In this document: piece by piece, positions 1 to 58,359 of the stretch
Position numbering within the stretch: the first letter of the stretch is position 1
Layout: the number at the start of each line of letters is the position of its first letter
Assembly (NCBI GenBank): GCA_903844735.1
Contig: CAIMUX010000067.1
Span: 1 to 58,359, forward strand
Origin: Candidatus Eiseniibacteriota bacterium
GTDB taxonomy: Bacteria > Eisenbacteria > RBG-16-71-46 > CAIMUX01
Length of the DNA: 58,359 nucleotides
Direction: 5' to 3'
The notes under the pieces: model-generated
What the model was told of the DNA's origin: nothing
What the model saw: the letters and a program-made list of their open reading frames with translations, nothing else
The model's database searches: none
Position numbers and translations under genes: made by a program

Positions 1-500
1 ACCTCGGGCTTGCAGCCCTGTAACTGCGGGTGGTCCCAACTGCCCAGTTGCCCGGCCAGCCGGTAGAGCAGGCCGTAGGAGCCCTCCGCGCCGACGTCCA
101 GCACCACCAGGTGGCCGCCCGGCCTCAGCACCCGCTGCGCCTCACGGAACGCGGGCGCCAGCTCGCTCAGGTAGCTCGGCACGCCGTTCATGAGCACCGT
201 GTCGAAGGTGCCGTCCGGGAATGTCAACCGCTCGGCCGGTGCGATCAGGACCTGCATGCCGCGCTGCCGGGCGATGTGGGCCATCGCCGCAGAGGGCTCA
301 GCCCCGTTGCGGATGTCGAGCGTGAAGCGGCTGCGCAGGATCTGCTCGAACAGCCCGCTGCCGCAGCCGACGCTCAGGGTCTCGCCGCACTCCCGCAGGG
401 CGTGCCGGACGAGCAGCACCTCGGACAGCAGCACGTTCTCGTTCTGCATGAACCAGCGGTCGTACGCGTCAGCGAACTCGTCGAAGAGCCATGTCTCCAT
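1..500 (-). CDS. class I SAM-dependent methyltransferase (3' end cut by window edge)
   Basis: About 166 residues are visible before the window edge; the C-terminus is missing. The protein opens METWLFDEFADAYDRWF and then carries a Rossmann glycine motif, LSVGCGSGLFEQIL, the usual SAM-binding motif I. Later come FPDGTFDTVLMNGVPSYL and VLRPGGHLVVLD, which match motifs II and III of UbiE/BioC-like methyltransferases. The start is one of two adjacent ATGs (503 or 500); 500 gives the better spacing from GGAGGG. It lies 59 bp downstream of tenA on the same strand, so the two may be co-transcribed. The substrate cannot be told from sequence. Confidence 0.8.
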   Translation of the reverse strand, partial: METWLFDEFADAYDRWFMQNENVLLSEVLLVRHALRECGETLSVGCGSGLFEQILRSRFTLDIRNGAEPSAAMAHIARQRGMQVLIAPAERLTFPDGTFDTVLMNGVPSYLSELAPAFREAQRVLRPGGHLVVLDVGAEGSYGLLYRLAGQLGSWDHPQLQGCKPE

Positions 501-559
501 CATTCCCTCCGGATCTCGATACGAATCTCGCTTCCCAGCCTCCGGCGGGCTTGCCGGAA

Positions 560-1333
560 TCAACTCGCAGCATTGCAGTTGAAAGCGCCAGAGCTCGCCT
601 CCCTCGCCGTGGCGCAGGCCGCGGGCCAGGACTGCAGCGTCCAGCTCGTCTCGAAGAAGAGCAGCTCGTAGCGGCATCCCAGGGCGTAGAGTCCGGCCCA
701 GCGCAAGCACTCCGCCGGGTCGGCGACCACTGCCGCCCGGTCGAGCCGCGCGGCCAGCCAGGCGGCCCACTCCTGCATGGCCGGAGATGCATAGGCCTCG
801 ATCCAGGCACGGCAGCGGGGGTCCTCGGGCAGCCCCCGGGCTGTGAGTTGGGTCGCGGCCTCCGCGTAGATCTGCGTGCAGGGCAGCAACACCGCGAGCA
901 GGTCGGGTAGCGTGCCCTCGTATCCGGTGCGGATCAACAGGTCGGTGTAGGCTCGGGTAACGAGGGAGGGCTCGGCCGCGCGCAGCTCCTCATCGGTGAG
1001 CCCCAGCTCCGCCGCGGTCCGGCGTTGCAGCCTCACCTCCTCCTCCACGGTGAACTGCAGCAACCGGGCCAGCCTGGCGCGGTCCTCCATGTCGGGCGCC
1101 CGGGCCGCGGCCAGGGCGAGCACACGGGTGTAGTCCTCGAGGTAGAACCGGTCATGGATCAGGTAGAAGCGGTGCTGCTCGGGCCGCAGCGTCCCCTCGC
1201 CCAGCGCCGCGACGAAGGGGTGGCGCAGCGCGGCGGAAAAGGCCGCGGCGTGCTGCTGCCGCAGGGTCGCGCTGAAGCCCTCAGCCTCGTTCGAGAGAAC
1301 AGGGCGCGCTCCCGGAGCACATGGTTCGCTCAT
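560..1333 (-). CDS. tenA: TenA/thiaminase II family protein
   Basis: A 257-residue member of the TenA family. Characterised members hydrolyse aminopyrimidine breakdown products of thiamin (salvage); related forms are PqqC-like. Supporting segments are FVAALGEGTLRPEQHRFYLI and FYLEDYTRVLALAAA near the N-terminus, LLPCTQIYAE holding the catalytic-type cysteine, and YELLFFETSW near the C-terminus with the acidic residue of the family. ATG 1333 (MSEPCAPG) was chosen because AAGG stands 7-8 nt upstream; an in-frame start at 1372 would add 13 unconserved residues. No thiamin genes and no recognisable TPP riboswitch lie nearby, so a pathway role rests on family membership alone. Confidence 0.85.
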   Translation of the reverse strand: MSEPCAPGARPVLSNEAEGFSATLRQQHAAAFSAALRHPFVAALGEGTLRPEQHRFYLIHDRFYLEDYTRVLALAAARAPDMEDRARLARLLQFTVEEEVRLQRRTAAELGLTDEELRAAEPSLVTRAYTDLLIRTGYEGTLPDLLAVLLPCTQIYAEAATQLTARGLPEDPRCRAWIEAYASPAMQEWAAWLAARLDRAAVVADPAECLRWAGLYALGCRYELLFFETSWTLQSWPAACATAREASSGAFNCNAAS

Positions 1334-1520
1334 GTAAAGACCTTGCGCTTTTGTGGTGGCAACAGCAACCACCTGATCGGCCGGTTCGACGGCACGACGT
1401 TCACAAGGCCTTCTGCCAGGCGCCGAGCGACCTGATCCTTCGCGGGGCTTGGCTGCGAGCCTTGATCTGTCCGGCGTTTGCGCCGGGGTCGTACGCCAGG
1501 ACGAAACGCGCTGGCTCGGT

Positions 1521-1688
1521 TCAGCTCGGTTCTTCCCTTTCCAGCAGCCACCTCCACGCAGGAACGATCCGAATGATCCCGGCGTCCGTCTTCACCGACC
1601 CCTCTTCGCGAAGAGTAACGATCTCGCCCCGGTCGAGTCCCGTCTCGGCCATCGCTTCGACCAGGGCGCGCACCTCGCGCTCGCGGGC
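1521..1688 (-). pseudogene. C-terminal remnant of a DUF4143-type AAA ATPase
   Basis: The rpoN reading frame ends at TAG 1689-1691. The same frame then stays open for 55 codons to a TGA at 1521-1523. The translation contains VRALVEAMAETGLDRGEIVT and ends RIVPAWRWLLEREEPS. That pattern (EAM...GL...G.I.T...I.VIPAW.WLL) is the typical C-terminus of DUF4143/DUF234 ATPases, and the intact ATPase at 7454..8728 ends in a similar PAWRFLLSD. There is no start codon or upstream domain, so I read it as the tail of a gene lost by deletion next to rpoN. A readthrough extension of sigma-54 is possible but unlikely. Confidence 0.6.
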
Positions 1689-3236
1689 CTACATCGAATC
1701 CTGAATCTTCCTCTGCGCCTTCCGATCCCCCGCCGCCCCGATCTTCAGGATCATCCGGTACTTCGTCACCGTCCGCCGGCTGATAGCCGTGCCGCGCTGC
1801 TTGAGTTTCTCGGAAAGCTCGGAATCGCTCCAGGGACTTTCGGGATTCTCTTCCTCGTTAATGAGCCGGGAGAGGACGTCCATGATCGACTTGTTGGAGA
1901 CCTTCTCGCCGCGCCGGTTGGTGAGGGAGCGGGAGAAGAAGGCGGAGAGCGGGATCAGTCCCCGTGGCGTGAGGATGAACTTGTCCTTGAGGATCCGCGA
2001 GACGGTGGCTTCGTTGAGGCCGAGCTTTTCCGCGAGCTCCTTCTGGAGGAGCGGCTTCAGTGCCTCCTCGCCGCGCTCGACGAACTCCGACTGCTCGCGC
2101 ACCAGAGTGGCACCGATCTCGAAGAGAGTGCGATCGCGATACTCGGTGGCCCGGACCAGCATCCTGGCATCCTGCCGCATGGTACGCAACCGTTGCAGCG
2201 TCTCGGCCGGATCGTCGGTGGGTTCCACCAGCTCCTTTTCGAGGACGTTCTTCCGCGGGATCTTTGTCTCGCGGTAGCGATACCGCCCGGAGAGCGGGTG
2301 GCTGAGGTTGACCTGCCACTCGTTGTCGATCTTGTCCACGGTGAGGTCGGGGTAGCGTGTGGGCTCCAAGGACTGGTCAAGGAGCGAGAGTGGGCTGCGG
2401 TAGAGGCGGTGCAGGTCTTCGAGCGCTTTGTGTAACTCGGCGGTGGTGACATCGAGCTTGCGGGCTACTTGGTCGAGGTTGCGCGGTTTGATGTCGGCGA
2501 GGACGTCCTCGCGGATGAGCCGGGCCGCCAGCGAGTCCTGCTTGCCCTGCCGTTCCAACTGGATGAGGAACGAGTGGGACTGGTTGTAGGCGGCGACGCC
2601 GGGCGGATCGAGCTGAAAGCGGAGAACCTGCAGCACCTCATCCAGCAGGGGCCGGTCCTCGGGTTTGAGCTCGAGGGGGCCGAGGAGCCAGGCGTCGGGA
2701 TCCAGCTTCAGCCGGGCTCGCCACTCGTCGATCGGGAGAAGACCCAAGACCTCGAAATCGCGCTCTTCCTCGGGCGGTGGCAGGAAGCCATGTGAGTCGA
2801 GGCTCTGCAGGAGTTTGAGCGCCAACTCCATGATCGGCCGCTTTATATCTAGCTCTCGGACCTGCGTCTCAAGCTGCTCGTACGGTGAAACCTGTGCCAC
2901 CGCGATTACGCCGGTGGTCTCGTCGGCGGGGAACTCTTCGTGCGTCCAGGGCGAGGCGGCCACCGGGTCGAGCCACGCCTCGGACTCCTGGAAATCGGCC
3001 TCCTGGCGGGCGGTCCGTGTGGTGGCGGCGACGACGTCGGCGTCGCGGACGAAGCGCGGGTCGGTGGCCTGCTCGTTGCGCTCCAGCCACGGGTTCACCA
3101 TGACTTGCTGCTCGAGCTGTTGCACCGCCTCGAGAATGGGTGCCTGGATCAGTTCCAGGTTCATCCGCATCTGCGGGGTCAGCGTCTGGGTCAGCGACAT
3201 CCGCTGTCCCATGTGCAGGCCTTGTCTCATGCTCAT
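1689..3236 (-). CDS. rpoN: RNA polymerase sigma-54 factor
   Basis: A 515-residue sigma-54, a normal length for the family. The N-terminus has the glutamine/leucine-rich activator-response region (LTQTLTPQMRMNLELIQAPI). A core-binding domain follows, then a helix-turn-helix around residues 395-420 (AEKLGLNEATVSRILKDK) and LTPRGLIPLSAFFS. Near the C-terminus SRRTVTKYRMIL is the RpoN box that reads the -24 element. The ATG at 3236 has GAGGGA upstream with proper spacing. It is monocistronic here, flanked by an ATPase remnant and a cupin-GNAT gene. Sigma-54 needs bacterial enhancer-binding proteins; none is encoded in this window. Confidence 0.97.
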   Translation of the reverse strand: MSMRQGLHMGQRMSLTQTLTPQMRMNLELIQAPILEAVQQLEQQVMVNPWLERNEQATDPRFVRDADVVAATTRTARQEADFQESEAWLDPVAASPWTHEEFPADETTGVIAVAQVSPYEQLETQVRELDIKRPIMELALKLLQSLDSHGFLPPPEEERDFEVLGLLPIDEWRARLKLDPDAWLLGPLELKPEDRPLLDEVLQVLRFQLDPPGVAAYNQSHSFLIQLERQGKQDSLAARLIREDVLADIKPRNLDQVARKLDVTTAELHKALEDLHRLYRSPLSLLDQSLEPTRYPDLTVDKIDNEWQVNLSHPLSGRYRYRETKIPRKNVLEKELVEPTDDPAETLQRLRTMRQDARMLVRATEYRDRTLFEIGATLVREQSEFVERGEEALKPLLQKELAEKLGLNEATVSRILKDKFILTPRGLIPLSAFFSRSLTNRRGEKVSNKSIMDVLSRLINEEENPESPWSDSELSEKLKQRGTAISRRTVTKYRMILKIGAAGDRKAQRKIQDSM

Positions 3237-3398
3237 AAGTTCCCTCGTTGGCTTTCCATGAGCGGATGATAGGCGCTCGCAAGCACCTTCTCAAGCGCCG
3301 CGCGCCGCCTCGCGGGGATGGCTCGCGCCCCTTCCATAGTTTGCGGGAGATCCGGCCCGGACCTGAACCGCGATCTGTGGTTACGAAATGGGTTAGGA

Positions 3399-4325
3399 TC
3401 AGCCGGCTTTCGCGCCCCACTCCCGGCCCAGGATTGCGAACAAGAACTCGCTGCTCCAACGCCCCTTGAACCAGGCGTTCTCGATGAACTGTCCCTCGCG
3501 GCGAAACCCCACTCTCTCCAGGACCCGCGCGGAGGCGGGGTTCTCGACATCACAGATGGCGCGCACGCGGTGGAGTTGGAGCGTGCCGAAGAGATGAACG
3601 AGGAGCCCCCCGACCGCCTCGGTGGCATAGCCGTGTCCCTGGTGGGGACGGGCCAGGGTGAAGCCGATCTCGGCCTGTTTCGGTTCATCCGGGAGTACGC
3701 GGAAGGCGCAATCGCCGACCTGTTCGCCCGTGACACGGAGGCAGATCGCCAACTGGTACCACGCACCCGGGGTGCCGGGCACCACCTGCTCCATGCTTGC
3801 GATGAAGGCCCGCGCCTGCGGAAGGCTGAACGGCGCCTCCCATCCTTGGTATCGCGCGACGTCGGGATCGGAGCGATATCCAGCGAATGTCGCCGCATCG
3901 GACGGTAGGAAGGGGCGGAGAAGCAGACGCGTGGTTTGCAGGTTCAGCGCGGCGGGGCGGTTTTCGGGCGAAGACTGGACCTCCGGGCCGAGGCAATCCA
4001 GCGTGTCCACCTGCACCATGAGAGCGGTCATGCTCGTGTCGCTCCCCTTGGCGTGCCGCTCCCCTTGCTCGAAGAAGGCGCCTTGTCCCGCGGCGATGTC
4101 CGCTTTGCGGCCGTCCCCGCCCATGACCCAACCCTCGCCTTGGACCACCAGAAACAACTGGGCGGACCCGGTGGGATGTTCGCCTATCTGTCCGGCCGGT
4201 TCGAAACGGAGACAATGGACGCGGGTATCTCCTTTTCCGACGGCAACCATCGTGCTGGCAGCTCCCGTGCTCTGGAACCGTGTGATCGGTTCCATCTTCT
4301 GGGGTGAGAATTCGATGATCCGCAT
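3399..4325 (-). CDS. cupin domain-GNAT acetyltransferase fusion
   Basis: A 308-residue two-domain protein. Residues about 1-115 form a single cupin barrel (VHCLRFEPAGQIGEHPTGSA, then LFLVVQGEGWVMGGDG, then AGQGAFFEQGERHA), with histidines placed as in cupin metal or ligand sites. From about residue 128 a RimJ/RimL-type N-acetyltransferase begins (LNLQTTRLLLRPFLPSDAATF), with the acetyl-CoA loop RPHQGHGYATEA and the closing NPASARVLERVGFRREG. The start is ATG 4325, which has GGGAGG 7 nt upstream; an in-frame upstream start lacks a ribosome site. Each half is recognisable. The fusion implies that a ligand sensed by the cupin could be tied to acetylation, but that is inference. Confidence 0.85.
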   Translation of the reverse strand: MRIIEFSPQKMEPITRFQSTGAASTMVAVGKGDTRVHCLRFEPAGQIGEHPTGSAQLFLVVQGEGWVMGGDGRKADIAAGQGAFFEQGERHAKGSDTSMTALMVQVDTLDCLGPEVQSSPENRPAALNLQTTRLLLRPFLPSDAATFAGYRSDPDVARYQGWEAPFSLPQARAFIASMEQVVPGTPGAWYQLAICLRVTGEQVGDCAFRVLPDEPKQAEIGFTLARPHQGHGYATEAVGGLLVHLFGTLQLHRVRAICDVENPASARVLERVGFRREGQFIENAWFKGRWSSEFLFAILGREWGAKAG

Positions 4326-4350
4326 GGTGGTACCTCCCGAGTCCGGACTA

Positions 4351-4403
4351 TTCACGAAATCCTGCTACGGCATCGGATCTGCCCGCATCTGCTGCGTTGC
4401 GCC
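4351..4403. repeat. half-copy of hairpin repeat element
   Basis: This 53-bp stretch begins TTCACGAAATCCTGCTACGG and nearly matches the reverse complement of the right arm of the full element at 5999..6156, including the terminal TTCAYGAAATCC and the GGATCTGCCCG and TGCTGCGTTGCGC blocks. Only one arm is present. It lies in the 325-bp gap between the divergent cupin-GNAT gene and the selenoprotein gene; the rest of that gap (4404-4650) shows only a leader with a GGGAGG ribosome site before 4651. Confidence 0.75.
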
Positions 4404-4650
4404 TGGACCCTGCCGGTGCAGAGAGAACTCCCCCGGTGGCTCTGCATCTACCGGCATCTTGATGGGTTATCCTGCACCGCCCGCAACTGGGCGTCGAGGG
4501 GGATCCTCTGCACCCCGGTCTTCATCACGACCATCCTGCCGAGGCTGCGAACCCGTCGCGTGCGAACTCGCCGCCAGCCTTGCCCGCGCTGCGTTCCGCT
4601 GGTACCGTAGCGCCCAGCACCATCGGATCCAACCAAGGGAGGGATTCCCG

Positions 4651-5973
4651 ATGATATCGAGAACCCAAGGTGCGCCGGGTGCGCGCCAGGTTCCGTTTTT
4701 CGCCACACTGCTTCTCGTTCTGCTCGCCGTGGTTGTTGTGGTCGTCGGCTGTGGCCAGAAGGGCGACGGCAAGGGAGACGGCAAGGACGGGGGCAAGGGC
4801 AACGGCAAGGAAAGCGCCGCCGCCATCACCGACACCACCGCGTTTGGCGATGCCCGCGCCGTTGCCGATACCACGGCCCGCCTCGCCGCCTGGGACACCT
4901 TCTTGAAGACCTACCCGACAAGCTCCTTCCGGCCCCGAGCCGTCGCGTACTACTGCGGCCTTCTCATGGCCGTCGATCCAGCAAAGGCCAGCGATTTTGT
5001 GGCGACGGCCCTACCGGTGGAAAAGGACCCAGCCACCCGCGGCCAACTCCACTATGCGGCCTACACGTACGCCCAAGAGCACGCGGCCGACCGTCTTCCC
5101 GCGGTGCTGCAGGCGATGCGGGACGATCCACTGATCGCGACCGATGCGTGTAACATGGTCGCGTGGGATCTGGTGGAGCGGAACCAGCTTCTGGACGAGG
5201 CGATCGCTCTGGCGGCGATCGGCGTGCAGAAGGCGCCGGATGATGGGTCGAGGGGCTCCATTCTTGACACGCAGGGTTGGGCGCACTTCGCGAAGGGCGA
5301 GTATCTGCGGGCCGTCGAGTTATTGGTCCAGGCCGTCGGCCTCGACAAGGAGAACACGGAGCTCCAGATGCATCTCGCCCAGGCCTACGACAAGGCCGGT
5401 CAGTCGAAGGAAGCGCTCGCCGTCTACACCGAGCTTCTGATTCCCGCCGAAGACCCGATGATTCGTGAGAGGGTGGCGGCGTTGAGCAAGGCCGCCGGCC
5501 AGTCGCCTGCCGGGCTGTTCCAGCGCATCGACCAGGCTCGGGAGGCGAACGCCAAGCCGGCGCCGGCTTTCACTCTCAAGAACTATGACGGCAAGGAGCT
5601 CGCCTTCGCCGACACCAAGGGCAAGGTCGTCCTCCTCAACTTCTGGCACCCGACCTGAGGCCCCTGCCGTGCGGAGTATCCGCACTTGCAGGAGATCTAT
5701 CAGCAGTACAAGGATCGTGGCTTCACCGTGTTTTCTGTCGAGACGTCGAATCGCCCGCAGTTAGCTAAGGAGTTCACCGACAAGGTGGGCGCGACGTTCC
5801 CCATCGTGCTCGATGATGCCAAGGTCAACAAAGAACTCTTCGGCATCCCCGGCACGCCGACCAACCTGCTCATCGACCGAAGGGGCAGAGTCTACTTCAC
5901 TTCGATCGGCTACAGCCCGGGTCACGAGAAGGCGCTGGCCGCGATGGTGGAGTATCTGTTGAAGCGGTCCTGA
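4651..5973 (+). CDS. TPR/TlpA-like thiol-disulfide lipoprotein, selenoprotein with in-frame UGA (Sec336)
   Basis: Read as one 440-residue protein with TGA at 5656-5658 decoded as selenocysteine. ATG 4651 follows GGGAGG by 8 nt. Residues 1-34 are a lipoprotein signal ending VVVVVVGC; a Gly/Lys/Asp-rich linker follows. Residues about 60-310 contain TPR-like helices (GWAHFAKGEYLRAVELL, HLAQAYDKAGQSKEAL). The C-terminal domain is TlpA/ResA-like: VVLLNFWHPT, then U, then GPCRAEYPHLQEIY, and the cis-Pro motif GIPGTPTNLLIDRRG. Homology continues unbroken on both sides of the UGA, which sits exactly where the first cysteine of CGPC belongs. A hairpin of the bacterial SECIS type follows directly (separate entry). 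The likely role is thiol-disulfide exchange outside the cytoplasmic membrane. No sel genes are in the window, so decoding capacity is inferred. Confidence 0.88.
5656..5692 (+). promoter_or_regulatory. bacterial SECIS-type stem-loop directly after in-frame UGA
   Basis: The UGA is at 5656-5658. The lower stem CCUGC (5663-5667) pairs with GCAGG (5688-5692). After a small internal bulge (C 5668 against UU 5686-5687) the upper stem GUGCGG (5669-5674) pairs with CCGCAC (5680-5685). The apical loop is AGUAU, with a G-U at 5676-5677. The loop G lies 17 nt after the UGA, inside the spacing typical of bacterial SECIS elements, where SelB needs a short stem and a G early in the loop. The hairpin is inside coding sequence, as expected for bacteria. 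Confidence 0.82.
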
Positions 5974-5998
5974 CCGACGGCCCGCATAGCCAGCTTCC

Positions 5999-6156
5999 TT
6001 CATGAAATCCGTCGCGAGACGGCCGAAATGCCCGTAGTTGCAAGGCGCGCGACGCTTTCCCGACGAAGGCGTACTCCATGCCGTGCGTCGAGGAGGGAAA
6101 GCTAGCGCAACGCAGCAAATACGGGCAGATCCGATGTCGTAGCAGGATTTCATGAA
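5999..6156. repeat. 158-bp long-inverted-repeat (hairpin) element
   Basis: The element is bounded by perfect 12-bp inverted ends, TTCATGAAATCC at 5999-6010 and GGATTTCATGAA at 6145-6156. Each arm is about 75 bp, and further blocks pair across the element (TGCCCGTA, GCGC, GCTTTCCC). The centre is near 6073-6082, where GGCGTAC faces GTGCGTC. It fills the gap between the selenoprotein stop (5973) and the GTG of the M55 gene (6180). As RNA it would fold into one long imperfect hairpin and could act as a terminator or as an RNA-processing site. No reading frame in it looks real. A half copy is at 4351..4403, and a related, amplified form is at 58072..58359. Confidence 0.8.
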
Positions 6157-6179
6157 CGAAGTGGGATAGGGAGGTTTCT

Positions 6180-7013
6180 GTGAAGGTCTTCATCTCGGCG
6201 GACATGGAGGGGATCACCGGGATCTCCTCGCTCAAGCAGATCAGCACGGGCGGCGCGGAGTATGGTACCGCTCGTCACTGGATGACCGACGACGTGAACG
6301 CGGCGGTGACCGGTGCGCTCGAAGGAGGCGCCTCCGAGGTCGTGGTGCGCGACGCGCACGGGTCGGCGATCAACATCATGCCGGATCGGTTGCATCCGGC
6401 GGCGCGGCTGGTGGCGGGGTGGAGCCCCACGCTCGATATGCTGCAAGGCCTGGACAGCGGCTTCGGGGTGGCGTTTTTCGTCGGGTACCACCCCGGCCCG
6501 CCCGCGACCGGCGGCGTGCTCAGCCACACCTACTCCATGGCGCTCATCCGCGAAATCACGATCAACGGCATCTCCGCGGGAGAGAGCCTCATCAACGCCC
6601 TGCAAGCGGGTGTGTTCGGTGTGCCGGTCGGGCTTCTCACCGGCGAGAAGGGGTTACGCGACGAGATCGCTCCGGTCCTGGGCGAGGCGCTCTTCGTGCA
6701 GACCAAGACCGGCTTCGGGTGGCAGTCGGCGATGCTCAAGCCGATGGCGGAGTGCCGGGAGCAGATTCGGTCGGCCGCCTCGGCGACGGTGAAGCGCTGC
6801 CTGCAAGGGGTGGGGTTCCCGGTGTATCAGCCTGCGTTGCCGGTGCGCGCGCGCATCGACTACCACCGTGCGGAGGCGTGCCTGGCCTCCCGTCTCGTTC
6901 CGGGCGTGGAGACGATCGACGCCCGCTCGATCTGGCTGGTGGCCGACACGGCGGAAGAGTGGGTGCGCCGGTTCCAGCTCTTGAGCCAGGTGCTCTACGG
7001 GATGGAGACGTAG
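6180..7013 (+). CDS. M55 family metallopeptidase (DppA-type D-aminopeptidase)
   Basis: 277 residues, the usual length for the family. It begins at GTG 6180, which has GGGAGG 5 nt upstream. MKVFISADMEGITGISS is the hallmark start, giving the two acidic zinc ligands (Asp8, Glu10). Two histidine motifs follow: VVVRDAHGSAINI and FFVGYHPGPPATGGVLSHTY. GISAGESLINALQAGVFGVP continues the conserved core. Known members such as Bacillus DppA cleave D-amino-acid peptides and form decameric rings. The hairpin element ends 24 bp before the start codon, so it may lie in the leader. No transporter genes are adjacent. Confidence 0.9.
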   Translation: MKVFISADMEGITGISSLKQISTGGAEYGTARHWMTDDVNAAVTGALEGGASEVVVRDAHGSAINIMPDRLHPAARLVAGWSPTLDMLQGLDSGFGVAFFVGYHPGPPATGGVLSHTYSMALIREITINGISAGESLINALQAGVFGVPVGLLTGEKGLRDEIAPVLGEALFVQTKTGFGWQSAMLKPMAECREQIRSAASATVKRCLQGVGFPVYQPALPVRARIDYHRAEACLASRLVPGVETIDARSIWLVADTAEEWVRRFQLLSQVLYGMET

Positions 7014-7093
7014 GCGTCCAGGCGGCCTCGAGGGAACTCTTGAGATGCGTGGGGAGCGTGGTTCGCCGAATGAACCGATGGAGGTGCGGCGAC

Positions 7094-7372
7094 ATGTGCC
7101 TTGCTGAGTTTCTTGCATCCATGCGCTCACGGCGCGTTCTCGAACGCTATCACCTCCGGGATCTCGTCCTCTACGGTTCATTCGCCCGCGGCGAGGCTGC
7201 CCGAGACATCGACATCCTGGTTGAAGATGATGCGGACATGGAGTCACTTCTCGAACTCAAGCAGGAGTTGGTGGACCTGAGCGGCTTGCCGGTCGATCTC
7301 GTCATGAAGCGCTACGCCAATCCCATCGTGATGGTCCGAGCCAGGCGGGACTTCGTTCATGTCGCCGGATAG
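7094..7372 (+). CDS. MNT-type nucleotidyltransferase (antitoxin-like)
   Basis: A 92-residue minimal nucleotidyltransferase. LVLYGSFARGEAARDIDILV carries the GSF...GE...DID pattern with the two metal-binding aspartates. Small MNT proteins are usually encoded with a HEPN partner, and characterised ones AMPylate the HEPN toxin. Here the next frame starts at ATG 7359, overlapping the end of this gene, but runs only a few dozen codons without a HEPN motif before meeting the convergent ATPase gene. The partner may therefore be lost. ATG 7094 was chosen with GGAGG about 9 nt upstream; an in-frame ATG at 7070 is the alternative. Confidence 0.75.
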   Translation: MCLAEFLASMRSRRVLERYHLRDLVLYGSFARGEAARDIDILVEDDADMESLLELKQELVDLSGLPVDLVMKRYANPIVMVRARRDFVHVAG

Positions 7373-7453
7373 ACCGGGAAACCTCCTCCATTTTTTCACC
7401 ATGCTCGAATCCCGGCCAAGATCAGAGGATACGCAGCGGATCTCCATTCGCTC

Positions 7454-8728
7454 TCAGTCGCTGAGCAGAAACCTCCAGGCGGGCTCGGCGGTGGGAAGAG
7501 TCGTCTCCACGCCCGGGACATATTCGTGATAGATAAGTCGGCCGCTGGCGCCCGGCCAGCGCGTCTTCCCTAAGGCCATCGCACCCTTTTCGCGCTGCAT
7601 CGTTTCCGGTTCGGCCAGGTCCCAACATGTGTTGAAAAACACAGCCCCGTCGCCATCGCACAGATCCACCTCGCCGCCGTTGGCATAGTAGAACAGGTCC
7701 TTGCGGCGGCGGCGGAGGTGCAGGAACACCGTGGTTTCCAGCTTGTGCCCGACGTCCCTTCCCGGATACGCCTTGAAAGCCGCCACCAAGCCGGGGTCAA
7801 TGACGTGCAGTTTCTTTGGGTTGTGCGCCTGCTTCCGAACGGAAGCCTCCTGCTTGGGCAGAAGAAATACGAGCAAGGCGTCCTCAAGGTAGCCGAGATA
7901 CTCGAAGAGCGTGTTCTTAGAAACGGCGAGGCCCCGGGACGTGAAATCCCGGTGCAGCTTGCTGACGTTGAGCAGGCTGGCGGTGTTCCGAAACGCGTGG
8001 CGGAGCAGTTCGCGCATGAGCTTTTCGTTGCGCACCCCGTAACGCTCCACCAGATCGCGGTACAGCATGAGCGAGGCGTACTCCTCCAGGTACAGCGGGC
8101 GCAGCGCCTCGTCCGCCAGCACGATCTCGGGGAAGCCGCCCCATTGCAGGTACGTTTCGAGGGCAGCGCGCAACAGGCTCTCGTTGGCGGCGCTCGACGG
8201 GACGATCGGAATTTCCCGGAAGGCCAGGTATTCGCGAAAACTCAGCGGAAAGACCTCAAACGTGAGGCTGCGCCCCCGGAGCGCGGTGGTGAGGTCGCGA
8301 GAGAGCACGCGGGAAGAAGACCCGGTGACGAAAAGCCCCACATCCTCGGTGTCCTGAAGGCGACGCACCCAGCGCTGCCAGCCCGGCACGTTCTGGACTT
8401 CGTCGAGGAACAGGTAGATGCGTTGCCGCGAGGTCTCGGGAAACAGCTCGCGCAGGCAGCGCAGCACGAGATCAAGGTCGGCCGCCTCGATCGGCTGAAG
8501 GCGGTCATCCTCGAAGTTCAAGTAGACGAGTCGACGGCGGTCCACGCCTCGCTCGGCCAGGCGTCGGATGGCGTCGAAGAACAGAAACGTCTTACCCGAC
8601 CGCCGGACTCCGGTCAGCCCGATGACCTTGCCGGTCTCCGCGGGCAGGACCAGCTCCCTGGGCCGACAAACCGGCAGTGTGCGCCCAACGAACTCTCGGA
8701 GCACATACTTGAGATTGTCGCTTCTCAT
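7454..8728 (-). CDS. AAA family ATPase with DUF4143 C-terminal domain
   Basis: A 424-residue ATP-binding protein of the DUF4143 group. Walker A is GLTGVRRSGKTFLF near residue 40 and Walker B is IYLFLDEVQNV near residue 105. VTGSSSRVLSRDLTTALRGR is the sensor and arginine region typical of the group. The C-terminal half has YLQWGGFPEIVL, KNTLFEYLGYLEDALLVFLL and KLHVIDPGLVAAF, the DUF4143 nuclease-like fold signature. These genes are common in mobile and defence-like islands; their function is poorly known. No good ribosome site precedes ATG 8728. Its neighbours are small toxin-antitoxin-like genes, and a remnant of a second such ATPase follows rpoN. Confidence 0.88.
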   Translation of the reverse strand: MRSDNLKYVLREFVGRTLPVCRPRELVLPAETGKVIGLTGVRRSGKTFLFFDAIRRLAERGVDRRRLVYLNFEDDRLQPIEAADLDLVLRCLRELFPETSRQRIYLFLDEVQNVPGWQRWVRRLQDTEDVGLFVTGSSSRVLSRDLTTALRGRSLTFEVFPLSFREYLAFREIPIVPSSAANESLLRAALETYLQWGGFPEIVLADEALRPLYLEEYASLMLYRDLVERYGVRNEKLMRELLRHAFRNTASLLNVSKLHRDFTSRGLAVSKNTLFEYLGYLEDALLVFLLPKQEASVRKQAHNPKKLHVIDPGLVAAFKAYPGRDVGHKLETTVFLHLRRRRKDLFYYANGGEVDLCDGDGAVFFNTCWDLAEPETMQREKGAMALGKTRWPGASGRLIYHEYVPGVETTLPTAEPAWRFLLSD

Positions 8729-8835
8729 GGGGGAGACTATGAAGTAATCGTCCCTTCATGTAAAGACGAATGTGGATCTATGGGGCGGCACCCTAGCGGA
8801 CAGAGATGTAACCGATTATTTTGCAACGCGTTCCG

Positions 8836-8965
8836 CAGCCCGAGCCGGCGACCGCCTCGGCAAACTTCTCATAGTCGACCGGCTTGGTGATGTAGACGTT
8901 GCACCCCAGCTCGTAGCACCGCGTGATCTTGCGCTCGTCATCGGTGTTGGTGAGGATGGCGACGG
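8836..8965 (-). pseudogene. duplicated fragment of the response-regulator gene
   Basis: This 130-bp stretch is almost identical to 9858..9988, the coding sequence for the C-terminal half of the response regulator at 9801..10265. It covers the part encoding the YITKPVDYEKFAEAVRRLG region. Differences include a one-base loss (GCGACCGCC against GCGAACCGCC) and several substitutions. It has no start and no phosphorylation site, so it is a non-functional partial copy. It occupies most of the 334-bp gap between the ATPase and the MNT-HEPN pair; nothing else coding is visible there. Confidence 0.85.
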
Positions 8966-9062
8966 TCTAATGAATGCCCTAGAGGTGTCGCCCCTGGACG
9001 CGAACGATGAGTTGCGGCTCGGTCCCCGCGCTGGCAAAATAGGCCACGGGAGGCAGGTGCTC

Positions 9063-9407
9063 ATGAAATCCAAAGCGGACAATCGATCGGCGCCGGGCGC
9101 GCCTGCCCTGTCTCGCTCCGGCTTGCGGGTCGGCATCCGGGGAGCCGTTGGCAAGAATCTGGATCTGACCCGGTACCGAGTCTTCCTCTTCGGGTCCGAG
9201 GCTTCCGGCACGGCGGCTCCCGGTTCAGATGTGGATGTTGGAATCTGGGGCCCGGAGCCGATCGCCGGCGCGATCCTGGCCCGGATCCAGGAAGAGCTGG
9301 AGAATCTGCGAACGCTGCGCCTGTTTGACGTGGTGGATTTCGCCCGGACCGACGAGACGTTCCGGTCCGTGGCGCTACGGGGGAGTGAGCCGCTCAATGA
9401 CCCGTGA
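9063..9407 (+). CDS. nucleotidyltransferase (MNT) of an MNT-HEPN pair
   Basis: 114 residues. FLFGSEASGTAAPGSDVDVG is the nucleotidyltransferase motif (GS...G...SDxDxG). The N-terminal 30 residues (APGAPALSRSGL) look disordered. ATG 9063 is preceded by GGGAGG. The stop overlaps the next start by 11 nt, so the two are translationally coupled. In characterised systems of this type the MNT protein is the antitoxin and modifies its HEPN partner. Whether this pair works as a toxin-antitoxin system is inference from family and arrangement. Confidence 0.8.
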   Translation: MKSKADNRSAPGAPALSRSGLRVGIRGAVGKNLDLTRYRVFLFGSEASGTAAPGSDVDVGIWGPEPIAGAILARIQEELENLRTLRLFDVVDFARTDETFRSVALRGSEPLNDP

Positions 9408-9789
9408 CGATATATTGTTGAGCGACTTCGCCAAGGCTGGCGAGCGGCTGGTGGAAGCCCTGTCGCAGCCGGAGACCGACCTCCTGCGGGACGCCTGCAT
9501 CCAGAGATTCGAGTTTTGCTTCGAGCTGGCATGGAAAAGCATTCAGGCCGTCGGTCGCGCCTATGGCCAGGATTGCTCGTCCCCTCGCGTGGCGTTCGGG
9601 ATCGCGCTGCGCAACGGCTGGATTAGCGACGAGATTCCGTGGCTTGACATGCTGACCGCGCGAAACCAGACGTCTCATACCTATCGCGAGACGCTTGCCC
9701 AGAGCGTATACGCGGAGCTGCCCGGGTTTCTGGGGCACCTTCGGGCACTATCCCAAACCCTACGGGAGCGGCTGGACGACACCCGATGA
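9397..9789 (+). CDS. HEPN/HI0074-type nucleotidyltransferase-substrate-binding protein
   Basis: 130 residues, all-helical, of the HI0074 type (RFEFCFELAWKSIQAVGRAYG is characteristic). MLTARNQTSHTYRE carries RNQTSH, an R-x4-H element like the HEPN RNase motif. ATG 9397 overlaps the MNT gene by 11 nt and has GGGGAG upstream. After the stop, at about 9795, the short sequence CGCACTATTCATGA resembles the flank and end of the hairpin repeat. It is the likely toxin or substrate-binding partner of the upstream MNT protein. Confidence 0.82.
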   Translation: MTRDDILLSDFAKAGERLVEALSQPETDLLRDACIQRFEFCFELAWKSIQAVGRAYGQDCSSPRVAFGIALRNGWISDEIPWLDMLTARNQTSHTYRETLAQSVYAELPGFLGHLRALSQTLRERLDDTR

Positions 9790-9800
9790 GCTAGCCCGCA

Positions 9801-10265
9801 CTATTCATGAGCCCCCGGCCTCTTAACCCCCTCCGGCGTCTTCATCACGCAGAACAGCAGCCCGAGCCGGCGAACCGCCTCGGCAAACTTCTCATAGTCG
9901 ACCGGCTTGGTGATGTAGACGTTGCACCCCAGCTCGTAGCACCGGGTGACCTCGCGCTCATCATCGGTTGTGGTGAGGATGGCGACGGGCAGGTGGCGGG
10001 TGTGCTCGTGGGAGCGGATGCGTTCCAGGACCTGGTATCCGTCCAGCACCGGCATTTTCAGATCCAGGAGGAGCAGGAGAGATTTCGACGGTTCGCTGCC
10101 GCCCTTCCGTTCCTGCTCGATGAGGAAGTCAACGACCTTCTGGCCGTTCTCGAACCACAGGATCTCATTCGAGATCCCGGCCCGACGCAGGTTCATCTCG
10201 ATCAGGCGCGCGTGTCCCGGGTCATCCTCGACGACGAGAATGGTGACTAGGTCCATGTCGGGCAT
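9801..10265 (-). CDS. single-domain response regulator (Rcp1-like)
   Basis: A 154-residue stand-alone receiver. TILVVEDDPGHARLIEMNLR gives the acidic pocket, LLLLDLKMPVLDGYQ the phospho-acceptor Asp (about 68), AILTTTD the conserved Thr, and YITKPVDYEKF the Lys. There is no output domain. It is the Rcp1/CheY-like type often encoded beside phytochrome or PAS kinases. ATG 10265 has AAGGAGGG upstream. It ends the 20-kb signalling block, 12 nt after the PocR kinase stop, so it is the obvious shared phosphate acceptor for the five paralogous kinases, which have no receiver of their own. A broken copy is at 8836..8965. Confidence 0.93.
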   Translation of the reverse strand: MPDMDLVTILVVEDDPGHARLIEMNLRRAGISNEILWFENGQKVVDFLIEQERKGGSEPSKSLLLLLDLKMPVLDGYQVLERIRSHEHTRHLPVAILTTTDDEREVTRCYELGCNVYITKPVDYEKFAEAVRRLGLLFCVMKTPEGVKRPGAHE

Positions 10266-10277
10266 GGGTCCCTCCTT

Positions 10278-12131
10278 TTAGGAACGAGTAACCGGAAGAG
10301 CAAAGCTGAATGTGGTGCCGACGCCGGGCTCGGAATCGAACCAGATGCGTCCTCCCTGGCGCCGAACCAGCGCCTGGACGTACGCCAGACCCATGCCTTC
10401 GCCCGGCACCTCGGGGGCACCTATCCGTCGGAACGGGGCAAAGACCTTCTCTCGTTCACCCGGGGCGATGCCCCTCCCGTTGTCACGGACTTTCACGAAA
10501 AGCTCTGTCCCGGTCAGCTCCCCGGAAACCTCGATCCGGCCGGGGCGGGCCGGGTCGAGGTAGAGGACCGCGTTGGTCAGGATGTTACTCAGGATCTGCT
10601 CTAAGGATGTGCGGTCGGCGATGACCTCGGGTAGGGGGAGGATGGTGACCATAGCGCCGCTAGCCTCGACTTGCCGACCCAGGGATGCCAGGACCTCGGA
10701 TACCAAGGATCCGAGGTCCACGCGCTCCAGAATCGCTTCGTGGCGCCCCAGACGGGACAGCCGGAGCAGCGCGTTGATCAGGTTGTCCATCCGGATCACC
10801 GAGGAGTCGATGAAGCCGAGCGCCTCCGGGATGTCCTGACGGAGGATCCGATCCGCGCCGGCCCGTTCGTCGTCTGTGAGTTGCTTGATGGCGGGCTGCA
10901 TGAAGCGGTCCAGGTCGGCGAGTGAGCGGCGAAGTTCCGAGGCGTAGCCCCGGAAGTTGACCAAAGGTGCTCGCAGGTCGTGGGACACGACGTAGGCGAA
11001 CTGTCGGACCTCTTCATTGCTCTGGCTCAGAGCTTCGGCGGTGCGCTGCAGAGCCTCTTCGGCTTGTTTGCGGGACGTGATGTCGCGGGTGATATTCAGA
11101 ATGTGCGGCACACCGCTCAGCTCGATGATGGTGGCCGACATCAGGCCGTATATCTCACCATGGCGGGTCAGAAAAGGGGCCCCGTAGTCTCGGACTTCCC
11201 CTTTGGCGAGCAACTCCTCGACCACCTTCCGGCGATCCTCGGGGTCCTTCCAAACATTGATCTCCAAAGATGTCTTTCCGAGAGCCTGCTCCCGGGTATA
11301 GCCGGTAATCTGTTCGAAGCCCTGATTGACAGAGACGAACATGCCGTCCGTCAGCCTGGTAATGGCGATCGAATCCGGACTGGCAAGGAAGGCTTTGCGA
11401 AAGAGGTCCTCGCTCGCGTGCAACTGGCGAAACGCCTCATCACTCTGAGAAAGCGCGCGGGAGAGCTTGATCTTGCTGTAGCTCAGGGATGAAATCATCT
11501 CGGCGAACTTGGCATAAAACGCCATGATCGCATCAACCTTCTCCCTGCTACAGCGATGGACGCGATCGAGCGCAGCGAGGTATTCGGTCTCGTCGAATCC
11601 ATACCGACGGGCCTGGCTGCGAAACAGATCGTAATCGGGGACCTCGTCCTCGTAGAAGTACTGACCGAAGAACACGTTGCCCAAGTGTCTGCCACCCAGG
11701 ACGATAGGCGTCACGACGTCCCACAGGTTGTTCTTGCATCGGTACGCTTTGAAGGTTCCCTTCGCCACACCGTCGGCAAGGGAACAATCGCTTTCTTGGC
11801 AGTTCTTCAGCGTTTCCGGATGCACTCGATGGAACTTCGTGCAGACATCCTGCCAGCCCGTAGCAACCAAGGTGTTGCCCTGCACGTCAAGGATCCCGAT
11901 CCCGATATGCGTGACTGCGTAGAAATCATCCATCATGGCTTGCAGTGCATCAGGATCGATGATGTCGGCCAGGGTCAGTGTGCCGATGTCTCCTTCGGGT
12001 TCTGATGACTCCATGATGGCATCGAGCTTCTTCAGGACGGTGGCATCAGCCTCCCGCAACGCTTGCCCGGTCGGCCCATCAGATGCTTGGCGCAGGGGGG
12101 GGTCCGGGTGCGGTTGGTTCATGTCGGGCAT
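10278..12131 (-). CDS. PocR-PAS sensor histidine kinase
   Basis: 617 residues. Residues about 45-215 are a PocR sensory domain (GIGILDVQGNTLVATGWQDV, then NCQESDCSLADGVAKGTFK, YRCKNNLWDVVTPIVLGG), with cysteines as in the family that binds small hydrocarbons. A PAS domain follows (about 240-360), then HisKA with FAYVVSHDLRAPLVN (His about 384) and HATPase_c with NILTNAVLY, DNGRGIAPGE and GEGMGLAYVQA. No membrane segments are visible, so it is cytoplasmic. ATG 12131 has AAGGAG 6 nt upstream; the frame runs further upstream into the preceding gene but without a ribosome site. The catalytic core is close to those of the four other kinases in the block. Confidence 0.92.
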   Translation of the reverse strand: MPDMNQPHPDPPLRQASDGPTGQALREADATVLKKLDAIMESSEPEGDIGTLTLADIIDPDALQAMMDDFYAVTHIGIGILDVQGNTLVATGWQDVCTKFHRVHPETLKNCQESDCSLADGVAKGTFKAYRCKNNLWDVVTPIVLGGRHLGNVFFGQYFYEDEVPDYDLFRSQARRYGFDETEYLAALDRVHRCSREKVDAIMAFYAKFAEMISSLSYSKIKLSRALSQSDEAFRQLHASEDLFRKAFLASPDSIAITRLTDGMFVSVNQGFEQITGYTREQALGKTSLEINVWKDPEDRRKVVEELLAKGEVRDYGAPFLTRHGEIYGLMSATIIELSGVPHILNITRDITSRKQAEEALQRTAEALSQSNEEVRQFAYVVSHDLRAPLVNFRGYASELRRSLADLDRFMQPAIKQLTDDERAGADRILRQDIPEALGFIDSSVIRMDNLINALLRLSRLGRHEAILERVDLGSLVSEVLASLGRQVEASGAMVTILPLPEVIADRTSLEQILSNILTNAVLYLDPARPGRIEVSGELTGTELFVKVRDNGRGIAPGEREKVFAPFRRIGAPEVPGEGMGLAYVQALVRRQGGRIWFDSEPGVGTTFSFALPVTRS

Positions 12132-12141
12132 TGACTCTCCT

Positions 12142-14727
12142 TCAAGACCGAGTGACCGGAAGAACGAAGCTGAACGTGGTGCCGACGCCGGGTTCGGAAT
12201 CGAACCAGATACGTCCGCCCTGGCGCCGAACCAGCGCTTGGACGTAGGCCAGGCCCATGCCTTCGCCGGGGATCTTCGGAGCGCCTGCTCGTCGAAACGG
12301 AGCGAAGACCTTCTCGCGGTCATCCGCTGCGATGCCCCGTCCGTTGTCGCTGATCTTCATGAAAAGCTCTGCGGTGACCAGCCGCCCGGCGATCTCGATC
12401 CGGCCGGGCCTGGCGGGGTCGAGGTAGAGGACCGCGTTGGTCAGGATGTTGCCCAGGATCTGCTCTAAGGATGTGCGGTCGGCGGTGACCTCGGGCAGGG
12501 GAAGGACGGTGACGGTCGCGCCGCGGGCCTCGATCTGGGTACCCAGAGATGCCAGGATCCCGGACACCAGGGCTTCCAGGTCTAGCCGCTCCAGGATGAG
12601 TTCATGGCGCCCCAGGCGGGACAGCCGGAGCAACGAATTGATCAAGTGATCCATCCGGATCACCGAGGCGTCGATGAACCCCACGGCGTCCGGGACATCC
12701 CGACGGAGAATCAGGTCCGCGCCGGCCCGTTCGGTCTCTCCGAGATGTTGGAGGGCCGGTTGCACGAGGAGGTTCAAGTCGGAAAGCGAGCGACTGAGTT
12801 CTGAGGTGAAACCCCGGACGTTGACCAGGGGCGCCCGCAGATCATGGGACACGATGTAGGCAAACTGCCGGACCTCCTCGTTGGTCTGGTTTAGCGCTTC
12901 AGAGGTCCGCTTCAAGGATTCTTCCACTTGCTTGCGCTCGGTGACGTCCAAGAACACGACAATAGCGGCCTTGATCTCGCCCGTCTGGCTCAGAATCGGG
13001 GCGGCATGGCCCCACACGACCCGGTCCTCGGAATCGGTGCGGCGAATGATGAACTCCCGGCTATACTCCTCGCCACGCGAGAGCGCGCGGGCCAGCGGGA
13101 CCTCCTCGATCGCCAGGGGGGTTCCATCCAGGTCCAGGAGGTTCCAACTCGCGACATACTTGTCGATGTCAATACCGACCACCGCCTCGGACTCCGAGGC
13201 GCCGCGGATCAGCAATCCCGCCCGGTTGACATAGCGCAGGGCCCCGCTCGGCGCATCGGCGATGGCGATGCCTGCCTGGCTGCAGTCCATGGCCGCCCTG
13301 AGGATGGCCTGGGCTTCCTTCAGCGCATCTTCGGTCTGCTTGCGATCATCGACGTCCGTGTTCGTACCGAACCACTTCACGATCCGGCCGGCCGCGTCGC
13401 GCAGGGGCACTGCCCGCGCGTGGAACCAGCGGTACGCGCCGTCCGCGCGCCGGATGCGGAACTCCTGGACGAAGTCCCGGCCCGTCGCGACGGCTTCCTG
13501 CCAGTCATGTTGCGCGCGGGGGCGGTCGACGGGATGCACTTGCTCGGTCCAGTCATAGCCCAATTGACCCCGGGGGGGAAGGCCCGTGTACGCCACCCAC
13601 TGCGGACTCAGGTAGTCACAACGCCCGTCCGGCAGACTGGTCCACACCAGTTGCGGCAGCGATTCGACCAGCGTGCGGGTCCGCCGCGCGTTCGCGCGCG
13701 TGTTGAGCCAGGAGAGTGCCAGGCCGAAGCAGAGCAGGTTGATGATCGTCCCGCCGAGCAAGACGAGCCAGACGCTGCCGTAACCAACCGCCGAGGCCGG
13801 GTCACCGAGCCGCAGGAAGCGCAGAGTCCAGCGATGCCCGGCAGTCTCGATCGGGATCAGCCGAGTAACCTGGCCCGGGGAAGTCAGGGCGTTGCCCCCG
13901 GTGCTGTGACTGTCGTAGAGCAAGGTGGATGCGGATACCACGTCGCCATCGTAGACCTGCAAGGAAATCTCCCGGTCCTTCTGCTTCACATCCCAGCCCC
14001 GCAGGGTACCGTGCATCAGGTCCGACATCCGGTACGGACTGTAGACCCAGCCCTGGATCGCCGCGCGACGTTGTTCGATTGTCTCCCGCGGTAACCCGTG
14101 ACGATACACCGGGACATACATTAAGGCGCCGGCTTGCACCTCCTGGCCGGTCTCTTGCACTAAGACGACCTTCCCGGAGAGCGCCGCGACATTTTCGTCC
14201 CGCGCCCGCTCCATCGCCTCACGGCGCACGGTTTCGGAGAGCATGTCGTAGCCGAAGGCGCGCAGGTTCCGACCCGAGAACGGTTCGAGGTAGACGATGG
14301 CGGAATAGGCCTCCCGTTTGCCCGCGGGCCAAATCTGGTAGTCGGGAAAACCTTCGCGGCGAATCCCCAGGACGTGCTGGGCAAGTTGCTCGCGGGGAAT
14401 CAACCTCGCAAAACCGATGCCCTGTGTGCCTGGCAGTTGCCGATCTACCTGGAGGCCCCGGGTAAAGGCCCGCCATTCGGCGCGTGTGACCGTGTCCGAG
14501 GCATCGAATAGCGCTGCGCTACTGTGCAGGATCTGGGCGTTGGCGGCGAGTCGGTCAGAGATATTGAGCCGGATCTCATTGCAGGCGAAGTCGAACTCGC
14601 GTTGCGCGGCCGCCTCCACTCCTGCCTTAACGTACAGGGAGGCGAGCACGGTGCAGATCAACCCGGCCACCAGCAAGCCCCAGGCGCCCCATCGAGCGTG
14701 CGGCGCCGCGCTCCATCGTCTCCTCAT
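12142..14727 (-). CDS. CHASE-PAS-PAS sensor histidine kinase, membrane-bound
   Basis: 861 residues. TM1 is at about 13-35, a CHASE periplasmic domain follows (FARLIPREQLAQHVLGIRRE, VYLEPFSGRNLRAFGYDM), and TM2 is near 318-340. Then come a PAS domain with PAC ending KWFGTNTDVDDRKQ, a second PAS ending VFLDVTERKQ, HisKA (FAYIVSHDLRAPLVN, His about 628) and HATPase_c (DNGRGIAADDREKVF, GEGMGLAYVQA). ATG 14727 overlaps the upstream stop as ATGA, with no ribosome site of its own, which argues for translational coupling. The last roughly 750 bp are nearly identical to the end of the next kinase gene, evidence of recent duplication or gene conversion. Confidence 0.92.
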   Translation of the reverse strand: MRRRWSAAPHARWGAWGLLVAGLICTVLASLYVKAGVEAAAQREFDFACNEIRLNISDRLAANAQILHSSAALFDASDTVTRAEWRAFTRGLQVDRQLPGTQGIGFARLIPREQLAQHVLGIRREGFPDYQIWPAGKREAYSAIVYLEPFSGRNLRAFGYDMLSETVRREAMERARDENVAALSGKVVLVQETGQEVQAGALMYVPVYRHGLPRETIEQRRAAIQGWVYSPYRMSDLMHGTLRGWDVKQKDREISLQVYDGDVVSASTLLYDSHSTGGNALTSPGQVTRLIPIETAGHRWTLRFLRLGDPASAVGYGSVWLVLLGGTIINLLCFGLALSWLNTRANARRTRTLVESLPQLVWTSLPDGRCDYLSPQWVAYTGLPPRGQLGYDWTEQVHPVDRPRAQHDWQEAVATGRDFVQEFRIRRADGAYRWFHARAVPLRDAAGRIVKWFGTNTDVDDRKQTEDALKEAQAILRAAMDCSQAGIAIADAPSGALRYVNRAGLLIRGASESEAVVGIDIDKYVASWNLLDLDGTPLAIEEVPLARALSRGEEYSREFIIRRTDSEDRVVWGHAAPILSQTGEIKAAIVVFLDVTERKQVEESLKRTSEALNQTNEEVRQFAYIVSHDLRAPLVNVRGFTSELSRSLSDLNLLVQPALQHLGETERAGADLILRRDVPDAVGFIDASVIRMDHLINSLLRLSRLGRHELILERLDLEALVSGILASLGTQIEARGATVTVLPLPEVTADRTSLEQILGNILTNAVLYLDPARPGRIEIAGRLVTAELFMKISDNGRGIAADDREKVFAPFRRAGAPKIPGEGMGLAYVQALVRRQGGRIWFDSEPGVGTTFSFVLPVTRS

Positions 14728-16939
14728 GGGCGCCCGACCGGGAGAACAAAGCTGAAAGTGGTGCCGACTCCGGGTGCGGAATCAAACCAGATACGCCCGC
14801 CCTGCCGCCGAACCAGCGCCTGGACGTAGGCCAGGCCCATGCCTTCGCCGGGGACCCCCGGGGTACCCGCTCGTCGAAATGGAGCGAAGACCTTCTCGCG
14901 ATCCTCCTGGGCGATGCCCCTCCCGTTATCGCTGATCTTCATGAGGAGGTCCGTTCCCGCCAGCCTCCCGGAGACCTCGATCCGGCCGGGGCGGGCCGGG
15001 TCCAGGTAGAGGACCGCATTGGTCAGGATGTTGCCTACGATCTGCTCTAAGGAGGTGCGATCGGCGGTGACCTCGGGCAGGGGAAGGACTGTGACGGTGG
15101 CGCCGCGGGCCTCGATCTGTGTACCCAGGGAACCCAGGATCCCGGACACCAGGGCTTCCAGGTCTAGCCGCTCCAGGATGAGTTCATGGCGCCCCAGGCG
15201 GGACAGCCGGAGCAACGAATTGATCAGGTGGTCCATCCGGATCACCGAGGCGTCGATGAACCCCACGGCGTCTGGGACATCCCGACGGAGAATCAGGTCC
15301 GCGCCCGCTCGCTCGGTCTCTCCGAGATGGTGGAGAGCCGGTTGCACGAGGAGGTTTAAGTCGGCGAGCGAGCGACTGAGTTCCGAGATGAAACCACGGA
15401 CGTTGACCAGGGGCGCCCGCAGGTCGTGGGACACGATGTAGGCGAACTGTCGGACCTCCTCGTTGGTCTGGTTGAGTTGTTCGGCGGTGCGCTTCAGCGT
15501 TTCTTCCGCCTGCTTGCGATCATCGACGTCCGTGTTCGTACCGAACCACTTCACGATCCGGCCGGCCGCGTCGTGCAGGGGCACAGCCCGGGTGTGAAAC
15601 CATCGGTATATCCCGTCCGCCCGTCGGACGCGGAACTCCAGGGTTAGATTCGTGCCCGTCGCGACGGCTTCCTGCCAGGTTTGTTGCGCGCGGGGGCGGT
15701 CGTCCGGATGCAGTTGCTCCGCCCAGCCATAGCCGAGCTGAGCCCGCTCCGGGATGCCGGTGTAAGCAACCCACTGCGGACTCAGATAGTCACAGCGCCC
15801 GTCCGGCAGGGTGGTCCACACAAGCTGCGGCAGCGATTCGACCAGCGTGCGGAATCGTTCCGCGTTCTCCCGCTCGGTGGAAACCTGCTGTTGGAGCAAC
15901 CCGGCCTCACGACGCCGCCAATGCTCGTTCATTCCCAGGGCGGCCGCGGCGAAGACGAGGAGAAGGACCACGCCCGTGACCCGATCCCGCTTGCGCAGGG
16001 GAGCGTCGATCTCCGCGAGGTCCTCCTTGGCCACCAGGAACCAGGGCGTGCCCGATATGCCACGCGCGGAGGCCAGTACCGGCGCGCCGCGGTAGTCCGC
16101 CCCGCTCACGACACCTTCCCGCCCCAGAGCGGCCATGGCGGCCGGAAGGCGCATGGTGGTGTCGAGGGGCAGTCGGAACGCGAGTGGGACGTTTTCCCGA
16201 TGGCGTAATCGGTTCAAGAACACCACCTCGTTGCCCTCCCGCCGGATCAGCAGAGTCTCGGCGGTGCGGCTCTCGGAGGGCCAAGTCTGGACGAGGGGAT
16301 AGAGCGACTGATCAGGGTCGATGTCCAGAAGCACCACCCCGATGGCCGGGGAATTCGAGCCGGGGGCAGTCGTGATGGGAATCCAGAGCTTGAGAGAGAA
16401 TTGGTCCGGGTTCTCAAGCATGGGTTGCAGATCGGTGGTCCGGATTTCTCCGGTGTGCAAGGCGGCCAGGAAGTCCGGGTTGCCCTTGGCGGCGGGAATT
16501 GCGGATCCAGGCCGGCTCGCCGGGGCGTGCAGCCGGGGCATGCCCTGAGCGTCATAAAGGATCATCTCGCGATAGCCGTAGCGCTCGCTCGTGCTCTCCA
16601 GCCAGGTTCGGATGTCCTCGGCCGGATCTGTACCCGGGCGGGCCGAGAGGAACCGGGAGAGGCGGGCCATGACCATCGGGTTTTCGTGGATGACCCCGGC
16701 GTTGGACAGGCGCTCCGCGTACCAGCCCGAAATCTGGCGGGTCTTCAGTTCAGCGACGGAGATCAAAGTGCGCTCTGAGCTCTTGCGGAAGGCATCCGCC
16801 TGTTGCTTCAGGTAGATGGCCCCGATGATCCCGGTGGCCAAGGCCAGGAGAACGATGGCCGTGACCGGGGGTTTCACGAACTCCAAGCGGGTGGAAATCG
16901 GCGGTGGCGCTACCTTCTTCACCGGTGGCCCTGCCTTCT

Positions 16940-16943
<4 letters not shown>
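14724..16943 (-). CDS. membrane-bound PAS sensor histidine kinase with Cache-like sensor
   Basis: About 739 residues. TM1 (VTAIVLLALATGIIGAIYL), an extracytoplasmic region of about 270 residues that looks like a double-Cache domain (GYREMILYDAQGMPRLHAP, ISGTPWFLVAKEDLAEI), and TM2 (VTGVVLLLVFAAAALGM) are followed by one PAS/PAC (FGTNTDVDDRKQ), HisKA (FAYIVSHDLRAPLVN, His about 506) and HATPase_c (DNGRGIAQEDREKVF). I prefer GTG 16943, whose GTGA overlaps the hybrid-kinase stop and which has AAGGAG 8 nt upstream; an in-frame GTG at 16967 would add 8 residues. PAS and core are close to those of the downstream kinase, whereas the outer sensor differs. Confidence 0.88.
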
Positions 16944-21304
<4,361 letters not shown>

Positions 21305-21317
21305 GGTTGCTTCCTCC

Positions 21318-22733
21318 TCATGGATGAACGACCGGAAGAACAAAGCTGAAGGTCGTGCCGACGCCGGGCTCGGAATCGAACCAGATGCGCCCGCCCTGGT
21401 GGCGAATCATCGCCTGGACGCAAGCGAGCCCCATTCCTTCGCCCGGCACGTCGGCAGCCCCGACCCGGCGCAGTGGAGCAAAGACCTTTTCGCGCTCCTG
21501 TGGCGCGATGCCTCTCCCGTTGTCACTGATCTTCACGAGAAGGTCCGTTCCGGTCATCGCCCCAACGATTTCGATCCGGCCGGGGCGGGCCGGGTCAAGG
21601 TAGAGAACGGCATTGGTCAGGATGTTGCTCAAGATGAGCTCCATGGAGATGCGGTCGGCCGTGACCTCGGGCAGGGGTAGGACGGTGACCACCGCGCCTC
21701 GGGCCTCGATCTGTGGGCCCAGGGACGCCAGGATTTCGGACACCAAAAGCCTCAGATCCAACCTCTGGGGGACCGGTTCATGGCGTCCAAGCTGAGACAG
21801 CCGGAGCAGCGAGTTGATCAGATGGCCCATGCGGATCGCGGAGGTGTCGATGAACCTCAGCGCGTCCGGGACCTCAGAACGGAGAATTCGATCCGCGCTG
21901 GCCCGTTCTGTCTCTGTGAACTGATCGATGGCCGGCTGCACGAGACTGCCCAGCTCGGCGAGCGAGTGGCGAAGTTCCGAGACGAAGCCCCGGAAGTTGA
22001 CCAGAGGGCCCCGCAGGTCGTGGGATGCGATGTAGGTGAACTGCCGGACTTCCTCGTTGCTCTGGCTTAGCACCTCGGATGTTCGCTGCAGCGCTGCTGT
22101 CGCCTGCTTGCGCTCGGTAATGTCGCTCATCACGAAGCGGAACACAGGCGCGCCCTCGGGAACCTGCGCGATGACCCCCTCCAGCCGGACCCAGAAGGGT
22201 AGCCCGCCCATCTTCACCATGCGCAGTTCGGCCGCCTGCGGCTCATCGGTTTCCAAGAGACGCTTACGGTGCCGGTAGTGAATGTCCTGATCTACGGGGA
22301 GGATGAACCGAGTGATCGGCTGCTTGACCAGGGCGCCCCGGGCCATGCCCAGCAAGGTCGCAGCGGTGAGGTTGGCTTCCCGAATCAGCCCGTCTTCGTC
22401 TACGGTGTAATAGCCCACCGGCGACAGATCATAGAAAGCGAAGTACCGCTCCCTCGCGGCGTCCAACTCCGCCCCGACTCGTCGCAGCTCCTCGTTCTGC
22501 ATCTCCAGCTCGATTTGATGCAGGCGCAACTCGTGGAGCATCCGTTGGGCTTCTTCGAGCGAGGTGGCCGCGAGGGTCTCGGACGACCCCTGGAAGTCTA
22601 CCCCTTCGGGTACTTCGAAGCGTCGCCCGACAGGGGACGACGGGGCAGCTTTCCCTCGGGCGACCTCTTCGGCCTGCCGACGCAGTTCGGCGGCCTGCTT
22701 GGATCGATTAGGCTTGTCGGTCACTGTGACCAT
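21318..22733 (-). CDS. PAS sensor histidine kinase (cytoplasmic)
   Basis: 471 residues. The N-terminal helix has QAAELRRQAEEVARG, then SSPVGRRFEVPEGVDFQG, then the LHELRLHQIELEMQNEELRR segment that precedes a PAS in this subfamily. The PAS (YFAFYDLSPVGYYTVDEDG) ends FVMSDITERKQ. HisKA has FTYIASHDLRGPLVN (His about 238; Gly replaces Ala of the sister genes). HATPase_c is intact (DNGRGIAPQEREKVF, GEGMGLACVQA). The best ribosome site, GAGGAGG near 22760, is about 25 nt before ATG 22733, so the true start is uncertain. The gene stops 13 nt before the hybrid-kinase GTG. Confidence 0.88.
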   Translation of the reverse strand: MVTVTDKPNRSKQAAELRRQAEEVARGKAAPSSPVGRRFEVPEGVDFQGSSETLAATSLEEAQRMLHELRLHQIELEMQNEELRRVGAELDAARERYFAFYDLSPVGYYTVDEDGLIREANLTAATLLGMARGALVKQPITRFILPVDQDIHYRHRKRLLETDEPQAAELRMVKMGGLPFWVRLEGVIAQVPEGAPVFRFVMSDITERKQATAALQRTSEVLSQSNEEVRQFTYIASHDLRGPLVNFRGFVSELRHSLAELGSLVQPAIDQFTETERASADRILRSEVPDALRFIDTSAIRMGHLINSLLRLSQLGRHEPVPQRLDLRLLVSEILASLGPQIEARGAVVTVLPLPEVTADRISMELILSNILTNAVLYLDPARPGRIEIVGAMTGTDLLVKISDNGRGIAPQEREKVFAPLRRVGAADVPGEGMGLACVQAMIRHQGGRIWFDSEPGVGTTFSFVLPVVHP

Positions 22734-22763
22734 CTCGCCGTCTCGGGCGGCATTGATTCCTCC

Positions 22764-24611
22764 TCATGGACGAACAACCGGGAGAGTGAAGGTGAATGTG
22801 GTGCCGACACCGGGTTCTGAATCGAACCAGATGCGTCCGCCCTGGCGCCGAACCAGCGCCTGGACGTAGGCCAGGCCTATGCCTTCACCCGGCACGTCGG
22901 GGGCGCCTGCCCTCCGAAATGGAGCAAAGACCGCCTCCCGGTCATCCGGAGCGATGCCCCTTCCGTTGTCACTGATCTTCATAAAAAGTTCTGTTCCGCT
23001 CAGCTCCCCGGTGACTTCGATCCGGCCCCGGCGAGTCGGGTCCAGGTAGAGAATCGCGTTGGTCAGGATGTTGCTCAGGATCTGTTCCAAGGACGTGCGG
23101 TCGGCCACAACCTCGGGGAGGGGAAGGACCCAGACGATCGCGCCGCGGGCCTCGATCTGCGTTCCAAGGGATGCCACGATCTCCGACACCAGGGACCCCA
23201 GGTCGAGCCGCTCCGGGACCAAGTCATGGTGTCCCGCGTGGGATAGCCGGAGCACCGAGTCGATCAGGTGATCCATGCGGCTCACCGAGGCGTTGATGAA
23301 CCCCAGCGCCTCCGGGACATCCCGGCGGAGGATCCGGTCCGTGCTTGCCCCCTCGGTCTCTCCGAGCTGCTCGATGACAGGCTGTATGAGGCGGTCTAAG
23401 TCGGCGAGGGAGCGGCGAAGTTCCGTGGCGAAGCCCCCGATGTTGACCAGGGGCGCTCGCAGGTCGTGGGACACGATATAAGCGAACTGCCGGACCTCCT
23501 CGTTGCTCTGGCCCAACACTACGGCGGCGCGCGCCAGTGCCTCCTCCGCCTGCTTGCGCTCGGTAACGTCACGGAAGGACCACACCCGGCCCAGGAGAGT
23601 ACCATCCAAGATCATCGGCAAAGAAAACCGCTCCACCATCCGGCCGTCCTTGCAGGCGAGCGTGTCCACGTCCACCGCGTCCGAGCTGTAGAGCAACTGC
23701 ACCTTCTTCAGAAAGGCGTCCGGGTCGGCCAACTGATCCAACACGAATGCCAGCAGGGCCGAATCGTCGCCGAGATCCATGAGGGACTTAGGGATCCGCC
23801 ACACTTCGGCGAATCGCCGACTGGCATGTATCACCTTCCCCTGGTTGTCTACGCCGAGAATGCCGTCGGCGGTGGCTTCGAGCGTAGCCCGGAGCTGTAC
23901 CTCGTGCTTCCGCAGGGCCACTTCCGCCTGCTTCCGCTGGGTGATGTCGCTGATCACGACCCGGCACGTGGGCAACCCCGGGAAGGTCATCCCTTCGGAC
24001 ACTTCGGAACGTCGCCCGACGGGAAACTCGTCGTCCAGGTCGAAATCGCCCGCCCACGCGCCATCGGCGTCTGGCCCCGAGCCTGTCGCAAAATCTTTGG
24101 CGACGGAATCAAGACGTGCCCAGAACACCGTGCCGTCCCTTCTCACCATCCGCAACTCGAAGATCTGCGGTTCACCTGTGTCGAAGAGCCGCTTGCGGTG
24201 CAGATAGTAGAGATCCTGGTCCTCTTTGAGGATGAACGGGCTGATCGGCCGCCCGACCAGAACGCCCCGGTCCACGCCCAGGAGGGTGGTGGCTGTGAGA
24301 TTGGCCTCCAGGATCAGCCCCGGCTTGCTGATGGTGACATAGCCTGTCGGCGCCAGGTCGTACAGGTCGAAGTAGCACGCCCGCGAGGCGTCCAGTTCCA
24401 CCCCGGTGCGCCGCAGCTCCTCATTTTGCATCTCCAGCTCGATCTGATGCACGCGCAGCTCGTGGAGTATCTGCTGCGTTTCTTCGGGCGACGGGTCCGT
24501 GACGCGTTTCGGCGCCTGGGTGGCCGCCTCCCGGGTAATCGCTTCGGCCCTGCGGCGCAGCTCGGCGGCTTGGGGAGTTGCGGAGGCGCTGCTCTCACTC
24601 GGCTTGTTCAT
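22764..24611 (-). CDS. double-PAS sensor histidine kinase (cytoplasmic)
   Basis: 615 residues from ATG 24611 (MNKPSESSASATPQAAEL); an in-frame GTG at 24683 lacks support. LHELRVHQIELEMQNEELRR leads into the first PAS (YFDLYDLAPTGYVTISKPG). That PAS carries an unusual Asp/Gly-rich insert of about 45 residues (ADGAWAGDFDLDDEFPVGRR, then SEVSEGMTFPGLP). A second PAS (LEATADGILGVDNQG) ends FRDVTERKQ. HisKA has FAYIVSHDLRAPLVN (His about 382) and HATPase_c has DNGRGIAPDDREAVF. The insert resembles a segment near the N-terminus of the downstream kinase. The paralogous core and co-direction place it in the same duplicated array. Confidence 0.88.
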   Translation of the reverse strand: MNKPSESSASATPQAAELRRRAEAITREAATQAPKRVTDPSPEETQQILHELRVHQIELEMQNEELRRTGVELDASRACYFDLYDLAPTGYVTISKPGLILEANLTATTLLGVDRGVLVGRPISPFILKEDQDLYYLHRKRLFDTGEPQIFELRMVRRDGTVFWARLDSVAKDFATGSGPDADGAWAGDFDLDDEFPVGRRSEVSEGMTFPGLPTCRVVISDITQRKQAEVALRKHEVQLRATLEATADGILGVDNQGKVIHASRRFAEVWRIPKSLMDLGDDSALLAFVLDQLADPDAFLKKVQLLYSSDAVDVDTLACKDGRMVERFSLPMILDGTLLGRVWSFRDVTERKQAEEALARAAVVLGQSNEEVRQFAYIVSHDLRAPLVNIGGFATELRRSLADLDRLIQPVIEQLGETEGASTDRILRRDVPEALGFINASVSRMDHLIDSVLRLSHAGHHDLVPERLDLGSLVSEIVASLGTQIEARGAIVWVLPLPEVVADRTSLEQILSNILTNAILYLDPTRRGRIEVTGELSGTELFMKISDNGRGIAPDDREAVFAPFRRAGAPDVPGEGIGLAYVQALVRRQGGRIWFDSEPGVGTTFTFTLPVVRP

Positions 24612-24710
24612 GTTGAACTCACTTCCCGTTTCGTCTCGCACGTTTCCCGAATGGTCGGGCCACGGGGAAACGCCTTCGACCACGGCTGCAACTCATCCGG
24701 CCCTCCGGGA

Positions 24711-24833
24711 TCAGCGATCACTCTTCACCAGGGGAACCGATGCAAACAGCAACCGATGGACATCGGCTTCCGTGTCGCTGAACCCGAGGCCTCGGTAGAG
24801 ATTTTTGGAGGTTGATCGCAGTCTGAGTGGCAT
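24711..24833 (-). CDS. 40-residue ORF in the signalling operon
   Basis: The ATG at 24833 immediately follows the TAG of the preceding small ORF (TAGATG), and AAGGAGG lies just upstream, so translation is plausible. The product begins MPLRLRSTSKNLYRGLGFSD. NLYRGLGFSDTEAD resembles the start of XRE-type antitoxins (typically NVFRDLGF...EAE), but the protein ends before any helix-turn-helix. It may be a truncated antitoxin gene. No function can be assigned. Confidence 0.4.
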   Translation of the reverse strand: MPLRLRSTSKNLYRGLGFSDTEADVHRLLFASVPLVKSDR

Positions 24834-24968
24834 CTATCCCTCCTTCCGCTCTCTGCGGACCCTCATGAGGTCAGCCAGTCTGGCTCTGGCAATCTCAGCT
24901 TCCGTCCGCGGTGTTTGCCACGTGCGCTTCTCGAAGGCGTGCCGTGATCCCGGCTCGGGGCTTGTCAC
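24834..24968 (-). CDS. 44-residue ORF coupled to yhcG-like gene
   Basis: A GTG at 24968 overlaps the TGA of the YhcG-type gene (GTGA). The product is charged and helical, ending AEIARARLADLMRVRRERKEG. It resembles no family I know. The overlap with its neighbour and the abutting next ORF suggest real translational coupling, perhaps the degraded head of a HigB/HigA-like pair whose second part is the next ORF. Confidence 0.35.
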   Translation of the reverse strand: MTSPEPGSRHAFEKRTWQTPRTEAEIARARLADLMRVRRERKEG

Positions 24969-26158
24969 GGGGTGTTTCCCTCGGGAAGAGCGGCCCGCAC
25001 CACATCAGCAAGCTGCCTCGTGGTTGGCAGCTTGCCCTTCAGTTCAGCCGGCAATTTTGATTGGAGTTGGTAGGCGGCCACACCGATCGGGTTCTTCTTG
25101 GTGCGCAGCGCATACTCCACCTCCACGTCGTCCTTTTCCGCACATAGGATGATGCCAATGGAAGGCTGGTCGCCGTCACCGCGTTCCTTGTCGTTGAGCA
25201 GGTTCAGGTAGAAATCCATCTTGCCCGCGTACTCCGGTTCGAATGGCCCGACCTTCAGCTCGAACGCCACCAGCGCCCGGAGGAAACGATGATAGAAGAG
25301 CAGATCAATGAAATACTCCTTCTGTCCCAAAGCTAGCCGATGTTGGCGGCTGACGAAGCAGAAGCCGTAGCCGAGTTCGAGGAGGAACGCTTGCAGGCGG
25401 GAGATCAGCCGGTCCTCGAGTTCGCGTTCCTTGACGGCGCGCCGCAGGCCGAGGAAGTCGAGATTATAGGAGCTCTTGAGCATCTCGTCCGCTTGCTCGG
25501 CCAGATGCTCCGGCAGGGCGAGCGGAAAGTTGTGCGTCTTCTTCTCCGTCACGGCCCGTTCATACGTCCCGGCCTTGATCTGGTTGAGCAGGACGTTGCG
25601 GGACCAGCCGAATCGGGCGGTGGCCCGGAGGTAGTAGAGGCGGGCCGCGGGGTCCGTGAGCTTCCTGAGTATCAGGAGATTCTGTCCCCAAGGAACAACG
25701 ATCAGCAGTTCAAGACTTGGAGTTGTCGCGCCGCTGTCGATGGAGATGCCGGCCGGACTCGTTTCTGGTGCAGCTTGTCCCGGAATTGTCGATCGATCGG
25801 TCCCCGTCTTCGCTGAGGCCATTTCTGGGACAGGCTGTCCCAGAAATGGGGAGTCGCTGTAGGCAAGGTGAAACTGCCTCATCCGCCAGACGTTATCGGA
25901 CGAAAAGCCTCGGCTGCCAGGAAATGCCCGCCTGAGATCTGCGGCGACCATTTCCACCACGGACTCCCCCCACCCGAGCAACCGCTGCTTATCCACAATG
26001 CCCCTACCGATGTCCCAGTAGAGCAGGATCAAGTCCCGGCTCACGGCCCGCGCCGCCGAGAGGCGGGCGGAAACCACCCGCGCCTTCAGGTCTTCGATGA
26101 ACTGCCGATATTCCGGCGAGGCCATCACGGCTGGAGCGCTTGCCTTCTTCACTATCAT
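24965..26158 (-). CDS. YhcG/DUF1016 PDDEXK nuclease-domain protein
   Basis: 397 residues. The N-terminal DUF1016 part has ARAVSRDLILLYWDIGRGIV and SDNVWRMRQFHLAYS, then VPWGQNLLILRKL and YYLRATARFGWSRNVLLNQI. The C-terminal PDDEXK-like domain has FCFVSRQHRLALGQKEYFID, LLFYHRFLRALVAFELKVG and the conserved DQPSIGIILCAEKDDVEVEY. An Ala/Pro/Ser-rich insertion of about 45 residues around 105-150 contains FLGQPVPEM, encoded by a perfect 31-bp palindrome (separate entry). ATG 26158 overlaps the stop of the CheB-CheR gene as ATGA. YhcG proteins are tied to restriction and genome-maintenance systems, so a place inside a signalling operon is odd. Confidence 0.85.
   Translation of the reverse strand: MIVKKASAPAVMASPEYRQFIEDLKARVVSARLSAARAVSRDLILLYWDIGRGIVDKQRLLGWGESVVEMVAADLRRAFPGSRGFSSDNVWRMRQFHLAYSDSPFLGQPVPEMASAKTGTDRSTIPGQAAPETSPAGISIDSGATTPSLELLIVVPWGQNLLILRKLTDPAARLYYLRATARFGWSRNVLLNQIKAGTYERAVTEKKTHNFPLALPEHLAEQADEMLKSSYNLDFLGLRRAVKERELEDRLISRLQAFLLELGYGFCFVSRQHRLALGQKEYFIDLLFYHRFLRALVAFELKVGPFEPEYAGKMDFYLNLLNDKERGDGDQPSIGIILCAEKDDVEVEYALRTKKNPIGVAAYQLQSKLPAELKGKLPTTRQLADVVRAALPEGNTP
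25819..25849. repeat. perfect 31-bp palindrome inside the DUF1016 gene
   Basis: The arms CCATTTCTGGGACAG and CTGTCCCAGAAATGG are perfect inverted copies with a single G between them. A decayed relative lies close by at about 25767-25792 (TTTCTGGTGCAGCTTGTCCC). The palindrome is in frame and encodes part of the insertion in the YhcG-type protein, so it looks like a small palindromic element that entered coding sequence, as Rickettsia palindromic elements do. Confidence 0.85.
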
Positions 26159-29100
26159 CCTTGTTCAGCCCTCAGCCTCTCCGTGGTCGCAATCGCATAC
26201 ATCTCCCCGGCCTCATTCACCAAGGCGGTGGAAGTGATCGAGACCTCCACGACGGTGCCGTTCTTGGCGAGCCGTTGGGTGCGATACGGCTCCAGAACCT
26301 CCGCCCGGCTGAGCTGCAGCACCCTGGCCATCGACTCCTCTCGCCGCTCCTGTGGGATCCGATCCCGGACGTTCATCGCCAGCGCCTCGGCCTCGCTCCA
26401 CCCATAGATTCTCACCGCTCCCGGGTTCCAGGCCAGGATGCGGCCCTCCAAGTCCTGCACGGTGACGGCATCGTGCGCGTCGCGCACGACGACGGCGAGG
26501 CGAACCAGTTCATTGGCCTTCCGCAGTGCTTCTTCGATCTGCTTGCGCTCGGTGATATCCTGTATCTGTTCAACATACCCCACCAGCGAGTCGCCATGTG
26601 TCAGCGGAGTGATGGACCAATCCAACGTTATCTTTCCTGAGCGAGTGGTTTGATAAAGGCCCAGCCTCTTCACTTCCTCAAAGTCAAAGGCCGACTCAAA
26701 TCTGACGGCTTCCCCGTTCGACAGCTTGGTCTTGGCCTCCGCAGGTATGTTGGGGTCTTTGAACAGATCGAAGCCGGACATTTCAGCAATCTTCACCACG
26801 CCAAACAAGTCAACGCAGGCATCATTTGCATTCACCAGGCAACCGCTGGAATCATAGAACTCAATGGCGATGGGGGATTGATCGAAAATCGTGATGTACC
26901 TGCCGGTGCTTTCTCTCAGTGCCACTTCCGTCCGCTTGATCTCCGTGATGTCCACAAACGTAATCACCACGCCCTCAATCACGTTGTCCATCGTGCGGTA
27001 GGGCATGATGCGCATCGTGAACCACGCGCCCGCCGTGGTCTGCACGTCCACTTCCTTGGGGATCCGGGTGTCCAGCACCGCCTGTGCGTCCGCCACCAGC
27101 CGGTCGTAGCCGACCAGGTTGGAGACGATGTGGCCCACGGGCCGCCCCACGTCGGCCGGGATCAGGTTGATGATCCGGGTGGCGGTGGGGGTGAAGCGCA
27201 GAATGTGCAGCCGGTGATCCACGAAGACGGTGCCGATGCCGGTGCCGGCCAAAAGGTTGTTCATGTCGTTGTTGGCTCGCGACAGATCCGCCACCTTGGT
27301 GGACAGCTCGGCGTTGACCGTGGCCAGCTCCTCGTTGACCGATTGCAGCTCCTCCTTGGAAGTCTCCAGCTCCTCGTTGGTGGACTGCAGTTCTTCGTTC
27401 ACCGACTGCATTTCCTCGTTGGAGGACTTGAGCTCTTCGTTGGAGGTTTCCAGTTCCTCGTTGGCGGTCTGGAGGTACTCCTCCTTGGATCGCAATTCCT
27501 GCTTGAGCGCCGCAATGTGCACGTCGGCCTCTGTGCCCGCGCCGAGCTCTGTCGAAGTGGCGATGCCATCCGCGCCTGCCGTGGATGCCATGTCGGCCTG
27601 CCGCGCCTGTGGGTGGTCGAGCGGTGCGGCTTCCTCCAGGATGACTAGGTACATGGGCGGATTGGAATTGGACTTCGCGGCGGGGCGCGAGGACACCGGA
27701 CGGATGGTCAGGTTGACCGTAGTGAAGGCGCCGTTGGTTTTGACGGACAGGCCGGGGCAGCGCACGATCTCTTTGGTTCCATCGGCTCTGTGCAGGGCCG
27801 TCGTCAGGTCGCGCCGCAATCCTTCCCGGGCCATCTTCAGAATGTTGTTGACGCCGGCCTCGCCCGGTGCCGGCTCCAAGTACAGGCCGGTGCGACCGTG
27901 GAGGTAGAGAATGTCGCCCTGGCCGTTGACGAGCACGGCGGCCGGGGCGATCTGCTGCAGGAGCGCCTGTTCGGCCAGATCCCGCAGCGGCGGCTTCCCT
28001 TGACCGGGCGTCTGTTCGCGACCCCGCGGAAGCGTTGCCTCGATCGCCATCAAGGGCGGCAGAATCCGGCCGAGGACCCCGCGCGGTGCGTTGGACGCGT
28101 CCCCCTTGCGCTGATACAGCTTCAGTTTGCGGTCCAGCGTGGCAAAAAGATCGCCAAACTCGCCCACAGTCTCTGAGGTACCGAGGAACAGTATGCCGCC
28201 CGGGTTCAGGGCGTAGTGGAACAGGGGGATGAGCCTTTTCTGCAAGGTGCCGCCCATGTAGATCAGAAGGTTGCGGCAACTGATGAGGTCAAGTTTGGGA
28301 AAAGGCGGGTCTTTGATCACATTCTGCTCGGAAAAGACCAGCAGGTCGCGGATGGATTTGTGAATGCGGTAGGCACTCGGAACCTTTTCCGCCCTCTCCG
28401 GTTCGGCCGCGAAGAAACGCGCCAGCCGCTCCGGGGAGATGTCCGCGGCGATGCTGGCCGGATAGAGGCCCGCGCGGGCCGTGGCGATCGCCTGACCGTC
28501 GATGTCGGTGGCGAAAAGCTGGATCCTGAAGCCCTGCTTGATCGCCTCCTGACGTTCGGCGAGCAGGATGGCGATGGAATAGGCTTCCTCGCCGGTGGAA
28601 CAGCCCGGCGACCAGACGCGGATTACATCTCCCCCGGGCCTGCCGACAAAGAGCTTCGGGATAACCTGTTCCTCCAGCGCCTTGAAAGCCTCCGGATCGC
28701 GGAAGAAGCTGGTCACGCCGATCAACAGGTCGCGAAACAGCGCCTCCACCTCCGCGGGCGTCTGCTGCAGATACCTGACGTAGCCATCCATCGATTCGAC
28801 CTGGTGGACGGCCATGCGTCGCTCGATGCGGCGGTTGATGGTGCTCGGCTTGTACTGGGAAAAGTCGTGGCCGGTCTGGGAGCGCAGCAGGATGAAGATC
28901 TTCTTCAGCGCGTTCTCGGTCCTGGGCTCCGGGACGGCTGCGGTCCGGGGGGGCCGGCCGAAGGCATGGGCCACATAGGCTATGAGCTGGGCGGGCATCT
29001 CGGCGGGCGGCATCTCGTAATCCACCAGGCCGGTGCCGATGGCGCTGCGCGGCATGCCGTCGTACTCGGTGGAGGCGGGGTTCTGGGCCATGACCATGCC

Positions 29101-29655
29101 GCCCTCGCCCTTGATGGCCCGCACCCCCAGGGTGCCGTCGCTGCCGGTGCCCGACAGCACAATGCAGATGGCCCGCTCGCGCTGGTCTAAGGCCAGGGAC
29201 CGAAAGAAGAAGTCGATCGGCAGACGTTGGCCGCGGGGGGCGGATGGTTCCATCAACTGGAGCGCGCCGTTCAGAAACGCCATATCGCGATTGGGGGGAA
29301 TGATGTACGCGCAGTTAGGCTGCACAGCCATCCCGTCCTCGACCTCGAAGACCTGCATGCGGGTGTAGCGCCGGATGAGGTCGGTGAGGATGCTTTTGTG
29401 GTCCGGGGCGAGATGCTGCACCAGCACAAAGGCCATGCCGGGATCGATGTCGGCGGGCATGCCGGAGAAGAAGGCCTCGAACGCCGCCAGCCCTCCGGCC
29501 GAGGCGCCGATGCCGACGATGGGGAAACCTCGCACGGCACTGTCGACCGCCTCCTGCGCCTCAACAGCACTTTCGGCGAGCTGTGGCGCTCTGATGGTCT
29601 TGGCATCGTCCGGCACTTTCGGGGTGGTCGCCATGCTCTTCTTCTTTTCTGTCAT
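26155..29655 (-). CDS. CheB-CheR-PAS fusion signalling protein
   Basis: 1166 residues. Residues about 45-235 are a CheB methylesterase with the Ser-His-Asp set in GIGASAGGLAAFEAFF, LVQHLAPDHKS and SGTGSDGTLGVRAIKGEGG. Residues about 260-500 are a CheR methyltransferase (VTSFFRDPEAFKAL, IRVWSPGCSTGEEAYSIAIL, LISCRNLLIYM). A long coiled coil follows with the repeated NEEL pattern (ANEELETSNEELKSSNEEM). Three PAS-like domains end the protein, and there is no kinase domain. ATG 29655 is preceded by GAGG; the frame is open 68 codons further upstream but unsupported. It heads the signalling block. Such proteins are thought to modify chemoreceptor-like or kinase partners; here the target is unknown. 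Confidence 0.93.
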   Translation of the reverse strand: MTEKKKSMATTPKVPDDAKTIRAPQLAESAVEAQEAVDSAVRGFPIVGIGASAGGLAAFEAFFSGMPADIDPGMAFVLVQHLAPDHKSILTDLIRRYTRMQVFEVEDGMAVQPNCAYIIPPNRDMAFLNGALQLMEPSAPRGQRLPIDFFFRSLALDQRERAICIVLSGTGSDGTLGVRAIKGEGGMVMAQNPASTEYDGMPRSAIGTGLVDYEMPPAEMPAQLIAYVAHAFGRPPRTAAVPEPRTENALKKIFILLRSQTGHDFSQYKPSTINRRIERRMAVHQVESMDGYVRYLQQTPAEVEALFRDLLIGVTSFFRDPEAFKALEEQVIPKLFVGRPGGDVIRVWSPGCSTGEEAYSIAILLAERQEAIKQGFRIQLFATDIDGQAIATARAGLYPASIAADISPERLARFFAAEPERAEKVPSAYRIHKSIRDLLVFSEQNVIKDPPFPKLDLISCRNLLIYMGGTLQKRLIPLFHYALNPGGILFLGTSETVGEFGDLFATLDRKLKLYQRKGDASNAPRGVLGRILPPLMAIEATLPRGREQTPGQGKPPLRDLAEQALLQQIAPAAVLVNGQGDILYLHGRTGLYLEPAPGEAGVNNILKMAREGLRRDLTTALHRADGTKEIVRCPGLSVKTNGAFTTVNLTIRPVSSRPAAKSNSNPPMYLVILEEAAPLDHPQARQADMASTAGADGIATSTELGAGTEADVHIAALKQELRSKEEYLQTANEELETSNEELKSSNEEMQSVNEELQSTNEELETSKEELQSVNEELATVNAELSTKVADLSRANNDMNNLLAGTGIGTVFVDHRLHILRFTPTATRIINLIPADVGRPVGHIVSNLVGYDRLVADAQAVLDTRIPKEVDVQTTAGAWFTMRIMPYRTMDNVIEGVVITFVDITEIKRTEVALRESTGRYITIFDQSPIAIEFYDSSGCLVNANDACVDLFGVVKIAEMSGFDLFKDPNIPAEAKTKLSNGEAVRFESAFDFEEVKRLGLYQTTRSGKITLDWSITPLTHGDSLVGYVEQIQDITERKQIEEALRKANELVRLAVVVRDAHDAVTVQDLEGRILAWNPGAVRIYGWSEAEALAMNVRDRIPQERREESMARVLQLSRAEVLEPYRTQRLAKNGTVVEVSITSTALVNEAGEMYAIATTERLRAEQG

Positions 29656-29993
29656 GATCGCCTCGTGGTTTCTTCGCCCTTCAGGGCGACGCTCCCCCCT
29701 CCGGTCCGTCGATCCCCGCTTCATCCCGTCGAGGATCACCCGGGCGGCCACCTCCGGGTCTTGCGCCTTTGGCCGGGTCGAGGCTCTGCGTTCGGATGGC
29801 GGCGGGACGGGGACATGGTAGGACCGGGTTGTTCTTTTGGCAAGATGGGGGGTGCGCAAGGGAATGGAGGGAGCGGGGGCACGAAATGAGCTTGGGGTCT
29901 CCAGGCGACGCAGTGCTGACGGCAGAGACAGGTCCTGCCGGCACCCGGCGGCAACGAGGCGAGGACCCCCATCACCCAGCCGACCGAGGATTC
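29656..29993. other. divergent intergenic region
   Basis: 338 bp between the start of the 20-kb minus-strand signalling block and the plus-strand DUF4258 gene. Both transcripts must start near here. Open frames cross it on both strands but show no family resemblance, and I see no clear sigma-70, sigma-54 or sigma-28 promoter match. Confidence 0.5.
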
Positions 29994-30236
29994 ATGAGCA
30001 ACTACCGGTTCACGTGGTACTTCGTGTTTCGGGTCCAGCCCAAACGGCCGCAACTCCGCCCACAGTGGTGCATCCGGGTCGTAGAGGACCCGATCCGCAA
30101 AGAGGTCCAAGCGGACGGACGGCTGCGATTCTGGGGTTTCGTCCCCGAACTTGGAGGTCGGCCCCTGCGCGTGATAACCTTGGCGGACGGAGAGACGATT
30201 CACAATGCGTTCCCGGATCGGAGCTTCAAGCCATGA
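29994..30236 (+). CDS. DUF4258-like small protein
   Basis: 80 residues from ATG 29994, with GAGG 4 nt upstream. MSNYRFTWYFVFRVQPKRPQ followed by WCIRVVEDPIRKEVQADGRL, LRFWGFVPELGGRPLRVITL and ETIHNAFPDRSF matches the BrnT/RelE-like DUF4258 pattern. Members usually start with an FTxHA motif; here that histidine region reads FTWYFVFR, so a conserved basic/His position seems altered. The stop overlaps the DUF2283 start (ATGA). The pairing suggests a toxin-antitoxin-like unit, which is not demonstrated for this family. Confidence 0.75.
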   Translation: MSNYRFTWYFVFRVQPKRPQLRPQWCIRVVEDPIRKEVQADGRLRFWGFVPELGGRPLRVITLADGETIHNAFPDRSFKP

Positions 30237-30451
30237 AGATCACCTACTTCGCGGACACCGACACCCTGGCGATCGATCTCGCCGACGGTTTGAGCGCCGG
30301 TACGGACGAGATCGCCGACGGCGTGACGGTCGACTACGACGCCCAGGGCCGGGTCATCGGGATCGACATTGAGCATGCCGCGGCTCGGCTCGACATGGGC
30401 AAGCTGCTCCTGACCGGGTTCCCGGGGGAAGTTCAGCGGGAGTCCGCGTAG
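30233..30451 (+). CDS. DUF2283 family protein
   Basis: 72 residues. MKITYFADTDTLAIDLADG and VTVDYDAQGRVIGIDIEHA are the DUF2283 signature (a small beta-rich protein with DxDtLyi and D.dG.vvGieI patterns). It overlaps the DUF4258-like gene by 4 nt. A second pair of the same kind is at 57364..57906. Function is unknown; an antitoxin-like partner role is inference from the repeated gene pairing. Confidence 0.88.
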   Translation: MKITYFADTDTLAIDLADGLSAGTDEIADGVTVDYDAQGRVIGIDIEHAAARLDMGKLLLTGFPGEVQRESA

Positions 30452-30575
30452 ATCGTCATTCCCCCAACCGTTCCTCTTTGCTGCAAGCCGCCGCGCACAG
30501 ATCGCCCGCGCATCGCACTGCCGACACCGGTCCCCCTCTGGCCGCGGCGAATCCGCGGAGACGACGGTCAAGACT

Positions 30576-30830
30576 CGGGCCAAACGCCGGGATCGTGGTT
30601 CGCCCAGCAGCAAAAGACCCGACTTCAGCCGCGCTCCCCGGGCGGCTCCGTGCCGGAAAGTGAAAAGCGGTGGTGTTCCCCCGGCGGCTCGGGCCAAGAA
30701 TGTGAAGATCAGTCGTGTTCCCCCTCGGGCGCGTTCCGTTCCGGACGAGATCAGTCGTGCACCCCAGCGGTCAGCATCTGTCCCGGGCGAGAGCAGCATG
30801 GAGCTTCGCGCCGTGGGTCAGCCGTGCGCG
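30576..30830. repeat. degenerate 42-bp tandem array, copy 1
   Basis: Units beginning at 30660 (GTGAAAAGCGGTGGTGTTCC), 30702 (GTGAAGATCAGTCGTGTTCC), 30744 (GACGAGATCAGTCGTGCACC) and 30786 (GGCGAGAGCAGCATGGAGC) are spaced exactly 42 bp, with fainter units upstream. Because 42 is a multiple of three, several frames are open through it (the minus strand gives 14-residue units such as RLIFTFLARAAGGT), but no frame resembles a known protein. The array abuts the 3' side of the RhuM remnant. Confidence 0.75.
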
Positions 30831-31164
30831 GTATTCGCCAAGCAATCGTCGCCCCCCTTCTTCTTGCGGCCGTGAAACCCTTCACGATGTACTCGCGCAG
30901 CCGCTGGGTAGCCCAGATTCGAAACTGCGTGCCGCAAAGCGACTTGACCCGGTAGCCAAGAAAGACGATCACGTCGAGGCTGTAGTGCTGGGTCTCGTAC
31001 TGCTCGCTTACGGTGCGGACGTCCTTCTGGAAGAGCTCGGCCATTTGTTTCTGTGTCAGCCAGACAGTCTCGTGCTCCACGCGGACCTCAACCCGGGTCC
31101 GCCCATCCTCGGTCTGGTAGATCAGGATCTCGCCGGGTTTGCCGGGAATCAACTCACCCGCCAT
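30751..31164 (-). pseudogene. RhuM-family remnant with internal deletion
   Basis: The frame opens MAGELIPGKPGEILIYQTED and continues RVEVRVEHETVWLTQKQMAE then LFQKDVRTVSEQ, the N-terminal half of RhuM-type proteins (WLTQ.QMAELF). It then jumps to YSLDVIVFLGYRVKSLCGTQ and FRIWATQRLREYIVKGF, the later RhuM segment. The roughly 40 residues that normally lie between are missing, and the long C-terminal part is replaced by unrelated sequence from the 42-bp array. The frame itself is open, so a short product is possible, but as a RhuM gene it is broken. Confidence 0.75.
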
Positions 31165-31249
31165 CCGGCCCGGGCGAAAAACCGAAACGTGAAATTCCAT
31201 CCGCCGTGGAGCAGGTCGACGTTCTTCACTGACGAAAGGGATCCGCCGG

Positions 31250-31790
31250 CGGCTCGTACAGCGTTTTGTACCGGCGCCCAGGATCCGCCGGAGCCTCGTA
31301 CAGCGTTGTGTACTGCCGCCCAGGAATCCCCGGAGCCTCGTACAGCGTTCTGTACTGGCGCCCAGGATTACCCGGAACCTCGTACAGCATTCTGTACCGG
31401 CGTCCGATTTTTCCCGGAGGGTTGTGCAACGTTCTGCACCGGCGGTTGGTGCCGGAAATGGGTCGTACAGCGTTCTGTACCGGCGTTGGAGATTGGCCGG
31501 AGGGTCGGTCAGCGTTCTGTACCGGCGGATTCCGCGCACCGAAGGCCGGTACAAAACGCTGCACCGGCCGCCGGTGTTTCCCGTGCGGCCGTACGGAGAT
31601 TTGAAACGCGCGTCGGGATTCAGCGGCGGCTCGTACGGACTTGTGAACTCGCGTGGGAACTCTTAGGGAAGCCGGTTCGGATCTCTGCACCGGGTCCGGG
31701 CGGCCGAAGTCGGGGGTGGGGCGCTGTGACCTGGTGTTTTCCGGGCGGAATCTCACATTTCAGATCTGTGAACTGGTTGGCGGCGAAAAT
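31250..31790. repeat. 42-bp tandem array with palindromic core, copy 2
   Basis: The unit core is CGTACAGCGTTCTGTACCGGCG, in which GTACA and TGTAC are inverted. Cores begin at 31256, 31298, 31340, 31382, 31424, 31465, 31508, 31549, 31591, 31633 and 31675, that is 41-43 bp apart, decaying toward the right end (about 31717 and 31759). Between cores lies a semi-conserved CCCAGGATNCCCGGAGCCT segment. All six frames are largely open because the period is 14 codons; the minus strand gives units such as GRQYRTLYEAPGIP. I see no ribosome site and no domain, so I do not call a gene. Confidence 0.85.
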
Positions 31791-31891
31791 GGGCTGGCTG
31801 TTGGGCGATCTTGCCGGTGAGCGGCGCGGCGCCGGCTCCCGGGACGGTGGGCGGTGTTGGACCGGGGGCGCGCGGGAGAGCGGGTCGTGCG

Positions 31892-32011
31892 TCAAGAGCC
31901 AGCCGAGCCGAACTGGCGGGCACGCAGCCGGTTATCGGCGGCCATGCGCTCGGCGACCATGCGCGTGGTCTTCAGTCCATTTCCGTGCCGGGTGATGTAG
32001 GCCTCGCCCAT
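31892..32011 (-). CDS. 39-residue ORF with good ribosome site
   Basis: ATG 32011 follows AAAAGGAAGAG at a good spacing. The product is MGEAYITRHGNGLKTTRMVA then ERMAADNRLRARQFGSAGS. It matches no family I recognise. The rest of the 31791-32149 gap shows nothing else coding. Confidence 0.35.
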   Translation of the reverse strand: MGEAYITRHGNGLKTTRMVAERMAADNRLRARQFGSAGS

Positions 32012-32149
32012 CCGCGCTCTTCCTTTTCATCGGTTGAGTTTTGGCACCTTACGCCATAGTGATGAGTTGGCAACCAACTGGGCCTTGGGCCGGGCGGGAC
32101 GTCCGCTCAGGCCGATTCGGCCTCTGGATTAGCGGTGGAGGATCCTCCA

Positions 32150-32503
32150 ATGATTCCACACGTCGTAGCGGTGGAGGTCACCGGACCCCATTCCCTTCGG
32201 CTGACCTTCCGCGATGGGGTTCAGAGGCGCGTGAACCTCCTTCCCCTTCTCAAGGGTCCGATCTTTCAGCCGCTTCTCGATCCCGACATCTTCGGCCAGG
32301 TCCTGCTCGATCCAGTTGCCGGGACCATCGTCTGGCCCAATGGAGCCGATGTGGCGCCGGAAACTCTCTACGCCATGCCGGAAGAGCCGGAGCTCCTCCA
32401 GCGCGTGCGGGTACCCCGGTCCAGCAGGCCGCCGCGGCGATCGGTCGGCGCGGGAAGGGTCGCTGAGAAGCCAAGAGGAAGAAGGCGCGCCGCCTGCCGT
32501 TGA
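32150..32503 (+). CDS. DUF2442 family protein (first of two)
   Basis: 117 residues from ATG 32150, with GGAGG 8 nt upstream; an in-frame ATG at 32135 is less well placed. VVAVEVTGPHSLRLTFRDGV, then GPIFQPLLDPDIFGQVLLDP and GTIVWPNGADVAPETLY is the DUF2442 pattern (LxvxFxDG ... F..l.dp..F..v.vd...gti.WpnGaDi.pe.LY). The last 30 residues are Arg-rich and unconserved. DUF2442 genes are often found with small toxin-like genes; no partner is evident except a second DUF2442 15 bp downstream. Confidence 0.85.
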   Translation: MIPHVVAVEVTGPHSLRLTFRDGVQRRVNLLPLLKGPIFQPLLDPDIFGQVLLDPVAGTIVWPNGADVAPETLYAMPEEPELLQRVRVPRSSRPPRRSVGAGRVAEKPRGRRRAACR

Positions 32504-32518
32504 GCGACCGCGCTGAGC

Positions 32519-32827
32519 ATGGAACACCCACTGTATCGAGTCAGGTCCTTCGAGTTGCTCGGAACGCACTGCCTGCGAATCGGGTTCGACGACGGATCCG
32601 AGCAAGTCATCGATTTCCGCCCGATCCTCTTCGGAGAGATCTTCCGGCCCTTGCGAGATCCAGCGGTGTTCGCGCAGGTCCGCCTGGACCCCGACGCTCA
32701 CACGCTGGTGTGGCCCACCGGGGCTGACTGTGATCCCGCTACGCTTCACGACTGGCCTCTGCAGATCGCCGCCCTTTCCGTCCGTGCGCGGCAATGGGAG
32801 TTGGGAGCTGAACGGTTCCCGGAGTGA
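32519..32827 (+). CDS. DUF2442 family protein (second of two)
   Basis: 102 residues. LRIGFDDGSEQVIDFRPILF, GEIFRPLRDPAVFAQVRLDP and HTLVWPTGADCDPATLHDWP match DUF2442 closely. It lies 15 bp after the first DUF2442 gene on the same strand. The two proteins are clearly related but diverged, so the duplication is old or the pair was acquired together. Confidence 0.85.
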   Translation: MEHPLYRVRSFELLGTHCLRIGFDDGSEQVIDFRPILFGEIFRPLRDPAVFAQVRLDPDAHTLVWPTGADCDPATLHDWPLQIAALSVRARQWELGAERFPE

Positions 32828-32876
32828 CCATTTCGGTCCGTTGCAGGGCGGGAACCGGGCCGGGGCGGCCGGAAAC

Positions 32877-32999
32877 TCAACCACGCGGCCTCGGTCGGTG
32901 GCTTGGATCTCGCGGGGCTGTGGGCAGTCCATCTCCAATGATCGTGAAATCTCGAAAGATGTCCATCGGAAGCAACAACTTGTTCTGCGGTCCCTTCAT
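32877..32999 (-). CDS. 40-residue ORF after the HTH gene
   Basis: The ATG at 32999 follows the stop of the HTH gene (TGAGATGAAG). The product begins MKGPQNKLLLPMDIFRDFTI and continues with a Pro/Arg-rich tail. It has no recognised motif. It could be the start of a truncated partner gene of the HTH protein. Confidence 0.3.
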   Translation of the reverse strand: MKGPQNKLLLPMDIFRDFTIIGDGLPTAPRDPSHRPRPRG

Positions 33000-33000
33000 C

Positions 33001-33294
33001 TCAGGCGCCTTTGGCACGAATGACGAGATCGACGTCGCAGTCAAGGACATGCAACAAGAACAGCATCCGATCGACGGACTTGCGGTAATTCGTCGGGTCG
33101 AGCAACCGGTAGAACTGAGCCGGGGACGTGCCGAGACGCCGGATGATCTCCCGCCTCGAGACGGCACTCTCCTCGACCCGCTTCCGCGCCTCAATGGTCA
33201 GCTTGTAGAGCAGGACATCGCGCATGTAGCGGGGATCCTGCTTGTACTCGAGAACCTGCTCAATATGGACGGACCCCTGTCGGACCTTGAACAT
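33001..33294 (-). CDS. small helix-turn-helix protein (XRE-like)
   Basis: 97 residues. SRREIIRRLGTSPAQFYRLL is a helix-turn-helix of the XRE or recombinase type, followed by SVDRMLFLLHVLDCDVDLVI, a closing helix typical of small antitoxin-like regulators. ATG 33294 has AGGG about 10 nt upstream, and a 5-bp inverted repeat lies just before it (separate entry), which would suit autoregulation. No toxin is recognisable next to it. Confidence 0.6.
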   Translation of the reverse strand: MFKVRQGSVHIEQVLEYKQDPRYMRDVLLYKLTIEARKRVEESAVSRREIIRRLGTSPAQFYRLLDPTNYRKSVDRMLFLLHVLDCDVDLVIRAKGA

Positions 33295-33303
33295 ACTGTG
33301 ATG

Positions 33304-33319
33304 CTACCCTCTGTGGTAG
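33304..33319 (-). promoter_or_regulatory. short inverted repeat before the HTH gene, possible operator
   Basis: CTACC and GGTAG flank a 6-nt spacer, ending 10 nt before ATG 33294. Antitoxin-like HTH proteins often bind such sites over their own promoter. The arms are short, so this is tentative. Confidence 0.35.
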
Positions 33320-33469
33320 CGGTTGTTAAATGTCGAAGTCAAACCCAGGAAGTCCGCAGAGACTTCCCCGGGCAGCAACGACTTCCCTCGGCAGCATGCC
33401 AGAGACACCGAGGGGGCGCGCGATCCGGTCGGACGCACGCCCCCAGCCAGTGCCGCTCATCCCACGGAT

Positions 33470-36400
33470 CTATCGCAGCAAAAGCACCTTCTCGGTCCGC
33501 CGCTCCCGTGAGGTTTCCAGCCTGACGAGATAGACACCCGCGGCAACCGGGTGACCGCGATCGTCCCGTCCATCCCAGGTAGCCACGTAGTAGCCCGCGT
33601 CTTTGCGGGCCCCCTGGACGACGGTACGCACCAACCGTCCGTCCGGACTGTATAACGACAGGCGGACGTCGTCACTCCGCGGAATACCGTACCGAACGGT
33701 GGTGCTCCTGCGGGCGGGGTTGGGAACGCAAGGAGCCAGCCAAAGAGCCGGCGGCGGCTCCGCGCCATGGGTTGTCACCGTGAGCGGCCCGAAATATGCC
33801 CGTTCGCCATTCGGTGCCAAGCCTGCTATTCGGTACTCGTATTCCCGGCCGGGAAGGATGCCGGTGTCGACAAACCGATACTCGCCGCTCACGGCCGGAG
33901 CCAGAGGCTCCGCGGTGATCGGTATCTCCTCTTCGAGGTCCGGCGACACCTGCCGTCGGTAGACTTCGAAGCCGACGTAGTGAAGATCAATCGGTGTCTG
34001 CCAGGAAAGGACCACCCCCTCGTCCCCGGCCTCCGCCGTGAGGCTGGACAGCATGATCGGCGTCACCGTCTGCACCACGAAGGTAATCGGGATCTCGACC
34101 ACCGGCCGGATCAGGTCGTTGGTTTCGAGGAGCACCTTCGCCCGGTACTCGCCCGCCTCCATGAACTCGGAATTGAAATGCAAAACAAGATCACCTCCGG
34201 CCTCGGCGCCGATCGTGAGGTGAACCGGACCGACCTCCACCCAACTCGCCCCGAATCCATTCGGCATCGCGTCGAACTGTCCGGGTCCTTGGCCGGCTAT
34301 CGTGAAGGCGGAGGCATCGATCCGCCACGGTCGCCCGAGTTCCACCTGGTCCAGGCCGAACGTGATCCACCCGTCCTGAAGGTCGAGCGTCAGCAATCCC
34401 GACGTCGGATTGAAGTCGCCATCAAGCAGCAAGGCCGGCACGCCGAAGTTTTCCAACGCAAAGGCCCCGGCAAGGATCGCGAACTCCGCGCCGGAGGATC
34501 CGGTCTCGGTATTCTGGTCCGTGTTCAGGTAGACCACCAGCGACGAGGAGGACCACAGGGGAAGCATCGACTCGTGGGATGTGATCCGCAGAAAGAGTGT
34601 GTCATCGACCTGCTGTACCAACAGGGCAGCCATGTCCGGGCTGGCCTCGGGCGGATCATTCGGATCGGTGGCCAGTGTGTCCCATTCTGATGGCTGTAAC
34701 ATGGACCCTCTCGGCAGAGCGGACCGAAGAAGCTTCCCGTGCGGCTTAGCCATGCCTTTATACAGACACGCGAGCTGCGGCCATGGAGATGACTGCGGGT
34801 GCGCGGGCCGCAACGTCGCCGGCGGCGTCACCGAGTCCCGGGACAGGAGCGACGACGACGGCGCCACGGTGTCCGTGGGCCGGAGAGCCGCCGTTGCCGT
34901 CACCGTATCCGCGGCTCGGCTCCCCCCCGACCGGCGGGCAGACGGCAGGACAATCGAGATCCGCATGTCATCAATCGTCTGCTCGTTGTCGGCGAGGTAG
35001 GCATTCACTTCCAGGACTCCGGTCCCGGCATTGCGAAGGACCAGCGTGGTGTCCACCACGCCGATGGAGTCGAGGCCGGCGGTGAGGGAGGTCAGATCGG
35101 CCGCGTAGGTAGCCAGGAAGGCCATGGCGGACACCGGACCGGCAAGAGGGCTTTCCGCATTCCCGTAGAGAGCGGTGACATAGTACGAGTACGACACATC
35201 GGTGACCGCGGTCGTGTCGCTGTACTGCCGGAGTTCCAGGGGTTCGGAGTTCAAGAGCGTGGGCAAGCCGTCCTTATCGGCGGCGCGATAAACGTTGTAC
35301 CCGGTGACGGGAGTGGATCCGACCGCGGCCAACCCGACGGGAGGATCCCATCGCAGCGGGACCACCGGGCCTACGCCGCTGCGCGCCTGCAGACGCAGGG
35401 GCGGCCCGGGAATCTGCCGTTCAACCACCGAGATGTCATCCAGGTACCAGCCCAGACCGGTGACTCCGTCATCGGAGCTGAAAACGAAGCGGATGCGGAC
35501 ATCTGCCTGTCCGAGGTACCGGTAGAGGTCAAACTGCGCACGCACCCAGCCGTCCGTGCGTCCCGAGTACCCGGGGGATCCTTGCGCGGCCATGACGCGC
35601 GCGGGGTAGTCGCCGACGGGGCGCACGAGAGCCCATGTGAAGCCACCGTCGGTCGAGATCTCAACGAACCCACCGTCATACACCTCTTCACAGGCGAGGA
35701 AGTGGTGGAACACCAGGGCCGCCGAGGTGAACTCCGTCAAGTCGATGGGCGCAGAGACGAGGACCGATCGAGTCTCGTCTGTGTAGGTGCCATTCAGGTT
35801 GGTGGCCCAGACGTTCTGGCCGGAGTAGGCGTCCACCCGGGTGGAATGCCCCCATTCCCAGTCGTAATCACCCTGGAAGCCACCGGCGCCGGCCTCAAGG
35901 TCCCGCTCGATGCCCCGAACGATTCGGAAGGAGTGCCAGCCGCTCGCAGGCTCCGTCGCGATGTTCGGAAGGACGGCCCCGTCCTCGGCCCGAATCTGGT
36001 AGTTCACGCTGTCTCCCAGAGCAAGCCCGTCGGATGAAATGTACGCCAGAGAGCCAAGCCCCCCCGCGGAAGTCATCGGGGTGGTGGTGGGAGAGCCATC
36101 GTTGCGCTTCTGGACCAGGCTGACGAAGTGCAGCGGCTGGTCGAGGTTGTCCGTCACCGTGGCCCGAACCCGGATGGCGTCGATGTCTAACGGCTGGTCG
36201 GGTAGCGACTCGTGCGCGATGACCGGCGGTGTGGAGTCCGTTCCGACTTGGAAAACGAACGGATCGGCTGCGCCGGCCTCCGGCCAGGTGACGCTGGTCC
36301 CGTTCGTGTCGGTGGCGGTGAAGTAGTATCTGATGACCGTCCCCGCAGGCTGCGCCGGAAAGACAGCGGTGTACTCACGGGTGACTCCGGTGGGCGTCAT

Positions 36401-38329
36401 GGTTTCATTCATGGCGGCGACTTCGTTTCCGTGAGTCACGGTGGCGTGGATTCGGACCTGTGCCGGATCGATGGCGAAGACTCCCAGGAATGATGCGGTC
36501 ACGGGCAAGGTTCCTGTCGTGTCCTCGGTGTCCGCCATCGGGACATGGGAGACATGGATTTCGTAGTCCCCGATCCCGTGGGCGCGGAAGATATGCGCGA
36601 TCGTGCCCAGGTTCGGCGTGCCGTCATAGACATCGCCGTTGTCATCGTCGTACACGAGCAGGTCGAAGAAGTAGTCGTCGAAGTTGTCAGCGTATCCGTA
36701 CCGCGCGAAATGGAAAAGGGAGTCCGTCCGGGGGGCGCCCAGAGCCCCCCGCAGATCCCAAAGGGCCGAGGCGATGATGAGTCCGTCATTGTGAGACTCA
36801 CCGTTCCAGTCCTGCGGGTAGACGCGATCCTCGTCGACACGGCGAAGGGAGGAGCCGGGGCCGTAGAAGCCGATCCCCAGCACCGGCTGCCCCATGATGG
36901 TTGTGGCGTAGTAGTCGGAGAAGCCCTCGTGCATGGCGGCGGAGGGAGAGAACGGACGGGAAAGCCAGTCGGTGATCCCGTGACCATACTCGTGGTAGAT
37001 CACGTCGGCCACGCGGGCCATGTTGACGCAGGGCCCCCCCGCTTCGTAGAAGTTGACTCCCGTGCCATCCCAGAAGGCGTTGCAGCTCCCGTGGACGTTC
37101 ACCCAGATGGGCATCGGGTAGTCCAGAAGGTCGAATCCAGGCTCGATCGTCCGGATAAAGTCGTGGGCGATCATGGCGCTGTGATAGGCATCGCGTTCGG
37201 CGATCTGGGCCTCGCCCTCGCCGAAGAGCAGGTCAAGCTGCGCCGGACTGGTATCGGGCACGGCCCGACTGAACGATGCGACCTGTCCGGTGTTCGCGTC
37301 GTACACCACGCCGTATGGACCGCGCAAGCCGACTTGCGCTGTGCGCCCGACATCCCCGGTCGTAACCAAGGAAAAGTTACCGGCGGCATCCGTCACGGTC
37401 TCCACCGAGCCGGCCCCGGAGGGAAAACACGTGACCCCCAGGTGTGGGAAAGGACGATTCTCTAGTACGTCGTCGGCCGTGAGCGGCTCCACCAATCCGG
37501 AGACGTGCCCGTGAACCTCGCCAAACCTAATATTGTTGTATCGCCACAGGAGCGTGCCGTCTCCGGCATCCACGAAACTGACCCACGCACCCGGAGGATC
37601 CTGGGTGCGGAACTCGTACCGCCACGTCAGGCGCTGTTCGTAACGATCCAACCTCCGAATCGGCAGAAAGGTCAGGATCGGGTCACCCGGGGAGGCCGAC
37701 GTGCCGGGAAGTCCGTCCCGAGCCGCCTCCATGGCGGCAGACGGCGCCATCCGGAAGGTGGAGGGCGACGGCACCTCGGAGTACGTGCGGTTGGTCACCA
37801 GAAGAACTTTCCCCTGGCGGCTGAGGCGCAGGCTGACCCGGCTGTTCCAGACCAAGACACCCTCATGCGCTTGCTGGAAGTGAACCCAAATGCCGCCGCG
37901 GTCGCCGACCGTCCGCACCCAGGCCAGCTCATCCGCCGGGACCCAGGGCAGGGCCTCTCCGCGCAGGAAGGCGCGGGCCGCGGCCTCGGCGTTGCTCGTG
38001 TCCACCAAGGCAAAGCCCGGAATCGCCTCGGGCGGACCCTGCAGGCGCTCCGGCACGCGCGACGTCACGTCCCAGCGGGCCACCCATCCCGGATGGCGGG
38101 CGACGAACTCGGTCCACGCCGGAGATCGCGAAAGGGCGGCCCCGATGGCCTTTTCATCCTGGAGACGGATCGATGACGACACTTCCCCGCGCCGATCGAC
38201 CTCGTACTTTGCGGCCTCGGAAGAAGGCTGGAACGCCTGCACTGCCGTGGGAACAGCCGGACCGATGATGAGCAAGCACAAAAGAACCGCAGGCAAACCA
38301 CCACCGCCGACTGAGAATGAGAACCGCAT
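33470..38329 (-). CDS. secreted M36 (fungalysin)-type metalloprotease, multidomain
   Basis: 1619 residues from ATG 38329, which has GGGAGGG 6 nt upstream. A signal peptide ends near AVPTAVQA. A fungalysin/thermolysin-type propeptide region follows. The catalytic zinc motif YHEYGHGITDWL lies at about residue 440, with the third ligand in EGFSDYYA about 25 residues later. Then come Ig-like and FN3 modules, a MAM/jelly-roll-like part (DVRIRFVFSSDDGVTGLGWY), a Thr/Pro/Ser-rich stretch (TVTATAALRPTDTVAPSSS), more FN3 (YEYRIAGLAPNGERAYFG) and a FlgD-Ig-like C-terminus (TTVRYGIPRSDDVRLSLYSP; AAGVYLVRLE). The role is extracellular proteolysis. Complete catalytic residues suggest it is active. Confidence 0.93.
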   Translation of the reverse strand: MRFSFSVGGGGLPAVLLCLLIIGPAVPTAVQAFQPSSEAAKYEVDRRGEVSSSIRLQDEKAIGAALSRSPAWTEFVARHPGWVARWDVTSRVPERLQGPPEAIPGFALVDTSNAEAAARAFLRGEALPWVPADELAWVRTVGDRGGIWVHFQQAHEGVLVWNSRVSLRLSRQGKVLLVTNRTYSEVPSPSTFRMAPSAAMEAARDGLPGTSASPGDPILTFLPIRRLDRYEQRLTWRYEFRTQDPPGAWVSFVDAGDGTLLWRYNNIRFGEVHGHVSGLVEPLTADDVLENRPFPHLGVTCFPSGAGSVETVTDAAGNFSLVTTGDVGRTAQVGLRGPYGVVYDANTGQVASFSRAVPDTSPAQLDLLFGEGEAQIAERDAYHSAMIAHDFIRTIEPGFDLLDYPMPIWVNVHGSCNAFWDGTGVNFYEAGGPCVNMARVADVIYHEYGHGITDWLSRPFSPSAAMHEGFSDYYATTIMGQPVLGIGFYGPGSSLRRVDEDRVYPQDWNGESHNDGLIIASALWDLRGALGAPRTDSLFHFARYGYADNFDDYFFDLLVYDDDNGDVYDGTPNLGTIAHIFRAHGIGDYEIHVSHVPMADTEDTTGTLPVTASFLGVFAIDPAQVRIHATVTHGNEVAAMNETMTPTGVTREYTAVFPAQPAGTVIRYYFTATDTNGTSVTWPEAGAADPFVFQVGTDSTPPVIAHESLPDQPLDIDAIRVRATVTDNLDQPLHFVSLVQKRNDGSPTTTPMTSAGGLGSLAYISSDGLALGDSVNYQIRAEDGAVLPNIATEPASGWHSFRIVRGIERDLEAGAGGFQGDYDWEWGHSTRVDAYSGQNVWATNLNGTYTDETRSVLVSAPIDLTEFTSAALVFHHFLACEEVYDGGFVEISTDGGFTWALVRPVGDYPARVMAAQGSPGYSGRTDGWVRAQFDLYRYLGQADVRIRFVFSSDDGVTGLGWYLDDISVVERQIPGPPLRLQARSGVGPVVPLRWDPPVGLAAVGSTPVTGYNVYRAADKDGLPTLLNSEPLELRQYSDTTAVTDVSYSYYVTALYGNAESPLAGPVSAMAFLATYAADLTSLTAGLDSIGVVDTTLVLRNAGTGVLEVNAYLADNEQTIDDMRISIVLPSARRSGGSRAADTVTATAALRPTDTVAPSSSLLSRDSVTPPATLRPAHPQSSPWPQLACLYKGMAKPHGKLLRSALPRGSMLQPSEWDTLATDPNDPPEASPDMAALLVQQVDDTLFLRITSHESMLPLWSSSSLVVYLNTDQNTETGSSGAEFAILAGAFALENFGVPALLLDGDFNPTSGLLTLDLQDGWITFGLDQVELGRPWRIDASAFTIAGQGPGQFDAMPNGFGASWVEVGPVHLTIGAEAGGDLVLHFNSEFMEAGEYRAKVLLETNDLIRPVVEIPITFVVQTVTPIMLSSLTAEAGDEGVVLSWQTPIDLHYVGFEVYRRQVSPDLEEEIPITAEPLAPAVSGEYRFVDTGILPGREYEYRIAGLAPNGERAYFGPLTVTTHGAEPPPALWLAPCVPNPARRSTTVRYGIPRSDDVRLSLYSPDGRLVRTVVQGARKDAGYYVATWDGRDDRGHPVAAGVYLVRLETSRERRTEKVLLLR

Positions 38330-38785
38330 GGCCACCCTCCCTGGAACATGAAACCCGATGACGACGACGATACGGCAGCGCCCTGAACCGTTGCCCGAGC
38401 CACCTCGGCCGACAGTCTAAGTGCCGCTTTTGGCCCGGTGCAACAGGCAGACTCAACCGCGTGGGCAGCACGCCTCGCAAGGCCCGCTTCGCCATGATGA
38501 GCCGGAGACCCCGAGCCCGGCCGTAGAGGAAGTGTGTCTCCCGGTAGAGCCGGATTCGAGACGGATCTTCCGGGCCTGAGGAAGTCCGAGCGAGACGTTG
38601 TTCATGTCAACCGCGGGTTCCTCCCGGGACCGTTCCCACCAAGGTGCCCTGTTGGGGATTCCTGAACGCGATCTACGGGTAGTCACGGGACGCGGGGGAT
38701 GATGTCGCACCCGTAAAGAAGCTTTATCGACAAGCCGATAACCGCATCAGGGAGAATAACCTCCCGTCTTTACAGCGGATGAGGC
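38330..38785. other. divergent intergenic region
   Basis: 456 bp between the protease gene and the HEAT/HD-GYP operon. It holds a near-consensus sigma-28 promoter pointing to the operon (separate entry) and, at 38750-38765, a small GGGAG/CTCCC inverted repeat. GTAAAGA and TCTTTAC also face each other at 38713-38719 and about 38772-38778. No gene is visible. Confidence 0.6.
38714..38741 (+). promoter_or_regulatory. sigma-28 (FliA)-type promoter
   Basis: TAAAG at 38714-38718 and a perfect GCCGATAA at 38734-38741 match the FliA consensus TAAAGTTT ... GCCGATAA. The gap between TAAA and GCCGATAA is 16 nt where 15 is usual. Transcription would begin near 38748, about 38 nt before the ATG at 38786. 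It would place the HEAT/HD-GYP operon in the flagellar/chemotaxis regulon. Confidence 0.6.
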
Positions 38786-40639
38786 ATGGACGACCACGAA
38801 CAGGACACGCCCGACAACCACCCGACGCCTCCGGGCGCCACGACCTCGCACCCGGGCGACTTAGTCCTCATTGAGGGCTTCGGCGAGCCGACTCGCCCCG
38901 TCGGTGCGGATACGGCGACCGCAGCGCAGGCCCGCCGGATCGCCATGACGTTCTCGCACGCCGCGAAGGCGTGCCGACTCTACCCACCGGAGAACCGACT
39001 GCGCCTTCGGTTCACGGATGAGTTCTTCCAGGCCCTGGAGGACGCCTTGCTCTCCGCGCCCGCGGTCAACTTCCTCGTCGGTAAGGCGCACATCGAGTTC
39101 GGCGGAGAGATTGTCTTCGAGCAGGAAAACCGAGAGGAGATGGTGCCGGGGCGGCTCTACTGGGATGGTTTGCGTCACCTCTCCTTCCACGCCGGTATCT
39201 CGCCGGACGAACTGCACGAGTTCCTGGAGATCCTCGTCCTCGCGGAGATCAAGCGCGACTCCGGGGACGAGGACCTCGCGACGCTGCTTTGGTCCCGCCA
39301 CTTCCCGCACATCCGCCACCTCGCCATCGATGAACTTGTGGCGAGGGAGGAGATGTTCGACCCCTTCGAGATCCCCGACGAGTTCACGGGTGCGGCGATC
39401 GCGGAGACAGTCGTCGAGACGACCGGGGCATCGAGACCGGCCCCGGGTAGAGCCGCTGCGGAGACCGCCCTCGACGAAGTATGGAACGGGCCGGACGATA
39501 GCGACGAGGCGGCACTGTTCGAAATATCTCCCGAGGCCCTGCAGGCTCTCCGCGGCGAGTTGGAGCCGCCTGCGGATCCCCGCGCTCAGCGGGCCGACTT
39601 CCTGCGCATTGTGCGTGAGACCTTGTCCCTAGAGATGGATGAACCCGCGCTGGTCGACCTCGTGGAGATTGTCCGCTCGGCTTTCGTGGCCCTCCTGCGC
39701 CAGGAGGAATTCGCTTCCACGACCGAGTTGACGGGGATGCTGCGCGATCTGCGGGACCGAACCCCGGCGCCGCCACCGGGCGTGTGCCGGTCCCTCGATC
39801 GGGCGCTGGCCCTGGAGTTGGAGGAGTCCGCGCTGCAGGCGTGGGTCCGTTCCCTCGACGAGGCGAAGAGCAGAGCCCTCGATAGCCTGCCGGGGCTGAT
39901 GCAGACGCTTGCCCCCGCCGCCATCTCGACACTTTGTGAGGTTCTCGGTCGCCTGGAGACCGCCCGGGCCCGGCGGCGCCTGATCGATCTGCTGGCCGCC
40001 AAGGGCCGGGACCACGTAACCCTATTCGCTCCCTACATGCAGGACCGCCGATGGTACTTGGTGCGCAACGTGGCGTTGATCCTCGGGGAGATCGGAAACC
40101 CGGAATCGATCGAGCTCCTACGGCTGGCCGCGCACCACGTGGACGTCCGCGTGCGCAAGCAGGTCCTGACGGCCGTGTCCCGGTCCGGCGGATCGGCGGC
40201 CATGCTCTTTCTCTCTAATGCCCTTGCAGATCATGATCCCGGACTTCGCCTGTGGGCGGCCCGAGCACTCGCGGCGAGTGGTCCGCGTGCGTTGCCTCGT
40301 CTCGCGACGGTCCTGGAGTCCAAGGAGTTCGAGCGCAGAGATCTCTCGGAGCGCGCCGCGTTCTATGAAGCCTATGCCTATGCCGGGCGCACGGAGGCGG
40401 TCGCCTATCTGCACAAACTCATCGAGCAGAAGTCGCTGCTCAAGCCTCGCCACCCGGACCCGGTGCGCGCCTGCCTCTGCCGGGCCCTCGGGGTTGCCGG
40501 TGGTGCGGAAGCCAGGGCCGCCTTGGAGAAGCTGCGGGGGGACCGATCGGCACCCGTGCGGGAAGCCGCCCGAGCCGCCCTTAGTATGCCGGCACCGGGG
40601 CCGCTCGCGTCCTTCGGTGGATCAGAGGAGGCCCGATGA
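38786..40639 (+). CDS. HEAT-repeat protein with N-terminal domain shared with the next gene
   Basis: 617 residues. The start ATG 38786 has GATGAGG upstream. After a disordered N-terminus (residues 1-45), residues about 50-190 form a domain with FSHAAKACRLYPPENRLRLR, HIEFGGEIVFEQENREEM and LSFHAGISPDELHEFLEIL. The C-terminal third (about 390-610) is built of HEAT-type helical repeats (RRWYLVRNVALILGEIGNPE, DVRVRKQVLTAVSRSGGSAA, LRLWAARALAASGPRALPRL). The gene overlaps the HD-GYP gene by ATGA. The HEAT part is likely a protein-binding scaffold for the HD-GYP partner; the exact role is unknown. Confidence 0.85.
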   Translation: MDDHEQDTPDNHPTPPGATTSHPGDLVLIEGFGEPTRPVGADTATAAQARRIAMTFSHAAKACRLYPPENRLRLRFTDEFFQALEDALLSAPAVNFLVGKAHIEFGGEIVFEQENREEMVPGRLYWDGLRHLSFHAGISPDELHEFLEILVLAEIKRDSGDEDLATLLWSRHFPHIRHLAIDELVAREEMFDPFEIPDEFTGAAIAETVVETTGASRPAPGRAAAETALDEVWNGPDDSDEAALFEISPEALQALRGELEPPADPRAQRADFLRIVRETLSLEMDEPALVDLVEIVRSAFVALLRQEEFASTTELTGMLRDLRDRTPAPPPGVCRSLDRALALELEESALQAWVRSLDEAKSRALDSLPGLMQTLAPAAISTLCEVLGRLETARARRRLIDLLAAKGRDHVTLFAPYMQDRRWYLVRNVALILGEIGNPESIELLRLAAHHVDVRVRKQVLTAVSRSGGSAAMLFLSNALADHDPGLRLWAARALAASGPRALPRLATVLESKEFERRDLSERAAFYEAYAYAGRTEAVAYLHKLIEQKSLLKPRHPDPVRACLCRALGVAGGAEARAALEKLRGDRSAPVREAARAALSMPAPGPLASFGGSEEAR

Positions 40640-42276
40640 GCGAGCCACTGCGCGTCACGCTGCCCGCACCGGAAGACGACGAGCTGCAGGCGATCGGGCG
40701 GGAGATTGCGCGCACCTTCCTGCTGGCACTGCGGACCTTTCGAAGCCACGGCGCCCAAAACCAGGTCGCGGTGGCGGCCGTGAAGGGCCTGGCGCGGGCC
40801 CTCAACCAGGGGGTGCTCCGCAACGGCGGGAGCGAACTGCGGGTGGTCGAGGATTTCATCTACTTCGGCTCGCAGCGCCTGCGTCTGCCCCGATCGGACG
40901 AACGCATGGTCGGGATCGTCGTTCAGGAGCTGACCCGCCGCGGAATCGGGTCGATCTCGCTGTCGATCGCCACGACCGAGGCACAGGTCACGGCCCTCCT
41001 GGAGTCGCTGGGGCGCCACCACGAGGGGGGCGAGGACTGCTTTCACAGATTGTACGCCGAGACCCGTCCTGCCGGCTCACCGTTCATGCTGGCCCAACCG
41101 AAAGGGCTGGGCGCGGGCGGTCCGCGGGATCAGGATGCGGCGGCCGTCGTCATGTTTCCCGAGGGCGGCGTCGGCGTGGGGCCGGGAGACGCGGATGAGG
41201 AAACGCCAATGGGCAAAGCCGGGGCGGGGGGGAACGACCAGGACCAGGCGAAGCGCGGCCCGCGGCTCCCCTTCAGAACTACCGGCATGGAGATGGAAGA
41301 CGGCTTCGGGGCGCCCGCAGCTCACGGGTTGCGGGATCGCTGTCGAAGCGCGTTCTTCACGGCCCTCGCCGTGCACCGGGCCTACTACCGCGGCGCGCAG
41401 CAGGGAGAGCCGCTTCCCCTCCGCCACGCCAAGCGCACCGTGCAATCGCTGGTGGAGGTGGTGCTCGAAGGCGAGTCCGCGATTCTGGGGCTGACCACGC
41501 TCAAGGCCCACGACAATTTCGCTTTCTTCCACTCGGTCAATGTATGTGTCCTTTCGGTGGGACTGGGCAAACGGCTGGGACTCGACCGAGCTCAACTGGT
41601 CGACCTCGGGATCGCCGCGCTCCTCCACGATCTCGGAAAGGCCGTGGTGCCGGCCGGGATTTTCGGAAAGGGGGACGCCCTCACGCCCGAGGAGTCCGCC
41701 CAGATCCAGCGCCACCCGCACCTGGGAGTGAGGGAGCTGCTCCGGCTCGGCGGGCTGAGCCAACAGCTTTACCCCGCGATGGTGGGTTGCTTCGAACACC
41801 ACATGAACTGCGACGGCATGGGGCAGGGATATCCCAAGCTCGCGGAGCCGTATCGTCCCCACCTCTTCGGGCGCATCGTCGCCATCGCCGACTGCTTCGA
41901 TGCCCTCAGCGCCAAACGCGTCTACCGGAAGCGCGCTCAGTCGCACGACGAAACGCTGGCCTACCTGCTCTCGCTGGCCGGAACCAAGTTCGATTCCGTG
42001 CTGGTGAGACTTTTCGTCAACCTGGTCGGGGTCTACCCGGTGGGCTCGGTGGTGCGGCTGCGGAGCGGCCGGGTAGGTGTCGTGGTTTCGTCGCCGCAGG
42101 CGCCTGGACAGTGTCGCCGGCCTCTGGTGCGGCTCCTGGATCCGTGCACGCACGAGCCGTTGCCGGAACAGGTCGACCTGTCGCGGGAGGAGGGGAATGC
42201 CGCGGAACGTGAGGCGATTACGGCGATCCTCGACGCGGAGCAGGAGAGGATCGATCTGAAGCGGGTGTTTCTCTGA
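40636..42276 (+). CDS. HD-GYP domain protein (c-di-GMP phosphodiesterase type)
   Basis: 546 residues. The N-terminal domain (about 20-135) resembles that of the upstream protein (FLLALRTFRSHGAQNQVAVA, VEDFIYFGSQRLRL, RRGIGSISLSIATTEAQVTA LL region). A Gly-rich linker follows at 150-215. The catalytic domain has LLHDLGKAVVPAGIF (HD about residue 331) and CFEHHMNCDGMGQGYPKL, the HHxxxDGxGYP motif with two extra residues before GYP. RIVAIADCFDALSAKRVYRK follows. HD-GYP proteins hydrolyse c-di-GMP; key residues are present. The start overlaps the HEAT gene stop, so the two are coupled, and a sigma-28-type promoter precedes the operon. Confidence 0.9.
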   Translation: MSEPLRVTLPAPEDDELQAIGREIARTFLLALRTFRSHGAQNQVAVAAVKGLARALNQGVLRNGGSELRVVEDFIYFGSQRLRLPRSDERMVGIVVQELTRRGIGSISLSIATTEAQVTALLESLGRHHEGGEDCFHRLYAETRPAGSPFMLAQPKGLGAGGPRDQDAAAVVMFPEGGVGVGPGDADEETPMGKAGAGGNDQDQAKRGPRLPFRTTGMEMEDGFGAPAAHGLRDRCRSAFFTALAVHRAYYRGAQQGEPLPLRHAKRTVQSLVEVVLEGESAILGLTTLKAHDNFAFFHSVNVCVLSVGLGKRLGLDRAQLVDLGIAALLHDLGKAVVPAGIFGKGDALTPEESAQIQRHPHLGVRELLRLGGLSQQLYPAMVGCFEHHMNCDGMGQGYPKLAEPYRPHLFGRIVAIADCFDALSAKRVYRKRAQSHDETLAYLLSLAGTKFDSVLVRLFVNLVGVYPVGSVVRLRSGRVGVVVSSPQAPGQCRRPLVRLLDPCTHEPLPEQVDLSREEGNAAEREAITAILDAEQERIDLKRVFL

Positions 42277-42451
42277 ATCATGGTCCAAAGTCCTCTGATC
42301 CATCCAGCACGGGACTGGCAGCATAGGGTATGATACGGTCTTTGCCGCTCAGGGAATGGCCTCGGTGGCCGCTATTCTGTGGCCGGGCCGCAGACCCGAT
42401 CCACCGCGCACGGCCGGGCAAGGCAGGGGCAGAGCAGGGCAGGGGCGCACC

Positions 42452-43078
42452 ATGAAGTACGATCTCGCCATCTTCGACTTCGACGGCACGCTGGCCGACT
42501 CCCTCCCCTTCTTTGTCAGCGTTGTGAATACCCTGGCCCAGAAACACGACTTTCAGCCGATCGACCTCCGCGAGATCGAGAAGTTTCGCGCGTACGACGC
42601 GATGAAGATGCTGCATCACGTCGGTCTCCCGTTGTGGAAGATGCCTCTGGTCGGCCGAAGCTATCAGGCGCTCATGGCGAAAAGCGTGGCGAGTGTTCCG
42701 CTCTTCCCCGGGGTGGACGAGCTCCTGCGCGGTCTGGCAACGAACGGAATCACGATAGCCCTGGTGACTTCCAACTCCGACAGCATAGTCCGCCAGGTTC
42801 TGGGCGAAGAGAACACTGCCCTCATCGCCCACTTTCATTGCGGTGTGTCGATGTTCGGCAAGCGCCACAAGCTGCACGAAGTCCTGCGCAAGGCCCACTG
42901 CCACCGCAGTCGGGCCATCTACATCGGAGATGAGGCGAGAGACCTCGAGGCGGCCAGAAGCGAACACATCGCCTTCGGGGCTGTCTCGTGGGGCTTCAAC
43001 AGCGTGGAGTCACTCATGGCCCTCTCTCCGCAGGAGGTGTTCACCCGCGTGGAGGACATCGTCGCCCGGCTGGCTTGA
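42452..43078 (+). CDS. HAD-superfamily hydrolase (phosphoglycolate-phosphatase-like)
   Basis: 208 residues. Motif I is IFDFDGTLADSLPFF (nucleophile Asp and Asp+2), motif II is IALVTSNSDSIV, Lys motif III lies in FGKRHKLHEVL, and motif IV is AIYIGDEARDLEAAR. The helical cap between residues 20 and 85 is of the small C1 type seen in Gph-like phosphatases. ATG 42452 is preceded by AGGGG. It stands alone, 175 bp after the HD-GYP gene. The substrate cannot be inferred. Confidence 0.88.
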   Translation: MKYDLAIFDFDGTLADSLPFFVSVVNTLAQKHDFQPIDLREIEKFRAYDAMKMLHHVGLPLWKMPLVGRSYQALMAKSVASVPLFPGVDELLRGLATNGITIALVTSNSDSIVRQVLGEENTALIAHFHCGVSMFGKRHKLHEVLRKAHCHRSRAIYIGDEARDLEAARSEHIAFGAVSWGFNSVESLMALSPQEVFTRVEDIVARLA

Positions 43079-43237
43079 AGCCACGTGTTCCCGTAGGATC
43101 CGGCTCTCCTCCTGCAGATACTCGATCACGTCCTGACAACTGGACAGGAGGGGGAACTGCGCCTACAGTTCCCGTCGGACTATCAAGGGCCGGGTGGAAG
43201 GCCCCGCGTGGAGCAGCCCGGCTAGAGGAGGTTGGAC

Positions 43238-45370
43238 ATGGCCCGGTCGCATACCATCGTTCTGATCGCTATCGCGGTGCTCGCGGCGTCGTGTACACAT
43301 GATCGGAACCCCATCACGGTCCTTCCTCCCGGCTCGGCGACCCTCGCGTCGGCCACCGTGGGACCGGATGGAGGCGACCTCCGGTCGGACGGGTTCGTGC
43401 TCTCCGTACCGCCGGGGGCGTTCGGGGCCGCGGCGGACTTGAAGCTCTACGCCGACACCGGGGCGGACTCGGTCGCGTGCACTCCGGTCTCGTCCCGATA
43501 CCGTCTGGAGGGGCTGCCCGTGGACTTCGCCGCGCCCCTGGCGGTTCGCCTGCGTCGCACCGCAGACCCGGCGGATGGTGCGTTGATCGTGCTGGGCGTC
43601 GATGCCTTTTCTCCGAGTCAGGGGCAGAAGCTCACGGCCTGGAGCGTCGTCGATGCCGCCGATTCCTCCGGCTGGATCCAGGGCCGAATCGAGACCGGCG
43701 TGCCGCCCGGTGGGAAGCGCGGATCCCTCGATCGCCCGATCGCCGCGGTCCGCCTCCTGGCCTCGCGCATCGACCGGGAGCACACGACCCCCGCAGGGCA
43801 CTTCCGCCTTTGGACCCCTCTGACCACCCTCACGGCCGAGCAACTGGCGGGTCTCGGCGCCAATCTCGAGGAAGCCTATGACAGGCACCAGCAACTGGGT
43901 TTCCGCTACGAGGCCCGCACGAGGTGGCCCGTGTCGGTCTCCGTGGTGAACCTCGCCCCCACGGTCGACGGATACTACTCGGCCTCCATCCTGGGAGTGA
44001 ACTACGGCACCCTCGAATTCAACGCCCTACGGATGGACAACGTCGCCGAGATGCGTGTCACCGCGGCACACGAATTCCTCCACATGGTGCAGGGCCTCTA
44101 CGACCCGCGATCGGGCTGGGACCAGGCGAGCGGCGGCGGACCGCAGTACTGGCTGGACGAGGCTACCTCGGTCTGGTGCGAGTCCGGCTTTCACGCCGAT
44201 CCCGGGTATTGCTCCAGCGTGCGACAGAACAACGAGCTGACTCCCCTGGGCGGCCTGACGGCCGGACTGCGCGTGGGCGACGCTTTCCACGGCTACGGAC
44301 TGTCCTCCATGATCCGCTTCCTCACGCAGCGCGGAGACTCCGCCTTCGTCTCCCAGGCCTACCGGGCCATCCAGGGCGGCGTGAATCCGGTCGAGGCCGT
44401 GCGCGGAAACCTGCGCACCCCCAGGAAGAGCTGGTGGTGGGAGTACCTGCACGACTTGGTGCGTGGGCGGGTCTATCGCGACGTCACGCCCGGGATCGTC
44501 GAACGAGAGAGGGCGGGCATGTTCCGCATCACTTCTGCCGACGACACTCTGCACACCTTCCAAGCCCAGCTTCCAGACCTCTCAGGGATGATCTACCTGG
44601 TGCGCCTGGACGACCCCCAGATCGACAGCTCCTCGATCCTCGATGTGCACATCACCGGCGGGGAGTGTTCCATTTCCGCCTTCAGCATGCCGGACGCCAG
44701 CGCTTTGGTCCCGCTGGGACAGGCGGCTGACAGCCTCAGGGTCACGGGGCTGCGGCAACTCACCGAGCAGGGTTCCAAGCTGATCATCCTGGTCTCCAAC
44801 CGCCGCGACAGTTCAGCAGGCTACACCGGTACGTCCCCGGTCACCCTCAAACTGCGGGTCGTTCGGGGGATCGACCTGAGCCGTTTCCATTTCGGCTGGT
44901 TGACCCTGACCTACCACGCATTCTGGGGGGGAGACGGCAGGAACCCGTGGGACGTCCCCAGGCAGGACTTGAACTTCTTTAGCGTGCCTCCGGGCCGGTT
45001 CGTGGGTTCAACCTACTCAGTGGCCTGGGACTCCACCGAGACCGGCACCGGGACGCGTTACAAGGGGCACTTTCGGGTCGTGCTCAACCCGGCAACCCTG
45101 CAGGTGCAGTCGTGGTCCGCCGAAAGCCGATGGATCTTCTCCGGGCCGGGCTCAGAGAACGTCTACATCTGCGAGGGAGGCGCCCTGAACCTGACCCGCC
45201 AGAGTTCGACGGAGCTGGCCTGGGAACTCTCGGGCGCGGCCACGTGCGCGCCGCTCACGAAAGTCTACGTCCGGCAGACCTCCGAAGGCCGCGTGGCGTC
45301 GGATCTGCTCCGGCACGAGTGCAATGCTCAGAGCAGCTTCGAGCTGAAGCTCATGGACCCCAACCGCTGA
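43238..45370 (+). CDS. secreted lipoprotein with ZU5-like domain and zincin motif
   Basis: 710 residues. MARSHTIVLIAIAVLAASCT is a lipoprotein signal (lipobox LAASC). ATG 43238 has GGAGG 8 nt upstream. Residues about 35-130 look ZU5-like (GPDGGDLRSDGFVLSVPPGA). Residues near 270-300 carry TAAHEFLHMVQGLYDPRSG, an HExxH zinc site (HEFLH, about 278-282), followed by YWLDEATSVWCESGF with acidic residues that could be the third ligand. The remaining C-terminal half is beta-rich. It is likely a cell-surface metallopeptidase of an undefined family. The HEFLH set is intact; substrate and regulation are unknown. Confidence 0.75.
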   Translation: MARSHTIVLIAIAVLAASCTHDRNPITVLPPGSATLASATVGPDGGDLRSDGFVLSVPPGAFGAAADLKLYADTGADSVACTPVSSRYRLEGLPVDFAAPLAVRLRRTADPADGALIVLGVDAFSPSQGQKLTAWSVVDAADSSGWIQGRIETGVPPGGKRGSLDRPIAAVRLLASRIDREHTTPAGHFRLWTPLTTLTAEQLAGLGANLEEAYDRHQQLGFRYEARTRWPVSVSVVNLAPTVDGYYSASILGVNYGTLEFNALRMDNVAEMRVTAAHEFLHMVQGLYDPRSGWDQASGGGPQYWLDEATSVWCESGFHADPGYCSSVRQNNELTPLGGLTAGLRVGDAFHGYGLSSMIRFLTQRGDSAFVSQAYRAIQGGVNPVEAVRGNLRTPRKSWWWEYLHDLVRGRVYRDVTPGIVERERAGMFRITSADDTLHTFQAQLPDLSGMIYLVRLDDPQIDSSSILDVHITGGECSISAFSMPDASALVPLGQAADSLRVTGLRQLTEQGSKLIILVSNRRDSSAGYTGTSPVTLKLRVVRGIDLSRFHFGWLTLTYHAFWGGDGRNPWDVPRQDLNFFSVPPGRFVGSTYSVAWDSTETGTGTRYKGHFRVVLNPATLQVQSWSAESRWIFSGPGSENVYICEGGALNLTRQSSTELAWELSGAATCAPLTKVYVRQTSEGRVASDLLRHECNAQSSFELKLMDPNR

Positions 45371-45436
45371 CGCGACGGAAAGAAGGCAGCCCCCGAATCA
45401 GTGCCTTGACCCGGCCCGGACTAGCGTCGTTCCGTA

Positions 45437-45767
45437 TCACCGAACCAAGACCACGCGATTCGTCAGGCTCTGATCACCGAAACTCAGACGATAGAAGTAG
45501 ACCCTCATCGCGGCCCGCCCCGCCCGCGGCAGAGCGAAATTGATCGTCACGGAGCCGTCCAAAGGTTGGGTCTCCCCTGACCGAGCACGACGCGCGTGGG
45601 GAGGGTCTCGATCTCCCTCACCGCCGTGATGCACGGCCCGTTGATCACGACCGGCACTTCGCGACAGGAGATGCAGCCGAGCGTGTCCCGGACGCACGGA
45701 CCGGCGCCATCAGGGGCTTCGACTTGACATTCCGAGGGTTCGGGACCGGCAACCGGAATCCGGAGTC
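45437..45767 (-). pseudogene. frameshifted C-terminal fragment of a secreted protein
   Basis: One frame reads GCISCREVPVVINGPCITAV and on to VVLGQGRPN, then another reads LDGSVTINFALPRAGRAAMR and VYFYRLSFGDQSLTNRVVLV before a stop at 45437. Adding one C in AACCTTTGG (about 45566-45574) would join them as GRPNPLDGSVTINF, the RPNPF-type start of a FlgD-like C-terminal sorting domain. There is no start codon upstream; the fragment begins where msrB ends. It is therefore both truncated and frameshifted, unless the missing base is a sequencing error. Confidence 0.65.
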
Positions 45768-46364
45768 TCAGTTCCCGATCCCGGCTGAATCCCGCTCTTC
45801 CCCCTTGAACCCGAGCGCCGCCGAGTTTATGCAATAACGTTGCCCCGTGGGGGCCGGGCCGTCGTCGAACACATGGCCGAGATGCGCGCCGCAGCGGCGG
45901 CAAAGGACTTCGGTCCGTTCCATCCCGTGAGAACGATCTGGGCGGAAAGTGACATTCAGACTGTCGACCGGCGCGTAGAAGCTCGGCCAGCCACACCCCG
46001 AGTCGAACTTGGTGCTGGAGGTGAAGAGATCGGCCCCGCACCCAGCGCAGGTGTAGCGCCCATCGGCGTGGTGGTTCCAGTACGCCCCGGTGAAGGCAGC
46101 ATCAGTCCCCGCCTTACGCATCACCTGGTACTGCTCGGGCGTGAGTCGCTCCCTCCACTCGGCGTCTGTCAGAACCGCCGCCGGAAGCTCGACGACACTT
46201 CCGGTTTCGACCGAGTACACCCGCACCGACGGTCCGGACTCCCTGCGATCCTTTGCCTCTTCTGGGACCGGCATGCGCACAACTCCTTCGCTCGCCTGCT
46301 TGGACGCGTTTCCGCACCCGAGGACGATGCCCACCATGGCAATCAACACCGCCAGCCTGCTCAT
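45768..46364 (-). CDS. msrB: peptide methionine-R-sulfoxide reductase, lipoprotein form
   Basis: 198 residues. [20 protein letters not shown] is a lipoprotein signal (lipobox VLGC), so the enzyme is envelope-anchored. ATG 46364 follows AAGGAGA. The MsrB domain (about 60-190) has CAGCGADLF and [16 protein letters not shown], the two CxxC zinc-binding motifs, and [11 protein letters not shown] with the catalytic cysteine. It repairs methionine-R-sulfoxide outside the cytoplasm. The catalytic residue is Cys, not Sec. Its stop is followed directly by the frameshifted fragment of another gene. Confidence 0.95.
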
Positions 46365-46552
46365 GGGGTCTCCTTTTCGACGACCCTCATTGGATGCGCC
46401 GCACCCACCTCCGGTTGACGTGCCGGCCACACCGACCGGATACTGTGGCGTCGATCTCGTCGGCCCGACGTTCAAGAAGACTCGGCCGGCCAAGCTCTTC
46501 CACGATCGGCCTTGACGCACCGGGCGCGCGACGCCCGCCAGGGAGGTTCCCG

Positions 46553-47518
46553 ATGGAATACGCCGGCCTCGGCCGCACCGGCCTCAAAGTCAGCCGCCTC
46601 TGCCTCGGAACGATGAACTTCGGACCCCTGGCGAATGAAGCAGAAAGCTTCGCCGTGATGGACCGGGCACTGGAAGATGGGATCAACTTCTTCGACACCG
46701 CCGATGTCTATGGCGGGAGCGCGGGGAAGGGGGCCACCGAGGAGATCATCGGTCGCTGGCTGGCCCAGGGCGGCGAACGGCGCGAGCGGGTCGCTCTCGC
46801 CACCAAGGTCTTTGGGCGGATGGGCAACCGGCCCAACGAGGGGCGTCTCTCCGCCTACCACATCCGCCGTGCCTGTGAGGAAAGCCTGCGCCGTCTGCGG
46901 ACCGACCACCTCGACCTGTATCAGATGCACCATGTTGACCGCGACACGCCCTGGGAGGAGATCTGGCAGGCGATGGAGATTCTCGTCCGGCACGGGAAGG
47001 TGCTCTACTGCGGCAGCAGCAACTTCGCGGCCTGGCACATCGCCTGTGCCCAGAACACCGCCGACAAGCGCCACTTCCTCGGCCTCGTCTCCGAGCAATC
47101 GCTCTACAACCTGACCGAGCGGCGGATCGAGTTGGAAGTACTGCCCGCCTGCCGGGCCCTGGGCTTGGGGTTCCTTCCGTGGAGTCCACTGGCCGGCGGG
47201 ATTCTTGGCGGTCGAGGCGGAGCGACGGGCCGCCGGACGAACGACATGGCGAAACAGCGCATCGAGATACACCAGGCGGCGCTTGCAGCCTATGAGGCAT
47301 TCTGCAGCGAAGTGAGTGAGTCACCGGCGACTGTGTCGCTCGCGTGGCTCTTGGCCCAGCCCGGTGTGACTTCAGTGGTCATCGGGCCACGCACCATCTC
47401 GCAGCTCACGGACTGCTATGCCGCACTGGAGATGGAACTCACCGAGCAGACGCTTCTGCGACTCGACGAGATTTGGCCCGGCCCCGGCAACGCCGCGCCG
47501 GAGGCGTACGCCTGGTGA
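46553..47518 (+). CDS. aldo/keto reductase
   Basis: 321 residues. The family pattern is clear: [20 protein letters not shown], the catalytic Asp and Tyr in [13 protein letters not shown], Lys in VALATKVFG, His in [17 protein letters not shown], and NADP-binding segments [12 protein letters not shown] and [11 protein letters not shown] near the C-terminus. ATG 46553 has GGGAGG upstream. It lies divergent to msrB. The AKR subfamily resembles YajO/Tas-like enzymes; the natural substrate is unknown. Confidence 0.93.
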
Positions 47519-47558
47519 GGTGGTCGACAGGCAGCGCTGCGCCACAGGAGGCAGCATC

Positions 47559-48374
47559 GTGTGCCGCATGATCGCCGCCGTGGGCCGGTTCGAGCCGGCG
47601 GCCCTTCGCCGGGCGCTTCTGAGGATGGCCGCCAACGACAACCCGGCCCACGATCACGAATACAGATCGCGCGGTGCGTCGTTCCGTCACACCGACGGCT
47701 GGGGCATGGCCTGGACGCAGGACGGTCGGTTACGCACGGTTCGGCGAACAATTTCGGTGCTGCTGGACGACTGGGTGGAGCGCATCGATCCGCTCCAGAC
47801 CAACATCCTGCTTCTTCACGCCCGGAAGGCCTCGCAACCTGGGAGCATCAGCACCAAGAACACGCACCCATTTCCCGCCACCTTCCTCGGCCGTGACTGG
47901 GCCTTTTGCCACAATGGTGCACTGGACAATCTCAACGGGTTGCGCACGGCGCCGGGGATGGCCCCAGCGGGAGGAACCGACTCGGAGAGCTTGTTCCATC
48001 ACTTTCTGGGGGAGTTGGCAGCGCGCGAGGAGTTGGTGGCGCAAGCCCGCGCAGACAGAACGGTCAACGTGGACACGGTGGGGGCCGCTGCCATCTCGCC
48101 ATCGCAGTTCGAGCGGACGACACCCGAGGCCTCGCTCGCGGCAACGATCGCCGTGCCGAAGGATTTCACGGCCTTACACTGTCTCGTGGCTACCACCGAT
48201 CGGGTACTGGCGGCAGCCTGTCGGCACCCGGCGAGGAGTCAGCCTGGATATCACGCACTGTGGATCGGTGAGGGACCCGGCTTGCGGGCCGTCTCTTCCG
48301 AGCCGGTGGACGGTCTCGGGTGCGCCTGGACGAGGCTTGCCGAGCCGGGGGTCGTGGCCTTGGAGATGGTCTAA
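47559..48374 (+). CDS. class II glutamine amidotransferase
   Basis: 271 residues. It starts at GTG 47559 with AGGAGG 7 nt upstream, giving M-C-R after processing; Cys2 would be the N-terminal nucleophile of the Ntn family. The domain continues with SRGASFRHTDGWGMAW, ILLLHARKAS, NTHPF and FCHNGALDNL, all typical of GATase_6/YafJ-type proteins. It lacks a synthase domain, so it belongs to the stand-alone hydrolase type. It follows the aldo/keto reductase by 40 bp and may share its transcript. Confidence 0.9.
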   Translation: MCRMIAAVGRFEPAALRRALLRMAANDNPAHDHEYRSRGASFRHTDGWGMAWTQDGRLRTVRRTISVLLDDWVERIDPLQTNILLLHARKASQPGSISTKNTHPFPATFLGRDWAFCHNGALDNLNGLRTAPGMAPAGGTDSESLFHHFLGELAAREELVAQARADRTVNVDTVGAAAISPSQFERTTPEASLAATIAVPKDFTALHCLVATTDRVLAAACRHPARSQPGYHALWIGEGPGLRAVSSEPVDGLGCAWTRLAEPGVVALEMV

Positions 48375-48538
48375 CGGTGGTGGTGGCTTCCATCTCAGCG
48401 ACTCCGGCTCCCTTCGTCTGCGACCGGCCCTTCCTCTTCTTGCTGCGCCGAAGCGCCACCGGTGCGTTGTTGTTCATGGGGACGGCTATCCATGCCCGCA
48501 CCCGACAGCGGGTTCCCTTGAGCCTGAACTCCGGCCTC

Positions 48539-49858
48539 TCAGGTGCGTCGGACAACCACGACGGTCATGTCGTCCTGCTGAGCGACGCCCTCGGCGTACC
48601 GATCCGAATCGCCGACAATCGCCTCGACTCTCTTCCGCGCAGACATTTCCGGCATGCCTCGCAGGAGCCGTTTCAACCTTGCGAGGCCGTACTGTTTGCC
48701 GCGTGTGTCCTCACGCTCGATCAGCCCATCGGTGTACAACACCACCGCGTCTCCGCTTTGCAGACACGTCCGACCCTGCGCGTAGCGCGCGGCCGGACTC
48801 GGACCGAGGATAAGACCTCCGCGCTCCAGCGGTCGGAGAGTGGTGCCGTGCTGGTGCAGCGGCGGGTTGTGGCCGGCGTTGCAGTAGACCAGCGCTCCGC
48901 CGGGCCCGAACTCGCCGTAGAACAGCGAGATGAACTTGTTGGAGAGCGCTGCGCGGTGAATCACGCGATTGAGACGCTCGACGGTCCTGGACACCCTGGA
49001 CTTTTCATTCATCCCCATCCGCAGGCCGGTGATGACATCACGGGCCAGGAGCGCCGCGGGTAATCCGTGACCGCAGGCGTCGCCGATGGCGACACCGAGG
49101 AGTCGATCGCGGCGCGGTAGGTAGTCGTAGAGATCGCCACCCACCACTTCGGCGGAACGCGAGTATCCGTGTATCTCATACCCGGCGACCTGCGGAGAGC
49201 CGGATGGCATCAGGCTCTCCTGAATAGTCCGCGCCTCCTCGAGGAGTCCGGCGAGTTTCCCCTGCTGCAGTTTCATGTTGATGACATGCCGGACCGCCGA
49301 GAGCGAATACAGCACCTGCTCCTCGTTGATCTCGCCGTCGACCGAAAAGACAAGGACGTGCGTGTTGCCGGGGCCGACGGCGATGGCCGCGAACGTGGTG
49401 CCGACACCGATCGCCGTGGCGATCTGCTCGTCGTAGCCGGGATCGCCCTTCCGCATGATGAGAAGACCGTCGGCGAGCGTTCGGACATGCGGTGGGTGTT
49501 CGCGCGGTACTCGGTAGCCGATCGGCATCGGCCACGATCCTCCGAATGCACAGCAGAGATAGTAGTCCAGCCCTTCGCTTCGGTAGAGTCGGCCCATCTC
49601 GAACCCGAGGTCGTCGCGGAAGTCGCGCACGAGGATCTGTAAGACAGTCTCAAGCAGCACCGTGCTTTCCTCGATCCGCTCGATGTTGTCGAGCGTGCGC
49701 TCGAGCTTCAAGTAAAGGGCCTTGAAGTCCGAGGATCGCGGCGGAGTCGGCATGATCAAGCCGTCGGTCCCTGTGTCGGACGCCCTGGCGGTCATTGGGT
49801 CGTCCAGTCTGTCGGCCGCTCTTTCAGCCGCTTTGTCGGTCACCGTTTTCGTCTGCAT
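48539..49858 (-). CDS. SpoIIE/RsbU-type PP2C phosphatase with GAF-like domain
   Basis: 439 residues from ATG 49858; no strong ribosome site is seen, and starts at 49795 or 49750 are possible. Residues about 50-200 form a GAF-like sensor (LETVLQILVRDFRDDLGFEM). The phosphatase domain has VVGGDLYDYLPRRDRLLGVA, IGDACGHGLPAALLARDV, LVYCNAGHNPPL, VVLYTDGLIERED and QQDDMTVVVVRR, with the metal-binding aspartates of the SpoIIE family. Such enzymes dephosphorylate anti-sigma-factor antagonists in partner-switching pathways; no STAS or HPK partner is adjacent. Confidence 0.92.
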   Translation of the reverse strand: MQTKTVTDKAAERAADRLDDPMTARASDTGTDGLIMPTPPRSSDFKALYLKLERTLDNIERIEESTVLLETVLQILVRDFRDDLGFEMGRLYRSEGLDYYLCCAFGGSWPMPIGYRVPREHPPHVRTLADGLLIMRKGDPGYDEQIATAIGVGTTFAAIAVGPGNTHVLVFSVDGEINEEQVLYSLSAVRHVINMKLQQGKLAGLLEEARTIQESLMPSGSPQVAGYEIHGYSRSAEVVGGDLYDYLPRRDRLLGVAIGDACGHGLPAALLARDVITGLRMGMNEKSRVSRTVERLNRVIHRAALSNKFISLFYGEFGPGGALVYCNAGHNPPLHQHGTTLRPLERGGLILGPSPAARYAQGRTCLQSGDAVVLYTDGLIEREDTRGKQYGLARLKRLLRGMPEMSARKRVEAIVGDSDRYAEGVAQQDDMTVVVVRRT

Positions 49859-50582
49859 GGTCGGACAAGATAGCGCGCCGTCCCCGGCCAGGTCCACAAG
49901 TCCGCTCGCGTAGTTGTGGAAATTTCCTGCCGACCTGTGCTTTGGGCGCGGGCGAGCATGGTGTTTGTACACACGGCATGGCCGCCGCCGCCGGTATCCA
50001 ACCGGGTGCGATGGTGTTCCGCGAGGTGGCTGCGTTCAACCGGAGTGACATGGGTCATTTCACCCACCAGTCGGGGAGCGATGTCGCGATGACGGTGCCT
50101 ACCTCCTCGACGACCACGCAACTCGGCCGGGGTCGCCGAGGAAGATCGCCCGGCCGGCGTGTGGCCCCGCCCCCCCGGCGAAGTAGGACAGCACAATGCC
50201 GGGCGTAAGATGCACGAAAGCCGTCGCAGTCATCGGAGCTCTGATCGGCCGGGCCGTGTTCACCCGCTTCGGAAAGAAGGAGGGTCTCATGCCGTTGTTT
50301 TCCGGAAGTCGGAGCGATGCAGGATTTCGTCAGGGAACAAAGCATGTCCATGCGGGTTGAAATGTGCCCGATTTACACGGCGGGATCCTCGCGGCGCGCT
50401 TTGGGCGAGATCTCCAGGAGGATCGGAAGGACCGGAAGATCAGAAGATCGGAAGAAGCGGTGGCAATGGAGCCGGAAAGACGATAAAATGTCCGGACTGT
50501 CCGGCTCGACCGGTGGCGAACCAAGACATTCTACATGCACTAGCGGGTGGCAAAGCACGGGCCCGCAGGAGGAAGAAGGATC
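49859..50582. other. long intergenic region without a supportable gene
   Basis: 724 bp between the divergent phosphatase gene and the Cys-rich protein gene. Several open frames cross it on both strands but none has a family signature. A purine-rich stretch at about 50413-50455 repeats GATCGGAAGA-like words. The last bases give the AAGGA ribosome site for 50583. Confidence 0.5.
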
Positions 50583-51263
50583 ATGAGGCGCTGGATTGTA
50601 TCAATGGTGGCTGTGGCGTTCCTCGCTGGCGGCCCAGCCCTGGCGGGCGGCAAGTCATGTGGGAAACATGGCGGCAACAAGGGGGGCAACCGCCCGGCGC
50701 AGCAGATGTCGGCCGGTGGTTGTGGTCAGGCCGTAAAGGCAGATTGCCGCGGCCAGGCAGCGGCTGGTGGCAGTGCGATGACAAAGGCCGCCTGCTGTAA
50801 GGGGATGAGTGCCGGAGCAGGCAGGTCGTGCGGCTCCATGCCGAATTGCGGCTCCAAGGCGAATTGCGGCTCCAAGGCAAACTGCGGCTCCAAGGCAAAC
50901 TGCGGGTCGATGCCGAACTGCGGATCCCCGGCAAACTGCGAATCCATGCTGAATTGCGGGTCCGGCGGCAGCCGGGCTATGCACGTCTCCCACGACACGT
51001 CCAACATCTGGTACCGCGGCCCCGCCCCGCGCGCCAGTGTGGCCGACTTGGTTTGCGATGACCACCGCGGCGGGGGCCACCGGGCCATGACCTGCGGCGG
51101 CCGTTCCGGCTGTGGCTCTGCCATGAATCGCCGCTCCGGGATGGACAGCAGCCGGACGGCCTGGAAGGCCGGCGCCGGGATGACCCACGGCACCGGCTGC
51201 CCGCACGCCCATGGTCGGACGGCCTGGAAGTCAGGTTGCGGCCCCAACATTCTCGCTCCCTAG
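50583..51263 (+). CDS. secreted Cys-rich protein with hexapeptide repeats
   Basis: 226 residues. ATG 50583 follows GGAGGAAGAAGGA. MRRWIVSMVAVAFLAGGPAL, then AGG, is a signal peptide. The mature part is Gly/Ser/Cys/Met-rich (CCKGMSAGAGRSCGSMPN). Seven six-residue repeats follow, CGSMPN, CGSKAN (three times), CGSMPN, CGSPAN and CESMLN, so Cys recurs every sixth residue. The C-terminal part contains CDDHRGGGHRAMTCGGRSGC and CPHAHGRTAWKSGCGPN, again with Cys and His. It matches no family I know. The Cys/His/Met content suggests metal binding or a disulfide-linked surface protein. A terminator follows. Confidence 0.75.
   Translation: MRRWIVSMVAVAFLAGGPALAGGKSCGKHGGNKGGNRPAQQMSAGGCGQAVKADCRGQAAAGGSAMTKAACCKGMSAGAGRSCGSMPNCGSKANCGSKANCGSKANCGSMPNCGSPANCESMLNCGSGGSRAMHVSHDTSNIWYRGPAPRASVADLVCDDHRGGGHRAMTCGGRSGCGSAMNRRSGMDSSRTAWKAGAGMTHGTGCPHAHGRTAWKSGCGPNILAP
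50829..50954. repeat. seven 18-bp tandem units (CGSxxN)
   Basis: The unit is TGCGGCTCCAAGGCGAAT with variants, seven times, followed by a partial eighth (TGCGGGTCC). Changes are mostly at codons 4 and 5 and in third positions, while the Cys and Asn codons stay fixed. Selection on the Cys spacing is therefore likely. Confidence 0.92.
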
Positions 51264-51356
51264 CCCTGGCTAGTGTGGTCGCCGCGCCGGCCCAGACCCG
51301 GTCTTCGGCTGGCCAAGGGACTCCGGGACCACAACAAGTCGGAAGCGAAACAGAAA

Positions 51357-51388
51357 CGGCCCGGGCCATCTACGGCTCGGGCTGTTTT
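51357..51388 (+). terminator. rho-independent terminator after the Cys-rich gene
   Basis: CGGCCCGGGCC (51357-51367) pairs with GGCTCGGGCTG (51374-51384), an 11-bp stem with two G-U pairs and the loop ATCTAC. TTTT follows at 51385-51388. It lies 94 bp after the stop at 51263 and before the convergent fcl gene. Confidence 0.7.
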
Positions 51389-51451
51389 GCGTGCACATCG
51401 ATCAGACCCGGGTGCCGGTCCCTGATGTGGCGGATGAACCGCCTCGGCCTG

Positions 51452-52411
51452 TCACACGACGCGGTCGGTGAACGAATCGCGGTGGTTCTGGAACCAGTCG
51501 ATGGTCTTCTGCAGCCCGACCTCCAGCGAGGTCGTTGCCTGCCATCCGAGGACGGCCGCGATTCGCGAGACGTCGAGACATCGCCGCGGCTGGCCGTCGG
51601 GCTTGCTTGGGTCCCAGGCGATCTGACCTTCGAAGCCGACCAGCCTTGCGATCAGCTCGGTGAGGTTCTTGATCGTGATCTCCCGCCCGGTACCGATGTT
51701 CAGCGGCTCGGGCGAATCATAGCGCGACATCACATGCACCAGCGCGTCGGCGCAGTCTTCGACGTAGAGAAACTCGCGACTGGCCGACCCGGTGCCCCAG
51801 GCGAGGATCTGCTTGTCGCCGCGATCCCGAGCCTCGACGCACTTGCGGACCAGAGCCGGGATCACGTGGCTGGCGCCGAGATTGAAGTTGTCGCGCGGGC
51901 CGTACATGTTCACCGGCAGTACGTAGACCGCGTCCATCCCGTACTGCCGGCGATAGGATTGGCACATGACCAGCAGCGCTTTCTTGGCGATGCCGTAGGG
52001 GGCGTTGGTTTCCTCGGGGTAGCCGTTCCAAAGGTCCTTCTCCTTGAACGGCACCGGCGCGCATTTCGGATAGGCGCAAACCGTCCCGACCTGCACGAAT
52101 CTCTTGAGCCCGACGCGACGGGCGTGCTCGATGAGGTGCAGTCCCATTGCGAGATTGACGTAGAAGAACCGCCCCGGGTTCTCGCGGTTCGCGCCGATCC
52201 CGCCGACGGCGGCGGCCAGATGGATCACGACGTCCGGCTTCACCTGCCGATACAGCCGCTCCACGTCGAGTTCCCTGGTCAGGTCAAAGTCCTCGACGCG
52301 GACGATGAACTGGTTGTTGTAGCCGGCTTCACGCAGCTTTTCCCTCAGGAAGCTGCCGACGAAACCCTCTCCCCCAGTGATCGCGATCAGGTCCTTCTGG
52401 CTGACGGCCAT
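51452..52411 (-). CDS. fcl: GDP-L-fucose synthase
   Basis: 319 residues. An extended SDR with IAITGGEGFVGSFLREKL (NAD(P) site), VIHLAAAVGGIGANRENP, FVQVGTVCAYPK and YGIAKKALLVMCQSYR (catalytic Tyr/Lys), then VLPVNMYGPRDNFN and GTGSASREFLYVEDCADAL. These are the fcl/WcaG signatures: epimerisation and reduction of GDP-4-keto-6-deoxymannose to GDP-L-fucose. ATG 52411 has AAGGAG upstream. It follows gmd by 15 nt, so the two-step pathway is one operon feeding surface polysaccharide synthesis. Confidence 0.95.
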   Translation of the reverse strand: MAVSQKDLIAITGGEGFVGSFLREKLREAGYNNQFIVRVEDFDLTRELDVERLYRQVKPDVVIHLAAAVGGIGANRENPGRFFYVNLAMGLHLIEHARRVGLKRFVQVGTVCAYPKCAPVPFKEKDLWNGYPEETNAPYGIAKKALLVMCQSYRRQYGMDAVYVLPVNMYGPRDNFNLGASHVIPALVRKCVEARDRGDKQILAWGTGSASREFLYVEDCADALVHVMSRYDSPEPLNIGTGREITIKNLTELIARLVGFEGQIAWDPSKPDGQPRRCLDVSRIAAVLGWQATTSLEVGLQKTIDWFQNHRDSFTDRVV

Positions 52412-52426
52412 TGTTGCTCCTTGGGG

Positions 52427-53449
52427 TTACGGCCTCTCAGCCAGTCCGGAGTCTGCCAGCAGGCGTTCTCGCTTGGCCATCTGCCAGTCGGCCTCGGTCA
52501 TCAGCTTCGCCAATTCCTTGAAGGTAACGCGCGGTTCCCAGCCTAGCAGACTATGTGCCTTGCCGGCGTCGCCGAGCAGGCAATCCACCTCTGCCGGCCG
52601 GAAATATCTGGGATCGATCTCGACGTGCTTGTTCCAGTCCAAACCGAGGATCCCAAAGACCTCCTCAACGAACTCCCGCACGCTGTGGGTCTGGCCGGTG
52701 GCGACGACGTAATCGTCGGGCTTGTCTTGCTGGAGCATGAGCCACATCGCCTCGACATAATCGCCGGCAAAGCCCCAGTCGCGCTTGGCGTCCATGTTGC
52801 CGAGGTAGAGCTTCTTCTGAAGGCCTTCCTTGATACGGGTGGCGGCACGGGTGATCTTGCGGGTGACAAACGTCTCTCCGCGGCGTGGGCTTTCGTGGTT
52901 GAAGAGGATACCGTTGACCGCAAACATGTCGTAGCTCTCTCGGTAGTTAACGGTCTGCCAGTAGCTGAAAACCTTGGCGCAGGCATAAGGGCTTCGGGGG
53001 TGGAAAGGGGTGCGCTCGGTCTGCGGGATCTCGGCCACCTTGCCGAACATCTCGCTGCTGGAGGCCTGGTAGAACCGCACGGGCAAGTGTGTGTCGCGGA
53101 TCGCTTCCAAGAGGTTGATGGTTCCCAAGGCATCGGTATGCACCGTGTAAACCGGCTGCTGGAAGCTGACGTGCACGTGCGACTGGGCACCGAGGTTGTA
53201 AACCTCGTCGGGCTTCGCGCGGGTGAGGATTTCGCGCAATCCCGTGCCGTCGACGAGGTCGCCATAGTGCAGGAAGAGCCGCCCCTCGGCATCGTGGGGG
53301 TCACAATAGATGTGATTGATGCGGTCGGTGTTGAACGAGCTGCTGCGGCGTATGACGCCGTGAACAACGTAGCCCTTGCCCAGCAGGAGTTCCGCCAGGT
53401 AGGACCCGTCCTGACCGGTGATGCCGGTGATCAGTGCCCGCTTTTCCAT
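52427..53449 (-). CDS. gmd: GDP-mannose 4,6-dehydratase
   Basis: 340 residues from ATG 53449, with GGAGGGG upstream; the frame is open 15 codons further without support. [19 protein letters not shown] is the NADP site, followed by [67 protein letters not shown] and [19 protein letters not shown]. All are diagnostic of Gmd. It makes GDP-4-keto-6-deoxymannose, the substrate of the adjacent fcl product. Confidence 0.97.
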
Positions 53450-53731
53450 TTGGCTGTCCCCTCCGAGCAATATAGCGGTCTTCTGACGGCGCAAAGGGCG
53501 GCATTCTCAGGTCCTGGAGTGTCCGACACAAACGATAGACCCCCTGCACAGACAAATGGGGCTCTTGCCACACCGCCGAGTCTTCAAGTCTCGCAGAGGA
53601 GCGTCCTCATTCTGGCTCTGGCTTCTGAACTCTGACTTCCGGCTACCTGAGCAGCCACGGCGAAAGAGCAGAACAGGCACGATCGTACGGTGGCGGACAT
53701 CGTGCGTCAAAATGATTTCCGACCGCCGCGG

Positions 53732-54706
53732 TCACCGTGGACCGGCGCGGCTCCTTCCGAGCACGCGCAGCCTCGCCCGCAGGAGCCGCGCGAGTCCTTT
53801 CCCGGCGAACGCCGGCAAGCTCGCCAGCAACCGCAGTGAAGCATTCCATCGCGCGGGGATCCAATCAGGGAACTCCTCAAAGGCGGCGCGCAACTCCGTG
53901 CGAGCTCCCTGATGCAGCCATACCTTGCAGGCCTCCCGGGTCATCCAGAGTGCATAGGGACGCAGGATCCGCTCCCCGTTCGGCACCTCACCGGCGCGCC
54001 GGCGGAGGTGGCGCACCATGTCGAGGGTGCTCATGGGAGCGAGCCGGTTCGTAAGCGACTCCGGCCGGCGGATGTACCGCCCCAGCGGCTCAGTCACGTA
54101 GCCGACGCGGGGGTAGCGCAGACCTATGCGCACCCAGAGATCGACATCCTCGCGATGCAGGAGGCCCGGGTCGAAGCGCCCCACCTCCTCAAAGCACCGG
54201 CGGTGCAGGAACATCGTCAAGGGCAAGAAGAGACAGTCGCGATGGAACACCTCGAAGATATTCTCGAAGACGCAGCCGTCCACCAACATCGTAAGCGCGC
54301 GGGCGCTGGCGCCGCGTCGGACGGGTGGTTTGGTCAGCGGAACCTCGTCGGACGCCGCGCCCACCCAGAGCAGGTCGGGATACCGATCCGCCACCGCCAG
54401 GGCAAGCTCCAGGCGCGGCGGCAGCCAGACGTCGTCCGCGTCGAGGAAGGCGATCCAGTCACCCGTGGCCAGATCGAGACCGGCATTGCGCGCGCCGGAC
54501 ACACCGAGGTTCTTCTGGTGAATGTACCGAACCAGATCTGTGCGCCCGAAGTCGGCAACCTCCCCGGCCGTCCCGTCGGTCGAGCCATCGTCGATGACGA
54601 GGATCTCATCGGGCAGGACGGTCTGGGCGCAGACGCTGTCGAGGGCGGCGCGGATGAAGCCGGCCGCATTGTAGGCTGGAATGATGACGGAGACTCTGCG
54701 ACTCAC
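53732..54706 (-). CDS. family 2 glycosyltransferase
   Basis: 324 residues. GT-A fold: VSVIIPAYNAAGFIRAALDS, ILVIDDGSTDGTAGEV, NLGVSGARNAGLDLATGDW and the DXD-like FLDADDVWLPPRLEL, then LHREDVDLWVRIGLRYP. It starts at GTG 54706, which overlaps the stop of a 44-residue antiporter remnant (GTGA) and has GGGAGAG upstream. Positioned beside gmd and fcl, it may use a GDP-sugar made by them, but donor and acceptor cannot be read from sequence. Confidence 0.92.
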   Translation of the reverse strand: MSRRVSVIIPAYNAAGFIRAALDSVCAQTVLPDEILVIDDGSTDGTAGEVADFGRTDLVRYIHQKNLGVSGARNAGLDLATGDWIAFLDADDVWLPPRLELALAVADRYPDLLWVGAASDEVPLTKPPVRRGASARALTMLVDGCVFENIFEVFHRDCLFLPLTMFLHRRCFEEVGRFDPGLLHREDVDLWVRIGLRYPRVGYVTEPLGRYIRRPESLTNRLAPMSTLDMVRHLRRRAGEVPNGERILRPYALWMTREACKVWLHQGARTELRAAFEEFPDWIPARWNASLRLLASLPAFAGKGLARLLRARLRVLGRSRAGPR

Positions 54707-54837
54707 GAGGCACGCTCTCCCGGCAAGGATCTGCCTGACCCGGCGATCGACGGTAGGCCAACGCGCCGGAGAAGGAGCGCCCGCGCCGCCACGACGGCGA
54801 AGATGACGACGAGGTTGTTGAGAAGCTCATTGTGCAT
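54703..54837 (-). pseudogene. N-terminal remnant of a CPA2-type cation:proton antiporter
   Basis: A 44-codon frame opens MHNELLNNLVVIFAVVAARA and LLLRRVGLPSIAG, which resembles the first membrane helix of KefB-type antiporters (MHNE.L..L.VIF...VLV..L..RL.LP.IVGF). It then runs into unrelated residues and stops at 54703, overlapping the glycosyltransferase GTG. The remaining antiporter of several hundred residues is absent. It may still be translated and couple translation of the glycosyltransferase. Confidence 0.55.
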
Positions 54838-54845
54838 TGCAGCCG

Positions 54846-55976
54846 CTACGTTCCCCGGTGCCAGTTCATCAAAGGAAGAAGCCGCCGCGACGGCGGGTTG
54901 TTGCCGGCCCAGTTTACCAAGCCGAACTGCATCCCGTGCAGCTCGGAGGCGATGTTGACGAGACCAAGACTGACGCCGCGCAGCTCCTCGCGGACGAGGC
55001 AGACGGCACCGGCGCCGAACCCTTTGAGCCGGTCTGTTCGATTGTACAACCCGCCAAGCAGGACGCCACGCGCCGAGCCTCCGCCGGCGGCGATCGCGGC
55101 GACGCCAACCCCGCGGAAGTCAGCGGCGCCGACGCCAAGACCGCCGAGGGCGAGTCCACGGACCGACTCACCGCCCACGCCGAGCGTCCCGATGGCTACC
55201 CCGCGGATCCTCTCACCACCGACGCCCAGTCCCCCGATCGCAAGACCACGGATCGACTCTCCGCCGACCCCAAGGCCCCCGATCATGAGCCCCTCGAGCG
55301 ATTCTCCACCGGCGCCGAGGCCGCCGATAGCGATGCCACGGATCGTCTCGCCGCCCACGCCCAGCCCGCCTACGGCGATGCCGTGCATCTCATCGCTCCC
55401 CACGCCCAGGCCTCCCAGGGCGATGCCGCGCATCTTGTCGCTGCCCACACCGAGCCCACCGAGGGCGATCCCGACCATGTCGTCGGACCCGACGCCGAGA
55501 CCTCCGACTGCGATCCCCCGCATCCGGTCTGACCCTACCCCCAGACCCGCCACCGCAACACCGGTCATCCGGTCGCCACCAATGCCGATCGGTGCGGCGG
55601 CGATCCCACGCATTCGGTCGCCGGCCACGGCCACGCAGCCAAGGGCGATTCCCTGGAAAGACCGGGCCGCGGGGGCAACGAGCCCGACCGCCAGCCCGCG
55701 GATCCGCGCGTCCGGGTTCTCCCGCGGCGACCAGAGGGTCACGTTCAGGCCGTTGACACTGCGGACCCCGCTATCCCGGAAGTTGAAGCGGGCCCCGTTC
55801 CAGTGGTCCGCGTTGCCGAAACAGACGCCGGTGTCGCGAAGACCGAGACGGAGTGCGCCTTCGTCACTTCCCCGCGCGTGGGCGGCGAAAGGGGGAGATG
55901 CCGAAAGGACGGCAACCGAGAACAGCACGGTGAGAACCGGTCGGACGGACAGTCGGTCGAGTAGAAGAAACCGCAT
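54846..55976 (-). CDS. surface repeat protein, LA_2272-like, with 15-residue Gly-rich repeats
   Basis: 376 residues. A signal peptide (FSVAVLSASPPFAAHA) leads to NGLNVTLWSPRENPDARIRG. About twelve units of 15 residues follow, of the form GVGSDKMRGIALGGL or GVGGESIRGLAIGGL, each with hydrophobic residues at alternate positions. The C-terminus, GVSLGLVNIASELHGMQFGL and NNPPSRRLLPLMNW, matches the closing region of LA_2272-type repeat proteins (GLxN ... P.lNW). The repeats suggest a beta-solenoid or outer-membrane strands. ATG 55976 has GGAGG 6 nt upstream. Confidence 0.8.
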   Translation of the reverse strand: MRFLLLDRLSVRPVLTVLFSVAVLSASPPFAAHARGSDEGALRLGLRDTGVCFGNADHWNGARFNFRDSGVRSVNGLNVTLWSPRENPDARIRGLAVGLVAPAARSFQGIALGCVAVAGDRMRGIAAAPIGIGGDRMTGVAVAGLGVGSDRMRGIAVGGLGVGSDDMVGIALGGLGVGSDKMRGIALGGLGVGSDEMHGIAVGGLGVGGETIRGIAIGGLGAGGESLEGLMIGGLGVGGESIRGLAIGGLGVGGERIRGVAIGTLGVGGESVRGLALGGLGVGAADFRGVGVAAIAAGGGSARGVLLGGLYNRTDRLKGFGAGAVCLVREELRGVSLGLVNIASELHGMQFGLVNWAGNNPPSRRLLPLMNWHRGT

Positions 55977-56083
55977 CGGAAACCTCCTGTGCGGGGGACT
56001 GTGGAACCGGGATCAAGTATCCCGGCACCGGGATCGCGCGTGCTCTGGCTAGCGGCATCATTGAGCTGACCGGGCCGTGACGA

Positions 56084-57091
56084 CTACGCGGGAGGCGGTG
56101 TACGGGTTGCCGCCGACGCCTTCAGGAAGACGAGACTACAACAGGTGACCGCACCCTCCGCCTTGGCCAGCTCAGAAAGGTCGATCCCATGGATCACCAC
56201 ACCCGCGGTCTCGAGCCGCCGGCGGGTGGCCGAAAATGCCGTCGGAAAGATCACGGCATCGCCCACCCGCAGAGCGTTCGCGGCCTGGGGTTCGTCCGGA
56301 TCGACCTCGATGACACCCAACCCCGCGAAGGCGGCCGGATCGACCCATGCCGGATTGACGAGCAGCAGCCGGTCCCCCACTTCCGTCGCAGCCGACTTGA
56401 GGTGCAGGCATCCCGCTACCGCGACCGTGTGCACCTGGTATCCGGCCGGCTCTACCCAACAACGCACCTGTTCCACCGCCGCCTGGTTCGACCGCGAGGA
56501 GAGCCCGATGAAGATCCGCTTCCCCGCGACAAGCACATCCCCGCCGTCAAGCGTGCCGGGCGCCGTCACGACCCGGACGGGCCGGTACTCGCGCAGCACC
56601 GGATCGACGGTTGTGGTTTCCGCGCGGCGTGAAACGGCACCGGGGCGCGTTACGATCGCGAGCTCATCGAGCACCACGGCCGTGTCTTCCACGAAGACGG
56701 AGTCGGGCAGGTCAGGTGCCGGCCGCAGCGGTCGCACGGCACAGCCGAGACAGGCGAGGAGATCCACGTAGGCGGCGTGCTGGAAGTAGGCACGCTCGTA
56801 ATCGATCGACTGCCGCGCGATGTGTGTAAGCTCACAGGCGGCAAGGCGGGGACTCACCTCTCGCACCAAGGCCACGAGGGACCGTCGGTAGCCGGGAGAC
56901 GCCGCGCAAACTTCCTCCGCATTCTCCAAGTCAGCTAGGTTGAGCCGATGACGGGCCCCGCCGGCCAGGGCGACATCGATCGCCTGTGGCGTATCGCTCA
57001 CCTTGTCGACGTCCCGCCAGCGCCCACGCACTGTACGGAACATTGTGGTGCGCAAAAGGAAACCGCGCGGATCGAGTTCCCGGCAGCGCAT
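56084..57091 (-). CDS. DDAH/arginine-deiminase-type amidinohydrolase
   Basis: 335 residues from ATG 57091, which has GGAG 6 nt upstream. The catalytic domain starts near residue 95 (ARQSIDYERAYFQHAAYVDL), then LPDSVFVEDTAVVLDELAIV, APGTLDGGDVLVAGKRIFIG, CLHLKSAATEV (catalytic His) and EGAVTCCSLVFLKA (nucleophile Cys near the C-terminus). This is the dimethylarginine dimethylaminohydrolase pattern, giving citrulline and an amine. The N-terminal 90 residues (RTVRGRWRDVDKVSD) are extra compared with typical DDAH, so the actual start could be internal. Confidence 0.85.
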   Translation of the reverse strand: MRCRELDPRGFLLRTTMFRTVRGRWRDVDKVSDTPQAIDVALAGGARHRLNLADLENAEEVCAASPGYRRSLVALVREVSPRLAACELTHIARQSIDYERAYFQHAAYVDLLACLGCAVRPLRPAPDLPDSVFVEDTAVVLDELAIVTRPGAVSRRAETTTVDPVLREYRPVRVVTAPGTLDGGDVLVAGKRIFIGLSSRSNQAAVEQVRCWVEPAGYQVHTVAVAGCLHLKSAATEVGDRLLLVNPAWVDPAAFAGLGVIEVDPDEPQAANALRVGDAVIFPTAFSATRRRLETAGVVIHGIDLSELAKAEGAVTCCSLVFLKASAATRTPPPA

Positions 57092-57363
57092 GGGTACTCC
57101 TTTCAAGCCAGTACACGACGACGGCCGTTGGACCCCGGGCCTGCGCCATTGTCGCGGCTAGAAAGCGGGTCGGCAAGGAAGAGCGGGAAGACGCTTCCGG
57201 TCAGACGCCGTCGACCTTGGAGTGGGCCTCGGACTACGGTCGGGGTTGCTGCGTAACACCGGCGGTCGCCTAGCGGGTGGTCGTATCCGGCGCTGGGGTA
57301 GGCTGTTGGCGGTGGTGGGTGGGGGTGGGTGAGAGTCGAGCGAGGGACGGTTCCACTCGCGCC

Positions 57364-57631
57364 GTGGCGGACAAGCCGCCCCCCTGGCCGATCTGGTGGG
57401 AGTGGGACATCGGCCTGAACCACCGCGTCTGGGAGCGGATGATCGACCGGGGGTTCACGGAACTCGATCTCTTGGGTATGCTGGAGCGAGCGACAGGTCT
57501 CCATCCCGGCGTGACTCCGGGTAGGTGGGGGAATCGTCACCCGCTTTGGCGGCGTTCCCTGGAACGTGGTCGTGGAGCCGGATCTGGAGGCGGAACTCCT
57601 GGTGCTCATCACCGCATTTGCGAAGGGGTAG
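57364..57631 (+). pseudogene. DUF4258-like gene with a one-base frameshift
   Basis: One frame gives WPIWWEWDIGLNHRVWERMI, DRGFTELDLLGMLERATG and GVTPGRW. After the run of five G near 57526-57530 the homologous sequence continues in the next frame: IVTRFGGVPWNVVVEPDLEA, then ELLVLITAFAKG and TAG 57629-57631. Removing one G restores a single protein. The start is uncertain (GTG 57364 is a candidate). It sits 5 bp before a DUF2283 gene, as the intact pair at 29994..30451 does. Confidence 0.65.
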
Positions 57632-57636
57632 CAGCC

Positions 57637-57906
57637 GTGGACGAGCCGCGATTGGAGACTACCTACCGTCGGGGGAGACCGCTGGCGGCGTACTACTACC
57701 TGCCCGGGCCCGCGGGCTGTAAGAGCAGCCAGAGCGTGGAATTAGAACCCGGCATCGTGGTGGACTTCGCCCGGGGCGGCCGCCCCTTGGGTGTGGAGAT
57801 CATCGACCCGACCACGATCACCGTCCGGGCGATGAACCGAGTCCTGCGCAAGATCGGGGCGGAGCCGCTCCGTCGCGAGGATCTGGGGCCGCTGCTGGCG
57901 GCCTGA
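57637..57906 (+). CDS. DUF2283 family protein
   Basis: 89 residues from GTG 57637, with AAGGGG upstream. RRGRPLAAYYYLPG, then SVELEPGIVVDFARGGRPLG and VEIIDPTTITVRAMNRVL match DUF2283, with a longer C-terminal helix than the copy at 30233..30451. It forms a unit with the frameshifted DUF4258-like gene upstream. Confidence 0.8.
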   Translation: MDEPRLETTYRRGRPLAAYYYLPGPAGCKSSQSVELEPGIVVDFARGGRPLGVEIIDPTTITVRAMNRVLRKIGAEPLRREDLGPLLAA

Positions 57907-58071
57907 AGCCCCTAGCCCTCAGCGGCGCAGCGTGGCGCCCGGAAGGCAGCGAGAGCGGTTGACCTCCATGCGACGGTCAAAGTGGTTCCATAACAACACG
58001 TTTCGGGAATGCGACGGATCATCTCGGAATCTGCCCACCCGCATCCCCCAATCCCCAAGCCCGGGCCGCGC

Positions 58072-58359
58072 CAGTCGGCCACAGATGCGAGGCGCGCGCC
58101 GCGCTGACGACGCAGGCGTACGTCCGTACGCCGAGGAGGCAGCGTGGTGCGCAACGAAGCAGGTGTGGCCGAATCGCGCGAACCGGGACGACGCAGGCGT
58201 ACGTCCGTACGCCGAGGAAGCAGCGTGGTGCGCAACGAAGCAGGTGTGGCCGAATCGCGCGAACCGGGACGACGCAGGCGTACGTCCGTACGCCGAGGAA
58301 GCAGCGTGGTGCGCAACGAAGCAGATGTGGCCGAATCGCGCGAACCGGGACGACGCAGG
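58072..58359. repeat. hairpin element with its right half amplified as 81-bp tandem units
   Basis: CAGTCGGCCACAGATGCG (58072 on) begins the left arm. The palindrome GGCGTACGTCCGTACGCC is the hairpin tip, and the right arm ends GGTGTGGCCGAATCGCGCG. The stretch from GACGACGCAGG to the end of the right arm is then repeated with an exact 81-bp period, starting at 58106, 58187, 58268 and 58349, and runs out of the window. Long frames through it (for example on the minus strand) arise only because 81 is a multiple of three. Its GCGCAACGAAGCAG block resembles that in the element at 5999..6156. Confidence 0.9.

Follow-up and report, generated by a model that had tools for sequence, protein, structure and literature searches.

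Does the in-frame TGA at positions 5656-5658 end a gene, or is it read as selenocysteine (Sec), so that two apparently separate frames make one protein? An earlier note on this DNA had proposed the latter, describing a new selenoprotein with a TPR part and a TlpA-like domain, and the analysis presented here supports that reading in substance. Within the window, i.e., the whole stretch of 58,359 nucleotides that was analysed, its coordinates and motif were reproduced exactly: the frame opens with ATG 4651, the TGA at 5656-5658 is codon 336, and the stop is located at 5971-5973. This TGA, embedded in the motif NFWHPT-U-GPCRAEYPHL, is the sole interruption of the frame from 4651 to 5973, with no frameshift and no other stop before 5971, and GGGAGGG is found just 5' of the start codon. 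It is almost certain that this broken-looking gene yields a single intact redox enzyme, the stop being read as selenocysteine by the bacterium. The features of the locus are as follows:

4636-4644, plus strand: probable ribosome binding site, AGGGAGGGA, read directly from the sequence
4651-5973, plus strand: putative Sec-TlpA/TPR selenoprotein gene, 440 residues, UGA as codon 336, terminal stop TGA 5971-5973
4696-4749, plus strand: N-terminal hydrophobic helix, residues 16-33, predicted signal or membrane anchor (AlphaFold2 helix; hydrophobic sequence)
4750-4752, plus strand: lipobox-like Cys34 (VVGC), a possible lipidation site judged from sequence only
4753-4815, plus strand: low-complexity KGDGK linker, residues 35-55 (pLDDT below 50 for residues 33-53)
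4816-5550, plus strand: helical TPR-type solenoid, residues 56-300 (TPR Pfam matches; modelled helices 56-300)
5551-5970, plus strand: TlpA/ResA-type thioredoxin-fold domain, residues 301-440 (Redoxin and AhpC-TSA Pfam matches; Foldseek)
5656-5658, plus strand: UGA codon for the putative Sec336, first residue of UGPC (sequence and relatives)
5665-5667, plus strand: Cys339, presumed resolving residue (sequence; identical in all rows of the 14-row alignment, replaced by Ser in G391 and G407)
5669-5685, plus strand: SECIS-type hairpin, six counted pairs of 5669-5674 with 5680-5685
5857-5859, plus strand: Pro403 of GTPT (invariant Pro in the 14-row alignment)

A scan of the TGA codons of the window asked for 60 or more open codons on the 5' side, 50 or more on the 3' side, a Cys close by and a stem of SECIS type with at least 6 bp; three were kept, and only 5656 is located inside a recognisable protein motif. 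The claim that the second part has no ribosome site of its own does not hold strictly, since GGAG at 5673-5676 lies nine bases 5' (by eye) of TTG 5686, the first in-frame start-type codon 3' of the UGA. It nearly holds, however, as initiation at TTG 5686 would give a product without the active site. The GGAG is also part of the hairpin stem and of a conserved Glu codon, and the window gene is the only one among 21 Sec genes with TTG at the codon of 5686.

With the TGA read as a residue, the Pfam domains Redoxin (301-428), AhpC-TSA (302-415) and Thioredoxin (324-389) each run as a single stretch across residue 336, in agreement with the proposal that the two frames are one protein with the UGA at the first Cys of a CGPC motif. 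Redoxin (79.6 bits, cut-off 26.6) and AhpC-TSA (77.9 bits, cut-off 26) thereby provide the thioredoxin-fold domain above Pfam cut-off that defines the TlpA/ResA-like superfamily, while GSHPx falls just below its cut-off (26.2 against 27 bits) and TPR models match between residues 203 and 269. AlphaFold2, given a 14-row alignment in which Sec was written as Cys, returned a model (pLDDT 89.5, pTM 0.80) consisting of a helix at 16-33, a low-confidence linker at 33-53, a solenoid at 56-300 and a thioredoxin fold at 308-438, in which residue 336 sits just before helix 337-356 and Pro403 presumably is the expected cis-Pro of the fold. Over the C-terminal domain, the nearest solved folds found by Foldseek were DsbE-like 3gl3 (TMt 0.91) and ResA 1st9 (TMt 0.92). 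The description as a lipoprotein stands only in part: the window protein does carry VVGC with C34, but only three of nine aligned Sec members (G000, G003, and G006) have a Cys where the hydrophobic stretch ends, G115 has a Cys inside the stretch, and the remaining five have none there (G015, G018, and G021, for example, have no Cys at the position of Cys34). Since most aligned members are without the lipobox-like Cys, "membrane-anchored" is the safer term.

Relatives of the gene carry the same interruption. A contig scan with the single window protein as query found no relative, and a search of 59 genomes at 1e-20 matched 30, the five best non-self matches each having exactly one internal TGA, placed at the same residue (PTUGAC in three, PTURPC, and PTUGPC). 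A profile of these five relatives matched in 7 of 47 genomes of the phylum of the window, six with Sec and one with Cys (G020), and in 13 of 385 genomes sampled more widely, where three of the genes outside this phylum have Sec; in the phyla to which two of these three belong, matches were obtained in 16 of 20 and 4 of 8 genomes. After removal of one duplicate (L058 equals L158 of G398) from the 33 loci examined, codon 336 could be compared in 32 distinct full-length relatives, being TGA in 21 and Cys in 11. The 21 TGA genes are spread over 20 separately assembled genomes and three phyla. An in-frame UGA at a conserved redox position with Cys in homologs, as expected of bacterial selenoproteins, is thus what the comparison shows. 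Two of the Cys relatives, G391 (L171, CGAS) and G407 (L183, CGPS), have Ser as the second active-site residue; they failed our motif pattern and were included in the Sec/Cys count and the tree and excluded from the stem counts. As the resolving Cys has been lost in these two, a two-residue redox cycle is not universal in the family. Domain-only matches (L176-L179) were left out of the counts, and the domain-only match in G017 has a TAG inside its matched stretch. A scan of viral sequences gave six loci matching the thioredoxin part only, and tblastn against plasmids gave 1184 records, all below 60% identity and all short of 80% query coverage. Among ten pairs of genes (nine Sec-Sec and one Sec-Cys), dN/dS by the Nei-Gojobori method was 0.12-0.57 on either side of the UGA; 29 of the 30 ratios could be calculated, saturation of dS having prevented one.

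The earlier note had also suggested looking for Cys/Sec exchange at residue 336, and this has occurred repeatedly. In a tree of the 32 rows, built with the Sec/Cys letter masked, 28 rows (21 Sec and 7 Cys) group together with support 100/99, and four Cys rows fall outside; the composition of three of the outlying rows (G161, G176, and G313) is unusual, and G161 is on a long branch. On this tree we count seven Sec/Cys changes, with six to seven in bootstrap trees and at least five forced by well-supported branches. A domain-only tree of 92 rows, built before the later genes were found, is less resolved and gives two changes. Within genus g340, closely related genes occur in both TGA and TGT forms, with hairpins that are intact or just decaying. 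G392 has one Sec copy and one Cys copy; since the contamination of this genome is 6%, it is unsure that both reside in one cell.

The strongest evidence added here, absent from the earlier note, is a covarying hairpin of apparent SECIS type. In each Sec gene, a stem with a small loop directly follows the UGA; in the window, an extra A-U pair (5675/5679) closes a GUA loop, so that the loop is of 3 nt, opens with G and then U, and lies 17 nt after the UGA. Folds of 48 nt in the first nine Sec genes ranged from -10.0 to -26.9 kcal/mol. Loop, spacing and energy agree with the bSECIS model as given in section 5 of PMC13188914, and a bSECIS-type hairpin is hence found directly downstream, as in other bacterial selenoprotein genes. 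The window sequence on its own folds mildly better than its shuffles (z -1.19, with 26 of 200 shuffles at least as stable), and because of this weak single-sequence signal we examined covariation. The stem cells are paired in 53 of 54 cases in the first nine Sec genes and in 125 of 126 in all 21, where four of the six pairs show changes on both sides, and none of 500 shuffles reached the paired percentage, the number of both-side-changed cells or the covariation score of the 21 genes. When the stem partners were slid by one to three columns, only 30-66% were paired. The remaining two of the five measures were unremarkable: the number of further pair types was below that of the shuffles, which were at least as high in 500/500 (21 genes) and 498/500 (nine genes), while 7/500 shuffles for 21 genes and 197/500 for nine had as many pairs with changes on both sides. 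On the tree, two stem pairs underwent four changes each, the two sides changing together in all four independent comparisons, for which the sign test gives p 0.125, the best possible value with four comparisons.

One covarying pair joins the second base of an Ala/Thr/Val codon to the silent third base of a conserved Pro codon, with C facing CCG in 14 genes and U facing CCA in seven, a pattern for which protein constraint alone is insufficient as a cause. Protein constraint does contribute to the invariant stem columns, which also encode a conserved Glu and Pro; two of the six pairs never vary and are uninformative. In Cys homologs read in the same register, taken as ungapped, none of 84 had all six pairs and two had five. 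These controls comprise 79 loci from the best 80 of 587 relatives, together with L057, L058, and L147-L149; as the set was limited to the best 80 and one of the two search patterns requires Cys, these loci give no estimate of how rare Sec forms are and served only as Cys controls. Close Cys relatives with TGT or TGC codons keep the stem, with six of six pairs in G390 (L169) and five of six in G389 (L167), G392a (L168), and G396 (L161), and G398 keeps two of six. These stems therefore appear to be fossil SECIS elements, pointing to a change from Sec to Cys.

The machinery for Sec insertion is present in the host. The earlier note had named selA, selB, selC and selD as the genes to search for, and all four were found in the genome to which the window belongs as contig C67 (5.4 Mb, 142 contigs, 95.8% complete, 4.99% contamination). 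selA (485 bits), selB (325 bits) and selD (368 bits; L018 on contig C103) are above their cut-offs, and selD is itself a UGA gene with the motif CAGUASK. The host tRNA-Sec (73.1 bits) is above the Rfam cut-off and was called tRNA-SeC with anticodon tca (UCA) by ARAGORN, which assigned a second tRNA-Sec match above the cut-off (50.2 bits) to tRNA-Leu. In the window itself, neither Rfam at its gathering thresholds nor a tRNA search gave a match. At E 0.001, tRNA-Sec, selB and selD each matched in 14 of 14 control genomes, and therefore only matches above cut-offs count; these were seen for tRNA-Sec in 5/14, selB in 2/14, selD in 2/14, and selA in 1/14. The complete set of selA, selB, selC and selD that bacterial selenoproteins need is thus accounted for. 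In the phylum of the window, selA was matched in 43 of 47 genomes and in 26 of 26 of good quality. Eight of nine tested genomes carrying a Sec gene have selA above cut-off, and the ninth (G006, 75% complete) has a selA fragment at a contig end. Three of four tested Cys carriers have no selA (G161, G176, and G313), and G020 uses Cys despite having it. From the frame, the conserved UGA, the covarying SECIS, the host machinery, the predicted fold and the Cys/Sec exchange, all established by computation, we infer that selenium is inserted at residue 336, and consider it highly probable that UGA 5656 is decoded as selenocysteine and that the gene encodes a selenoprotein.

Two other explanations of the TGA can be weighed against this. 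It could be a premature stop, either of a decaying pseudogene or through an assembly error, with the C-terminal half as a remnant. A lone in-frame stop is indeed what would be expected of a young pseudogene, and the source is an assembly of 142 contigs with 4.99% contamination, but TGA is found at the identical codon in 21 genes from three phyla, and its presence in 20 separately assembled genomes argues against a sequencing error. Since dN/dS moreover stays below 0.6 after the UGA, the frame has neither a frameshift nor a second stop before 5971, and the hairpin covaries, we rejected this explanation, which is extremely improbable. Decoding of UGA as Cys or Trp through a variant code or a suppressor tRNA would fit the Cys found at residue 336 in 11 of the 32 relatives, yet UGA terminates 17 of the 22 listed ORFs of the window (the selenoprotein gene included), several of them supported by Pfam, which makes a general code change unlikely. 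The host has a complete Sec set with a Sec-type selD, and Sec decoding, unlike a general suppressor, would call for a conserved hairpin. On these grounds a code change was rejected too, and we regard it as hardly credible.

The putative selenoprotein resembles several known systems. ResA, TlpA and DsbE (CcmG) have a thioredoxin fold with a CxxC-type motif at the same place, and ResA is membrane-anchored, as the window protein is predicted to be. In contrast to these proteins, it would have Sec for the first Cys and has a TPR-type solenoid of roughly 245 residues between anchor and domain; against the NCBIfam model of ResA (PRK03147) it scores 97.6 bits with a cut-off of 170, placing it outside ResA proper. 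The NCBIfam family NF041054 ("ResA-like WAxxUGC motif-containing protein") is also a long ResA-like selenoprotein, but has a UGC motif instead of UGPC, and the window protein scores 56.4 bits against its cut-off of 300. The Trx7/PDZ selenoprotein (NF041199), listed in the review table of PMC13188914, is of thioredoxin type and, as its name shows, has a second non-catalytic domain like the TPR fusion here; it combines CxxU with PDZ rather than UxxC with TPR, and is not among the NCBIfam matches of the window protein, for which no model scored above cut-off; for the other 13 members of the 14-row alignment, the NCBIfam families matched are given without cut-offs. Closest are the catalogued UxxC selenoproteins: Table 1 of the same 2026 review includes a UxxC "Redoxin family protein" and a UxxC "Thiol-disulfide isomerase-like protein", and the relevant passages of PMC9312934, PMC1088965, and PMC2398784 agree with it on UxxC selenoproteins. 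These redoxin (PF08534) and thiol-disulfide isomerase-like (cd02966/PF13905) proteins share UxxC in a TlpA/redoxin domain; their entries, with HEU0032618.1 and MBA3499694.1 as representatives, mention no TPR, and going by these descriptions the window protein is set apart from them. The term "TPR" is absent from the main text of PMC13188914, no matching terms were found in PMC12013277, and in the open-access literature, a scope that leaves subscription papers mostly outside, we found no relevant paper on TPR- or tetratricopeptide-TlpA selenoproteins, on selenoproteins of Eiseniibacteriota/Eisenbacteria, or on ResA-like selenocysteine. Hence, UxxC selenoproteins of this kind have been described before, and a variant fused to TPR appears to be unnamed. 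The claim of a new selenoprotein is better worded as one of a new subfamily, given that selenoproteins of the UxxC TlpA-like and redoxin types have already been published (PMC13188914). We lean slightly towards an unnamed anchor-TPR-(Sec)TlpA subfamily in three phyla, in which Sec is ancestral, Cys has replaced it several times, and Cys genes keep fossil SECIS elements.

How the enzyme works can be proposed from its parts. The ribosome would start at 4651, and at UGA 5656 the hairpin of 5669-5685 would direct SelB and tRNA-Sec to insert Sec. The finished protein may then be exported and anchored in the membrane through the N-terminal helix or through a lipid, so that the TPR-type solenoid, carrying the Sec-TlpA domain, would be displayed outside the cytoplasm. 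There, Sec336 would act as nucleophile on substrate disulfides, Cys339 would resolve the selenenylsulfide, a DsbD-like transmembrane reductase could regenerate the domain, and the TPR part might select or dock the client. A DsbD-like protein of 774 aa with DsbD_TM and thioredoxin domains is encoded on contig C90 of the host. Among the ORFs scanned around the genes in the window, G003, G006, and the G015/G021 pair, no neighbour gene was conserved, and gene context therefore yields no client; the G015 and G021 loci are both flanked by an MFS gene and tig-clpP-clpX, and G003 also has an MFS gene nearby. Overall, we consider the predicted role as an extracytoplasmic thiol-disulfide reductase reasonably probable.

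Two further readings concern novelty and substrate rather than the TGA. The protein might be an already recorded selenoprotein, either the "Redoxin family protein" (PF08534, UxxC) or the "Thiol-disulfide isomerase-like" one (UxxC), with the TPR part as an unremarked extension. This reading is compatible with Sec decoding and bears on novelty; both categories are found in the 2026 review table (PMC13188914) and in passages of the 2022 review (PMC9312934), and the C-terminal domain matches Redoxin at 79.6 against 26.6 bits, but the fusion is not named in the tables and passages concerned and the protein exceeds no NCBIfam cut-off, so that we hold it possible and on the whole unlikely. It is doubtful, and in our view improbable, that the main substrates of the Sec enzyme are peroxides or another small oxidant instead of protein disulfides, in the manner of Sec-peroxiredoxin or GPx-like proteins. 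AhpC-TSA above its cut-off, GSHPx just below (26.2 against 27 bits), and CxxS in two Cys relatives would suit such an activity, whereas UxxC spacing and nearest folds of ResA/DsbE type suit TlpA-type reductases better.

The analysis also gave several observations on the surroundings of the gene. Directly behind it, at 5987-6168, two nested imperfect inverted repeats with 24-nt arms are 83% and 75% complementary, and their 5999-6031 part has no second copy in the window. A sigma-54 factor gene (rpoN) is located near the selenoprotein gene at 1689-3236 (minus strand). At 8772-9789 (plus strand), overlapping nucleotidyltransferase (NTP_transf_2) and NTase_sub_bind genes form an MNT/HEPN-like pair, which we take to be of the kind found in toxin-antitoxin modules. 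A signalling run follows at 9801-29859 (minus strand), where seven scanned ORFs have PocR/PAS histidine kinase, response-regulator and CheB-CheR-PAS domains, and a 1621-residue ORF with an InhA-like MAM domain occupies 33470-38335 (minus strand). Seven large ORFs at 43232-57106, putative as genes, had no Pfam match at 1e-10.

Where UGA is always annotated as a stop, the window gene and its 20 Sec relatives would come out truncated or split, and since all 26 good-quality genomes of the phylum of the window gave a selA match, this phylum may hold more unannotated selenoproteins. The fusion, an unusual build present in at least three bacterial phyla, adds to the known thioredoxin-fold selenoproteins. 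In conclusion, the best use of the find lies in the naturally occurring series of Sec genes and Cys genes, with their fossil SECIS elements: the forms of genus g340 provide a series of apparent Sec-to-Cys replacement, and, if this reading is true, the series would allow measuring what selenium buys an extracytoplasmic reductase.

Follow-up and report, generated by a model that had tools for sequence, protein, structure and literature searches.

A Probable Hairpin Mini-transposon with IS1380-type Ends Whose Inner Core Is Shared with Repeats Bearing Other Termini

The hairpin repeat found in intergenic DNA of a 58,359-nucleotide stretch from a Candidatus Eiseniibacteriota bacterium (the whole stretch is referred to as the window) is very probably a non-autonomous mini-transposon with IS1380-type ends, which would be moved in trans and would carry a core that acts for its own propagation or survival. 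The element shares its ends with insertion sequences (IS), its flanks follow a duplication pattern, sites lacking it are present in related genomes, and its copies are dispersed; its arms covary, its stem mismatches are asymmetric between the strands, and its core stands under several termini. From these sequence comparisons we infer both that an IS1380 transposase mobilizes the element in trans and that the core acts on its behalf. A search of the literature, mostly of freely accessible journals, for the strings of the termini and the core gave no description of the element.

Results

The initial annotation described a 158-bp element at 5999–6156. The hairpin in this interval is borne out by its predicted folding energy (−90.5 kcal/mol, compared with −57.3 on average for shuffled sequences; z = −7.6; none of 200 shuffles was as good), and the perfect 12-bp inverted ends and the two pairing arms attributed to it are present, the pairing being imperfect and its internal loops conserved, but the length has to be revised to 182 bp since homology reaches 5987–6168 (Table 1). 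The terminal repeats of this longer element are about 24 bp and imperfect. No open reading frame (ORF) is contained in the 182 bp, in agreement with the reported lack of coding capacity. Throughout, the plus strand of the family is the strand on which GGCGTACT lies ahead of AGTACGTCGAGG.

Table 1. Positions of the element, its parts and its relatives in the window, and types of termini around the core
Feature	Position or locus	Strand	Basis or remark
Complete hairpin MITE, 182 bp	5987..6168	+	Model match 184 bits, E=2e-39; part of an alignment that includes 13 further copies
Left ATAG, probable target-site duplication	5986..5989	.	Identical to right ATAG; family rule YTAR
Right ATAG, probable target-site duplication	6166..6169	.	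Sequence reading; family YTAR correlation
Left terminal inverted repeat (TAGCCAGCTTCCTTCATGAAATCC)	5987..6010	+	Matches ends of IS1380-family IS
Right terminal inverted repeat	6145..6168	-	Inverted-repeat and terminus-pattern matches
Inner core (CAAGGCGCGCG ... GCGCAACGCAGC)	6040..6116	+	Common to elements with other termini
Apical hairpin GGCGTACT..GTGCGTCGAGG, conserved G.T wobble	6068..6093	+	Family motif GGCRTACT..AGTAYGTYGAGG
Decayed half-copy: one terminus and one arm	4340..4403	-	Inverted repeat with 6105–6175; 92% identity at 4351–4402
Solitary terminus TAGCCCGCACTATTCATGA	9792..9810	+	Exact pattern match to terminus TAGCCCGCnnnATTCATGA
Inner-core hairpin with GGGCCGCGCC-like ends	58073..58174	+	Model match 66.4 bits, E=5e-12
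81-bp tandem amplification of window-end core, up to contig end	58106..58359	+	98–99% identity
Type A: IS1380-type terminus			Most copies of core motif
Type B: CAGGATGTTCAAAAAGG-like ends; GGCTGCTGAAAAAG ends	Nitrospira; an Eisenbacteria genome
Type C: TTTGAGCG ends	Viral contig
Type D: GGGCCGCGCC ends, no clear duplication	This genome, including window-end array		About 12 copies
Type E: TGTCCCGTCCCAGAAG-like ends; MITE of about 160 bp, CTAG-TGTCCCGTCCCAG..-CTAG	Five relatives (G039, G017, G038, G042, G044): L351, L354, L373–L378, L381, L382, L387, L389, L390		CTAG flanks in most of 13 copies examined

The further copies that the annotation had called for do exist. In a search of the genome (5.40 Mb in 142 contigs), full copies at 87–94% identity, another at 76%, and fragments were found, and reading the flanks past the reported ends showed that the better-kept copies end in TAGCCCGCTTCATTCATGAAATCC. 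A covariance model built from 14 copies picks out seven complete elements in the genome (E ≤ 2e-34) besides about 12 copies of the related inner core; copies also occur in relatives of the same family and the same order. Within the window, the half-copy suspected at 4351..4403 is real, with 92% identity over 52 bp and similarity that reaches about 4340–4403, and the end-like trace at about 9795 proves to be an exact copy of the terminus at which the second arm was not found. The amplified form at the window end, rightly described as related, contains the inner core of the same hairpin. Elsewhere in the genome the terminus pattern is also present at decayed and solitary sites, and one nested insertion of the element was found (C129:53323-53350).

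The terminus of the element, YTAG-CCCGnnnTATTCATGAA, is also that of IS1380-family IS, which are present in its own genome, in those of relatives, and in Jannaschia. An IS1380-family (PF13701) element of its own genome, C33:39226-40538, is bordered by the same terminus in the form of inverted ends, one of which matches the mini-element well while the left end differs and is only a loose match; its transposase, the only one of this genome to have matching ends, seems to be truncated (316 aa, covering positions 3–270 of the 435 in the profile). The same terminus borders IS1380 transposases in four relatives (G005, G023, G040, and G046) and stands, with TAGCCCGCATAATTCATGAA, at three separate IS1380 insertions in Jannaschia, and a variant form borders such a transposase in an Acidobacteria genome (G072). 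IS1380 ends of the matching kind read TAGCCCG..TTCATGAA, and other IS1380 elements of the relatives likewise start at CTAG. On C66 and C127 of this genome, end pairs spaced like those of an IS were rejected, since they hold no transposase. An IS1380 transposase was not detectable in four copy-rich genomes (G059, G064, G095, and G069, the last with 97 core copies), possibly because the helper has been lost or because a different helper is used; draft metagenome-assembled genomes (MAGs) often lack repeats. In public genomes, the 20-mer TAGCCCGCNNNATTCATGAA occurs in at least 120 stretches, and the record titles among the matches listed include Nitrospira, Gammaproteobacteria, Acidobacteria, Myxococcota, Binatota, Zetaproteobacteria, Planctomycetota, Armatimonadetes, and Alphaproteobacteria. 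Among the first 80 of these at least 120 loci, 47 end pairs flank strongly folding stretches of 138–287 bp.

The 4-bp flanks of 57 clean copies have C or T before TA on the left in 55 cases and G or A after TA on the right in 52, and the left and right bases are correlated (p=2e-4 and 0.007); the flanks are a 4-bp YTAR duplication. Joined-flank queries made from five Nitrospira copies and run against 32 congeneric genomes matched uninterrupted across the junction in three cases (L181, L240, and L285, each 194 bp), so that the empty-site check proposed in the annotation is positive, and the empty orthologous sites indicate that these 194-bp insertions are gains. The adjacent reading frame stops exactly at the TAG of the terminus in about 25 of 85 type A copies (∼30%), an approximate count since it relies on a home-made ORF caller; this suggests that stop codons are preferred YTAR targets, and the placement can be understood because TAG and TAA stops are expected to be common YTAR sites in such genomes. 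The GGCGTACT-first strand is oriented at random with respect to neighboring genes (++26, --19, -+12, +-11), and this argues against a role in their transcripts.

The arms show the compensatory change that the annotation had made a test of the family. In the alignment of 14 copies, drawn from this genome and from relatives, 95.5% of the cells of 63 consensus pairs are paired, and double-sided changes affect 27 of the 63 pairs, a number reached in none of 500 shuffles and compared with 2–5 for slid partners; for an alignment of 21 copies from Nitrospira, with 67 pairs and 96.4% of cells paired, the corresponding number is 21, again with 0/500 shuffles as high and with 0–6 for slid partners. It should be noted that the slid-partner control corrects for relatedness, whereas the shuffles do not. 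The pairing is thus conserved independently in two lineages. For the mismatch counts, the 3′ arm was reverse-complemented and the 5′ arm aligned to it under a scoring that weighs every mismatch equally, and isolated mismatches were tallied. On the GGCGTACT-first strand, G.T exceeds A.C (100 versus 27), G.A exceeds T.C (71 versus 16), and G.G exceeds C.C (60 versus 16), although these counts are not independent, the copies being related; when each sequence context is counted once, G.T and A.C number 51 and 22 (p=9e-4). The direction is the same in type D (12:1, or 3:1 for unique contexts), and the ratio is 7:3 in the very small sample of type E. A palindrome with no functional strand should lack such a bias, and the excess of G.T suggests that the fold is conserved mainly on one strand. 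The internal loops are purine-rich (76%) and may resemble GUA/GA bulged-G motifs; the proposal that they are more conserved than the stems was rejected (84% versus 84%).

The inner hairpin, CAAGGC..GGCGTACT/AGTACGTCGAGG..CAACGC, is present under at least four termini besides the IS1380-type one (Table 1) and is spread over six or more bacterial groups of phylum rank, the core-bearing repeats being found in Nitrospirota, Acidobacteriota, Binatota, classes of Proteobacteria, and Eisenbacteria. Its motif is present in 12 of 39 genomes searched, in up to 97 copies, whereas the reversed-pattern control gave none. Against the type A model, elements of types D and E give E values of 1e-11 to 1e-17; type B matches are weak (E 1e-6 to 0.04), and those of type C are likewise weaker than those of D and E. 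In an alignment of the types that was fitted to the model, CAAGGC and GCAACGC, the apex, and GTCGAGGAG are common to them, and some of these bases are predicted to be unpaired. Type E, in which one copy has TTAG on one side, forms a MITE family of its own, separate from type A, with which it has the target and the core in common.

In the Binatota MAG with 97 copies of the core motif (G069), many copies lie within 70 bases of contig ends (e.g. L237, L249, L259, and L288–L304), which indicates that the element breaks the assembly there. A scan of viral contigs for the core gave four matches, only one of which, L234, is a real element; the other three (L231–L233) have no element-like hairpin ends and may be due to chance. 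L234 (contig IMGVR_UViG_3300037424_002862, filed as viral) has two core hairpins, at 752–869 and 5444–5534, the former of which has ends of a different type (TTTGAGCG).

Discussion

The reading of the repeat as a miniature inverted-repeat element, one of two offered in the initial annotation, is supported by the IS1380 termini, the YTAR flanks, the empty sites, the dispersed copies, and the lack of an ORF of its own. A transposase of the IS1380 DDE type, supplied in trans, most likely mobilizes it, and insertion would be into YTAR sites, mostly CTAG, with duplication of the 4 bp; because TAG and TAA belong to the target, many copies would fall precisely on a stop codon, where they would cause little damage. 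The interior of the element is a structured hairpin core whose fold is probably actively preserved, mainly on one strand. Given this one-strand fold together with the random orientation toward genes, the core is likely to serve the element itself, in the form of either single-stranded DNA or its own RNA, and not neighboring genes.

Among known systems, MITEs derived from IS1380 resemble the element in being non-coding, about 140–290 bp long, with ends that match IS1380, a 4-bp duplication, and empty sites, but they differ in that the fold of the element is kept by compensatory change on one strand and in that its interior is a hairpin core common to other MITE types and not a deleted IS. Simple internal deletion of an IS does not explain a one-strand fold or a core common to several MITE families. 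ERIC and NEMIS/Correia have a narrow host range, whereas the present family spans phyla and has its core under several termini. These hairpin MITEs of enteric bacteria and Neisseria (PMC3733652) are, like the element, intergenic, palindromic, and able to fold as RNA. The Chunjie MITE of Geobacter uraniireducens, as a review describes it (PMC10969869), is intergenic, 178–235 bp long, with conserved terminal inverted repeats (TIRs) and many partial copies; on that description it is like the element in size, TIRs, and partial copies. REPs and REPINs, of 20–40 bp and tagged with GTAG or CGTC (PMC3733652), are also repeated imperfect hairpins in many phyla, but REPs are associated with RAYTs and have no TIR and YTAR duplication.

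A rival reading is that of a host-serving RNA element, such as a bidirectional terminator, a stabilizer of mRNA 3′ ends, or an RNase III site, that is repeated by chance: the fold is very stable, its pairing is conserved, and a stop codon often stands immediately before the copy (about 25 of 85). The position at stop codons follows, however, from the YTAR target, gene orientation is random despite the preference for the fold of one strand, and the empty sites indicate recent gain, so that we regard such an element as very improbable. The terminator or processing role that the annotation had suggested is not supported, in view of the absence of a T-tract and of a match in Rfam and of the gene orientation: no T-run follows the stem and no orientation with transcription was found, and the Rfam search gave no family above the cut-off. 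A REP- or REPIN-like element mobilized by the kind of tyrosine transposase that accompanies REPs (Y1_Tnp), with the hairpin GGCGTACT/AGTACGTYGAGG as the candidate substrate, would account for the imperfect hairpin with its conserved bulges, the preferred strand, and the high copy number in some genomes. We give this reading hardly any credence: the element has 182 bp, true terminal repeats, and a 4-bp duplication, unlike REPs of 20–40 bp (PMC3733652), the GTAG and CGTC tags are present in some copies and not consistently placed, no Y1_Tnp was found in three copy-carrying genomes (G001, G002, and G010), and that of the element's own genome is only broken, in two fragments.

It is unlikely, though a matter to be taken seriously, that the pairing is a by-product of inverted IS ends whose arms have been equalized by recombination or templated correction, with no selection on the fold. 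Many MITEs are near-palindromic, and templated correction of quasi-palindromes can mimic compensatory change, so that it is a serious rival as an explanation of the covariation. It is less so for the strand bias, because correction would remove mismatches symmetrically and would not favor G.T, G.A, and G.G over A.C, T.C, and C.C, and the same asymmetric core with its internal loops is present in different phyla under different termini. Convergence or chance, as opposed to common descent, could be invoked for the core under different termini in view of the weak model matches of type B, but the E values of types D and E, the absence of reversed-pattern matches in 39 genomes, and the unpaired bases common to the types (CAAGGC..GTCGAGGAG..GCAACGC) make it distinctly improbable.

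A further reading, which we advance tentatively and with less than even confidence, is that the inner hairpin is an independent functional module which acts in folded, single-stranded form, whether as DNA or as its own RNA; several transposon families whose termini are unrelated would have taken it up, and it would have spread across many phyla. Selection would in that case act on the core, for which the IS ends would be mere vehicles. Hairpin repeats of bacteria are usually treated species by species, whereas here one core unites repeats across phyla, and this raises the testable question of whether the core promotes mobility or persistence, and which strand is read. The model and the motif can be used to annotate much unexplained intergenic sequence.

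Some other features of the window and genome should be recorded. A gene for a TlpA/thioredoxin-like lipoprotein (about 4650–5973, plus strand) has an in-frame TGA at 5656–5658 that replaces the first Cys of the CxxC motif (NFWHPT-TGA-GPCRAEYP), and the frame continues to 5973; the product is probably a selenoprotein. SelB is encoded in the genome (C53:62606-63685). Five 300-bp blocks of 76–94% identity in consecutive large minus-strand ORFs (window 10277–23076) are apparently recently duplicated domains of sensor-kinase type. Tandem repeats are present at 31220–31653 (42-bp period), 17788–17993 (15-bp), and 50829–50972 (18-bp), the periods all being multiples of three.
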